Positions 1-46,152 of a stretch of 46,152 nucleotides of DNA are shown here, one piece after another (within the stretch, counting starts at the first letter, position 1; each line of letters starts with the position of its first letter). Below the pieces are notes generated by a model that was not told the origin of the DNA, did no database searches, and saw only the letters and a list, made by a program, of their open reading frames with translations. The position numbers were made by a program, and so were the translations under genes. The stretch comes from Verrucomicrobiota bacterium (lineage in GTDB: Bacteria > Verrucomicrobiota > Verrucomicrobiia > Verrucomicrobiales > Akkermansiaceae), in NCBI GenBank assembly GCA_004293445.1, contig RDYP01000018.1:1-46152 (forward strand), read 5' to 3'.

Positions 1-98
1 CCTCGCCTACAGAACCCCAAACCAATACTACCTAGACCAATGCAAATCCGCAGCCTGAACATCACGAAAGGCTGTCCAACTTTGGAGGGAGCACTACA
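1..98 (+). mobile_element. Right end of an IS3-family insertion sequence (cut by window edge)
   Basis: The first 58 bases encode what looks like the last residues of an IS3-type transposase. About 15 bases after its stop comes a sequence starting TGTCCAACTTTGGAGGG and ending GCACTACA at 98. This resembles the terminal inverted repeat of IS3-family elements, which commonly end in a TGTCCAACTTTTGGGG-like block followed by CACT(A/T)CA. The left end lies outside the window, so the target duplication and the matching left repeat cannot be seen. The element ends only about 85 bases before the coaE-rho start codon, so its outward end may affect expression of that gene. The identification is by motif memory. 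Confidence 0.65.
2..58 (+). CDS. IS3-type transposase OrfB, C-terminal fragment
   Basis: The open frame from the window edge reads LAYRTPNQYYLDQCKSAA and then a TGA stop. The pattern (Y/L)xYRTPxxYY is typical of the extreme C-terminus of the DDE integrase-core transposase (OrfB) of IS3-family elements, where a 'YxTPxE(V/F)Y' block closes the protein. The presence of an IS3-like terminal repeat directly after the stop supports this reading. Only 18 residues are visible, so the catalytic DDE residues, the frameshift window and the intactness of the gene cannot be judged. Confidence 0.55.
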   Translation, partial: LAYRTPNQYYLDQCKSAA

Positions 99-183
99 GC
101 CTGTCACTGGCCGATAGATGGATTGGAACGTTCCCCTGAATTTGAGGGTTGATCCTTTGCGGTGCTCGTAACCAAGCTCTGTC

Positions 184-2097
184 GTGCTTGTTTTTGGTCT
201 CACGGGTGGGATTGCGAGTGGCAAATCGACCGCTTGCCGGGTTCTCGCAGGGCTCTTGCCGGACGCGGTAATCTTCGATGCCGATGCCTGTGTGCATCGG
301 CTTTTGTCGGTTCCTGGAGACCTGACGACAGCCATTGCCGCGTCCTTTGGTTCTGAGGTGATCCTTGAGGAGGGAGCAGTGGATCGTGCTCGCTTGAGGG
401 AGCGGGTTTTCAAAGATCCCCTCGCTCGTGAGGAATTGGAATCACTCATCCATCCTCTGGTCTGCGAGGAATGTCTTGAATCTTTGGAGAAGGCCCGCAA
501 AGTCGGGGTGTCCCTGTTTGTGGCGGACATCCCACTCTTGTTCGAAAATTCTTTCGATTTCGGGCAGGATGGCAATTTACTGGTCGCCGCCGGTTTTCCG
601 ACTCGTCACAAGCGTCTCCTTGATCGGAGCGGCATGGATGAAAGCACCGCGGAGGCCATTTTCGCGGCGCAAATGCCTCAGGAAGAGAAAATCCGCCGGG
701 CAGACCACGTTTTCTGGAACGAAGGTCCTATTTCCATTCTCGAAGCGCAGTGGCTGCGCTTCCTTCAATCCCACGCCATCATGAGCGAAGATACCCAGCT
801 CCCTGAGACTCCTGCCGCCGAGCAGGAGGCCGTTGCCTTGCCCCAAGTGATCGACATCAACGCTTTTCGTTCAAAATCGTTGGGCGATTTGCTTGCCATG
901 GCCGAAGCCGTGCCCGCCCGTATCACGCCGGGTGCTCCGAAAGCCCAGTTGATTTTCGAGCTTCTCAGTTTTTACGCGAACGAGGGCGCATCACTGGTTG
1001 GTGAGGGCATTGTTGAGCAAGCGAAGGAAAACTACGCCATGCTGCGGGATCCCGCTCGGAGTTTTAGAACTTCGCCGGATGATCTCTACGTTCACGGCAA
1101 TCTTCTCCGAGACCATCAGCTGAGGCCCGGAAATCGGGTGAAGGTTCGAATTCGTGCTCCCCGGGATCGCGACAAGTATCTGTCTGCCATTGAGGTTCTT
1201 GAGATCGAGGGGGTGCCAGTGGCGGAATTCGTGAGTCCTAAAGATTTTGACAAGCTCACGCCCCTGTTCCCCGATCGCCGGATCGTGATGGAGTCGGATG
1301 GTCCCGATGCAGTGGGGGTGCGTGTGCTTGATCTAATCGCGCCTCTTGGCAAGGGTCAGCGTGGGTTGATCGTCGCTCCGCCGCGTGGAGGAAAGACCAT
1401 CCTCCTCAAGCAGATTGCGAAGGCAATTCGGCGCAATCATCCGGAAATCGAGCTCATCGTGGTGTTGCTCGATGAGCGGCCTGAAGAGGTCACGGATTTC
1501 GAGGAAACAGTTGGCAGCACTGTGTATGCGTCGACTTTCGACGAGTCGCCACGTCGTCACGCCCAGGTCGCGGATCTCGTGATCGAACGTGCGCGCCGCT
1601 TGGTGGAGCAGGGAAAAGATGTCGTTTTGCTGCTTGACAGCTTGACCCGATTGGCTCGCGGGCACAACGCGGCTTCCCAAGGTGGACCGATTGGAAGCGG
1701 TGGGGTGAGTCCGGTCGCACTCCAGAAGTCCCGCAAGTTCTTTGGGAATGCTCGTAACGTGGAGGAGGGAGGAAGTCTCACCATTCTCGCTACCGCTCTG
1801 ATCGAGACCGAGAGCCGGATGGACGATGTGATTTTCGAGGAGTTCAAGGGCACGGGCAACATGGAGGTGCGTCTGGACCGCGAGCTCGCAGAGCGGCGGG
1901 TTTTCCCTGCGATCCACATCCCGCAAAGTGGCACGCGCAATGATGACCGACTCTATCATCCGGAGGAGTTCATCAAGGTTCTCGATATCCGTCGGCAGCT
2001 TGCTCAGTTGCCGATCGGCGATGCGATCGAGACGCTCTTGCGGAATCTTCGCTCCACCAAAACCAATGCCGAACTCTTGCTCCGGGGGCTGCGGTGA
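184..2097 (+). CDS. coaE-rho: Fused dephospho-CoA kinase (CoaE) - transcription termination factor Rho
   Basis: A single 637-residue frame with no stop between two complete proteins. Residues 1-199 are a CoaE, which phosphorylates dephospho-CoA in the last step of CoA synthesis: P-loop GGIASGKST (8-16), DAD (32-34), substrate motif DIPLLFENS (115-123) and lid region AAQMPQEEKIRRAD (161-174). Residues 200-637 are a Rho helicase: SAP-like N-domain (about 225-280), cold-shock RNA-binding domain (about 300-345), Walker A APPRGGKT (398-405), Walker B VVLLLDSL (480-487) and the R-loop GTGNMEVRLDRELAERR. Walker A has RG where E. coli has KA. The GTG at 184 is chosen because an in-frame TAA lies at 169. 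Residue 200 is an ATG (781) with no clear ribosome site, so separate Rho synthesis by internal initiation is possible. An IS end lies 85 bases upstream. Both domain calls are firm; the dual function is inferred. Confidence 0.93.
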   Translation: MLVFGLTGGIASGKSTACRVLAGLLPDAVIFDADACVHRLLSVPGDLTTAIAASFGSEVILEEGAVDRARLRERVFKDPLAREELESLIHPLVCEECLESLEKARKVGVSLFVADIPLLFENSFDFGQDGNLLVAAGFPTRHKRLLDRSGMDESTAEAIFAAQMPQEEKIRRADHVFWNEGPISILEAQWLRFLQSHAIMSEDTQLPETPAAEQEAVALPQVIDINAFRSKSLGDLLAMAEAVPARITPGAPKAQLIFELLSFYANEGASLVGEGIVEQAKENYAMLRDPARSFRTSPDDLYVHGNLLRDHQLRPGNRVKVRIRAPRDRDKYLSAIEVLEIEGVPVAEFVSPKDFDKLTPLFPDRRIVMESDGPDAVGVRVLDLIAPLGKGQRGLIVAPPRGGKTILLKQIAKAIRRNHPEIELIVVLLDERPEEVTDFEETVGSTVYASTFDESPRRHAQVADLVIERARRLVEQGKDVVLLLDSLTRLARGHNAASQGGPIGSGGVSPVALQKSRKFFGNARNVEEGGSLTILATALIETESRMDDVIFEEFKGTGNMEVRLDRELAERRVFPAIHIPQSGTRNDDRLYHPEEFIKVLDIRRQLAQLPIGDAIETLLRNLRSTKTNAELLLRGLR

Positions 2098-2313
2098 AGC
2101 GTTGCCAGCAAAGGTCGATCGCAAATATCGGATTGATATGAAAATTTTTTCTTTGGACTGGAAGTTTTTGCTGGGATCGATCGGTCGTTGCTTGGTCTGT
2201 CAGCCAAGCGGAAGTCTCTTTGAAGGATTTGCGTACGATTCGAGGGGCGTTCGTTAGAAACTAATCTGGTGTCGAATCGAGTCCTTGGTGCTTTCAACGA
2301 TCATTCTCAGGCA

Positions 2314-3381
2314 ATGTCGTCTTTTTCTTTGATTCAAAAACCCAACGAGCTGTCGTATTTACTCGAGCAGTTTACTCTTGGCGATCTTTGCGCGATCGAC
2401 ACTGAGGCGGATAGTCTGCACCGCTACCGGGAGTCCTTATGTCTGATACAGTTCTCATGTGGCGGGCGGAACGAACTGATTGATCCGTTAGGGTTGTCCG
2501 ATTTGGAGCCCTTACGCGATTTCCTAGGAGCTAGAACCGTCTGGATGCACGGGGCCGACTACGACATGACGATGCTGCGGCGGAGCTTCGGGGCTTTGCC
2601 GCCGCGGGTCTATGACACTCAGATCGGGGCGAGGTTGCTTGGGGTTCGTCGTTTCGGTCTGGCAGATTTGGTGGAACTGTATTTCGGGGTAGTGCTTTCG
2701 AAGTCTTCGCAAAAGGCCGATTGGGGGAAGCGTCCGCTTTCTCCGAAGATGATGGAATATGCACTCAATGATGTGCGCTATCTGCTGCCGATGGGGGAGA
2801 GGATTTGCCAGGAGCTTGAGGCAAAGGGGCGGTTCGAATGGTTCCTGGAGAGCTGTGAGGCGGCGCGGATCAAGGTGCTCGAGCGTGATGAGACTCGTGG
2901 TGAGCCATGGCGCATCCAAGGGTCAGGGCGACTTGACCGGCTCGGTCTGAATTACCTGAAATTCCTCTGGGAGTGGCGTGACGTCGAGGCCGCGGCATGG
3001 GATCGGCCCTCTTTCATGGTGCTGACCAATCGGCAATTGATCGAGTGGGGTCTCGCTCTCTCGAGTGGTAAGAGGATCGAGTTTCCACCCCATTACCGGC
3101 CCGAGCGCCGCAAACGTTTGATGGAGGCGCTGGATGCGGCTCGTGATCTCGACAAGGATCTGTGGCCGGAGAAGCCTCGTGGCCTGCGACGTCGCCGTGA
3201 TTCGGAGTTCGATACCCGTGTCGCGGCTTTGATTGCGGCTCGTGATCGCCGAGCGGCGGAGCTCGACATCGATGCGTCGTTGATTGCTCCCCGTTCGGTG
3301 CTGGAGTCGATTGCCGACGGGGAGAGCGATCCTGCTGAAGTGCTTTTGAACTGGCAGCGCGGTTGCTTGGGTATGGCTTGA
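2314..3381 (+). CDS. rnd: Ribonuclease D
   Basis: A 355-residue 3'-5' exoribonuclease of the DEDDy family, which trims tRNA precursors and other structured RNA ends. The metal-binding motifs are visible: AIDTEAD (D29, E31), HGADYDMTMLRR (D84) and YALNDVRYLL (Y149, D153). A C-terminal HRDC helical domain follows, with LNYLKFLWEWRDVEAAAWDRP. The length is close to E. coli RNase D (375). The ATG at 2314 is preferred over the in-frame GTG at 2269 because the extra 15 residues have no family resemblance. The 216-base gap before it shows no clear terminator. It is followed by gyrB on the same strand after 147 bases. Confidence 0.9.
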   Translation: MSSFSLIQKPNELSYLLEQFTLGDLCAIDTEADSLHRYRESLCLIQFSCGGRNELIDPLGLSDLEPLRDFLGARTVWMHGADYDMTMLRRSFGALPPRVYDTQIGARLLGVRRFGLADLVELYFGVVLSKSSQKADWGKRPLSPKMMEYALNDVRYLLPMGERICQELEAKGRFEWFLESCEAARIKVLERDETRGEPWRIQGSGRLDRLGLNYLKFLWEWRDVEAAAWDRPSFMVLTNRQLIEWGLALSSGKRIEFPPHYRPERRKRLMEALDAARDLDKDLWPEKPRGLRRRRDSEFDTRVAALIAARDRRAAELDIDASLIAPRSVLESIADGESDPAEVLLNWQRGCLGMA

Positions 3382-3462
3382 GCCGGGTCATTGCGGACGG
3401 ACTGTCTTTTTGGTCAAACCATCTGGGAATCAGTCGTTTGAGTCGATTTTTGTCGTCTCTGA

Positions 3463-6072
<2,610 letters not shown>

Positions 6073-6223
6073 TAGTGATCCACAACTTATACGCGGGCGA
6101 ATGATCGCGGCTCAAAGCCACAGGCTCCTTAGATGTCGCTTGCAAGAAAGCCCACCGAAATTCTCCGTCCGCAGCCTCTTCGTCTCCGCTAACGCGCTTT
6201 CCCGCGCCTGAAATTTTTCCCGC

Positions 6224-8914
6224 ATGTCCCAAGATTCGATCAAGCCCATCAATGTTGCCGAGGAACTTTCGAACTCCTTCTTGGAGTATTCGATGTCGGT
6301 CATCATCTCGCGCGCCCTGCCCGACGTTCGCGACGGTCTCAAGCCATCCCAGCGCCGCGTGCTCTATGCCATGCGCCAGCTTGGGGTGACGCCGGGCAAG
6401 GCTCACGTGAAGTGCGCGAAGATCGTCGGTGAGACGATGGGTAACTACCACCCTCACGGTGACCAATCGATCTACTCGACCCTCGTCAACATGGGGCAGC
6501 CTTGGTCGATGCGCGAGATGCTGGTCGACGGCCAGGGGAACTTCGGTTCGGTGGAAGGGGATGCCGCGGCGTCGATGCGATACACCGAGGCCCGTCTCCA
6601 CCCCTTGGGGATGGCGATGATGGAAGACCTCGACAAGGATACCGTCGATTTTCAGCCGAACTACGACGGGTCCCAAGAAGAGCCGTCCGTGCTCCCTTCC
6701 GCCTTTCCAAACTTCCTCGTCAATGGCGGCACCGGCATTGCGGTGGGTATGGCGACGAACCTCGCTCCGCACAATCTGGGTGAGGTCATTGATGGGATTT
6801 GCGCGCAGATCGATCACCCAGAGATCACGCTTCCGGAGTTGATGCAGTACATCAAGGGCCCGGACTTTCCGGTTTCATGCGAGATCCGCGGAATTCGCGG
6901 CATCGAAGAATACTTCCGCACCGGGCGCGGTTCGATGCGCCTTCGCGGCAAGGTGGAGATCGAGGAGAATGAAGGCGGGAAGTCGCTCATTGTGATCCGC
7001 GAGGTGCCTTATGGCGTGAACCGTGCGGTGCTGCAGGAGCGGATTGCGGAGTTAGTCGGTGAGAAGACTCTGACCGGTATCTCGGGGATGCGCGACTTGT
7101 CGGACGAAGAGACCCGCATCGAGATCGAGCTCAAGCGCGATGCTCGTCCGCAGGTGGTCGTTGCGCAGCTCTTCAAGCTGACTGCGCTGGAGACTTCGTT
7201 CAGCGTCAACATGCTGGCGATTCACAAGAATCGTCCCAAGCAGCTTTCGCTGAAGGAGGCGATCGATGCTTACATCGAGCACCGCCGCGAGGTCATCATT
7301 CGCCGGACGCGCTTCCTTTTGGGCAAAGCCGAGGAGCGTGCGGAGCTCCTCGAGGCCTACCTCCTGGCTCTGGGTCACCTTGACGATTTCATCAAAATCA
7401 TCCGCGATTCGAAGAATCGGGATGAGGCGCGCGAGCGTTTGGCAGCTTATGAATTCTCGACGGCCACCGCAGAGGGGCTGGGCATCCTGATTCGCTCGCA
7501 GGCGGCGGTGCAGGGAGATCGTTACGTGTTCAGCGAGCGGCAGGTGAATGCCATTCTCGAGCTGCGTTTGTATCAACTCACCGGTCTTGAGCGGGATAAG
7601 GTGAAGGGCGAATACGACGAGATCCTCGAAACCATCAAGGACCTCCTCGACATCCTGGCGCGCGAGGAGCGGGTGTTGACGATCATCAAGGACGAGCTGC
7701 GTGCTTTGAAAGAAAAGCATGCCACGCCTCGCAAGTGCCCGATTCTTGCCGAAGCGGGCGAGGTCGCGATGGAGGAACTCATCGCCAACGACGCGATGAT
7801 CGTGACTCTGTCGCATCGCGGCTACATCAAGCGCACTCCGGCGAGCGAGTATCGCCTGCAAGGTCGCGGAGGGAAGGGCTTGAAGGGGATGGAAACGAAG
7901 GCGACGGGCAAGGATGAGGCCAACGACTTCATCGAGCACCTCTTCTCGGTCCAAGCTCACGACTACCTGATGTTCTTCACCAACACCGGTCGGGTTTACG
8001 TCGAGCGTGTGTATCAACTTCCCGAAGGCTCGCGGACATCGACTGGCCGGAGCATCAAGAACGTGCTCGATCTGAAGCCGGAGGAGAAGATTGCCGCCTT
8101 GCTGCGTCTTGAGCGGAGCACGGATGAGAATGGCAACGACAACACCTTCCGTGAGGATGCGGGCTTCGTGTTCTTTGCGACGCGCAACGGCAAGGTGAAG
8201 AAGACCTCGCTTCACGATTTCCGCAACTACCGCAAGGCGGGGCTGACGGCGATCAATCTGGAGGAAGGCAACGATCTGATCGGGGTGAACCTCACCAGTG
8301 GTGAGGACGAGATCGTCCTCGTCACCCGGGATGGCATGAGCATCAAGTTCACCGAAGGTGTTTACAAGAAGCCGCTGGGCGAAGCGGTCGAAGGGGAAGA
8401 GCCGGCCGAAGAGGAGTCCGGCGAAGAAGACGCTGCCGAGGACGAAGGCAGGCCGCAGATCCGCCCGCAAGGTCGTGCGACCGCCGGCGTCACGGGGATC
8501 CGCATGCGCCCGGACGACTATGTGGTGGGCATGGCGATCGTCTCCGAAGATTCGATGTTGCTCGTCGCCTCGGAGAACGGTCTCGGCAAACGCACCGCTT
8601 TCTCCAGCTATCGCGCGCTCCGCCGCGGCGGACGTGGAGTCAAAACGCTCAACGTCACCGACAAGACCGGCAAGGTGGTCAGTGCGGTGGCGGTGACTGA
8701 GGAGGACGAGCTGATGCTGATGACTTCGACAGGCCAGAGCATCCGAATCCGAGTCAACGAGATCCGCGAGACAGGTCGGGTCGCCCAAGGGGTGAAGCTC
8801 CTGACGCTCAAGGAGGGTGAGAAATTGCAAGACATCGCCCTCGTCGTTCCTGATGGTGAGGATGCGACGGTGGAAGCGGTTGATTCCGAGGGCACGGAGG
8901 CTCCCAGCGAGTAA
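6224..8914 (+). CDS. gyrA: DNA gyrase subunit A
   Basis: The DNA cleavage and rejoining subunit, 896 residues. The N-terminal breakage domain has LEYSMSVIISRALPDVRDGLKP, the catalytic tyrosine Y120 in SMRYTEARL and VNGGTGIAVGMATNLAPHN. The C-terminal beta-pinwheel begins with the GyrA box in LQGRGGKGLKG, which identifies gyrase rather than topoisomerase IV; a second box-like RRGGRG lies near the end. The quinolone-contact segment reads HPHGDQSIYSTLV, so the positions matching E. coli S83 and D87 are Q81 and S85. A strongly acidic stretch (about residues 720-745, EGEEPAEEESGEEDAAEDEG) is inserted between pinwheel blades. The start ATG follows a gap with no clear ribosome site. The gene ends before a convergent small gene. 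Confidence 0.97.
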   Translation: MSQDSIKPINVAEELSNSFLEYSMSVIISRALPDVRDGLKPSQRRVLYAMRQLGVTPGKAHVKCAKIVGETMGNYHPHGDQSIYSTLVNMGQPWSMREMLVDGQGNFGSVEGDAAASMRYTEARLHPLGMAMMEDLDKDTVDFQPNYDGSQEEPSVLPSAFPNFLVNGGTGIAVGMATNLAPHNLGEVIDGICAQIDHPEITLPELMQYIKGPDFPVSCEIRGIRGIEEYFRTGRGSMRLRGKVEIEENEGGKSLIVIREVPYGVNRAVLQERIAELVGEKTLTGISGMRDLSDEETRIEIELKRDARPQVVVAQLFKLTALETSFSVNMLAIHKNRPKQLSLKEAIDAYIEHRREVIIRRTRFLLGKAEERAELLEAYLLALGHLDDFIKIIRDSKNRDEARERLAAYEFSTATAEGLGILIRSQAAVQGDRYVFSERQVNAILELRLYQLTGLERDKVKGEYDEILETIKDLLDILAREERVLTIIKDELRALKEKHATPRKCPILAEAGEVAMEELIANDAMIVTLSHRGYIKRTPASEYRLQGRGGKGLKGMETKATGKDEANDFIEHLFSVQAHDYLMFFTNTGRVYVERVYQLPEGSRTSTGRSIKNVLDLKPEEKIAALLRLERSTDENGNDNTFREDAGFVFFATRNGKVKKTSLHDFRNYRKAGLTAINLEEGNDLIGVNLTSGEDEIVLVTRDGMSIKFTEGVYKKPLGEAVEGEEPAEEESGEEDAAEDEGRPQIRPQGRATAGVTGIRMRPDDYVVGMAIVSEDSMLLVASENGLGKRTAFSSYRALRRGGRGVKTLNVTDKTGKVVSAVAVTEEDELMLMTSTGQSIRIRVNEIRETGRVAQGVKLLTLKEGEKLQDIALVVPDGEDATVEAVDSEGTEAPSE

Positions 8915-8930
8915 AGTCGCGCAACGAGGA

Positions 8931-8959
8931 CCTCTTCCCGTGCTGTTGCCGGGGGGAGG
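8931..8959 (+). terminator. Candidate hairpin terminator of gyrA
   Basis: CCTCTTCCCG and CGGGGGGAGG form a 10-pair RNA stem on the plus strand with two G-U pairs and a 9-base loop, 16 bases after the gyrA stop. On the minus strand two pairs would be lost, so it points in the gyrA direction. A short TCTTTT follows only after about 15 bases, so it is not a classic intrinsic terminator. Confidence 0.4.
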
Positions 8960-8975
8960 GGCGATGGCGGGTCTT

Positions 8976-9212
8976 TTAAGGTACTACGATCGCACGGACA
9001 GCGGTGCGCAGGTGCTGGGGGAAGTTCAGCTTGAAGTGGATGCACTTGTCGCGGGTCACCCAGAAGCTGGTGATGGCGGGGAGCTTTTCGTTTTCGAAGA
9101 GCTGCCGGAGGTCCCGGAGCAGGAGTTGGGACGGATGGCCTTTGAGGACGCGGATGCGGCCGGCCTGGACTTCGAACCATTGGACGGCGACGCGCTCGAT
9201 GAACTGGGCCAT
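8976..9212 (-). CDS. Small DUF3634-like protein
   Basis: A 78-residue frame starting MAQFIERVAVQWFEVQAG. The stretch GRIRVLKGHPSQLLLRDLRQLF followed by a short strand-rich tail ending FPQHLRTAVRAIV resembles the DUF3634 family, small proteins of unknown function in which a 'GxLxxxKGxxPxxFLxDxR' pattern recurs. The ATG at 9212 is chosen because a longer frame back to 9299 would run through the hairpin at 9248-9269 and adds Pro/Gly-rich sequence. It lies 95 bases downstream of dxs on the same strand and may be the last gene of that operon. It has no clear membrane segment in the chosen form. Function unknown; family call is moderate. Confidence 0.55.
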   Translation of the reverse strand: MAQFIERVAVQWFEVQAGRIRVLKGHPSQLLLRDLRQLFENEKLPAITSFWVTRDKCIHFKLNFPQHLRTAVRAIVVP

Positions 9213-9247
9213 GGAGTGAAGGAGCGCAGGGTGGAACGAGGCTGGTG

Positions 9248-9269
9248 CCCCGCCAGCAGGCTGGCGGGG
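9248..9269 (-). repeat. Perfect hairpin between dxs and the DUF3634-like gene
   Basis: CCCCGCCAGC and GCTGGCGGGG are perfect complements separated by two bases (AG), giving a very stable GC stem. There is no run of T on either side on either strand, so it is not an ordinary terminator. It could stabilise the 3' end of the dxs message or attenuate read-through into the small gene. Confidence 0.6.
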
Positions 9270-9307
9270 GTGAAAGCGGCAGCAGGGGCCGCAGTCCAAG
9301 GAAGGCC

Positions 9308-11200
9308 TCAGAAGTGACGCATGATTTTGTCGAAAGCGGCTTCGGCGGTGAGGCCGTGGAGATTCATGAGGGTATCGGGCTTCCCGTGTTCGACGAATTC
9401 ATCCGGCCAGCCGATGCGTTCGACCGGAGTGGTGATGCCTGAATCGTGCAGCAGCTCGATGACCCCGCAGCCGAAGCCGTTGTGCAAGACGTGGTCTTCG
9501 AAGGTGCAGAGCACTTTGCACTGGCGGGCGAAGCGTTCGAGCACGCTGGCGTCGAGTGGCTTGATGAAGCGAGGGTTGATCAGAGCGACGGAGAGGCCTC
9601 TTGCTTCCAGCATGGCCTTGGTCTGCTTGGCCATGGCAAAAGTGGTGCCAAGGCCGATCAGGGCGACATCGCTGCCTTCTGCGACCACTTCCGCTTTGCC
9701 GAGCTCGATCGGCGCGACCGGGGCATCGAGTGGGCTGCCATCGATGGGGCCGCGTGGGTAGCGGATGGCGGTGGGGCCTGCTTCGTAGGCGGCCATCCAT
9801 TTCAGCATGGCGACGAACTCCGCCTCGTTGGCCGGTTGCATGTGCACGATGCCTGGGACGGGGCGTAGGTAGCCGATGTCGAAGAGGCCGTGGTGGGTTG
9901 GTCCGTCATCGCCAGAAAGTCCGCCGCGGTCCATGCAGAGGCGGACGGGTAGGTTCTGCAGCGCCATGTCATGAATGATCATGTCGTAGGCGCGCTGCAT
10001 GAAGGTCGAGTAGATCGCAAGGAATGGCTTGTAGGCGCGAGTGGCCATGCCGCAGGCGAAGAGGGCAGCGTGTTCCTCGGCGATCCCGACGTCGTAATAG
10101 CGTTGGGGAAGCTCCTTCTTGAAGATTTCCAGCTTGGTGCCGCCGGGCATGGCGGCGGTGATGGCGACCACCTTTTCGTCGCTTTTCGCGAGATCCGTGA
10201 CGGTGCGGCCGAAGATATCGGAGCAGGTCGGCGTAGCGGAGACGTCGGTCGAACCGTCGTTGATGTGATAGGCTCCGAGGCCGTGGAATTTACCCGGATT
10301 GTCCAGCGCGGGTTGGTAGCCGCGGCCCTTTTCGGTGATGATGTGGAGAACGACCGGTTCGTTGAGGGTTTTGAGGTGTTCGAAGGTACGGACCAGCAAT
10401 GGCAGGTCGTGGCCATCGATCGGTCCGTAGTAACGGAGGCCGAACTTCTCGAAGAGGACGTTGGGGAAGAGGAGGTTCTTGGCACCTTCCTCGACCTTGT
10501 GGGCGAGCTTGCGGACGGCCTTGCCGGCGATTTTCTCGACGAAGTCGGCCGCGGTGTTGCGGACGCTGGCGTAGGTCGGGTGGGTTTGGAGCGCGTTGAA
10601 GTAGCGGGCGATGGCTCCGACGTTCTTGTCGATGGACCATTCGTTGTCGTTGAGGACGACGATGAATTTCTTGGTCGTTTCCGCGATGTTGTTGAGGGCC
10701 TCCAAGGTGGGGCCGCAGGTGAAGGCGGCATCGCCAGCGACTGCGACCACGTGGGAATCGTCCTGGGCGAGGTCGCGTGCGGCGGCCATTCCGAGGGCGG
10801 CGGAGAGGGCGGTTCCAGCGTGACCGGCGCCGTAGGAATCGTGCTCCGACTCGCTGCGAAGCAGGAAGCCGTTCAGGCCCTTGTAAGTGCGGATCGTGTG
10901 GATCTGCGGGGCTCGGCCGGTAAGCATCTTGTGGACGTAGCCTTGGTGGGCGACGTCGAAGACGAAATTGTCTTTCGGAGTGGAGAAGACGCGGTGGAGT
11001 GCGATGCTGAGTTCCACCACGCCGAGGTTTGGCCCCAGGTGGCCGCCGGTGCGCGAGAGTGAAGTGATCAGCGAGTGGCGGATTTCAGCGGCGAGCGTGA
11101 GGAGATCGGCCTCGGGGAGGGCCTTGACGTCATCGGGCGAGCGGATCGCAGAAAGTAGCGGGCCGAGGGCGGGGGGCTCAGAAGAGGCGGATGTCGTCAT
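9308..11200 (-). CDS. dxs: 1-deoxy-D-xylulose-5-phosphate synthase
   Basis: The thiamine-diphosphate enzyme that condenses pyruvate and glyceraldehyde 3-phosphate to start the MEP isoprenoid pathway; 630 residues, the usual length. Visible motifs are GGHLGPNLGVVEL (52-64), SEHDSYGAGHAGT, YYGPIDGHDL, the IAEEHA glutamate and MDRGGLSGDDGPTHHGLFD. The thiamine-diphosphate motif reads GDA (156-158) to NDN (184-186), with alanine where the consensus has the last glycine of GDG, and DVAHQGYVHK replaces the usual DVGHQAYPHK. The ATG at 11200 is chosen over a 68-residue longer frame, as it gives the family N-terminus. It overlaps the 3' end of xseB by 23 bases, so translation is probably coupled. Part of the run that starts with the kinase gene at 15993. 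Confidence 0.93.
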   Translation of the reverse strand: MTTSASSEPPALGPLLSAIRSPDDVKALPEADLLTLAAEIRHSLITSLSRTGGHLGPNLGVVELSIALHRVFSTPKDNFVFDVAHQGYVHKMLTGRAPQIHTIRTYKGLNGFLLRSESEHDSYGAGHAGTALSAALGMAAARDLAQDDSHVVAVAGDAAFTCGPTLEALNNIAETTKKFIVVLNDNEWSIDKNVGAIARYFNALQTHPTYASVRNTAADFVEKIAGKAVRKLAHKVEEGAKNLLFPNVLFEKFGLRYYGPIDGHDLPLLVRTFEHLKTLNEPVVLHIITEKGRGYQPALDNPGKFHGLGAYHINDGSTDVSATPTCSDIFGRTVTDLAKSDEKVVAITAAMPGGTKLEIFKKELPQRYYDVGIAEEHAALFACGMATRAYKPFLAIYSTFMQRAYDMIIHDMALQNLPVRLCMDRGGLSGDDGPTHHGLFDIGYLRPVPGIVHMQPANEAEFVAMLKWMAAYEAGPTAIRYPRGPIDGSPLDAPVAPIELGKAEVVAEGSDVALIGLGTTFAMAKQTKAMLEARGLSVALINPRFIKPLDASVLERFARQCKVLCTFEDHVLHNGFGCGVIELLHDSGITTPVERIGWPDEFVEHGKPDTLMNLHGLTAEAAFDKIMRHF

Positions 11201-11522
11201 CGTGGTCGTATTCGTCCGGGGTGCCGGCGGCTGGGCCGGCGGAAGTGAAATCCGCGTGGGGAAGATCCGATTCGTCATCGATGACGGGTTCGGCGGTGCT
11301 TCGGGCGCTGATGGTTTGGAGGCGTTTTTTGGCGGTGGCGAGGACGCTCTCGCAGCGTGCCAGCAATTTCGAGCCCTTTTCGTAGCGAGCGACCAATTCC
11401 TCAAGCGGAAGTTGCTGTTCTTCCATCGCGGCCACGATTTCCTCGAGTTCGGCGAGGGCGGCTTCGAAGGTCGGGAGCTCGTTGGAGGGCTCGCCCGGGT
11501 TGGATTTCCTGCGGGCGGGCAT
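11178..11522 (-). CDS. xseB: Exodeoxyribonuclease VII small subunit
   Basis: The small subunit of exonuclease VII, which degrades single-stranded DNA with XseA. The conserved helical hairpin is clear: TFEAALAELEEIVAAMEEQQLPLEELVARYEKG, then a second helix with LLARCESVLATAKKRL. At 114 residues it is longer than E. coli XseB (80) because of an acidic, low-complexity tail that overlaps dxs. Its ATG follows directly on the TGA of the upstream gene (TGAATG), a typical coupled arrangement. xseA is not in the window. The neighbourhood xseB-dxs is common in bacteria. Confidence 0.9.
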   Translation of the reverse strand: MPARRKSNPGEPSNELPTFEAALAELEEIVAAMEEQQLPLEELVARYEKGSKLLARCESVLATAKKRLQTISARSTAEPVIDDESDLPHADFTSAGPAAGTPDEYDHDDDIRLF

Positions 11523-13370
11523 TCAGTTGGCTTCGCTGGGGGTTTCGATCCGGCGGCGTTCGCCGTAGAAGATGACGTCGGTGCCCGCCAGGGGTTCGAG
11601 ATAGGGGTAGCGGCGGGCGATTTCGGTGAGCTTCGGATCTTTGTCGAAGATGGTCATGCCCGCACGTTGCACCGCGGGTGCGGTGGCATCGACGACCAAT
11701 CCATTGAAGACGAGGGACGCGAATTCGCCGTATTGGGATCGGGCCTGAGGTGTCGTGTCGAAAGTGGTCGAGCTGGGCGTGATGAGGATGCCGGCGAAGG
11801 GGGTGCCAAGGGAGGAGGCGCGGTCTTCGAGCTGTTCGAAGCCTCGTTTGGTTTTGGGAAGCCAGAGGCTGAGGCGGTCGGCATACCAAGCAACGGCCCA
11901 GGGCTGGTCGGAGACGACGATCTTGTTGGCGCTGTCGTTGCGATCGCTGGGTGCGAGCAGTTTCGGAATCTTGTCGTTGAGAACGGAAGGAAGGTAGGGC
12001 GGCCATTGGGGGACGCCGCGTTCCCGGAAGGCGAGGCCGATTTTCACCTTATCGGGCAGGGAAAGGATCATCGGCGCGGAGGACAGAATGACGATGGCGA
12101 AGTAGTGGGCGTTTCGCAGGTAGGGGGCTTCAGCGAGGACGTCGAGGCGGCTCCAGAGAATCGAGATGAAGGCGAGGCCGTAGGCCGCCATGATCGGTGC
12201 GAAAAGAAGGTGGATCTGGTTGGGGTGGACGCCTTTGGAGGCATCCACGCCGAAGATCGCCATGCCAAGAGCGGCGAAGGCCCACATCAGGACGATGGCC
12301 CAACGGAAGTTGGCGATGGTGCTGCGTTTGAAGGGGTGCAGGAGGGCGATGAAGAAGACGGGCGCGGCGAGAATACCGCCGAGGAAGGGGAGAAGATCGG
12401 AGAGCTGGATGAGGGTGGTGGAGAGGACTTTCAGCAGCAGGCCATCGAGCGAAAGCGGTTCACTTTCGAGGTCGTGGTTGCGCATGATCGAGGTCTCCGA
12501 ACCGCTGGCGAGTCCATTGTAGAGAACGTAGAAGCCGGTGCCGAAGGGTTGGCCGACGATGCCATTCGCTCGGATCATGGGAATGGCGACGGCGATGGCC
12601 AGCAGGCCGAGGGCGGACAGGGCCACCACGCCGCGGGGTTTGAAGGCGAAGGCGGCGAAAATGAGATAGCCCAGGAAGACCCAGGCGGTCAGCCAGTGGC
12701 TGAGCACCATGAGCACGAAAAAGGCGGCTCCAAGAAGGGCGGGGCCGAAGGTGGTCTTTCCTTCTTCGGCTGCTTCCACCGCCCGGTAAGTGAAGTAGAG
12801 GCCGCAGGTGAAGAGCAGCAAGGCGAGCATCTGGGGTAGCCCGCTTTGCGAGTATTTCCAGAATAGATCGCAGAGCAGCATCAGGACTGAGGTCACCCCG
12901 GCGATCTTGGCGTCGAAAATTCTTCCGATCAGCAGGTAGGTCACGCCGATGGCCATGAGGAAGAATAGGGTGGAGACGAGGGCGATGACCCGATCGAGCG
13001 GGAAGACCAGTTCGTTCTTGCCCATGGGCCAGGCGTTTTCTTCGTCCGCACCGACCAGTTTGAGCACGGCGCCCAGAATGAGGGGATTGAGAGGAGCGTG
13101 GTAAGTGTCCTTGAAGCCTGTGAAGGGGACCGCGCCTTGGTTGGCTTTTTCCGCTTCGTAGTAAGCGAGGGGGCGGATCATCTTCGAGGTCGCTCCATTG
13201 CCACGTGCGATTTCTCGTCCGATCTGGGCTTGCTCCATCGCTTGGGGCGAGCTGAGGCCGCGGAAAAGAGGCAGCAGATGCAGCAGGGTGAAGCTGATCA
13301 GGACCAGGAAGAACAAGATCCGACGGATCATGACCGCGGTCTCGAACTGGGACGATTGCAAGCTGCTCAT
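11523..13370 (-). CDS. Multi-pass membrane protein, GT-C glycosyltransferase-like
   Basis: A 615-residue integral membrane protein with about ten hydrophobic segments in its first 430 residues and a soluble C-terminal domain of about 180. The plan resembles the GT-C superfamily (PMT/ArnT type), which moves sugars from lipid carriers to acceptors outside the membrane: a short N-terminal helix, a first extracytoplasmic loop with acidic and aromatic residues (AYYEAEKANQG, DTYHAPLNPL) and a late outside loop DASKGVHPNQIHLLFAP. I cannot name the substrate. The stop codon touches the xseB start (TGAATG) and the gene begins 28 bases after the response regulator, so it may be a target or partner of that regulator. 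A general polyprenyl-linked transferase would fit with dxs downstream. Confidence 0.7.
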   Translation of the reverse strand: MSSLQSSQFETAVMIRRILFFLVLISFTLLHLLPLFRGLSSPQAMEQAQIGREIARGNGATSKMIRPLAYYEAEKANQGAVPFTGFKDTYHAPLNPLILGAVLKLVGADEENAWPMGKNELVFPLDRVIALVSTLFFLMAIGVTYLLIGRIFDAKIAGVTSVLMLLCDLFWKYSQSGLPQMLALLLFTCGLYFTYRAVEAAEEGKTTFGPALLGAAFFVLMVLSHWLTAWVFLGYLIFAAFAFKPRGVVALSALGLLAIAVAIPMIRANGIVGQPFGTGFYVLYNGLASGSETSIMRNHDLESEPLSLDGLLLKVLSTTLIQLSDLLPFLGGILAAPVFFIALLHPFKRSTIANFRWAIVLMWAFAALGMAIFGVDASKGVHPNQIHLLFAPIMAAYGLAFISILWSRLDVLAEAPYLRNAHYFAIVILSSAPMILSLPDKVKIGLAFRERGVPQWPPYLPSVLNDKIPKLLAPSDRNDSANKIVVSDQPWAVAWYADRLSLWLPKTKRGFEQLEDRASSLGTPFAGILITPSSTTFDTTPQARSQYGEFASLVFNGLVVDATAPAVQRAGMTIFDKDPKLTEIARRYPYLEPLAGTDVIFYGERRRIETPSEAN

Positions 13371-13398
13371 GGAGTTGGGTGGAGAACGCCGACGTGCT

Positions 13399-14787
13399 TC
13401 AGTCGTCGTCTTCCTTCAACTTCCGTTGCAGGGTGCGGCGGCTGATGCCGAGAAGCTCGGCGGCACGCGTCCGGTTGCCCGAGGCTTCTGCCAGAGCGGC
13501 GCGGATGGCGCTGGTTTCGAGCGCATGCAAGTTGAATTCGCGGGGGGGGGCAAGGTGGATTTTTCCGTCGTTTGGTGACGTTTCGGCGATGGGAAGGGAG
13601 CTGGGGATCGAGGAAGAGTTGGAGAAGAGCTTGGCGGGGAGGTGCTGGAGATCGATCACGGGGTCGTTGCTCATCACCACGCCGTGTTCGATGGCGGTGC
13701 GCAGTTCCCGGACATTGCCGGGCCAGGAGTGTTGGCGGAGGACGCGGAGGGCGGCATCGCTGAGGGGTTTGATCGGCCGGCCGTTTTCCTCCGCGAACTC
13801 GCGGAGGAAGGTGCCAGCGAGCAGGACGATGTCCTCGGCGCGTTCGCGCAGCGGGGGCATTTCGAGCCTCACGACATTGAGTCGGAAGTAGAGGTCCTCG
13901 CGGAAATCGCCCCGTGCGACGAGGGCGGCGAGGTTCTTGTTGGTGGCGGCGACGAGGCGGACGTCGACTTTGATCGGGGTATTGGATCCGACGCGCTCGA
14001 TGGTGCGTTCGGAGAGGGCGCGGAGGAGTTTGACTTGGATGGAGGCGTCGATTTCGCCGATTTCGTCGAGGAAGAGCGTGCCGCCATCGGCCTGCTCAAA
14101 GCGTCCGATGCGGCGCTGGGTGGCACCGGTGAAGGCGCCTTTTTCGTGGCCGAAGAGCTCGCTTTCGAGGATTTGGGGGGCGAGGGCGGCGCAGTGGACG
14201 ATGACGAGCTTTTCGGTGGGGCGTCCGCTGAGTCGGTGGATGGCGTGGGCGGCGACTTCCTTGCCGGTGCCGCTTTCGCCTTCGATCAGCACGGTGGCGC
14301 GGGTTGGGGCGACTTGTCGGACGATGTCGCCCACTTTGCGGATGGCCGGGGATTTTCCGGCGAGGCGCTCGAGGCCGGAGCTGTCGGAGATTTGTTCGCG
14401 CAGCTGGCGGTTTTCGGTCTCCAGTTTGCGGCTGCGTAGGGCGCGCTTGAGGAGCATTTCGACCTCGTCGAGGTTGAGGGGCTTGGTGACGAAGTGCCAG
14501 GCTCCGCGACGCATTGCCTCGACGGCGGTATCGACCGATCCGTAGGCGGTCATCATGATCGCCACGGGCGGATTCGGCAGGGAAAGCGCTTGGTCCAGCA
14601 AGTCCATACCGGAGTCGCCGCCCATGCGGAGGTCGGTGAGGAGGAGATCGATCGGCTCGGCGCGTAGCAGGGACATTGCCTCCGCGACATTCGAGGCGGT
14701 GAAGACGTCGAATTCCTCTTCCAAGGCAGCACGAAGGCCATCGCGGGTGGCCTTTTCGTCATCGGCGATGAGGAGGGTGGGAGTCAT
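13399..14787 (-). CDS. NtrC-family sigma54-dependent response regulator
   Basis: A 462-residue regulator with three domains. The receiver (1-120) has the acidic pair DD (9-10), phospho-acceptor D52 in LLLTDLRM and K102. The AAA+ domain has Walker A GESGTGKE (170-177), the sigma54-contact loop GAFTGA (217-222), Walker B TLFLDEIGEID and the arginine-rich LYFRLNVVRLEMPPLRER. A Fis-type helix-turn-helix closes the protein (NRTRAAELLGISRRTLQRKLKE). With GAFTGA intact it should activate sigma54 promoters. The gene lies 30 bases after the histidine kinase gene and 28 bases before the membrane protein gene. I saw no convincing TGGCAC-N5-TTGC promoter beside this run, so its targets are not evident. 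Confidence 0.93.
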   Translation of the reverse strand: MTPTLLIADDEKATRDGLRAALEEEFDVFTASNVAEAMSLLRAEPIDLLLTDLRMGGDSGMDLLDQALSLPNPPVAIMMTAYGSVDTAVEAMRRGAWHFVTKPLNLDEVEMLLKRALRSRKLETENRQLREQISDSSGLERLAGKSPAIRKVGDIVRQVAPTRATVLIEGESGTGKEVAAHAIHRLSGRPTEKLVIVHCAALAPQILESELFGHEKGAFTGATQRRIGRFEQADGGTLFLDEIGEIDASIQVKLLRALSERTIERVGSNTPIKVDVRLVAATNKNLAALVARGDFREDLYFRLNVVRLEMPPLRERAEDIVLLAGTFLREFAEENGRPIKPLSDAALRVLRQHSWPGNVRELRTAIEHGVVMSNDPVIDLQHLPAKLFSNSSSIPSSLPIAETSPNDGKIHLAPPREFNLHALETSAIRAALAEASGNRTRAAELLGISRRTLQRKLKEDDD

Positions 14788-14817
14788 GGTCGGGGAGCTT
14801 GTCGGAGGAGACTCCGG

Positions 14818-15993
14818 TTAATCGATATCGATGATGCTGAGTGGCGGTTCGAGCAATCGGACGGGTTTGGGGCCCCGGGGGAGGTGGATGAGAATCCGGG
14901 TACCTGCTCCGGCTTCGCTTTGGATTTCGATCTCGCCGCCGTGTTCGCGGACGACGCGGCGGACGATGAGGAGGCCGAGACCGGTGCCGTTTTGCTTCGT
15001 CGTGCGGTAGGGTTCGAAGAGTGAGCCCATTTGTTCGGGGGGGATGCCGGTGCCGTTGTCCTCGATGGAGAGGGTGGCCTCGAAGTCGTTGGCGTGGGCT
15101 CCGAGCCGGATGACGCCGCCACCGCTGCCGATGGCTTGGAAGGCGTTGCGCAGGAGGTTGTAGAAGACTTGCTGGAACTGACCGGCATCGAGCTCCATGC
15201 GGGGGAAGTTCGCGTCGAGATCGAGTTCTACGGCGATTTCGCGGGATTCGAGCTCGGGTTCGAGGAGGCGCAGGGCGTCACGGAGCACGGCGGTGAGGTC
15301 GCAGCGTTCGCGGTTTGGCGTGCTTGGTCGGATCGCTTGGAGGAATTGCTTGAGGATGGTATCGAGCCGCTGGATCTCGTTGCGGGCGGTATGGAGGTGA
15401 TCCTCGAGAGGGCCCCGGTCGCCGGGGGGGAGTTTGCGCAGCTTGCGGGCGAGGAGCTGGAGGTGGATGTCGAGCGAGTTGAGCGGGTTGCCGATTTCGT
15501 GGGCGACGCCTGCGGCGAGGAGGGTGAGGGCGTTGAGGCGCTCGGACTCGAGGGTTTGCTCGGCTTCTTGGCGGGTGGTGGTGAGATCGCGCACCAGCAT
15601 GACCCAGCCAACCGTGGCACCGGAAGGATCCTCGGGCTGGATGGGAGAGAGATAGAAATTCAGGTAGCGGTTTTCCGGGTAGAAAATCTCTAGGTCGCGG
15701 GAGACGGAGGTTCCGGGCTTGGCGAGGGAGGTCCAGTCGAGTCCGGGGATCTTCGAGGTCAGGATACTGCCGGTCGCTTGTTCGGGATCGATCCCGAAAA
15801 ATCTGCAGGCGGCTCCGTTGATGAAGGTGATACCGCCGGCCTCGTCGAGGACGATCACGCCTTCATGGAGGGCTTCGAAGACTTGCTCCAGAAAGCCTTT
15901 TTCACGGACGAGTCGGTCCAGCAGTTGGCGGGCCTCGGCGGGATCGATCCGGTCGAGGCGGGCGAGAAGTTTGTCGAGGAAGCCGGGTTTCAA
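14818..15993 (-). CDS. Soluble PAS-domain sensor histidine kinase
   Basis: A 391-residue kinase without membrane segments, so it should sense a cytoplasmic signal. Order: short helical N-terminus, PAS domain (about 33-140, [23 protein letters not shown]), dimerisation domain with phospho-acceptor H165 in [15 protein letters not shown], and an ATPase domain with N box [12 protein letters not shown]1 [13 protein letters not shown] box FEPYRTTK and G2 GTGLGLLI. It is the NtrB/AtoS type that pairs with the NtrC-type regulator directly downstream. The start is a TTG at 15993; no ATG or GTG precedes it in frame before a stop, and the next methionine falls inside the PAS domain. The signal is unknown. 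Confidence 0.9.
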
Positions 15994-16096
15994 AAGATGG
16001 CGGGGTTCCGGGGTCGCGGTGCGCGGAGGAGAGGGCTTGGGCAGTCGTCGCGTCTTGGTGTTTTATCTTTCGCTGGGTCGGGAGTAGGACAGGGGC

Positions 16097-16417
16097 ATGG
16101 AAGCGTTTGTCGTTCTTTGCACTTTTCCCGATCTCGAAGAGGCGCGACAGATTGGCGCGGTTTTGGTGGAAAGGCAAGTCGCGGCCTGCGTGAATCTCTT
16201 GCCGGGAGTGGAGTCGATTTATCGCTGGGAGGGCAGGGTCGAGCGCGCGGGCGAAGTGCTGGCCCTGATCAAAACGGTGCGCTACCCGGAGGTGGAAGCG
16301 GCTTTGCGGGAACTGCATCCGTATGAGTTGCCCGAAATTCTGGCGATTCCTGTGGCGACGGGTTTGCCCGCTTATCTGGCCTGGCTGGGGGCCGCCGGGG
16401 TGGAGGGCGCGGGTTAG
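16097..16417 (+). CDS. cutA: CutA1-family protein
   Basis: A 106-residue protein of the CutA1 family, small trimeric proteins linked to divalent metal tolerance in E. coli but of unclear general role. Family features are visible: VLCTFPDLEEARQIGAVLVERQVAACVN near the start, YRWEGRVERAGEVLALIKT in the middle and the conserved LHPYELPEILAIPV near the end. AGGACAGGGG lies just before the ATG and is one of the better ribosome sites in the window. It is divergent from the histidine kinase, and its stop overlaps the stop of the convergent acylphosphatase gene by three bases inside TTAG. Confidence 0.92.
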   Translation: MEAFVVLCTFPDLEEARQIGAVLVERQVAACVNLLPGVESIYRWEGRVERAGEVLALIKTVRYPEVEAALRELHPYELPEILAIPVATGLPAYLAWLGAAGVEGAG

Positions 16418-16689
16418 CGCTCGATGGTGAAGCCTTTGATCCCGTCGAGCGGGGGGATGTCGCTGACGTGCATGCTTTTGATGTGGTGGGCGAGGGGGGA
16501 TTCCTCGGCGATTTCCTTGATGAAGGATTCCACCTCCTCGCGATCTCCGGTGACATCGAGTTGCACGCTGCCATCGGTGAGATTTTGGATCGTGCCGCGG
16601 ACATCGAAGCCGCGGGCGAGGTCTTTGGCGGTGTAGCGGAAGCCGACGCCTTGGACGCGTCCTTCGAATATCACGCGGCGGGCGATCAT
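16414..16689 (-). CDS. acyP: Acylphosphatase
   Basis: A 91-residue enzyme that hydrolyses acyl phosphates such as carbamoyl phosphate or 1,3-bisphosphoglycerate. The family signatures are plain: the phosphate loop and catalytic arginine in GRVQGVGFRY and the second signature GTIQNLTDGSVQLDVTGD with the catalytic asparagine. The ATG at 16689 (MIARRV) is preferred to a start at 16740 because the upstream part would overlap the region of the aminotransferase terminator. It is separated from the aminotransferase gene by that terminator, so it needs its own promoter in the short gap. Confidence 0.93.
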   Translation of the reverse strand: MIARRVIFEGRVQGVGFRYTAKDLARGFDVRGTIQNLTDGSVQLDVTGDREEVESFIKEIAEESPLAHHIKSMHVSDIPPLDGIKGFTIER

Positions 16690-16740
16690 GGGTGCGAAGC
16701 TGGGCTTGGGCGGGACTTCGGGGCAAGGACCAAGTCGCAC

Positions 16741-16774
16741 GAAAAAGCCCGGGGCCTTGGGGCGCCGGGCTTTT
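16741..16774 (-). terminator. Intrinsic terminator of the aminotransferase gene
   Basis: AAAAGCCCGG (16743-16752) and CCGGGCTTTT (16765-16774) are perfect complements with a 12-base loop. On the minus strand the stem is followed by a T run (16742-16746 as A on the plus strand). It lies 27 bases after the stop at 16801. Confidence 0.85.
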
Positions 16775-16800
16775 GAGGGAGTGTTTATTGATCTGGGGCT

Positions 16801-17967
16801 TCAGTGTTCGCGGCAGAACTGCTCGAAGCGGCTGAGGCCCTCGTTGAGCACGTCGAGCGTGGTGCAGTAGCTGAGGCGGATGCCTTCATCATAGCCGAAG
16901 GCGATGCCGGGGACGGTGGCGACCTTGTAGCGGCTGAGCAGCTTGTCGGTGAGGTTCATCGACTTCAGGCCGAGGCCGCCGGTGTAAACGAAGAAGTAGA
17001 AGGCACCCTTTGGTTCGACGACGCGGATGTTGTTGATGCCCTTGAGGCGGGCGAGGACGAACTGGCGCTTGATGTCGTATTCGTCGCGGAGGTCGCTGAT
17101 GAAGGTCTGGTCACCTTGCAGAGCGGCGAGGGCTGCGTATTGGCAGAAGCTGGTCGCGTTCGAAACCGTGTGGTTCTGGATCTTGTCGATCGCATCCGCG
17201 AGGGGCTTCGGTGCGGCGGTGTAGCCGAGGCGCCAGCCGGTCATCGAGTAAGCCTTGGAGAAGCCGTTGACGGTGATGGTCAGGTTGTAGAGCTCGTCGC
17301 TGAGGGAGGCGATGGAGATGTGCTTGTGGTCGCCGTAAACGAGTTTCTCGTAGATTTCGTCGGAGAGGATGACGATGTCTTCGGAGAGGGCGACTTCGCC
17401 GATGTCGCGAAGTTCTTGCTCGGTGTAGATCGCGCCGGTCGGGTTGCCCGGGGAATTGAGGATGACCATCTTGGTCGCCGGAGTCATGGCGGCCTCGAAT
17501 TGTTCGGCGGTCATTTTCCAGCCGTTGGACTCCTTGGTTTCGACCAGCACGGGCTTGCCGCCGGCGATCTTGACCATTTCGGGGTAGCTGACCCAGTAGG
17601 GGGTCGGGATGATGACCTCATCGCCTTCTTCGATCACGGCGAGGATGGCATTGAAGCATGCCATTTTGGCGCCGGCGGTCACGCAGATCTGCTTGGCGTC
17701 GTAGGAGAGATTGTTGTCGGTGGTGAACTTGGCGGAGAGGGCTTCGCGAAGTTCGAGGATGCCACCGGCCGGGGTGTATTTGGTTTTGCCGGACTGGAGT
17801 GCGGCGATGGCGGCGGCCTTGATGTGTTCCGGGGTGTCGACCTCGGGTTCGCCACCGGCGAGACCGTAAACTTCCTCGCCGCGGGCGAGCATGGCTTTGG
17901 CCTGATTGGTGACGGCCAGGGTGAGGGACGGGGTGACCTCTTGGATTCGGGATGAAATGCTGTCCAT
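16801..17967 (-). CDS. Class I PLP aminotransferase, aspartate aminotransferase type
   Basis: A 388-residue pyridoxal-phosphate enzyme of the AspC/AspB (Ib) type. Seen: GLAGGEPEVDTPEHI near the N-terminus, YTPAGGILELREALS, the cofactor-contact NSPGNPTGAIY, DEIYEKLVYGD and the lysine in SKAYSMTGWRLGY (about residue 238). The pattern fits an aspartate aminotransferase, possibly with prephenate activity as in many Ib enzymes; substrate cannot be fixed from sequence. The ATG at 17967 gives the normal N-terminus. The 221-base gap upstream to prmA holds no recognisable gene and probably its promoter. It ends in a strong terminator. Confidence 0.92.
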   Translation of the reverse strand: MDSISSRIQEVTPSLTLAVTNQAKAMLARGEEVYGLAGGEPEVDTPEHIKAAAIAALQSGKTKYTPAGGILELREALSAKFTTDNNLSYDAKQICVTAGAKMACFNAILAVIEEGDEVIIPTPYWVSYPEMVKIAGGKPVLVETKESNGWKMTAEQFEAAMTPATKMVILNSPGNPTGAIYTEQELRDIGEVALSEDIVILSDEIYEKLVYGDHKHISIASLSDELYNLTITVNGFSKAYSMTGWRLGYTAAPKPLADAIDKIQNHTVSNATSFCQYAALAALQGDQTFISDLRDEYDIKRQFVLARLKGINNIRVVEPKGAFYFFVYTGGLGLKSMNLTDKLLSRYKVATVPGIAFGYDEGIRLSYCTTLDVLNEGLSRFEQFCREH

Positions 17968-18188
17968 GGGAGCGCGCGAGCTGGTGTTTCAGGCCCTCCG
18001 GGGCAGTGCAACATCCTGTTGCCGCGGCCCCGGTGGGAGCGGGCGGCTTTTCTGACGGGCTGCCGCTTCCGGCGCAAGTGAAATGGCGCGCCGGAGTCAG
18101 AGACTGGGGGATCCGACGCCGGAAAGCGGCCAATTGTCGGCAATATCGCCTCGCCGGTCCTTGGTTTCAGGAATCCGGCAGTGGTCTT

Positions 18189-19040
18189 TCAAGCGGTCAG
18201 GTCATTCATCCAAGCGCCGCGGGCGGTCACCCATTTGCCTTTGCGGATCACCTCCGGGAAGCCGAGGCCGTGGCCGGCGGCGGCGGTGAAGACGCCCCAT
18301 GCCTGATCGGCGAGGATGCCGGAAATGACCAGCTGGCCGCCGGGCTTCAGGAGTTTTGAGATCACCGGGAAGGCCTCGATGAGGACGGTGGAGAACAGAT
18401 TGGCGACCACCACGTCGTATTTGCGGCGCGGCTTCCATTTGAGCACGTCGAGTTCCTTGGTTTCGACCCCTTCGACGTGGTTTCGAGTCAGATTTCGTTC
18501 GGCGACTTTGACCGCGAAGGGGTCGAAATCGCAGGCGAAGACCTCGCTGGCCCCGAGTTTTTTGGCGGCGATGGCGAGGACGCCGGTGCCGCAGCCGAGG
18601 TCGGCGCAGCTCCAGTCGGCCGGGCGGGATTTTGCGATATCGACGAGCAGGCGGAGGCAGGTCGAGGTAGTGGCATGATCGCCGGTGCCGAAGGCCATTT
18701 CTGGCGGCAGGCTGAGGATGTCGCGGCCGGGGTGCTCTTGGGTAAGGCGTTTGAGCTCTTTTGCGTCGGAGGCTTGGGTGACGAGGAACTTGTCACGGAC
18801 CTTGATAGGGGGGGGCACTGCGGGTGCGGCGGCGGCCCAGTCGGTGCGGGCGAGTTTGCGGACGCTGCCGCCGAATTGCTCGGCGATGGCGTCGGCTTCT
18901 TTTTTCGCGGCGCAGAAGACCTCGAGGCGGATGGATTTGCCGCCCTTGAGAACGTGCATGACGAAGTTCGGGTTGCCGCGAAAGCGGTCTTCCCAGGCAT
19001 CGAGCCACTTGGAGGCTGAGAGTTTCGACCAAACGAACAT
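18189..19040 (-). CDS. prmA: Ribosomal protein L11 methyltransferase
   Basis: A 283-residue SAM-dependent enzyme that trimethylates ribosomal protein L11. The C-terminal Rossmann domain has the PrmA signatures MAFGTGDHATTSTCLRLL, DLGCGTGVLAIAAKKLGA, ACDFDPFAVKVAERN and VVANLFSTVLIEAFP, the last being the NPPY-like motif in a PrmA variant. The N-terminal substrate-recognition domain (1-100) is less conserved. It begins 85 bases downstream of tRNA-Gly with a terminator in between, so it is transcribed separately. Confidence 0.9.
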   Translation of the reverse strand: MFVWSKLSASKWLDAWEDRFRGNPNFVMHVLKGGKSIRLEVFCAAKKEADAIAEQFGGSVRKLARTDWAAAAPAVPPPIKVRDKFLVTQASDAKELKRLTQEHPGRDILSLPPEMAFGTGDHATTSTCLRLLVDIAKSRPADWSCADLGCGTGVLAIAAKKLGASEVFACDFDPFAVKVAERNLTRNHVEGVETKELDVLKWKPRRKYDVVVANLFSTVLIEAFPVISKLLKPGGQLVISGILADQAWGVFTAAAGHGLGFPEVIRKGKWVTARGAWMNDLTA

Positions 19041-19081
19041 GGTGGTGGTTGTAAATTCCAGGGTGGAGGTGCCAAGTGCGG

Positions 19082-19117
19082 AAAAGCAAAAAGGCCTTCC
19101 GGGAGGGGAAGGCCTTT
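19082..19117 (-). terminator. Intrinsic terminator of tRNA-Gly
   Basis: AAAGGCCTTCC (19090-19100) and GGAAGGCCTTT (19107-19117) are perfect complements with a 6-base loop. Read on the minus strand the stem is followed by TTTTTGCTTTT. It starts 8 bases after the tRNA 3' end. Confidence 0.88.
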
Positions 19118-19124
19118 GGGAAAT

Positions 19125-19199
19125 TGGAGCGGGCGATGAGATTCGAACTCACGACATCCACCTTGGCAAGGTGGCGCTCTACCACTGAGCTACGCCCGC
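19125..19199 (-). tRNA. tRNA-Gly (GCC anticodon)
   Basis: A full 75-base cloverleaf on the minus strand. Acceptor stem GCGGGCG pairs with CGCCCGC; D arm GCTC-AGTGGTA-GAGC; anticodon arm CCACC-TTGCCAA-GGTGG with anticodon GCC; T arm GTGAG-TTCGAAT-CTCAT; discriminator T and an encoded CCA tail. The plus-strand copy starts tggagcgggcgatgag. It is a single gene with its own promoter-like sequence upstream and a terminator downstream. Confidence 0.97.
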
Positions 19200-19219
19200 G
19201 TCGCGAAACGCGTGGCGGG

Positions 19220-19247
19220 GTTCTACATGGGCGCGGCTGATGGGCAA
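19220..19247 (-). promoter_or_regulatory. Candidate promoter of tRNA-Gly
   Basis: On the minus strand TTGCCC (19247-19242) and TAGAAC (19225-19220) are 16 bases apart and lie about 20 bases before the tRNA 5' end, a fitting distance for a sigma70-type promoter. A TG precedes the -10 box. The match is partial. Confidence 0.45.
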
Positions 19248-19309
19248 GCGAAAAGTTGCATCAAATTTGCGAGCGGTCGTTTTTTTGCGTTAGGGACGAG
19301 CTTGGGATT

Positions 19310-20071
19310 TCAAGTGCCAGCATCGCGGTAGAGTTCGCCCATGCGCGTGAGTGATCCATCCGGCTTGAGAAGGCTGTGGGGTTTTCCCTTCCCGGGCTCG
19401 AAGTAGGCGTAGCGTTCGACATCTTTGCTGCGTTCGAGAAAGCGGAGGGTTTTGCGGAGGAAGTTGTGATTCTCCCGTTCCGGGCCGTTCCAGCCATTGA
19501 ACTCGGTGATCCAAACGGGCAGGCGGTGGCGTTTGGCGAGGTCTTTGACGAAGGATTCGAAGGCATCGGGGTCTCGACTGCGATACCAATGAACGGCGAT
19601 GAAATCGATTTTCAGTTTGCGGTCTTTCGCTTCCCGCATGAACGACTCGAACCATTGCATGCCCTTCGCATCGGACGAGGTGGCGGGCGAGCCGAGGCGG
19701 AGGTTTTTCTTTTCCGCAAACGCGGCGAGTTTGGGCCAGAATTCGAGGCCCTTTTCGAGGGTGAGGTTTCCTTGGTCGGCGCGCTCGGGTTCATTGTAGC
19801 CGAGGAGGTGATCGACGCCCTGCAGTCGGTCGATCGCGCCGAGGTTCCCGAAGTCTTTGCCACCTTTGATCATCGGCACGAACTCGGCGTTCTTGGACGC
19901 GTTACCCCCGGGCCACCAGGTGTAGTACCAGTGTGCGCCGAAGAGCTGGTGGAGTCGGGCATCGCCACCGGCCCAGCCTTTTTTGGTGGAGGGCTCGCGC
20001 CCGAGTCCGAAGAGCGAGGTCGGCGTCAGGGCGGCGGCGCAGGTCGCGAGGAAATGGCGGCGGGTGCTCAT
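19310..20071 (-). CDS. Secreted GH128-like glycoside hydrolase
   Basis: A 253-residue exported protein. The N-terminus STRRHFLATCAAALTPTSLFG has a twin-arginine-like motif followed by a hydrophobic stretch. The mature part is a small TIM barrel of the 'glycosyl hydrolase catalytic core' type seen in family GH128 beta-1,3-glucanases: GAHWYYTWWPGG, LLGYNEPERADQGNL with probable acid/base E94, IDFIAVHWY and ITEFNGWNG with probable nucleophile E190. Beta-1,3-glucan as substrate is inferred from the family. The ATG at 20071 removes four extra residues of a longer frame. Last gene of a five-gene run on the minus strand that includes an ABC exporter and an OmpA-like protein. Confidence 0.75.
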   Translation of the reverse strand: MSTRRHFLATCAAALTPTSLFGLGREPSTKKGWAGGDARLHQLFGAHWYYTWWPGGNASKNAEFVPMIKGGKDFGNLGAIDRLQGVDHLLGYNEPERADQGNLTLEKGLEFWPKLAAFAEKKNLRLGSPATSSDAKGMQWFESFMREAKDRKLKIDFIAVHWYRSRDPDAFESFVKDLAKRHRLPVWITEFNGWNGPERENHNFLRKTLRFLERSKDVERYAYFEPGKGKPHSLLKPDGSLTRMGELYRDAGT

Positions 20072-20099
20072 GAACGCGAGCATGCCGTGTGTTGTGGGC

Positions 20100-20399
20100 T
20101 CAATCCAGCGGGTATTCTCCGTCCTCGCCGATGCCGACCCATCGGAGGCGGTGGAAAGCGCGGAAGATGGCCGGGGAAAGTCCTTCGCTTTCGTCCTCGG
20201 CGTGTTCGATGGTCGCGGAGCTGGTGAGTCCGCGCAGGGATTCGATGCTGATGACGGTTTGTTCTCCTTCGATGTGGATCCAGTCGCCCCAGTTCTTGGC
20301 TTCGTGGCGGACGAAGAGCTTCTCTTTGCGCAGGGCTTCGACGACTTCCTTGATGGTGCAGGGGGCTTCGGATTCGGGGAGTTGCAGAACGGTTTCCAT
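20100..20399 (-). CDS. Hypothetical protein (99 residues)
   Basis: A small soluble protein without signal peptide, membrane segment or motif that I recognise. It is acidic, with an alternating pattern in the first half (APCTIKEVVEALRKEKLFV, then AKNWGDWIHIEGEQTVISIESLRG) that suggests an alpha/beta fold. The ATG at 20399 (METVLQLPE) lies 26 bases after the ABC transporter stop, and the GH128 gene begins 28 bases after its own stop, so it sits inside an operon-like run. It is accepted as real because of the regular spacing and the lack of any competing gene. Confidence 0.6.
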   Translation of the reverse strand: METVLQLPESEAPCTIKEVVEALRKEKLFVRHEAKNWGDWIHIEGEQTVISIESLRGLTSSATIEHAEDESEGLSPAIFRAFHRLRWVGIGEDGEYPLD

Positions 20400-20425
20400 G
20401 GAGTGTGGGGCGGGCGAGAGCGGGA

Positions 20426-22144
20426 TCAGGGCCGGATCGAAGCTTCGCATAGCCGCGAATACAAGCCGCCTCTCGCGAGCAGTTCTTCATGCTTTCCGCT
20501 GTCGATGAGTCGGCCGCTTTCGAGGACGCAGATGAGATCCGCATGACGCACGGTGGAAAGTCGGTGGGCGATGACGAAGGAGGTGCGATCCGCGCGCAGA
20601 TTTTCGAGCGCTTGTTGAACGAGGCGTTCCGTTTCGTGGTCGAGGGCCGAGGTGGCTTCGTCCAAGAGCAGCAGGGGTGGATTTTTCAGAAGGGCGCGGG
20701 CGATGGAGAGGCGTTGTTTTTCGCCGCCGGAAAAACGCGCGCCTCGTTCGCCGGCAAGAGTGTCGAGGGTGGCGGGCAGTTGTCGCACGAAATTGGCGGC
20801 ATTCGCGCTCTCGAGCGCGGCCCAGATTTCATCGTCGCAGGCATCGGGCTTCGCGAGACGTAGATTGTCGCGGATGCTGCCATTGAAGAGGAAGTTTTCC
20901 TGGGTGACGTAGCCGATGTGGCGGCGCAGCCATTCCTTGGAGAGGGAGTCGATGGGGTGGCCGTCGAGGAGAATGCGGCCGCTGTCGGTATCGTAGAAGC
21001 GGGTGAGCAGGTTGAGCAGAGTGGATTTGCCCGCTCCGCTGGGTCCGACGAGGGCGATGCTGGTACCGGGTTCGGCGACGAAGGAGATGTCGCGGATGGC
21101 GGGTGCATCGCTGTCGTAGGAAAAGCAGGCGTTTTCAAACTCCACGCGTCCTATGAACTCGTTCGGTCGCTCGCCCTCGTCGAGCTGGGCTTCGTCAGGC
21201 AGATCGAGAATGTCGAAGACGCGTTGTGCGGCGACTTTGCCGCCGAGGTAAAGCTGGGTGAGGGGATTGATGCGCGAAATGGGATCGAAGAGAAATCCCC
21301 ATGCGACGAGAAAGGCGATGGGGGTGCCGGCTTCCATCCTGCCTTCGAGGGTCCACCAGGTGCCGCAGCCGAGCATGAGGATGATGCCGCATTCCGCGAT
21401 CAGGGAGACCGCGGGCCAGACGATGGCTTGGCCTTTCATCACCCGCATGTGCTTTTTGCCGGCTTCGCGGCTGGCGGTGTCGAAGCGTGCGAGCGCTTCG
21501 GGTTCCATGGTGTAGGCCTTGATTTGTCGGATGCCTGCGAGGTGGTCGTGGAGAAGGGAATGGAGGGCGGCGGAGGACTCGGAAGACTCGCGCCAGCGGG
21601 TTTCGGCGCGTCTGGTGTGGAGATGGGTGATGAGCCCGATGACGGGCAAGGGGGCGAGGGTCACCAGGGTGAGTTCCCAGCTTTGGAAGGTCATCCAGCC
21701 TGCAATGATGAGGAACTGGAAAAGGGCGGGAATGGTCTGGTCGATCGTTTCGACGATGATCCGTTCGGTGGCCGGGACGTCGCTGGCGACGCGGGACATG
21801 GTTTCGCCGGAAGAGTGGCGGTCGAACCACTTGATGGGCAGGCGTTGGAGTTTGTCGTAGAGTTGATGGCGGAGGTCGTGGATCAGGCCTTGTTCGAGGG
21901 CGTTGTTGCCGTAGGTCCGGAGGGTGAAGAGGACTTGGCGGAGGAAGATGGCGCCGATGCCGAGGGCGGCGGTCTGCAGCAGCAGGTCGTGGCGGCGCTG
22001 CATGATCACATCGTTCACGAACACCTGGGTGACGGTGGGCAGGACCAGCACCAAGAGAGTGCAGGCGAGGGCCATCGCGAGCGAAGTGGCGACGCGCCAA
22101 GGGTGCTGCAAGGCCCCGCGTAAGACGCGCTTGAGGAGGATCAT
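20426..22144 (-). CDS. ABC transporter, MsbA-type half exporter
   Basis: A 572-residue half transporter with the membrane domain first (about 1-315, six hydrophobic segments) and the ATPase domain second. ATPase motifs: Walker A GPSGAGKST (about 366-374), Q-loop TQENFLFNGS, signature FSGGEKQRLSIARALL, Walker B LLLLDEATSALD and H-loop IAHRLSTV. Such proteins dimerise and export lipids, lipid-linked sugars or drugs; the MsbA-like plan and the envelope-type neighbours favour an envelope lipid, but this is inference. The ATG at 22144 is chosen because the 44 upstream residues overlap the HAD gene and are Arg/Pro-rich shadow sequence. It starts 11 bases after the HAD gene stop. Confidence 0.9.
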   Translation of the reverse strand: MILLKRVLRGALQHPWRVATSLAMALACTLLVLVLPTVTQVFVNDVIMQRRHDLLLQTAALGIGAIFLRQVLFTLRTYGNNALEQGLIHDLRHQLYDKLQRLPIKWFDRHSSGETMSRVASDVPATERIIVETIDQTIPALFQFLIIAGWMTFQSWELTLVTLAPLPVIGLITHLHTRRAETRWRESSESSAALHSLLHDHLAGIRQIKAYTMEPEALARFDTASREAGKKHMRVMKGQAIVWPAVSLIAECGIILMLGCGTWWTLEGRMEAGTPIAFLVAWGFLFDPISRINPLTQLYLGGKVAAQRVFDILDLPDEAQLDEGERPNEFIGRVEFENACFSYDSDAPAIRDISFVAEPGTSIALVGPSGAGKSTLLNLLTRFYDTDSGRILLDGHPIDSLSKEWLRRHIGYVTQENFLFNGSIRDNLRLAKPDACDDEIWAALESANAANFVRQLPATLDTLAGERGARFSGGEKQRLSIARALLKNPPLLLLDEATSALDHETERLVQQALENLRADRTSFVIAHRLSTVRHADLICVLESGRLIDSGKHEELLARGGLYSRLCEASIRP

Positions 22145-22155
22145 GGCGGCGTGGC

Positions 22156-22953
22156 TCAGCTGCCGAAGAAATGTTCCAAGGCCTCGACGCAGCCTTCGCT
22201 GTAGCTTTGGCGGCAGGCGTGTCCGCCGTGGGCGATGACGTGGTCGCGGATTTCCCGCACGGCATTGCCGGGGCATGCGAACATCGCGGCGGCGGAGGGG
22301 TGGAGCATCTCGAAGTCGTTGTGGCTATCGCCGATGGCGAAGCAGCGTGCGGGAACGAGGCCGAAGTGGCGGGCGACTTCGATCAAACTACTGCCTTTCT
22401 GGTATTTCCGATGGCCGAAGCGGAGCCAGATCGAGTTCCGTTGCCAGCCAAGGAGCGGGACGTGGGCGGCTAGCGTTTCGACGCGGCCGATGATCCAGGC
22501 CATTTCTTCCTCGGTGCGGGCGATGAGGCCAGCGGGGTCGCCGGGTTGGTCGATCCAGGTCGCGCCGGTATGCTCTTCGACTTCGTGGCGGATGGCATCG
22601 AGGATGTGTCGGACCTCCTTGAAGAATCGGTGTTGATCCTTCTCACAGTCGTGGTTCCAAGGTTGATGGCTGACCCAGCGACCCTGAGCGTCGGGCAGCC
22701 AGATTTCCCGTTCGCGAGCGACGACCCAGTCGGGGGCGAAGGGGAAGCGGCTTTCGACGAGGCCTTCGACGACGTGGGCGATCGAGCGGCCGGTATTGAT
22801 GCCCCAGAGGCTGCCTTTTTCGCGGCGGAGGCGCTGGAGGGTTTCGAAAAGTCGCGGGTGGACCGGGTCGCGGTGGGCGGGGTTGTGCAGGGTGCCGTCG
22901 AAGTCGAAGGAAAGGATGTGTTCCGGCAAGGCGAGGGAAGGGAGGGTGTTCAT
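22156..22953 (-). CDS. HAD-superfamily phosphatase (type IIB)
   Basis: A 265-residue phosphatase of the Cof/sucrose-phosphatase branch. Motif I is FDFDGTLHN with D17 as nucleophile and D19 as acid/base; motif II is in WGINTGRS; motif III/IV includes KYQKGSSLIEVARHFG with the lysine and GDSHNDFEML with the metal aspartates. The IIB cap sits between them. Members act on sugar phosphates; the exact substrate is unknown. It is tightly linked (11 bases) to the ABC exporter gene and follows the OmpA-like gene by 31 bases. Confidence 0.88.
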   Translation of the reverse strand: MNTLPSLALPEHILSFDFDGTLHNPAHRDPVHPRLFETLQRLRREKGSLWGINTGRSIAHVVEGLVESRFPFAPDWVVAREREIWLPDAQGRWVSHQPWNHDCEKDQHRFFKEVRHILDAIRHEVEEHTGATWIDQPGDPAGLIARTEEEMAWIIGRVETLAAHVPLLGWQRNSIWLRFGHRKYQKGSSLIEVARHFGLVPARCFAIGDSHNDFEMLHPSAAAMFACPGNAVREIRDHVIAHGGHACRQSYSEGCVEALEHFFGS

Positions 22954-22984
22954 GAAAGGGGCGTGGCGCGGTGCCGATGGCGCG

Positions 22985-24229
22985 TCATTCGAGCGGCCGG
23001 GCTCTTGGCACCGTCTCCTCCACGGGCGTGGCGCGTGGCGGTGCCTCCTCCACGGGCTGCGCCTTTGGCGGTGCTTCCGGGATGGGGGTGGCCCTCGGGA
23101 CGGGTTCTTCCATGGCAGGCTCGTCGTCGACGGGTTCGGCCCGTGGTGCCGATGCCGGACGGGGTTTTGGCGGTGCCGACGGGGCGAGGGTGGCTTGGGC
23201 GGGTGGCGCGTTTCTGCGCAAGCGGATTTCGACGCGACGGTTGGGCGCTTGTGCTTCCACGTCGCCTTCCCGGACCAGCGGCTTGGTTTTGCCGAAGCCC
23301 CGCGGATCGATTTTGCCTGCTGGGAGAAAGAGAGTGCCGGTGAGGTATGCTTTCACGGCATCGGCCCTGCGGCGGGAAAGTTCGAGGTTGTAGGCGTCGC
23401 TGCCATGGAGGTCGGAGTGTCCTTCGATCCAGCAGTGGAGTTCGGGATTACGACTGATGATGAGAGCCAGTTTCATCATGCCGACGCGGGCGCTTTCGCG
23501 AAGTTCGGCGCTGTCGTATTCGAAAAGCAGGTCGCTGGGTAGCAGGGTCATTTTCCCGACAAGGACGTCGGCGGGGAGTCCCACCATGTCGTCGAGGCTG
23601 ACGACTCCGTCGAGGCTGCCGGCTTCGACTTTGCCGTTCGCGCCCTTTTTCAGGAGGTCTTCGGCGAAGCGATCGAGTTCATTGTCGTCGGCGACTGCGC
23701 TGCCGGGGTCGACGATGGTTTGGGCTTCCGCGGCGAGGGGGAGGGGTTCCTGGGTGCGGCCGATTTCCGGTAGGGTCGTATCGAGGTCGAAACCTGCGGA
23801 GGGGTCGACTTGGATGCCTTGGGGGTCGCCTTCCAGAGCGGGGTTTTCGAGTTTTACGGCGAACTCCGGGTCCTTGAGGTCCGGGCGAAGTTCCATTTCG
23901 GTGTTTTCCGGCAGCTTGGCCAGCATATCGATTTCATCGAGCAGCTGGGTCGCCTCGGGTGGAGCTTGTTCGACTTCGTCGGGCTCCTGCATGTCGTAGT
24001 CTGGCGGGGTGATCTCGACTTGTTCGACGTTGATGGCGGCCGTCTCCAGTTCGCCCATGTCTTGGAATCCGAGGGCGATCTTGATGTGGCCAAGTGCCAG
24101 GAAAGCGGCCACGTGGAGGATGACGGCGACAAAGAACGCCACGCCCGCCCACCATCCCATGTTGTCGGGGCCTGGCAGGCGCAGCGGTGTCGATTCGCGC
24201 ACTTGGCGCCAAGAGTAACCCTCGTCCAC
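22985..24229 (-). CDS. TonB-like N-terminus fused to OmpA-like peptidoglycan-binding domain
   Basis: A 414-residue protein. Residues 25-46 form one membrane helix (GVAFFVAVILHVAAFLALGH), followed by an acidic, proline-rich stretch (VEITPPDYDMQEPDEVEQAPPE) like the periplasmic start of TonB proteins. Residues about 240-340 are an OmpA C-terminal domain with LLFEYDSAELRES, IEGHSDLHGSDAYNLELSRRRADAVKAYL and the closing APNRRVEIRL. The last 70 residues are an imperfect repeat around PRATPxEE/PPKAQPVEE. It should sit in the inner membrane and hold peptidoglycan. The start is a GTG at 24229; an ATG at 24160 (residue 24) is a weaker alternative. First gene of a probable five-gene operon. Confidence 0.8.
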   Translation of the reverse strand: MDEGYSWRQVRESTPLRLPGPDNMGWWAGVAFFVAVILHVAAFLALGHIKIALGFQDMGELETAAINVEQVEITPPDYDMQEPDEVEQAPPEATQLLDEIDMLAKLPENTEMELRPDLKDPEFAVKLENPALEGDPQGIQVDPSAGFDLDTTLPEIGRTQEPLPLAAEAQTIVDPGSAVADDNELDRFAEDLLKKGANGKVEAGSLDGVVSLDDMVGLPADVLVGKMTLLPSDLLFEYDSAELRESARVGMMKLALIISRNPELHCWIEGHSDLHGSDAYNLELSRRRADAVKAYLTGTLFLPAGKIDPRGFGKTKPLVREGDVEAQAPNRRVEIRLRRNAPPAQATLAPSAPPKPRPASAPRAEPVDDEPAMEEPVPRATPIPEAPPKAQPVEEAPPRATPVEETVPRARPLE

Positions 24230-24320
24230 GGCGCGACTATACCCCTCGACTGGGCGCTGACAATCACCTGCTTGAGTTCCCTATTGCCCGGAGTGACTCG
24301 CGCGCTTTGCTTGAAGGCTT

Positions 24321-24575
24321 ATGACGGCGAAAAAAGCATCCCGGAAGTCGGTGCCGACCGCGGCGGCAAAGAAGGCTCCTGCGAGGAAGCGGGGCGTGGT
24401 GGAAATTCCGAAGAAAAAGGCCCGGCGGAAGCCTGCGAACGGTGCGGCGGGTGCGAGCGGCTTCTACAATCAGGCGGTGGCGGCTTATCTCAATTATTGT
24501 TCGCGGGTGGAGCGTGATTTGCCGGGAGATCATATCGGCGACTGGCTGGCGGCGGAAAAAACGCCCGATGTCTGA
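24321..24575 (+). CDS. Small protein with histone-H1-like basic N-terminus
   Basis: An 84-residue protein in two parts. Residues 1-42 are rich in Lys, Arg, Ala and Pro (KKAPARKRG, PKKKARRKPA), like the tails of bacterial H1-type DNA-binding proteins. Residues 48-84 (FYNQAVAAYLNYCSRVERDLPG then DHIGDWLAAEK) resemble the short helical DUF2934 module, in which a 'W..AE' motif ends the repeat. I infer a nucleic-acid-binding role from the charge only. It is divergent from the OmpA-like gene (91-base gap) and 48 bases before hom. Confidence 0.6.
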   Translation: MTAKKASRKSVPTAAAKKAPARKRGVVEIPKKKARRKPANGAAGASGFYNQAVAAYLNYCSRVERDLPGDHIGDWLAAEKTPDV

Positions 24576-24623
24576 CCCGCTTTGAGCTTTCCCGCGCGGG
24601 GATCGCCCCCGAGAGTCCGCCGC

Positions 24624-25937
24624 GTGAACTGTTCATCCTTTGGCATCGGTTTGGCCGGACTTGGCACCGTCGGATCGGGCGTGGTGCTCGCGCTCGAGCG
24701 CAATGCCGGTCTGATCTCCGCCCGCACAGGCGGTCGGGTGAAATTGGAAATCGCCCGGGTGCTGGTGCGCGATCTTACGAAATTGCGCCCGGTTGCCTTG
24801 CCGGACGAGTGTCTGACGACCTCTTGGCGCGAACTGGTGGAAGACCCGGCTGTGGACATCGTGGTCGAGCTGATTGGCGGGACGACAGACGCTTTTGAAA
24901 TCGTCGCTGCAGCCCTGAAGGCCGGAAAGCCGGTGGTTACGGGGAACAAGGCGTTGCTTGCCGAGCGTGGTGTGGAGTTGTTCGCCCTTTCCAAACAGCA
25001 CGACGCCCCGATTCATTTCGAAGCGGCGGTCGCGGGCGGAATTCCCATCATCAAGACGGTGCAGGAATCCTTCATTGGCAATCGGATCCACTCGATCGTC
25101 GGAATCATCAACGGCACTTCGAACTACATCCTCGAGCGCATGACCAGTGCGGGTTTGGAGTTCCCTGCGGCATTGGCTGAGGCTCAGGCCTTGGGTTACG
25201 CGGAGGCGGACCCGGCGCTGGACGTCAATGGCTGGGATGCGGCTCACAAAGCGATTCTGCTGGCGACCTTGGCGTACGGATTTCCGATCGATCCCGCGAA
25301 AATCCATGTCGCGGGGATCGAGCAGGTGCGCCCGATCGATATCGAATTCGCCACTCGCCTGGGTTACGTGGTCAAATTGCTGGCGGTCGTGCGCGAGCAT
25401 GCTGATGGGGCGGTCGAATTGCGGGTGCAGCCGTCGTTCATCGCGCAGAGTCACATCTTGGCGAGCGTTCACGGGGTGTTCAATGCGGTGGCGGTGCATG
25501 GAGATGCTGCGGGCGAATCCTTGTTCTACGGTCGTGGGGCGGGTCAGGATCCCACTGCGTCGTCCGTGGTGGCGGACTTGGTCGAGGCTGGGCGCTCGCT
25601 TGCGCAGGCGAATGGCCATCGCGGCTTCCTCCCTTATCGCGAGGCTGGGGAGCTGTTGCCGGTGGAGGAGACCGAGACGGCTTACTACGTGCGTTTCGAC
25701 GTTACGGATCGTCCGGGTGTGATCGCCGAGGTTGCTCGGGTTCTGGCCGATGCTGGGATTGGCATTTCCGGCACGCATTCCCCGGTCAAGCCGGACCAAC
25801 CCGATGCGGATTTTCTCGATATGGTTTTCCTCCTGCATACCTGCAGTTTCGGACGGCTTCAGGAGACCTTGAGAGAGATTGAATCCCTGAATTGCATCAA
25901 TAGCGCACCGGTCGTGTTCCGGATCGAAAAGCTCTGA
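24624..25937 (+). CDS. hom: Homoserine dehydrogenase
   Basis: A 437-residue NAD(P)-dependent enzyme that reduces aspartate semialdehyde to homoserine for threonine and methionine synthesis. The Rossmann motif is GLAGLGTVGSGVV; the catalytic region has GGIPIIKTVQESFIGN, IINGTSNYILERM and ALGYAEADPALDVNGWDAAHK; a C-terminal ACT domain (YYVRFDVTDRPGVIAEVARVLADAGIGIS) suggests feedback control by an amino acid such as threonine. The GTG at 24624 is preferred over a TTG at 24582, which adds 14 basic residues outside the family pattern. No asd, thrB or thrC is nearby. Confidence 0.95.
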   Translation: MNCSSFGIGLAGLGTVGSGVVLALERNAGLISARTGGRVKLEIARVLVRDLTKLRPVALPDECLTTSWRELVEDPAVDIVVELIGGTTDAFEIVAAALKAGKPVVTGNKALLAERGVELFALSKQHDAPIHFEAAVAGGIPIIKTVQESFIGNRIHSIVGIINGTSNYILERMTSAGLEFPAALAEAQALGYAEADPALDVNGWDAAHKAILLATLAYGFPIDPAKIHVAGIEQVRPIDIEFATRLGYVVKLLAVVREHADGAVELRVQPSFIAQSHILASVHGVFNAVAVHGDAAGESLFYGRGAGQDPTASSVVADLVEAGRSLAQANGHRGFLPYREAGELLPVEETETAYYVRFDVTDRPGVIAEVARVLADAGIGISGTHSPVKPDQPDADFLDMVFLLHTCSFGRLQETLREIESLNCINSAPVVFRIEKL

Positions 25938-26096
25938 ACTGCGGGTGCGGTGTCGGCTGGGTTGGCGTCATTGGTGGTACGGGAGTCGCGTACGGGGCGA
26001 TCGTTCTGAGTGGCAGGATTGGACAGGCGAGGTGGCTGATAGGCGGGACGGCGGGCATGGGGCAGGATGCTCGCCCCAACCCGTTAAGCCCCCACC

Positions 26097-26258
26097 ATGA
26101 GCTCCCGTCTTCACGATCAGCCTGACTTGTCGCGCATCCGCCGTTGCTGGCAGATCGCTTGGCGTCGCTGCCGCAACTGGCTTTTTTGCCTCTCCGTCAC
26201 CTCATCCGGACCTTTGCGCAGGCTGGGCGGTTTGCCGATGATTCCCCCTTTGCCTTGA
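26097..26258 (+). CDS. Possible 53-residue leader peptide
   Basis: A short frame with an ATG start that ends TGAGTG, its stop abutting an in-frame GTG (26259) of the rhomboid-like frame. The peptide is rich in Arg, Cys and Trp (IRRCWQIAWRRCRNW) and matches nothing I know. It may be a real upstream reading frame or chance. The preceding bases 25938-26096 hold no gene or terminator that I can support. Confidence 0.25.
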   Translation: MSSRLHDQPDLSRIRRCWQIAWRRCRNWLFCLSVTSSGPLRRLGGLPMIPPLP

Positions 26259-26318
26259 GTGCCTGCGCCGAGGCGATCGCTCCTTGTCAGAAAGGCGGGC
26301 TGTGGCTTTCTTGGCGGC

Positions 26319-27110
26319 GTGCCTTGGCTTTATCGACTCGAACAACGCTTGGGATGGCTTCAATTCCAAGGGCTCTTCAAATATCTGACCTTTCTTGGGG
26401 TCATCGCCTACGCCTGTCAGTGGATCCGGCCGGACATCGGGCTGATTCTCGACTTCGACCGCGATGCCATCCTTTCCGGCGAGGTCTGGCGTCTCTTCAC
26501 CTTTCTTTTCGCCCCGATGGGAATGCGGAGCTTCAGCCCCTTTGGCGTGCTCTTTCTGTTTTGCGCCGTGCAGATTTCGTTTCTGATCAGCGACTCGCTC
26601 GAGGCTGCCTGGGGCGTCGCCCGCAGCACTCTGTACATCCTCGCCGCCTCGCTGGCCTTGGCGGCTTCGCAGTTCATCTTCGATGTTGGGATGTCGGCCG
26701 CAGGTGGGATGCTTTACACCTCGCTCTTTCTGGCGTTCGCAACGCTGTTTCCGAAGGTTGAGTTTTCGTTCTTCTTCCTGTTTCCGGTTCAAGTGCGGAT
26801 TTTCGGGTGGATCACGGGGGTCATTTTGCTGCTGCAGGGGCTGACCCGTCCGGAGTCCTTGATGCTGACCGTCCCGGCGCTGATTCCCTACGCACTGTGG
26901 GTCCTGCCCGAGGTGATTCATGGGCGTCGCGCGCTGGTACGTGCCGCCGGTCGACGCCGAGCTTTTCAAGTCGCAAGTGCGCCAGAAAGCCAGGCATTCC
27001 ACTCCTGCGAGGCATGCGGCCGTACGGAGCGGGACTCGGCGGATCTCGAGTTTTTCACGCTCCCGGACGGCAGGGAATACTGTGGAGAGCACCTGCCACC
27101 GCAGGCGTGA
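26319..27110 (+). CDS. Rhomboid-like membrane protein with C-terminal zinc-ribbon-like tail
   Basis: A 263-residue protein with about six hydrophobic segments (residues 20-205) in the rhomboid/Der1 layout, including WRLFTFLFAP, the usual WRxxT motif of loop 1. The active-site GxSG is absent: the matching helix reads MSAAGGMLYTSLFLA, and no clear catalytic histidine is seen, so it is probably a non-proteolytic rhomboid. The tail has CEAC and, about 20 residues on, YCGEH, which could bind zinc. The GTG at 26319 (residues WLYRLEQRLGW follow) matches the usual N-terminus of such proteins; a GTG at 26259 is possible. Followed by sufS on the same strand. Confidence 0.65.
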   Translation: MPWLYRLEQRLGWLQFQGLFKYLTFLGVIAYACQWIRPDIGLILDFDRDAILSGEVWRLFTFLFAPMGMRSFSPFGVLFLFCAVQISFLISDSLEAAWGVARSTLYILAASLALAASQFIFDVGMSAAGGMLYTSLFLAFATLFPKVEFSFFFLFPVQVRIFGWITGVILLLQGLTRPESLMLTVPALIPYALWVLPEVIHGRRALVRAAGRRRAFQVASAPESQAFHSCEACGRTERDSADLEFFTLPDGREYCGEHLPPQA

Positions 27111-27173
27111 GAAGCCTCAAAGGCGCTGACTTTTCGCGTGCAATCGCTCCGCCCTGCGCTTCCCTTGCCCCGC

Positions 27174-28382
27174 ATGGCTTTCGATCCCTCAAAGGTCCGC
27201 AGTGACTTTCCGATCCTCGCGCAAGCGGTGAACGGCAAGCCTCTGGTCTATTTGGACAATGCGGCCACCACCCAGAAGCCGCTTGCGGTTCTGGACGCGT
27301 CGCGGCGCTACTATGAAGAGATCAATGCCAACATCCATCGTGGCACCCATCATTTGGCCCGCGCTGCGACAGCCGCTCATGAGGCGGCCCGCGACCGGGT
27401 GGCCCGGCATTTGAATGCGTCTGAGTCCGCCGAGGTGATCTTTACCTCCGGCGCGACCGATTCGATCAATCTCGTCGCCGCAATCCTGACCTTGGTCCCC
27501 GGCGACGAGGTTCTGGTGTCCGCTTTGGAGCACCATTCCAATATCGTGCCCTGGCAGATGCTGTGCGAGCGGAGCGGGGCTTCGTTGAAAGTGATTCCTT
27601 GTCATGAAGACGGGACCTTGGACCAGGATGCCTTCCGCGCGCTGCTGTCGGAGCGAACGCGCCTGACTGCTTTCACATGGATCTCGAACGCCTTTGGTAC
27701 AGTGAATCCCGTGCGCGAGATGTGTGCTGCCGCCAAGGCTGCGGGCTCGCTGGTGCTGGTGGATGCCGCCCAGGCGATCCCGCATGTGCGGATCGATGTC
27801 CGTGAGCTCGATGCCGACTTTCTGGTTTTCTCCGGGCACAAGGTTTACGCACCCACCGGGATCGGTGTGCTGTGGGGGCGGCGTTCGGTGCTCGATGCCC
27901 TGCCGCCATGGCGCGGTGGCGGAGAGATGATCAAGGAGGTGACTTTCGAGCGCAGCACCTACAACGTGCTGCCTTTCAAATACGAAGCCGGCACGCCGAA
28001 CATCGAGGGTGCGATCGCGCTGGCGGCAGCGCTCGACTACATCGAAGGCATCGGCCTCGAAGCGATTGCCGCTCATGAACAGCATTTGATCCGACGCGCG
28101 GCCGAGGGCCTGTCTGCCTTGACGGATTTGCGCTTGTTCGGGCCGGATGATCGTGTCGGTGCCCTGTCCTTCGGCATCCATGGTGTCCACCATTACGACC
28201 TCGGTACGCTGATCGATCAGATGGGCGTGGCAGTGCGTACCGGGCATCATTGTTGCCAGCCTTTGATGGCACGGTTCGGCGTGACGGGGACGACCCGCGC
28301 CTCCTTCGCACTCTACAATACCGAGGCGGAGGTGGACACCTTGATCGCCGCGGTTGAGAAAGCGCTGGTGATGCTTCGATAG
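27174..28382 (+). CDS. sufS: Cysteine desulfurase SufS
   Basis: A 402-residue group II cysteine desulfurase that takes sulfur from cysteine for Fe-S cluster assembly. The N-terminus has LVYLDNAATTQKP; RGTHHLARAAT and FTSGATDSINLVA follow; K223 in SGHKVYAPTGIGVLWG binds pyridoxal phosphate; the persulfide cysteine is C360 in RTGHHCCQPLM, where the second cysteine is unusual beside the common HHCAxPLM. The ATG at 27174 is preferred over an upstream GTG. sufE follows 96 bases downstream, its normal partner; sufBCD are not in the window. Confidence 0.95.
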   Translation: MAFDPSKVRSDFPILAQAVNGKPLVYLDNAATTQKPLAVLDASRRYYEEINANIHRGTHHLARAATAAHEAARDRVARHLNASESAEVIFTSGATDSINLVAAILTLVPGDEVLVSALEHHSNIVPWQMLCERSGASLKVIPCHEDGTLDQDAFRALLSERTRLTAFTWISNAFGTVNPVREMCAAAKAAGSLVLVDAAQAIPHVRIDVRELDADFLVFSGHKVYAPTGIGVLWGRRSVLDALPPWRGGGEMIKEVTFERSTYNVLPFKYEAGTPNIEGAIALAAALDYIEGIGLEAIAAHEQHLIRRAAEGLSALTDLRLFGPDDRVGALSFGIHGVHHYDLGTLIDQMGVAVRTGHHCCQPLMARFGVTGTTRASFALYNTEAEVDTLIAAVEKALVMLR

Positions 28383-28478
28383 CGGACGCTTGTCGTGTTC
28401 GGGCAGGGGCGGATCGACTCGACTTGCGCATGACTTTGGACGTGCTTTTCGGTCGTCCGCGTCTTTTCTTTGCGCCCG

Positions 28479-28895
28479 ATGAGCATCGCCGAAAAACAGC
28501 AGCAGATCCTCGAGGAGCTCTCTTTCCTGCCGGGCTGGCAAGAGCGCTATGAATATGTGATCGGCTTGGGACGACAGCTTCCCGCGATGTCTGACAAGCT
28601 GAAGTCCTCCGACAAGCTGATCAAGGGCTGCCAATCGCAGGTCTGGTTGGATGCGCGTGCGGAGGATGGGCATGTCCGCTTTTCGGCGGACTCCGATTCG
28701 GTGATCACCAAGGGCATGATCGCGCTCTTCGTGCGTGTGCTGGACGGCGAGTCGCCCGATGCCATTCTTTCCGCCGATCTCTCATTCATTGATCAGACCG
28801 GTCTCAAGGAGCACCTTGCGCCGACCCGTGCCAACGCTCTCAATCTCATGGCGACGCAGATGAAGCAGCGCGCTCTCGAGATCGGGGCCGCGTGA
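28479..28895 (+). CDS. sufE: Sulfur acceptor protein SufE
   Basis: A 138-residue protein that accepts persulfide sulfur from SufS and passes it to the SufBCD scaffold. C51 in DKLIKGCQSQVWL is the acceptor cysteine, at the same position as in E. coli SufE. The rest follows the family (SVITKGMIALFVRVLDG, LSPTRANALNLM-type C-terminal helix, here LAPTRANALNLMA). The ATG at 28479 lies three codons inside a TTG alternative. It is convergent with the zinc protease gene, with a 17-base gap. Confidence 0.95.
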   Translation: MSIAEKQQQILEELSFLPGWQERYEYVIGLGRQLPAMSDKLKSSDKLIKGCQSQVWLDARAEDGHVRFSADSDSVITKGMIALFVRVLDGESPDAILSADLSFIDQTGLKEHLAPTRANALNLMATQMKQRALEIGAA

Positions 28896-28912
28896 GCTTG
28901 GGTCCTGACGTC

Positions 28913-29779
28913 TCAGTCGGCTTTCCCGAGATTCGCCTTCTTTTCAGACTCGCTCCACTCGAAGCGCGGCAGCTTGCTCCGATCCAAATTTTTGAGGTGT
29001 GCCTCGCCGCTGCGGGTAGGATCATCGGCACGGCGGTAGGTCCATGAGTTGTCGCCGAAGACTTCGATGCACAGTTCGGCGAGCGCGGGATCGTATGCTT
29101 GTAGCTCTTTGCGGGTGTTGACGTGGTTGTGAATCGCGTCGTTTTCGCGGTTGGTGCCGAACCACGACTGCACCGCCTCCGCCCAATATTCGTGATGATT
29201 TTCCGCCGCGTAGCAGTTCTTCCATTTGCCTGCTTTTAGCGCGGCTTGGTAAGTCTCCCTGAGTCGGCGATCGAAGCTGGGATCGATCGTCTTGAGGCCC
29301 ATCTCATGAATCGCGTGGGCAAATTCGTGGACCATGATGTTTTCCGTCGGATAGGGGTCCCCCGAGAGGCAGAGCACGTTTTCCTCCGCGCAGCTCACTG
29401 CCGGGCGCTCATGCGTGGCTCCGAGTCCGCGAGCGCGACGGTTCCAAAAATCAGCGGGTGTGAGGTCGGAATGTTCCGGCAGATCGGTGGTCCGCTCAGT
29501 GGTCGCCATCACGGACAAGCGAACCTTGTTTTTTGCCATCGCGTTCAGGATGTCCTCGCGGCCGGTGAGCATCGAACGCACCAGCAGTGCAGCTTCGGCA
29601 AGCGCGGCGTCGTCAACTTTGTCCGACGCCACCACGGGAAAGCGGCCCACCATCACGCATTTTTCGTAGAAAGAAGCGAATGAGAAAGTATCGACGATCG
29701 GTTCAGGGATGGGACGAAGCACCTCCGCGGTGCAGCAGTTGGCGAGACCGATCAGCAATGGGGTGATGAGTGTCTTCAT
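28913..29779 (-). CDS. Secreted zinc metallopeptidase-like protein
   Basis: A 288-residue protein with a short signal peptide (MKTLITPLLIGLANCCTA). The gluzincin-type motif is HEFAHAIH near residue 152, preceded by SGDPYPTENIMV; a downstream NHHEYWAEAVQSWFG supplies a glutamate as likely third zinc ligand. Four or more cysteines may form disulfides. Substrate and named family are unknown to me. The ATG at 29779 is chosen because it starts the signal peptide; a longer frame to 29923 reads into the divergent promoter. It is divergent from the giant phosphoesterase-like gene, and both products should act outside the cell. Confidence 0.72.
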   Translation of the reverse strand: MKTLITPLLIGLANCCTAEVLRPIPEPIVDTFSFASFYEKCVMVGRFPVVASDKVDDAALAEAALLVRSMLTGREDILNAMAKNKVRLSVMATTERTTDLPEHSDLTPADFWNRRARGLGATHERPAVSCAEENVLCLSGDPYPTENIMVHEFAHAIHEMGLKTIDPSFDRRLRETYQAALKAGKWKNCYAAENHHEYWAEAVQSWFGTNRENDAIHNHVNTRKELQAYDPALAELCIEVFGDNSWTYRRADDPTRSGEAHLKNLDRSKLPRFEWSESEKKANLGKAD

Positions 29780-29844
29780 GTGGGCGTGAATATGGCGAAA
29801 GATTCGCAAGGTGCCAGCCGATCCCGCGTGCCATGTGAGTGAAG

Positions 29845-29856
29845 TGTCACGTGACA
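29845..29856. promoter_or_regulatory. 12-base palindrome in the divergent promoter region
   Basis: TGTCACGTGACA is a perfect palindrome lying 65 bases upstream of the zinc protease start and 72 bases upstream of the giant gene start. Its place between two divergent secreted-protein genes makes it a candidate operator for both. One half with the next base reads CTGTCAC on the minus strand, like a PhoB half-site, but the second half-site at 11-base spacing is poor. Confidence 0.4.
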
Positions 29857-29928
29857 GTTTATTTGCGAGGAAATGCGGGTGCTCCATCGGGCGATGGCTG
29901 TGGATGCGCCGGTCATTCTCCACACATC

Positions 29929-32900
29929 ATGAAATTCAGATCGTTATCCCTGATCTTATTTAGCGGGTCGCTGATTCAAGCGAGCCATGCACTCACTGCG
30001 GGCGGCATCGCTTTTACAAGCTTCAACGCCGACCGCGACGCCCTTGCCTTCGTTGCGTTGGAGGCTATCGCCGCTGGCGAAGTCATCTACTTCAATGACA
30101 ACGAGTGGAATGGCAGCCCGATCGGTTCAGGCGGCACGTTCAACACTGGTGAGGGAGTGGTGACTTGGACCGCGCCCGCCGAGGGAGTGCCTGCTGGAAC
30201 CGTGGTGGTGATTGATAACTATGATAGCGCCATTAGCATTTCAGCATCAGCTGGTAGCGTGGTCGGTTCGTCAGGAATCAGCTCGAGCACGGACAGCATT
30301 TATGCCTACCAAGGAATCAGCAATTCGGATCCTTCCATTTTCATTGCTGCCATCTCCAATCATTCCGCCGACAGCATTGTTGGAACGGGACTCACCTTGG
30401 GCAGCACAGCGATTCAAGTTCTGCCGAACGGCACTGACCAAGCGGAATATACAGGACCACGGATCGGGCAGGCATCGATCACGGACTATCTGGCCCTGAT
30501 CGGAAATGTTGCGACCAACTGGACCGGCGGAGGAGAGGGCGACTTTGCCACCACTACTGCCAACGCAGCTTCTTTTAGTACTGGGGCTGCTGGTGCGATT
30601 GTTTCCATCGATTCTGTGTCAGTTTCTGAAGGTAACTCTGGAACTTCCGTTCTCACTCTGACGGTTTCGCGCTCGAACAACGCCTCCGCTTTTACCGTCG
30701 ACTATTCCGCGACTGGAGGAACCGCCACTTCGGGTTCGGATTTCGTCGCTCTACCAGCTGGCACGCTTGCGTTCACAGTTGGAGGCGCACTCACCCAGAC
30801 GATTAACCTCACCATCAATGGCGATGAAACGATCGAGTCGAATGAGACGGTGATCGTCACGCTCGCGAATCTCGTTCAAACAAGCAGCACGACGAGTCTT
30901 GGTAATGCTTCCGGCACTGGCACCATCACCAACGATGATACGGTCCCAGTGGCCTATCCGGCTAGCGGGTCACTCGCTTCCACGGTAAAGGGCAGCATCA
31001 CTCTTGGTGGCTCCGAGATCCCGGCCTTCGATCCGATTTCCAAGCGGGCCTTTGCTTCATCGAATGCCGGCATTCAGGTGGTCGATCTCGCCAATCCCGC
31101 CGCGCCGTCCCTGATCACGACCATCGTGCCATCGGCTCTCGGTGTCGCTGGTCTGACCAGCAACGATGTTTCTTCCATCGCGATCCGCAAGGGTTCCGGT
31201 GGCAATCCGAGCGTGCTCGCCGCGGCCATCATCAATTCGCCGAAAACCGCCAACGGTCACGTGGTCTTTCTCAACGCCGCCACCGGTGCCTTGCTTGGAT
31301 CGGCCACGGTCGGTGCGGTCCCCGATCACATTGCCTTCACTCCCGACGGCTCGAAGCTCCTCGTGTGCAACGAAGGCGAACTGGACGGCACCGCTGCCAA
31401 CATTGCCGCCGAGACGATTCCGGGCACTGTTAGCATCATCAATGTGAGCGATCTTTCGGCACCTGTCGTCACGACCGCCGGCTTCGCTTCCTTCAACGCC
31501 TCCGCCGCCACGCTCAAGGCCTCAGGCGTCCGGATCTTCGACGGCGGTGTTCCAGAGTTCGACTTCGAACCCGAATACCTCGCCATCTCTCCGGATGGAA
31601 GCAAGGCCATGGTCACTCTCCAGGAAGCCAACGCCGTCGCCATCCTCGACATCGCCACTGCGACCTTCACCTCCGTGGTGCCGCTCGGTGAAAAGGACTT
31701 CTCCACGGGCAAGCACGACTTCAGCGACCGCGATGGTGCGGGCAGCTCGAATCTTGTGAACCCCACCACCGGCAATGCCGTGTTCGGTCTCTACATGCCC
31801 GACGCCATCGCCTCCTATCAGGTCGGCGGGCAAACCTACTACGTGACTGCGAATGAGGGGGACGATCGCAATGACTTCCTCAATCCGGACGAGTCGACGA
31901 CGGTCGCCAATGCGAGCTATGATCTCGATGATACCGTCTTTCCGAACGAGAGCACTCTCAAGACCAGCGCCAAGTTCGGCCGTCTCACGGTTTCGAATGC
32001 AAGTGGCCTGCGTGGCGATACGGACAATGACGGAGATATCGACCGTATCCTCAGCTACGGTGGTCGCTCTTTCTCGATCCTCGATGACACCGGGGCGAAG
32101 GTTTTCGACAGCGGGGACATGATCGAGAACATCGTCGCATCTCAATTCACCACGAAGTTTGACGATGGCCGTAGCGATAACAAGGGTCCCGAGCCGGAAG
32201 GGGTGACCGTGGCGAAAATCGGTTCCCGAACCTTTGCTTTCGTCGGCCTCGAGCGATCCCATCTCACTCTTGCCTTCGATGTCACCAATCCACTCGCGCC
32301 AACCTTTGCCGCGGGTTTCGAGCGCAGCGGTGATCTGAATCCCGAGGGCATGGTGGTCGTCAATGCCGCCGACAGCCCCACCGGCAAGCCGCTCTTGCTG
32401 GTTTCCAGCGAAGTTTCGAATACGCTGACCATTTTCGAGATTGGTCAAGCGGTCGACTTTAAGCTCCAGCTGCTTCATCTCGCCGATGCGGAGGCCGGTT
32501 TGCTCGCCTCGCAGACCGCACCCAATCTTGCGGCTCTGGTGGACGCCTTCGACGGCACCTACCCGAACACGCTGATCCTCGCCGGTGGAGACAACTACAT
32601 CCCTGGTCCCTTCGCGGCGGCCGGCACCGATGCCGCCGTCGCCGCCACCCACAGCCGCGGCAACAACCCGTTCGCGGCCGACATCGAGATCCACAACCGT
32701 ATCGGCGTGGAGGCATCGACCGTGGGCAACCATGAATTCGACTTCGGCACCAACGCGTTCTCCGACGCCATCGCCGACACGAACTTCCCCTACCTGAGCA
32801 GCAATCTCGACTTCTCCGGCGACTCCGCCCTTTCGACCCGCTACGCGGAAACCGTTGGCACCGGCGGTCTTGAGGAAGCGTCCAGCGTGAAAAACAAAAT

Positions 32901-35900
32901 CGTCCCGAGCTGCGTGGTCACCAAGGGCACCGAGAAGATCGGCCTCGTCGGAGTTACCACCCAGATCCTCGAGGGCATCTCCTCGACCGGAGGGGTGGAA
33001 GTGAAGGGATTCACGGGTGATGGCAGCGAGGCCAATGACATGGCTCTGCTCGCCAGCCAGATTCAGCCAGTGATCAACGACCTCAAGAGCCAAGGCGTGG
33101 ATAAGATCGTGCTGATGGCCCACCTCCAGCAGATCGTCTTCGAACAGCAGCTCGCTCCGCTGCTCACCGACGTGGATGTGATCCTTGCCGGGGGTTCCAA
33201 TACCCGCCTCGGCGACTCGACCGATACCGCGGTCGCCTTCACCGGCCATGCTGCGGACTTCGCCGGAAACTACCCGATCTACACCACCGGTGCCGACGGG
33301 CTCCCGACCGTCATCGTCAACACCGACAACGAATTCACCTACCTCGGTCGTCTCGTTGCCGACTTCGATGCGGATGGCGTGCTGATCGTGCCAAACCTCA
33401 CCGCGAACACCGCGGAAAACGGAGCCTATGCCGCGACTGCTGCCAATGTTGCTGCTGCGTGGAATACGACGGAAGCGGATCTCGCCACCACTGCCTTTGC
33501 CCCAGGCACGAAGGGTGCGCTGGTGAAACAGATCACCGACGCCGTGCAGGGCGTGATCAATGCCAAGGATGGCGATGTTCGCGGCTTCACCGATGTCTAT
33601 CTGGAAGGCGAGCGCAATTTCGTCCGCAATCAGGAGACCAACCTCGGCGACATCAGTGCCGACTCGATGATCTTCGTCGGCAAGGCCGCTCTTCCGCAGG
33701 CAACCCATGTGATTGCGATGAAGAACGGTGGTGGGATTCGTGCCGCGATTGGCGCGGTGGATGTGGTTACTGGTGACAAGTTGCCACCGATCGCCAACCC
33801 GGGAGCTTCCAAGCCAGCTGGTGCCATCTCGCTGCTCGATATCGAAAATTCGATGCGTTTCAACAACGGCTTGATGCTCTGCGACACCACTCCCGCCGGC
33901 CTCAAGGCCATTCTCGAGCACGGTGTGGCCTCCCTCGGCAATCAAGGGCGATTCCCACAGATCGGCGGTATCCGCTTCTCCTACGATCCCACAGCTACTG
34001 CGGGTTCACGCGTGAAGAGCATCGTGCTGATCGATGAGAACGACCACATCACCGCCCGCGTGGTTTCTGGAGGATCGGTTCGCTCCGACGCCCCAGGCAC
34101 CATCACGCTGGTGACCTTGAACTTCCTCGCCAATGGCGGAGATAGCTATCCGTTCAAAGCGTACGCAGACAACTTCCGCTTCCTCCTGAACGATGGCACG
34201 CTCTCCGTCCCTGTGGACGAGGCCCTCAACTTCACCGCCGTCGGTGTGGTTCCTACCAACCTCTTGGGTGAGCAGCGCGCGCTGTCGGACTACCTCCAAG
34301 CTCGCCATGCCACCTTGGCCAACGCCTACGATGTCGCCGAGACCACTCCAGCACTCGACACCCGGATTCAAAGCACCAGCGTCCGGGTCGATAAGGTTCT
34401 CGACGGTCCTGCGACCTTCGCCGCGTGGTTAGCTGATAATGGTTACACCGGCAGCTCGGCCGGAGACAGCGACAATGATGGAGTGCCCGACTCGCTCGAG
34501 TATTTCTTCAACGCCAATCCGAACCAAGGTGGCGATCGGGGCAATCTCCCTGTTGTAACCATGAATGGAAACGATCTGGAGTTCCGCTTCACCTATCTCA
34601 ACACCACGGTCTTCCCGGCCCGCATGCAGGCTTCCGATGACCTGACGGCGTGGGCGGATGCAATTCCTGGCGTCGACTACGAAGTCATCAGTGAGACGGT
34701 CACGGGCAACGAAACCGCCGTGCGTTTCCGGATTTTCTGCAATCCGCTGCCGACGACCCAAGGGCCGTTCACTTATCTCACTCCTTTCACCACGGCGGTG
34801 GAGCGCGGTGCGATCGACCGATTGACCATCACCAACCATGGCATGGTGGGTGCCGGCCGCCTCTCGGGCGACTCCTACGACAGCTTCGGTGAAACGATGG
34901 GTGCCGCCTCCGGTCTTTCGATCACGGGCTGGAGCTTCGATTCGACGACGGGCCGCTTCAACGGAACCTTCAACGTCCTGCCGGACCGCGGTTACAACAG
35001 CGGTTCCATCTATTCCAACTACGCCGCCCGCGTGCATCAGACGCCCTTCACGTTCACTCCCTACTATGGAACGGCGCCTGTCGCGCAGTCGCAGATCGTG
35101 CCAACCTACGGCAGCACGGTGAAGTTCACCTACCTCGATGGTTCGACCACGAAGTTCACGACCGGTCTGAATCCGACGGGTGTGCAGTCGCTCTTCGGCC
35201 AGAGTGTCGGAACCGCGACGGCTGCCAACGGACCGGGTGGGGCTCAGGAAAGTCTGATGAGCTTCGATGCCGAAGCCATTCACGTATTCTCCGACGGCTC
35301 CGGCTTCGTCTCCGATGAATACGGCACCTACATCTGCCGATTCAACAGCGCGAAGCAGTTCACCCGTATCATGCAACTGCCTGGTGCCGCCCAACCGCAC
35401 AAGCCAGTGGGGACGCTGAACTTCGATTCCATCGCGGCCCCGACCAATGGACGTCGCAATAACCAAGGTCTCGAAGGCATGGCGGTGTCGCCCGATCAGT
35501 CGCGCCTCTTTGCCATGATGCAAAGCGCTTTGGTCCAAGACACCGGTAGCGGTGCCAAAGGCCGCTTCAATACCCGCTTGTTCGTCTATGACATCGCGGG
35601 TGATAAGCGCGAGGCTCCCGTGCTTGTGGGTGAATATGTGGTGCAGCTTCCTCGCTACAAGGTCAACGGTGACGGTGGTGCCTTTGACGCGACGGCGGCT
35701 CAGTCGGAGATTGTGGCTTTGAGCAATTCCCAGCTGCTCATGCTTCCACGCGATGGCAATGGTCTTGGTAAGGGTGACACGAATCCTCCGGTGGTGAAGA
35801 CCGTCGATTTGGTCGATTTCTCCACGGCGACCAATGTCCTCGGTCTCTATGATTCGGAAGCGGATCAGGTCAGTCCTTCGGGAACCCTGCGTTCGGGAAT

Positions 35901-36261
35901 CACTCCGGCCCGCAGCACGGTTGTGGTCAATCTCCTCTCTAGCGATGACCTCGGGAAGTTTGGCTTCAATACGAATACGGCTAGCCCGAACTCGTTCACG
36001 GTGAACGAAAAAGCCGAAGGCATGGCTCTCGTGCCAGATACTTCGACCGCGAGCACCGAGGACTACTTCCTGTTCGTGGCGAACGACAACGACTTCCAAG
36101 CCAGCGATGTCCGCATGGTGGATGCGTCCGGCAATCTGGTGAGCTATGGCGATGCCCGCGACCGTGGAATCACCAACGATGCGGTGTTCACCGCCTGGCG
36201 CATCACGATCTGCCCGAACAATCGCAAGTTCTTCCGGATGGACGTCGAGACGGGCAACTGA
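29929..36261 (+). CDS. Giant secreted multi-domain 5'-nucleotidase/phytase-like protein
   Basis: A 2110-residue exported protein; signal peptide MKFRSLSLILFSGSLIQASHA. Order: N-terminal module with FTSFNADRDALAFVALEAI and IYFNDNEWNG (22-220); Calx-beta domain (222-337, VSVSEGNSGTS to GTGTITNDD); choice-of-anchor-I beta-propeller (354-840, ISPDGSKAMVTLQEANAVAI, VTANEGDDRNDF, GPEPEGV); metallophosphatase plus 5'-nucleotidase C domain (843-1450, GNHEFDFG near 932, MKNGGGIRA, TPAGLKAILEHGVA); DxDxDG calcium-type linker (DSDNDGVPDSLEYF); and an esterase-like phytase domain (about 1620-2110, GWSFDSTTGRFNGTFNVLPDRG, DAEAIHVFSDGSGFVSDEYG, NQGLEGMAVSPDQSRLF). It should release phosphate from organic esters outside the cell; this is inferred from families. 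The ATG at 29929 starts the signal peptide. No C-terminal sorting signal is seen. A strong terminator follows. Confidence 0.9.
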   Translation: MKFRSLSLILFSGSLIQASHALTAGGIAFTSFNADRDALAFVALEAIAAGEVIYFNDNEWNGSPIGSGGTFNTGEGVVTWTAPAEGVPAGTVVVIDNYDSAISISASAGSVVGSSGISSSTDSIYAYQGISNSDPSIFIAAISNHSADSIVGTGLTLGSTAIQVLPNGTDQAEYTGPRIGQASITDYLALIGNVATNWTGGGEGDFATTTANAASFSTGAAGAIVSIDSVSVSEGNSGTSVLTLTVSRSNNASAFTVDYSATGGTATSGSDFVALPAGTLAFTVGGALTQTINLTINGDETIESNETVIVTLANLVQTSSTTSLGNASGTGTITNDDTVPVAYPASGSLASTVKGSITLGGSEIPAFDPISKRAFASSNAGIQVVDLANPAAPSLITTIVPSALGVAGLTSNDVSSIAIRKGSGGNPSVLAAAIINSPKTANGHVVFLNAATGALLGSATVGAVPDHIAFTPDGSKLLVCNEGELDGTAANIAAETIPGTVSIINVSDLSAPVVTTAGFASFNASAATLKASGVRIFDGGVPEFDFEPEYLAISPDGSKAMVTLQEANAVAILDIATATFTSVVPLGEKDFSTGKHDFSDRDGAGSSNLVNPTTGNAVFGLYMPDAIASYQVGGQTYYVTANEGDDRNDFLNPDESTTVANASYDLDDTVFPNESTLKTSAKFGRLTVSNASGLRGDTDNDGDIDRILSYGGRSFSILDDTGAKVFDSGDMIENIVASQFTTKFDDGRSDNKGPEPEGVTVAKIGSRTFAFVGLERSHLTLAFDVTNPLAPTFAAGFERSGDLNPEGMVVVNAADSPTGKPLLLVSSEVSNTLTIFEIGQAVDFKLQLLHLADAEAGLLASQTAPNLAALVDAFDGTYPNTLILAGGDNYIPGPFAAAGTDAAVAATHSRGNNPFAADIEIHNRIGVEASTVGNHEFDFGTNAFSDAIADTNFPYLSSNLDFSGDSALSTRYAETVGTGGLEEASSVKNKIVPSCVVTKGTEKIGLVGVTTQILEGISSTGGVEVKGFTGDGSEANDMALLASQIQPVINDLKSQGVDKIVLMAHLQQIVFEQQLAPLLTDVDVILAGGSNTRLGDSTDTAVAFTGHAADFAGNYPIYTTGADGLPTVIVNTDNEFTYLGRLVADFDADGVLIVPNLTANTAENGAYAATAANVAAAWNTTEADLATTAFAPGTKGALVKQITDAVQGVINAKDGDVRGFTDVYLEGERNFVRNQETNLGDISADSMIFVGKAALPQATHVIAMKNGGGIRAAIGAVDVVTGDKLPPIANPGASKPAGAISLLDIENSMRFNNGLMLCDTTPAGLKAILEHGVASLGNQGRFPQIGGIRFSYDPTATAGSRVKSIVLIDENDHITARVVSGGSVRSDAPGTITLVTLNFLANGGDSYPFKAYADNFRFLLNDGTLSVPVDEALNFTAVGVVPTNLLGEQRALSDYLQARHATLANAYDVAETTPALDTRIQSTSVRVDKVLDGPATFAAWLADNGYTGSSAGDSDNDGVPDSLEYFFNANPNQGGDRGNLPVVTMNGNDLEFRFTYLNTTVFPARMQASDDLTAWADAIPGVDYEVISETVTGNETAVRFRIFCNPLPTTQGPFTYLTPFTTAVERGAIDRLTITNHGMVGAGRLSGDSYDSFGETMGAASGLSITGWSFDSTTGRFNGTFNVLPDRGYNSGSIYSNYAARVHQTPFTFTPYYGTAPVAQSQIVPTYGSTVKFTYLDGSTTKFTTGLNPTGVQSLFGQSVGTATAANGPGGAQESLMSFDAEAIHVFSDGSGFVSDEYGTYICRFNSAKQFTRIMQLPGAAQPHKPVGTLNFDSIAAPTNGRRNNQGLEGMAVSPDQSRLFAMMQSALVQDTGSGAKGRFNTRLFVYDIAGDKREAPVLVGEYVVQLPRYKVNGDGGAFDATAAQSEIVALSNSQLLMLPRDGNGLGKGDTNPPVVKTVDLVDFSTATNVLGLYDSEADQVSPSGTLRSGITPARSTVVVNLLSSDDLGKFGFNTNTASPNSFTVNEKAEGMALVPDTSTASTEDYFLFVANDNDFQASDVRMVDASGNLVSYGDARDRGITNDAVFTAWRITICPNNRKFFRMDVETGN

Positions 36262-36287
36262 TCCTGCGATTCAAGAGGCGTTCTCAG

Positions 36288-36321
36288 GCGCGGGCATGCT
36301 TCGGCGTGCCCGCGCTTTTTT
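36288..36321 (+). terminator. Strong intrinsic terminator of the giant gene
   Basis: GCGCGGGCA (36288-36296) and TGCCCGCGC (36307-36315) pair, and the inner TGC/GCG extends the stem to 12 pairs closed by a C(TTCG)G tetraloop; six T follow directly (36316-36321). It lies 26 bases after the stop and faces the convergent glnS gene. Confidence 0.92.
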
Positions 36322-36396
36322 AATCCCGTAGCTCGGGGTGAAGGGGACGAGCGGCGGCCCCGGTCCCGGGAGGGAACCCGGGCCGGGTGGGGCAAA

Positions 36397-38058
36397 TCAC
36401 TTCCAGGAATCGCGCAGGGCGACGCTGCGATTGAAGACCGGCTTGGAGGATTGGTGGTCGCAGCGATCGGCCACGAAGTAGCCGAGGCGCTCGAATTGGC
36501 AGCTCCACTCGGGCGCGACGTCTGCCAAGGAGGGCTCGACCCAGGCGGCGAGGGTTTTGAGCGAATCCGGATTGATCACGCTGACGAAGCCGCCTTCGGC
36601 CGCGTCGGGATCGGCCACGGTGAAGAGGCGGTCGTAGAGGCGAACCTCGGCGGCCACTCCGTGCTCGGCACTGACCCAATGGATTGCCGCCTTGCACTGC
36701 ACGCCTTCCGGCGCATCGGCACCCTTGGTCCCGGGCAGGTATTCGCAGCGAACCTCAATCACCTTGCCTGAGGCGTCTTTTTCAAAGCCGGTGCACTTGA
36801 CGATGTACGCTCCGCGCAGGCGGACATAGCGGTCGGGTCCGAGGCGGAAGTATTTCTTCTCCGGCACTTCTTGAAAGTCGTCGGCTTCGATCCATAGCTC
36901 GCGCGACATGGCGACGTGCCGCGTTCCCATCGCCGGATTTTTCGGGTGGTTGTCGAGTTCGATGTCCTCGCTCGTGCCTTGCGGCCAGTTTTCGATCACC
37001 AGTTTGACCGGGTCGAGTACCGCCATCCGCCGCGGGGCGACCGTATTGAGATGGTCGCGGACCTCGAATTCCAGCAGCGCGACATCGGTCACGCCGTCGA
37101 ACTTGGTGATGCCGACTCGATGGCAGAAGTTTCTAACAGCCTCGGCCGGATAGCCGCGCCGGCGAATGCCGGAAAGGGTTGGCATGCGTGGGTCGTCCCA
37201 ACCCGTCACCAAAGCATCCTTCACCAGCTGGAGCAGCTTCCGCTTGCTCATCACGGTGTAGCTCAGATTGAGCCGCGAGAACTCGATCTGCCGGGGTTTG
37301 GCCGGCACCGGGCAGTGCTCGATGACCCAATCGTAGAAGGGTCGGTGGATCTCAAACTCGAGCGTGCACAGAGAGTGGGTGATCTTTTCTTTCGCGTCTT
37401 CCAGCGGGTGGGCGAAGTCATACATCGGGTAGATGCACCACGCGTCGCCGGTGTTGTGATGGTGGGCGTGCATGATCCGGTAGATCACCGGGTCGCGCAT
37501 CACGATGTTCGGCGAGGCCATGTCGATTTTCGCCCGAAGCACCGCCTCGCCTTCCTTGAACTCGCCGCCGCGCATCCGGGCGAAGAGTTCCAGACTCTCT
37601 TCCACCGGCCGCTCGCGCCATGGCGACGGGGTGCCGGGGACGTTCAAGTTGCCGCGGCTTTCCTTGATCTGCTCCGGCGTCTGCTGATCGACGTAGGCGA
37701 GGCCGTTCCGGATCAGATGAACGGCGCAGTCGTAGAAAAATTCGAAGTAGTCGCTTGCGAAGAAGAGGTCGTCGCCCCAGTCGAAGCCGAGCCACTTCAC
37801 ATCGGCCTTGATGCTATCGACGTATTCGGTTTCCTCCTTCGACGGGTTGGTGTCGTCGAAGCGCAAATGACAGCGTGCGCCGGTGGCGGCGTTCTCCTGC
37901 GCGATCCCGAAGTTCAGGCAGATCGATTTGGCGTGGCCGAGGTGCAGGTAGCCGTTGGGCTCCGGCGGGAAGCGCGTGATGGTCGTAGCGTGTTTGCCGG
38001 AGGCTAGGTCGTCGGCAATGATTTCGCGGATGAAATCGAGTTTGGGCGAGTCGGACAT
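36397..38058 (-). CDS. glnS: Glutaminyl-tRNA synthetase
   Basis: A 553-residue class I synthetase that charges tRNA-Gln directly. The catalytic motifs are HLGHAK (39-44, the HIGH site, in PPEPNGYLHLGHAK) and VMSKRKL (about residue 267, the KMSKS site). The connective region has HNTGDAWCIYPMYDFAHPLEDA and LEFEIHRPFYDWV, specific for GlnRS rather than GluRS. The C-terminal anticodon-binding barrels end in VFNRSVALRDSWK, the family's typical end. Length equals E. coli GlnRS (554). It follows the M20 peptidase gene on the same strand after a 90-base gap. The gap downstream (36322-36396) is GC-rich with a short CCCGGG inverted repeat. Confidence 0.97.
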   Translation of the reverse strand: MSDSPKLDFIREIIADDLASGKHATTITRFPPEPNGYLHLGHAKSICLNFGIAQENAATGARCHLRFDDTNPSKEETEYVDSIKADVKWLGFDWGDDLFFASDYFEFFYDCAVHLIRNGLAYVDQQTPEQIKESRGNLNVPGTPSPWRERPVEESLELFARMRGGEFKEGEAVLRAKIDMASPNIVMRDPVIYRIMHAHHHNTGDAWCIYPMYDFAHPLEDAKEKITHSLCTLEFEIHRPFYDWVIEHCPVPAKPRQIEFSRLNLSYTVMSKRKLLQLVKDALVTGWDDPRMPTLSGIRRRGYPAEAVRNFCHRVGITKFDGVTDVALLEFEVRDHLNTVAPRRMAVLDPVKLVIENWPQGTSEDIELDNHPKNPAMGTRHVAMSRELWIEADDFQEVPEKKYFRLGPDRYVRLRGAYIVKCTGFEKDASGKVIEVRCEYLPGTKGADAPEGVQCKAAIHWVSAEHGVAAEVRLYDRLFTVADPDAAEGGFVSVINPDSLKTLAAWVEPSLADVAPEWSCQFERLGYFVADRCDHQSSKPVFNRSVALRDSWK

Positions 38059-38086
38059 TTGAAGAAAGGGGTCGGGTGCTAGGAGT

Positions 38087-38142
38087 AGGGGGTCAAGGGC
38101 TGAAATGGGATGCCTTTCACCGGCCCCTAGCCCACGACCCCT
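38087..38142. repeat. Imperfect inverted repeat between the M20 peptidase gene and glnS
   Basis: AGGGGGTCAAGGGCT (38087-38101) is nearly complementary to AGCCCACGACCCCT (38129-38142), with 12 pairs and a 27-base loop. It starts 6 bases after the peptidase stop (minus strand) and has no T run. It may be a transcript-end structure or a dispersed intergenic repeat. Confidence 0.4.
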
Positions 38143-38148
38143 GGTCCC

Positions 38149-39480
38149 TCATTTCGCGAGTTCTTGGAGTAGCGCTTGGTTCAGCCGAATCCCCGCCTCG
38201 AAGTTCTCGACTGGGAAATTTTCGTCGGGCGAGTGGATCTGGGCATCGGCGAGGGCGAGGCCTAACAAAAGCGTGTCTGCTCCGAGAATGTCGCGGAAGG
38301 CTTGGACGATCGGGATACTGCCGCCTTCGCGAATCAGCACCGGTTCGGCGTCGAATGCGTTCCGCAGTGCGCGTTGTGCGGCGAGACCGAAGGTGCCGTT
38401 CGGGTCGCAATGGTAGGGCTTGCCGTCGTGGCCGCCGAGATAGAGCAGCGAAACTCCGGGCGGGCAGTGCTTTTCGAAATGCGCCTTCACCTTTTCGAGG
38501 ATGTCGGCCGGGTCCTGGTCGGGCACCAGGCGGAAGGAAAACTTGGCCATCGCTTCGGCCGGCAGCACGGTCTTGGAGCCCTCGCCCTGATAGCCGCCGC
38601 CGATGCCGTTGACCTCTGCGGTCGGGCGGGCCCAGGTGCGCTCGGCGGAGGAGTAGCCTTCCTCGCCGAAGAGGCTGCCGCTACCGGTGACCTTCAGGTA
38701 GTCGGCGTCTGATACGCCGGGGACCTTGGCCCACATCTCGCGCTCCCAAGCTTCGAGCGGGCGGACATCGTCGTAAAACCCTTCGATCATCACCTTGCCG
38801 TACTCGTCGTGCAGGCTGGCGACCAAACGGGCGATCGCGGTCGCGGGGTTTGCCACCGCGCCGCCGAAGAGCCCCGAGTGAAGATCGCGCGCCGGACCGC
38901 GGAGGATCACCTCGCAGCAAGCGATTCCCCGCAGCCCGTAGCCGAGGGTGGGCACGCCGGGTGCCACCATGCCGGTGTCGGAAATCGCGATCACATCGCA
39001 CTTTAGCAAGTCCCGGTGAGATTCGAGGAAGGGTGCGAGGTTTGGGCTTCCGATCTCCTCTTCGCCTTCGAAGAGAAAGGTGAGGTTGACCGGTAGATCC
39101 GCGCTCTCTTTCAGCGTTTTTTCCACACCCAGCACATGGGCGAGCATCTGGCCTTTGTTGTCGGTCGCGCCGCGGGCCCAGATTTTTCCATCGCGGATCT
39201 CTGGCTCGAAGGGTGGGGTGGTCCAGAGGTGGAGGGGATCGACAGGTTGAACATCGTAATGACCGTAAATCAGCACCGTCCTCCGGTCGGCGCGGTGTTC
39301 ATTTTTCGCCACCACGACCGGATGACGCGCAGTCTCGTGCAGCGTGGCGGACAATCCCATCGCGGATAGCTTTGCGACCAGCCATTCCGCGCAGTCTCGC
39401 ACGTCTCCAGCGTGCCGGGAATCGGTGGAGATGCTGGGGAAACGAAGGAAGGCGAACAGGTCTTCAAGCTCCGGTGTCAT
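38149..39480 (-). CDS. M20-family dipeptidase
   Basis: A 443-residue zinc peptidase of the M20/CNDP-like dipeptidase group, cytosolic (no signal peptide). Metal and catalytic motifs are visible: IYGHYDVQPVDP, ARGATDNKGQ, the general-base glutamates in FLFEGEEEIGSP, ISDTGM and the final histidine in ADAQIHSPDENFPVENF. A lid domain with HSGLFGGAVANP sits in the middle. Substrate is probably a dipeptide, not known in detail. It begins 44 bases after the small membrane protein gene and is followed by glnS. Confidence 0.9.
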   Translation of the reverse strand: MTPELEDLFAFLRFPSISTDSRHAGDVRDCAEWLVAKLSAMGLSATLHETARHPVVVAKNEHRADRRTVLIYGHYDVQPVDPLHLWTTPPFEPEIRDGKIWARGATDNKGQMLAHVLGVEKTLKESADLPVNLTFLFEGEEEIGSPNLAPFLESHRDLLKCDVIAISDTGMVAPGVPTLGYGLRGIACCEVILRGPARDLHSGLFGGAVANPATAIARLVASLHDEYGKVMIEGFYDDVRPLEAWEREMWAKVPGVSDADYLKVTGSGSLFGEEGYSSAERTWARPTAEVNGIGGGYQGEGSKTVLPAEAMAKFSFRLVPDQDPADILEKVKAHFEKHCPPGVSLLYLGGHDGKPYHCDPNGTFGLAAQRALRNAFDAEPVLIREGGSIPIVQAFRDILGADTLLLGLALADAQIHSPDENFPVENFEAGIRLNQALLQELAK

Positions 39481-39524
39481 TCCGGCGAATCAAGCCGCCC
39501 ACCCGCCCGGCCGGCAAGGCCAAT

Positions 39525-39803
39525 TCACATCCGATCCCGCTCTTCGCGAATCACCGCGCAGGCATCGTAAAGGGCGAACATCACCACGAAAATGGCGAGC
39601 AAACCGCAGCCACCCCACCAGACGACGAAGCGCCAGAGCTCTGCCCGCAGCCAACCGTCAATTCCCCATAGCCCGGTCGCAAATACCGCCAGTAGCAAAA
39701 GAACGCTGCGTCCCATGGCCCGTCTCCGCGTCGAGCGATCGTGCAGCATGGCCTTGGCCAGGGCCTTGCTGGCCTGCCAATCCGTTGGGATTTCGGGTTG
39801 CAT
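39525..39803 (-). CDS. Small two-helix membrane protein, unknown
   Basis: A 92-residue protein with a polar N-terminus (MQPEIPTDWQASKALAKAM, then RSTRRRAMG) and two hydrophobic helices (about 33-50, SVLLLLAVFATGLWGI, and 60-80, WWGGCGLLAIFVVMFALYDA) ending in a charged IREERDRM. No family recognised. The ATG at 39803 is chosen because the 52 upstream residues are Gly/Arg-rich shadow sequence. Its place between the S4 protein and the M20 peptidase (56 and 44 bases) suggests a shared transcript. Confidence 0.65.
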   Translation of the reverse strand: MQPEIPTDWQASKALAKAMLHDRSTRRRAMGRSVLLLLAVFATGLWGIDGWLRAELWRFVVWWGGCGLLAIFVVMFALYDACAVIREERDRM

Positions 39804-39859
39804 CGAGGCAGAAGTTCCATCGCCTCCCCCTGTTCCGCAAGCCCAGCCTTTCCACGGCT

Positions 39860-40246
39860 TCACTCGAAGAAGCCCCGTCGCTCTTCGAGCACCCGCCGGT
39901 TTTTCTTTGTCGGTCGACCCTGATCGCCCGCCAGTCGGAGAGTTCGCGCCTCGCTCCAAATTTTTCGCAGCTCGGACACCTCGCTTGAGGTCAGTTCCTC
40001 GCAGACTGCTCTCGCCTCCGGCGCGCCGACGCGCTTGTCGATCAATCCGAGCACCCGAACCGTCCTCATGCCTGGACCTTCGGGGAATGGCAAATCGATC
40101 ACTTCGCCGCCTTTGAGATCCGACGATGCCTTCAAAATCCGTTCGCCCGATTTCACCCGTCCTCCCTCACAGGCCTTGGCGGCCAGTCCGCGGGTCTTGA
40201 ACAAACGGACCGCCCACAGCCATTTGTCGACGCGCACGCTGTTCAT
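39860..40246 (-). CDS. hslR: S4-domain RNA-binding protein, Hsp15 type
   Basis: A 128-residue protein. The S4 RNA-binding domain occupies the first half: RVDKWLWAVRLFKTRGLAAKACEGG, then RVKSGERILKASSDLKGGEVI. A basic C-terminal helix ends with GRPTKKNRRVLEERRGFF, also typical of Hsp15, which in E. coli rescues stalled 50S subunits carrying nascent chains. The ATG at 40246 is clear; a much longer frame upstream is antisense shadow of the U32 gene. It is divergent from the U32 gene with a 126-base gap that probably holds both promoters. Confidence 0.9.
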   Translation of the reverse strand: MNSVRVDKWLWAVRLFKTRGLAAKACEGGRVKSGERILKASSDLKGGEVIDLPFPEGPGMRTVRVLGLIDKRVGAPEARAVCEELTSSEVSELRKIWSEARTLRLAGDQGRPTKKNRRVLEERRGFFE

Positions 40247-40372
40247 CCGCACGAGAGAGATCGTAGTTTCACGCCGCCGAAATTGCACCGTCGCTTCTTC
40301 CGCTTCAAGACGCTCTTCCGGATTCGTCATTCGGAAATTCCACATTCTTCGATTTCCCCCTCTACTCCCCGC

Positions 40373-42847
40373 ATGCACGCCGCCGACCTCACGCCCGAAC
40401 TCCTTAGCCCCGCTGGCAACTGGGACTGCGCCCGCGCTGCCGTCGCTGCAGGGGCGGATGCGATCTTCTTCGGCCTGCCGAAATTCAACGCCCGCCTGCG
40501 CGCCGACAATTTCACCGAAGCCGATCTGCCCGAGCTGATGGTATTCCTCCACAAGCACGGCGTGAAAGGCTTCGTCGCGATGAACACGCTGATCTTCACC
40601 GGCGAGCTCGAAGCCGCCGAGCGTCAGCTCCGTCTGATCGCTGATGCTGGGGTCGATGCCTTGATTATCCAAGACCTTGGCCTCGCGAAAATGGCCCGCG
40701 AGATCGCGCCTGAAGTCGAACTTCACGCCTCGACCCAGATGACCATCAGTTCGCCGGAGGGTCTGCGTTTTGTGGAGTCGCTTTTTCCTCTCGAACGCGC
40801 CGTCCTTGCCCGCGAGCTCTCCGTAAAAGAAATCGGTCGCTTCGGTCCCGCGTCCACGACGCCGCTCGAAGTCTTCGTCCACGGCGCCCTTTGCGTCGCT
40901 TATTCCGGGCAGTGCCTGACCAGCGAGTCTCTCGGCCAGCGTTCCGCCAACCGCGGCGAATGTGCCCAAGCCTGCCGCATGCCCTACGAACTCGTCGTCG
41001 ACGGAGAGACCCGTGACATGGGCGAGCGCCGTTATCTGCTCAGCCCGCAGGATCTCGCCGCTGTTGATTTGATCCCCGAACTGGTGAAGGCCGGGGTCAA
41101 GTCTTTCAAAATCGAGGGCCGTCTCAAGAGCCCCGAATACGTCGCCGCCGTTACCCGCGTCTATCGTAAGGCGCTCGATGCCTGCCTTCGGCCATCCGCC
41201 GCCGATCCCGCTCAATCCCCGATCACGCCCATCGACCGCTACGAGCTGGAAATGACCTTCTCGCGCGGACTCACCAGCGGCTGGCTTGGGGGAACCGATC
41301 ACCCTTATCTCACCCACGGCCGATTCGGCAAGAAACGCGGCCCGCTGCTCGGCACCATCGCTGCGTGTGGGGGCACCTGGATCGAACTCTGTGATCGTAC
41401 CGGAATTCCGCTGAAAGCTGGTGATGGCGTGGTCTTCGATGCAGGCGAGAATCGTGACCTCGAGCAGGGCGCTAAAATTTGGAAAATCGAGGGCGAACGC
41501 ATCATTTTCCACCGCAGCTTCAGCGGCATCAATTTCAGCCGACTCAAGCCCGGCCAGACGATCTACAAAACTTCCGACGAAAAGCTGGAGTCCGACATCC
41601 GGCGCTTTTGGCAAAACGCCAAGTTGCGTGGGTTGAAGCAGCCCCTCCACTTGGTCGCCAGCGGCAAGCCCGGCGAGCCATTGAAAGTGGCTTGCGGCCG
41701 ATGCTCGGTGACGAGCGAAATGCCTTTGGGCGAGGCGGCGAAGCATCCGCTCACGGTCGAAACCCTCCGCGCCCAGCTCGGCCGCCTCGGGGATACACCT
41801 TTCGAACTCGCTTCCCTCGATTTCCAGCTCGAAGGCGATTGCCACCTGCCACTCTCAGAGATCAATCGCCTGCGCCGCGAACTCGTGGAAGCCCTTCCCT
41901 CGCAAGAGGCGGGCGGGCGCTCCTCCCGCAGCGCCTCCGCCATTAGCGTGCACGATCTGCTTCCCCCGATCCCCGGGTCCCACGAGTCCGGCCCTCCGCC
42001 CGTGCTCTCGGTCCTTTGCCGCAGCCTCCCTCAGGTCGAAGCCGCCCTCGATCGCGGCGTCCCCACCATCTACTGCGACTTTGAAGACCCCCGTCGCTAC
42101 AAGGACGCCGTCGTCCTCAGGCAGTCGGCAAGCGGCCATCGCCCATCTGCCATCCTCCTTGCCACGCCTCGGATCATGAAGCCAGGCGAGTCCGGCTATC
42201 TCAAGCTGATCGATCGATCCGGAGCCGATGGCATCCTGCTGCGAAACCTCGCGGCCCTCGAGTACTACAAAGATCGTAACGACTTGCGGAAGGTCGCCGA
42301 TTTCTCGCTCAACGTCGCCAATCCGATCAGCGCCCGGCTGCTCAAGGAAGCCGCCGATCTGGAAACGCTGACGGTTTCGTACGACCTGAACGTCGGGCAG
42401 GCGATCGATCTGTTGGAAGCCGCGCCGCCGGAGTGGTTTGAGCTGACTCTTCACCAGCACATGCCGATGTTCCATATGGAGCACTGTGTTTTCTGCACCT
42501 TCCTCAGCAGCGGAACCAGTTACAAGGACTGCGGGCGACCCTGCGAAAGTCACGTCGTCCACATGCGCGACCGCGTCGGCCAGCTGCACCGACTGACCGC
42601 CGATGTCGGCTGTCGCAACACCCTGTTCAACGGCCGAGCCCAGACCGGTGCCCGCTTTTTCGACGAACTCCGCGCGACCGGACTTGCGAAATTCCGCATC
42701 GAGCTGCTCGACGAAGATGATCTCGGAGCTCTGCGCGCCATTGGCGCCTATCAGGACCTCCTCGCAGGTAGGATCGATGCCGCCACATTGCTCGACAACG
42801 TCAAGGCCTTCGAAAAGCTCGGCGTTACCGAGGGCACCCTGAAGTAG
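40373..42847 (+). CDS. U32 peptidase-family protein, long form
   Basis: An 824-residue protein. The N-terminal U32 barrel has ELLSPAGNWDCARAAVAAGADAIFFG, the cysteine cluster ALCVAYSGQC and NRGECAQACRMPY (about 170-205) and the family signature VKSFKIEGRLKSPEYVAAVTRVYR (about 242-265). A middle part fits the DUF3656-type extension (about 300-540). The last third (560-824) looks like a second U32-like unit with its own cysteine cluster, EHCVFCTF, YKDCGRPCES and DVGCRNTLFN. Relatives include RlhA, which hydroxylates 23S rRNA, so an RNA-modifying role with an Fe-S cluster is more likely than proteolysis, but this is inference. The ATG at 40373 gives the family start. Confidence 0.88.
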   Translation: MHAADLTPELLSPAGNWDCARAAVAAGADAIFFGLPKFNARLRADNFTEADLPELMVFLHKHGVKGFVAMNTLIFTGELEAAERQLRLIADAGVDALIIQDLGLAKMAREIAPEVELHASTQMTISSPEGLRFVESLFPLERAVLARELSVKEIGRFGPASTTPLEVFVHGALCVAYSGQCLTSESLGQRSANRGECAQACRMPYELVVDGETRDMGERRYLLSPQDLAAVDLIPELVKAGVKSFKIEGRLKSPEYVAAVTRVYRKALDACLRPSAADPAQSPITPIDRYELEMTFSRGLTSGWLGGTDHPYLTHGRFGKKRGPLLGTIAACGGTWIELCDRTGIPLKAGDGVVFDAGENRDLEQGAKIWKIEGERIIFHRSFSGINFSRLKPGQTIYKTSDEKLESDIRRFWQNAKLRGLKQPLHLVASGKPGEPLKVACGRCSVTSEMPLGEAAKHPLTVETLRAQLGRLGDTPFELASLDFQLEGDCHLPLSEINRLRRELVEALPSQEAGGRSSRSASAISVHDLLPPIPGSHESGPPPVLSVLCRSLPQVEAALDRGVPTIYCDFEDPRRYKDAVVLRQSASGHRPSAILLATPRIMKPGESGYLKLIDRSGADGILLRNLAALEYYKDRNDLRKVADFSLNVANPISARLLKEAADLETLTVSYDLNVGQAIDLLEAAPPEWFELTLHQHMPMFHMEHCVFCTFLSSGTSYKDCGRPCESHVVHMRDRVGQLHRLTADVGCRNTLFNGRAQTGARFFDELRATGLAKFRIELLDEDDLGALRAIGAYQDLLAGRIDAATLLDNVKAFEKLGVTEGTLK

Positions 42848-43324
42848 GTCGTCCACCCCCCGCTTGCCACGGGCCCTCCTCAAAGCTGCCATTCCACCGG
42901 CTGACATGCAGGTTTACACCATAAAGGGCGCCGAGCATGCCGTTCTTCACCGGCATCTGCGTCGGGCCGTCTATGATAATCCGGCCTTCCTCTGCCGGTT
43001 TGATCGGATTGCCGTGCCGAAGCGCTTTGCCCATTGGGCGCGGCGGAAATCGGAGATTCGCTGGAGTTTGCTACTGACTAAGAGAAGTCGGGCGATTTCT
43101 CCGATGATGCCGGGCAGAAGGCGTGACAAAGCGGCGGCGTGACCATCGTCCCACGCGGGGCTGCCTCGAAGCTGTGGCGGTGATACCAGAGTTGGCGGTG
43201 CTTCGTGACGCGCTGGACAGTCGCACCATCGTTGCTCCACGCGAGGGGCGGAAATCCCCCGGCTTTGCAAATCTCCGTTCTTCGCTCTTGGCTAGGCGGT
43301 CTTCCCGCTTAACGTCGCCCCGCC
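42848..43324. other. 477-base region without a supported gene
   Basis: Several short frames of up to about 99 codons exist on both strands, but none has a ribosome site, a family pattern or normal composition. Two short related blocks occur (CCACGCGGGGCTGCC near 43152 and CCACGCGAGGGGCGG near 43237). It may be a decayed gene or the regulatory region of the next gene. I see no terminator after the U32 gene. Confidence 0.5.
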
Positions 43325-44395
43325 ATGTCTTCGCCCAAATTGTTCAGCCCCGGTCCCGTCGATGTTTCGCCCGAAACCTTCGCGGCCATGTCCCACACCA
43401 TGATCGGTCACCGTGGTTCGGAGTTCGAAGCTCTTTATGCGTCTCTTCAGCCGGGCCTGCAGACGATCTTCGGCACCAATCGTCCGGTCTTCATTTCCAC
43501 TTCCTCCGCGTGGGGTGTGATGGAAGGCGCGCTTCGCAATCTTGCCCGAAAGAAAGTGCTCTGCCTCTGCTGCGGCGCCTTTTCCGACAAGTGGTTGGAT
43601 GTCGCCAAGAAATGCGGCTACGAGGCGGATTCGGTGCAAGTCGAGTGGGGCGAGGCGATTCATCCCGAGGCCGTTCGGGCCAAGCTCGCCGAGGGTGGTT
43701 TCGACACGGTCACTTTCATCCACAGCGAAACGTCGACCGGTGTGCTCAACGATCTTGCCGGTATCGCCAAAGTGGTGAAGTCGTTCCCCGATACGATGCT
43801 GATCGTCGACACCGTGTCCTCACTTTCCACCGTGCCGGTCGATATGGATGCGAACGGTGTGGATGTGATGCTGGCCGGGGTTCAGAAGGCATTGGCGCTT
43901 CCGCCTGGCATGGCGGTGTTCGCCGTCTCCGAGGCCGCGATGGAGCGCGCGAAGGGCACTCCGAATCGTGGGTATTATTTCGATTTCGTGGAGTTCGCGA
44001 AAAATGCGGCGGTTCATAATACGCCGTCCACGCCTGCGATTTCGATCCTCTTTGGCCTCCAATACATCCTCGGTCTCATCGAGAAGGAGGGTTTTGCCGC
44101 CCGCCAAGCGCGCCATGCCGAGACAAATGCGATGATTCACGCCTGGGGCGCCCGCCACGGTTTCGAGCACTTTGCTCCTGAAGGTCGACGCTCGAACGCG
44201 CTGACTTGCTTCAAAACTCCCGAGGGCTTCGATCTCTCGGGCTTTATCAAAAACCTCAAGACCAAGCACAATTTCCTGATCAATGGCGGCTACGGCAAGA
44301 TCAAGGGCAGCACCTTCCGGATCTCGAATATGGGCAACGAGAGCGTTGCGACGATGCAGGAGTTGATCGATGCCATGGACGATGTTCTCGGCTGA
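43325..44395 (+). CDS. Class V aminotransferase (serine/alanine-glyoxylate type)
   Basis: A 356-residue pyridoxal-phosphate enzyme of the class V small aminotransferases. Seen: LFSPGPVDVSPETFAAMSHTMIGHRGSEF at the start, FISTSSAWGVMEGALRN for cofactor phosphate, HSETSTGVLNDL, the aspartate in LIVDTVSSLSTVPVDMD and K188 in LAGVQKALALPPGMA. This fits alanine-glyoxylate/serine-pyruvate aminotransferases. In some bacteria such enzymes replace SerC in serine synthesis; that is a possibility here. A terminator follows at once. The gene stands alone on its transcript. Confidence 0.88.
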   Translation: MSSPKLFSPGPVDVSPETFAAMSHTMIGHRGSEFEALYASLQPGLQTIFGTNRPVFISTSSAWGVMEGALRNLARKKVLCLCCGAFSDKWLDVAKKCGYEADSVQVEWGEAIHPEAVRAKLAEGGFDTVTFIHSETSTGVLNDLAGIAKVVKSFPDTMLIVDTVSSLSTVPVDMDANGVDVMLAGVQKALALPPGMAVFAVSEAAMERAKGTPNRGYYFDFVEFAKNAAVHNTPSTPAISILFGLQYILGLIEKEGFAARQARHAETNAMIHAWGARHGFEHFAPEGRRSNALTCFKTPEGFDLSGFIKNLKTKHNFLINGGYGKIKGSTFRISNMGNESVATMQELIDAMDDVLG

Positions 44396-44401
44396 TTTTG
44401 G

Positions 44402-44437
44402 GCGCGTCGTCCCCTGTTGGGTTGGCGCGCTTTTTTT
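44402..44437 (+). terminator. Intrinsic terminator of the aminotransferase gene
   Basis: GCGCG (44402-44406) pairs with CGCGC (44426-44430), and the stem continues through TCG/TGG and CCC/GGG with one mismatch to a CTGTT loop. Seven T follow directly (44431-44437). It lies 7 bases after the stop. Confidence 0.85.
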
Positions 44438-44470
44438 AGACCTGCAGTTGCTAGAGCGTTCCTCTCTGCC

Positions 44471-45157
44471 ATGAGATCCTTCTTCCTGCTGATCGCTCTA
44501 AGTCTTTCTGTCTCGGCCGATCCCAATGCGGTTTCGCCGGAGGAGCTGGAAGATGGCTTCAAGCCGCTTTTCGACGGCAAGACGCTGGCGGGTTGGCGGA
44601 CTTACAAGGCAAGAGAGCCGAAACCTCAGTGGCAGGTCGTCGATGCCTCCATCACGCTGACCACGGGTGGTGGTGGCGACTTGATCACGGAGAAGCAGTT
44701 TGCGGATTTCGAGTTGCGCTGGGAGTGGAAAATCGCTGCGGAGGGAAACTCGGGCGTCATGTGGCGGGTTGCCGAGACCGATCAAGCCGCCTCGCGAACG
44801 GGGCCCGAGTATCAGTTGCTCGATCCTGCGGCGCAGGGCAGGTTTCTCGCTGAGGTCGCGAAAGGCAACGTGGGCGGCGCTCTCTACGATCTCGACCCGG
44901 CCGATCCTGGCCTGTCGAAGCCAGCGGGGCAGTGGAACAGCAGTCGCTTGCGGGTGCGAGGCAGTCGGATGGAGCTGTTTCTCCGGGGAATTCTAACCGC
45001 GGACGTCGATCTCGAATCGGAGGAATGGGCGCGAAAGATCGCCGCCTCGAAGTTCGCCACATGGCCACGCTTTGCGAAGGAGCCGAAGGGCCACATATGC
45101 CTGCAGGATCACGGGAACCCGGTTTCGTTCCGTCACCTGAGGATTAAGGAGCTGTGA
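44471..45157 (+). CDS. Secreted DUF1080 (3-keto-disaccharide hydrolase-like) protein
   Basis: A 228-residue protein with a signal peptide (MRSFFLLIALSLSVSA) and one DUF1080 domain, a concanavalin-like jelly roll common and much expanded in Verrucomicrobiota and Planctomycetota. Family blocks: PLFDGKTLAGWRTY, FELRWEWKIAAEGNSGVMWRV, GPEYQLLDPAAQGRF, WNSSRLRVRGSRMELFL and the final GHICLQDHGNPVSFRHLRIKEL. Some members hydrolyse 3-keto-glycosides; the substrate here is unknown. The ATG at 44471 starts the signal peptide, while an earlier GTG would lie in the terminator of the previous gene. Confidence 0.88.
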   Translation: MRSFFLLIALSLSVSADPNAVSPEELEDGFKPLFDGKTLAGWRTYKAREPKPQWQVVDASITLTTGGGGDLITEKQFADFELRWEWKIAAEGNSGVMWRVAETDQAASRTGPEYQLLDPAAQGRFLAEVAKGNVGGALYDLDPADPGLSKPAGQWNSSRLRVRGSRMELFLRGILTADVDLESEEWARKIAASKFATWPRFAKEPKGHICLQDHGNPVSFRHLRIKEL

Positions 45158-45200
45158 AGCTGCTGCAGGGGGGCGAGGCGGATCATCCCCAGCGCTGCCG

Positions 45201-45530
45201 TCATTCGCCCGGATCCCCGTTTTTGCAGCTACTCCGACAAATAAGGTAGGTTCCAGCAGCCAGCAGTCCTACGAGCAGGGCTCCACCGCCGATGCCGAGG
45301 GAGTGGCGCGGTGGATTTTTGCGCAGGGAACGGAGGCGGGAGAGTGCGAGGTTGCTGCTTGAGACGATGCCTTGGCGAGCTTGCTGGGCAAGATTGCGGG
45401 CACCATCGGGTAAGCTTTGACACGCGGTATGCCTCACCAAATGGCCGATATCTTGGCGGAGGAGCGAGATGTCTTCACGGACGCGGGAAGCCAGTCCCGT
45501 GTTGCGGCTGTCGTGGGTGGGGGTATTCAT
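45201..45530 (-). CDS. YqjD/ElaB-like tail-anchored membrane protein
   Basis: A 109-residue protein with a long amphipathic helical region (ASRVREDISLLRQDIGHLVRH, then ARQGIVSSSNLALSRLRS) and one C-terminal membrane helix (LGIGGGALLVGLLAAGTYLI) followed by CRSSCKN. This plan matches the YqjD/ElaB/DUF883 group, tail-anchored inner-membrane proteins that associate with ribosomes in E. coli. The resemblance is in architecture more than in residues. The ATG at 45530 is preferred because the upstream 38 residues are unlike the family. It is separated from rpsU by the rpsU terminator. Confidence 0.6.
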   Translation of the reverse strand: MNTPTHDSRNTGLASRVREDISLLRQDIGHLVRHTACQSLPDGARNLAQQARQGIVSSSNLALSRLRSLRKNPPRHSLGIGGGALLVGLLAAGTYLICRSSCKNGDPGE

Positions 45531-45635
45531 GATGAGGAGGGGGATGACTGGGCAATAAGCACCTGCATCGACCTTTTCGCAACAAAGGCTTTTTCCGCAT
45601 CGTGATGAGGCCGAAACCGCCGGGGGCACTTCCGG

Positions 45636-45673
45636 TAAAAACAAAACGGACGCCCTTGGTAGGGCGTCCGTTT
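45636..45673 (-). terminator. Intrinsic terminator of rpsU
   Basis: AAACGGACGCCCT (45644-45656) and AGGGCGTCCGTTT (45661-45673) are perfect 13-base complements with a TGGT loop. On the minus strand TTTTGTTTTT follows. It lies 30 bases after the rpsU stop. Confidence 0.92.
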
Positions 45674-45703
45674 CAAAGTTCGACTTCGGGAAAACCGGAA
45701 AAT

Positions 45704-45970
45704 TTACGCTTGGTGGGCTGCTGCTGCCGCGGCGGCTTCCTCGGCCTTGGCGGTCTGCGAGGGACTGCTGTAGCGCCAGCGAACTTTGTGGCGCTTCGGC
45801 GCGGTGCGGGCCTTGCGGATCTTGCGGCTGGCGGTGGATTCAAATGCGCGGCGGCGGCGCATTTCTTCGAGGATGCCTTCGGTATCCAGTTTGGTCTTGA
45901 GGCGTTTGAGAGCCCGGTCGACAGGCTCGCCTTTCTTCAACACCACTCCACGCATGCTACGGTCGCTCAT
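45704..45970 (-). CDS. rpsU: 30S ribosomal protein S21
   Basis: An 88-residue small-subunit protein. The S21 core is clear: VVLKKGEPVDRALKRLKTKLD, then EGILEEMRRRRAFESTASRKIRKA. After the core, a tail of about 25 residues (SSPSQTAKAEEAAAAAAAHQA) is alanine-rich and longer than in E. coli S21 (71). The ATG at 45970 (MSDRSMRG) has TTAGGAAAA about 12 bases upstream as a possible weak ribosome site. S21 contacts the anti-Shine-Dalgarno end of 16S rRNA; together with the weak ribosome sites of this genome this may be relevant, though that is inference. Confidence 0.93.
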   Translation of the reverse strand: MSDRSMRGVVLKKGEPVDRALKRLKTKLDTEGILEEMRRRRAFESTASRKIRKARTAPKRHKVRWRYSSPSQTAKAEEAAAAAAAHQA

Positions 45971-46007
45971 TCGATTCGAATCTTGTTTTCCTAAAGTCGG
46001 GGCGCGG

Positions 46008-46036
46008 AGGCTGAAACCGCCGCCGCACCTTGTCAA
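46008..46036 (-). promoter_or_regulatory. Possible rpsU promoter (-35 only)
   Basis: A perfect TTGACA lies on the minus strand at 46036-46031, about 60 bases before the rpsU start. At 17-base spacing the -10 position reads CAGCCT, which is a poor match, so the promoter is uncertain. Confidence 0.3.
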
Positions 46037-46065
46037 CCCGCGAGTTCGCGATTTTCAGGGCCCCC

Positions 46066-46152
46066 TCATTTTGAATCTGCAAGTTTGAGGAACCGTTCGA
46101 GTGTGGCGGTGGAGAGGCAGGCGCGTTTGCGCTTGCCGGCGATGGAGTCCTT
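46066..46152 (-). CDS. C-terminal fragment of an unknown protein (cut by window edge)
   Basis: An open frame from the right edge gives 28 residues, beginning KDSIAGKRKRACLSTATLER and ending KLADSK before a TGA stop. The basic start and the helical ERFLKLA end do not identify a family for me. It lies 95 bases upstream of rpsU on the same strand. It is called a gene only because the frame is open to the edge and fits the spacing. Confidence 0.4.
   Translation of the reverse strand, partial: KDSIAGKRKRACLSTATLERFLKLADSK

Follow-up and report, generated by a model that had tools for sequence, protein, structure and literature searches.

A modular Verrucomicrobial protein with the predicted role of a secreted organic-phosphate hydrolase

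Results

A single chain joining four recognized domains

We identified a 2110-residue protein, encoded on a Verrucomicrobiota contig of 46,152 nucleotides (the window), that we read as a secreted, modular hydrolase of organic phosphate whose sites are probably unlike the usual zinc types, a reading drawn from sequence to which we give a probability of roughly 0.6. Its gene is one intact open reading frame of 2110 codons on the forward strand, open from ATG to stop. The preliminary description had placed a Calx-beta domain, a propeller, a 5'-nucleotidase and a Phytase-like domain in series in one polypeptide, and the Pfam assignments bear this out: the Calx-beta, choice_anch_I, 5_nucleotid_C and Phytase-like matches all exceed the curated cut-offs (Table 1). 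The listed reading frame starts at a GTG (position 29839); the stretch opened by the ATG at position 29929 resembles a signal peptide and, judged by eye, agrees with the secretion proposed earlier. This is the sole protein with any of PF02872, PF22494 or PF13449 found in a 97%-complete genome, which also has one PF00245 alkaline phosphatase and one PhoX match (71 bits).

Table 1. Coordinates of the gene, its encoded domains and flanking elements in the window
Feature	Position	Strand	Remarks
Palindrome TGTCACGTGACA	29845..29856	.	84 bp 5' of the ATG; once in the window
Coding sequence, 2110-residue protein	29929..36261	+	one full-length match in the genome
Likely signal peptide, residues 1-21	29929..29991	+	ends S-H-A; judged by eye
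N-terminal region, residues 22-224	29992..30600	+	no Pfam or NCBIfam match at E<=1
Calx-beta, residues 230-333	30616..30927	+	PF03160, 4.9e-10
choice_anch_I beta-propeller, residues 359-838	31003..32442	+	PF22494, 312 bits, 8.5e-93; candidate alkaline phosphatase
Divergent metallophosphatase domain, residues about 841-1200	32449..33528	+	homology and motif alignment
5'-nucleotidase C-terminal (nucleotide-binding) domain, residues 1227-1408	33607..34152	+	PF02872 (5_nucleotid_C), 8e-19
Linker module, residues about 1490-1600	34396..34728	+	DSDNDGVPDSLEY-type Asp-rich stretch and next segment; weak copies elsewhere
Phytase-like beta-propeller, residues 1678-2056	34960..36096	+	PF13449, 1.8e-33, 117 bits (cut-off 27.6)
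Rho-independent terminator	36286..36317	+	14-bp stem, 4-base loop, T run; z -3.6

Third-position GC is 0.59-0.62 over the first 400 codons (the N-terminal region and Calx-beta) and 0.67-0.81 thereafter, with the shift placed before or at the propeller start and none across the propeller, nucleotidase and Phytase-like boundaries. Segments akin to the N-terminal region occur in other proteins, and weak copies of the linker module turn up at two further genomic sites and in many relatives. The terminator scan returned six sites against 5.6 in shuffled sequence, so only the 14-pair stem is relied on; the promoter scan gave two sites against 1.9. The upstream palindrome is a possible operator. No tandem TGTCA repeat of the E. 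coli-type Pho box was matched in the window.

The choice_anch_I propeller is homologous to cyanophage PhoA

The first propeller far exceeds the PF22494 cut-off of 32 bits and scores 449 bits on NCBIfam NF038117 (cut-off 300). Residues 373/374-837 match Synechococcus phage genes called alkaline phosphatase by annotation (best E 7e-14), which account for nine of the 17 phage records matched and represent six distinct phages by name. In each of the four phage loci inspected phoA lies directly 3' of the phosphate-transporter gene pstS, and the four encoded proteins are all above the PF22494 cut-off (61-70 bits). On the NCBIfam choice_anch_I model, two viral proteins scored 150 and 128 bits, below its cut-off. 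The bacterial alignments A1 and A2 yielded no confirmed viral homologue; phage PhoA as the query found 32 loci.

In an alignment of nine bacterial and six viral rows (A3), 19 of 47 invariant columns are Asp or Glu, against a background of 59 in 493 residues (hypergeometric 1e-7, ignoring relatedness and solvent exposure). A wider alignment of 28 rows has 28 invariant columns, 13 of them Asp or Glu, and P465-D466 and P624-D625 are invariant in every row. The invariant acidic residues are common to phage PhoA, which argues against the earlier view of this propeller as an adhesion-type module. The D/E-rich and "PD" motifs appear to match those of the atypical alkaline phosphatase PhoAaty, an equivalence judged from the published text description, where excerpts liken the motifs to PhoX calcium sites (PMC4548154; the motifs are also described in part of PMC6723241). 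PhoX (PF05787), considered as a possible parent fold, aligned to the choice_anch_I domain with an hhalign probability of 54% (E 1.3e-4, 113 columns). Cyanophage PhoA shows whole-domain homology with residues 359-838 and the same invariant D/E/R/K residues, but is a protein of 418-451 amino acids with little beyond the domain, whereas here it is one domain within 2110 residues. The tie to Synechococcus PCC 7942 PhoA and the dinoflagellate enzyme comes from the literature and a control match rather than from direct alignment. On sequence grounds, no other part of the protein is as good a candidate for a phosphatase as this propeller, which would be of the PhoAaty kind.

S. elongatus does give a PF22494 control match, the matching gene not being tied to phoA. 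The available text on the recombinant dinoflagellate PhoAaty reports activation by Ca, Mg and Mn and none by Zn (PMC6723241), and in Synechocystis SphR activates a phoA-nucH operon under phosphorus limitation, as given in part of PMC1906773. Phosphatase gene labels are unreliable, because a Nodularia PF13449 protein is also named an atypical alkaline phosphatase and a Crocosphaera gene formerly called phoA has been re-assigned as a 5' nucleotidase (excerpts of PMC9846622 and PMC12260270). Our searches of the open-access literature found in print neither this fusion nor the link between choice_anch_I and PhoAaty.

In structure, the choice_anch_I model comes closest to YncE and WD40 proteins (7seu_D: Z 34.0, rmsd 2.2, 292 aligned), and the top sequence match of the A3 profile among solved structures is the S-layer propeller 1l0q (4e-19), falling in repeated YVTN-type blades. 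Propeller folds are common to many non-enzymes. The Sphingobium phosphotriesterase 5hrm ranked fifth in Foldseek (TM 0.52) but was absent from the 50-row Z ranking, and we do not draw on it.

The nucleotidase unit departs from the canonical metal ligands

The metallophosphatase half is homologous to solved 5'-nucleotidases (2z1a, E 2.6e-23), while a Pfam scan of the protein (E<=1) detected no Metallophos (PF00149). Motif alignment places the canonical metal and catalytic positions at D853, E855, D888, N934, H935, D938, H1065, G1089 and N1091. The unit thus shares with type I 5'-nucleotidases (UshA, CD73, T. thermophilus 2z1a) the order of Metallophosphatase and 5_nucleotid_C, the catalytic Asn-His-Asp (N934, H935, D938) and the NGGGIR, F-N-N and GGDxY motifs of the C domain, which we take to be its nucleotide-binding motifs. 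It differs in that D-x-H is replaced by D853-A-E855 and GHSH by G1089-S-N1091.

Most of this altered site is conserved among 42 rows picked by similarity (E<=1e-10, more than 450 residues). That choice leaves out two canonical proteins: L073, canonical at both D-x-H and GHSH, and L074, with GHSH and its first block unaligned. Some of the rows are near-copies (L022 is part of L060). D-x-E occurs in 35 of the 42, and the first GHSH histidine is lost in all. D853 is kept in 34 rows, E855 in 35, D888 in 39, H935 in 40 and D938 in 40 (gaps in 3, 3, 2, 2 and 2, respectively), the GN Asn in 36 and the GGGIR Arg in 38. The rows conserving the site include cyanobacteria and Alphaproteobacteria; a Deinococcus row has D-x-D instead. 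Position 1091 is variable (N 17, H 10, D 6, G 4, T 3, E 2), H1065 is Gln in 11 rows, and four units found in L133 and L134 show changes in the nucleotide-binding motifs as well. We disregarded the L037 row at 1181-1400 as a false domain. The same altered-site unit is present in another long protein, the ExeM/NucH fusion of Picosynechococcus plasmid pAQ7 (WP_012305544), which has a nuclease where the protein described here has two propellers.

The C-terminal propeller and the phytase name

Homology of the Phytase-like propeller reaches beyond the Pfam bounds, to about residues 1615-2110. The proposal that phytate or inositol phosphates are its substrates found no support and leans on the Pfam name. 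The beta-propeller phytase family PF02333 is absent from the protein (E<=1) and from the genome (E<=0.001), and a profile search of solved structures recovered no phytase at E<=1. The predicted fold, of moderate confidence (mean pLDDT 66.9), matches the phytases 3amr (Z 14.1, rmsd 4.5, 260 aligned) and 1poo (Z 13.8, rmsd 4.8, 267 aligned), both tied with unrelated propellers. PhoX aligned at an hhalign probability of 14% over 21 columns. A Nodularia gene, nsp7010, belongs by description to the same PF13449 family; the available part of PMC9846622 places this "atypical alkaline phosphatase (esterase-like activity of phytase family protein)" in the phosphate-limitation stimulon, together with a neighboring metallophosphoesterase.

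Common ancestry of the two propellers was considered and is unsupported, the profile comparisons giving probabilities of 7% and 1%. One phage PhoA (L079) matches PF13449 below the cut-off (19 bits against 27.6, E 0.0013).

The units recur in other assemblies and other orders

A search for the full domain order recovered choice_anch_I, nucleotidase, linker and Phytase-like in one frame in five other Verrucomicrobiaceae MAGs (L034, L035, L036, L037 and L039), with the N-terminal region and Calx-beta preceding them in L035 and L036, as in the window protein. These relatives span 2451-3745 residues, so chains larger than this one, itself earlier described as a larger machine, exist. Of 107 reading frames that contain any of the three units, 42 combine at least two of them and 11 have the full set; the units occur in several orders and are thus modular. 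Twenty-seven combine choice_anch_I and nucleotidase in one chain without the Phytase-like unit (one being half of the split L038), in some with the nucleotidase first; Skermanella WP_203099293 adds an ExeM/NucH-type nuclease and RTX. This pair had been described as known in marine bacteria, but it is also found in pond and lake MAGs and in a desert-sand Skermanella. Plasmid records were matched in 207 cases, nine of which were examined from 40 listed.

The gene being an assembly or frame artefact that fuses two genes, a concern raised at the outset, is very unlikely because the same domain order recurs in the five other assemblies. In favor of an artefact stand the window being an entire 46-kb contig of a 49-contig assembly, the lower third-position GC over the first 400 codons, and L038, with the same architecture split over two overlapping reading frames; yet L035 and L036 carry even the N-terminal region and Calx-beta in a single frame.

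Discussion

Hydrolysis of organic phosphate is the simplest reading of these domains, and to that extent the earlier idea of an organic-phosphorus scavenger may hold; the word "complete" is unsupported, and no exo/endonuclease domain was found in the protein (Pfam and NCBIfam, E<=1). The signal peptide would export the chain. The choice_anch_I propeller would act as a PhoAaty, its invariant Asp/Glu and Arg/Lys binding metal and phosphomonoester, with Ca2+, perhaps together with Fe or Mn, as the metal suggested by the homologues. In the two-domain nucleotidase unit, the intact C domain would bind nucleotides and the remodelled metal site, with Glu and Asn replacing His, would cleave them. The Phytase-like propeller may be a further module, hydrolytic or substrate-binding, and Calx-beta and the Asp-rich linker are, by domain type, putative calcium-binding spacers. 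We infer catalysis, cofactors, cooperation between the units and induction at low phosphate from these relationships. A bolder version, which we hold to be less likely than not, would give the phosphatase three heads, all working on Ca, Mn or Fe and none with the usual zinc-type ligands: the PhoAaty propeller, the nucleotidase with its metal site of carboxylate/amide type, and the Phytase-like propeller as an acidic third site.

Alternatively, the propellers may be non-catalytic binding or surface modules, comparable to S-layer proteins and YncE, leaving the nucleotidase unit as the sole enzyme. The S-layer hit of the A3 profile and leading fold neighbors that are mostly non-enzymes are in keeping with this, but the former is confined to the repeated blades, and Asp/Glu are over-represented among the strictly conserved positions, which phage PhoA shares; we regard the idea as unlikely. 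It is improbable, too, that the nucleotidase unit is a pseudo-enzyme, its metal site lost and the domain kept for nucleotide binding or structure; the two replaced motifs, the undetected Metallophos profile, the variability at 1091 and 1065 and the altered units of L133 and L134 would fit such a loss, whereas most of the altered site is itself conserved, in rows from cyanobacteria and Alphaproteobacteria among others, which argues against it.

A nucleotidase joined to a true phytase hydrolysing inositol phosphates, with the first propeller and Calx-beta serving adhesion or spacing, is quite improbable in our judgment: the strength of the PF13449 match and the Nodularia stimulon gene favor it, but PF02333 is missing, 3amr and 1poo score no better than unrelated propellers, the profile search returned no phytase, and the supposed adhesion propeller is a homologue of phage PhoA.

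Which metal the conserved non-canonical nucleotidase site uses, and whether zinc is spared, is a clear biochemical question. If the three-headed version were true, the protein would scavenge organic phosphate with a single chain and without zinc, and the many proteins that carry just the label "choice-of-anchor I" would be alkaline phosphatases. In many waters growth is limited by phosphorus, and our catalogue of the enzymes that free it from organic matter is still poor. Should the propeller be the phosphatase, a widespread family named for an anchor gains a testable function, and surveys counting PhoA, PhoD and PhoX would overlook these Verrucomicrobial proteins.

The choice_anch_I propeller and its phage relatives

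The gene under study is a single frame of 2110 residues with no internal stop, which confirms that one polypeptide is involved, and its N-terminus is, judged by eye, a signal-peptide-like stretch. Pfam located Calx-beta, choice_anch_I (PF22494), 5_nucleotid_C (PF02872) and Phytase-like (PF13449) domains in it, as the preliminary description had claimed, and sequence comparison with solved structures places the metallophosphatase part of the 5'-nucleotidase before the C domain. The adhesion module of that description was not borne out: the choice_anch_I propeller matches phage alkaline phosphatase genes and has invariant Asp/Glu columns in common with them. These sequence matches suggest making this propeller the centre of the functional account.

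Comparison of the protein with a phage collection matched 17 records, nine of them from Synechococcus phages (six phages by name) in which the gene matching residues 373/374-837 is annotated as alkaline phosphatase; the remaining eight matched elsewhere in the protein or were unrelated in kind. In all four loci inspected, the phage gene lies directly after the phosphate transporter gene pstS, and each of the four proteins scores above the PF22494 cut-off; with the NCBIfam choice_anch_I model, two viral proteins tested score 150 and 128, below the cut-off of 300. Alignment A3, with nine sequences from bacteria and six from viruses, has 47 invariant columns, 19 of them Asp or Glu (above expectation, 1e-7), and a 28-row alignment (A5; 22 of 34 bacterial segments and six of 32 viral loci) has 28, of which 13 are Asp or Glu (2.7e-6), both tests ignoring relatedness. 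Among the invariant residues are two Pro-Asp pairs, two Glu-Pro-Glu motifs, Gln-Glu-x-Asn, Glu-Gly-Asp and Arg/Lys residues.

Atypical alkaline phosphatase (PhoAaty) is described as carrying Asp/Glu-rich motifs and a PD motif (PMC4548154; PMC6723241), and the recombinant enzyme is reported to be active with Ca, Mg or Mn and not with Zn (PMC6723241). The MED4 phoA product of Prochlorococcus is described as a distant homologue of Synechococcus PhoAaty, and Psip1, another propeller phosphatase, as requiring Fe and Ca (PMC11098088). In Synechocystis, phoA and nucH are reported to form one Pho-regulated operon (PMC1906773). Three of 14 control genomes were PF22494-positive, S. elongatus among them; this match is at the level of the genome. 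Against a PhoAaty reading, the label "atypical alkaline phosphatase" is used loosely, since its Nodularia bearer is assigned to PF13449 and the Crocosphaera "phoA" has been re-assigned as a 5' nucleotidase (PMC12260270). Structure prediction gives choice_anch_I a good propeller fold (pLDDT 84) with generic structural neighbours, so the fold alone is uninformative on function.

A non-canonical nucleotidase and a Phytase-like unit

Aligned with the canonical enzymes L073 and L074, the window nucleotidase has D-A-E in place of D-x-H (a block in which the L074 row is unaligned) and G-S-N in place of GHSH, and retains GD, GNHEFD and the later His. The ligand roles referred to are those of the corresponding positions in UshA. 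Among 42 related units, picked by similarity with canonical enzymes excluded and including some near-copies, position 853 is Asp in 34 (Gly in five, gaps in three), 855 Glu in 35 (Gln in three, Asp in one, gaps in three), 888 Asp in 39 and 934 Asn in 36; H935 and D938 are each kept in 40 (gaps in two), 1065 holds His in 31 (Gln in 11), and 1089 is Gly throughout, while 1091 is variable (N in 17, H in 10, D in six, other residues in nine). The unit of cyanobacterial plasmid L071 shares D-x-E with those of L068 (Skermanella) and L070 (Cylindrospermopsis), of which L070 retains the second His; Deinococcus (L069) has D-x-D. The altered D-x-E/GSN site and the conservation over 42 units indicate that this is a conserved non-canonical branch, not to be filed as an ordinary 5'-nucleotidase, for which an Asp-His dyad and a dimetal centre are described (PMC8475336). 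The branch may well work like the ordinary enzyme.

Most of the 42 rows keep the C-domain motifs; these are changed in four units of L133 and L134, loci with adjacent paired nucleotidase copies carrying RHAGSI, RNAASI or KHAGGI in place of KNGGGI, GNQ in place of FNN and GHHE in place of GNHE. These changes in nucleotide-binding motifs and in GNHE suggest a different role or decay. At the metal positions, a second sub-type (L008, L037, L041, L058, L135, L137) has YYGESG, DQLD and GGGHE, conserved too.

PF13449 matches the Phytase-like unit well, and profile searches gave no beta-propeller-phytase match in the protein or its genome. In a set of 20 rows, 11 of the 32 invariant columns are Asp or Glu (5e-5); in a closer set of 14 rows, 14 of 90 are (0.03). 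In the predicted model, of moderate confidence (pLDDT 66.9), the best likeness is YjiK (3qqz; Z 18.6, rmsd 2.9, 233 aligned), and real phytases tie with unrelated propellers. The Nodularia phosphate-limitation stimulon lists a PF13449-family "atypical alkaline phosphatase" at 5.53 and 3.82 and a neighbouring metallophosphoesterase at 4.38 and 3.42, which we take as log2 changes (PMC9846622).

Domain order and modularity

A genome-contig scan gave 13 related loci, the closest named relatives being Verrucomicrobiaceae MAGs, several labelled Prosthecobacter. A check for the full order found choice_anch_I, nucleotidase, Asp-rich linker and Phytase-like unit in one frame of 2451-3745 residues in five (L034, L035, L036, L037, L039); L038 has the order divided between two overlapping ORFs, and seven are partial, truncated or otherwise arranged. 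Among the matches listed (at least 57 relatives and 384 class members at E<=1e-60, both sets with the window's own genome counted in), no single match other than the window itself covered the query from end to end. None of 40 stretches inspected (20 per search) had the order, several ending at contig edges where it could run on (L059, L063, L131, L135).

Segment queries over the bacterial and viral loci collected matched 143 ORFs, 109 without contained copies, and 107 of these hold at least one of the three units: choice_anch_I alone in 30 (phage PhoA included), Phytase-like alone in 24, nucleotidase alone in 11, nucleotidase with choice_anch_I in 27, nucleotidase with Phytase-like in four and all three in 11. 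These counts are not population frequencies, as the sample was picked by similarity to the protein, many loci are truncated and the L038 halves count separately. Six of the 11 three-unit ORFs, the window's included, have the order choice_anch_I (aI), nucleotidase (NT), Phytase-like (Ph); the others are Ph-NT-aI, Ph-aI-NT, aI-Ph-NT, Ph-NT-aI-NT and aI-Ph-aI-NT, in which the Phytase-like match is weak. That the units have been re-joined repeatedly, and in differing orders, speaks for a task in common.

Six same-genus genomes (L047-L052) carry the linker and Phytase-like end behind other front parts; in the two scanned with Pfam, L047 and L051, the front consists of lamin-tail domains and an SdiA-regulated (YjiK-like) propeller. 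The same two domain types precede the choice_anch_I unit of L034. Third-position GC is 0.59-0.62 in codons 1-400 of the window gene versus 0.67-0.81 in the remainder, with no break between the three units; given this lower value, Calx-beta and the N-terminal region may differ in history from the rest.

Coordinates of the gene and its flanking features (in the window) and of fused relatives (in their own loci)
Feature	Position (strand)	Remark
Gene under study	29929-36261 (+)	
Codons 1-400	29929-31128	
Divergent neighbour	28913-29923 (-)	Weak sub-cut-off metallopeptidase matches, PF07737 4e-4 and PF06167 6e-4; no NCBIfam match at E<=0.01
Palindrome TGTCACGTGACA	29845-29856	84 bp upstream of ATG
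Strong terminator stem	36286-36317	Downstream of gene
L044 relative	6949-16263	3105 residues; two Phytase-like domains, mid-chain PhoD phosphatase
L068, Skermanella plasmid	6001-12066	Altered-site nucleotidase, choice_anch_I, nuclease and RTX repeats in one protein
L071, Picosynechococcus pAQ7	5493-10553	ExeM/NucH nuclease fused to altered-site nucleotidase

Genomic setting

The window is an entire contig of a 3.35-Mb, 49-contig genome (97% complete), in which this is the sole PF02872, PF22494 and PF13449 protein found. Its other phosphatases are one PF00245 alkaline phosphatase and one PhoX match (71 bits); no PhoD was found in the genome. Six of ten neighbouring ORFs scanned have some family match (glutamyl/glutaminyl-type tRNA synthetase, M20 peptidase, OmpA, S4 domain, class-V aminotransferase and a sub-cut-off metallopeptidase), none of them to a phosphate family, and four have no match. 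No known Pho box was seen in the window, the box sought being of E. coli type and possibly not the host's, so phosphate regulation of the gene is unproven. GTGAC/GTCAC-type elements occur, at varying spacing, within ~190 bp upstream of the first ATG in L034, L035, L036, L039 and L041.

The protein belongs, as a variant, with known multi-domain secreted phosphoesterases, its own phosphoesterase role being predicted from sequence. It stands a good chance of shedding light on a family that is annotated but unexplained.
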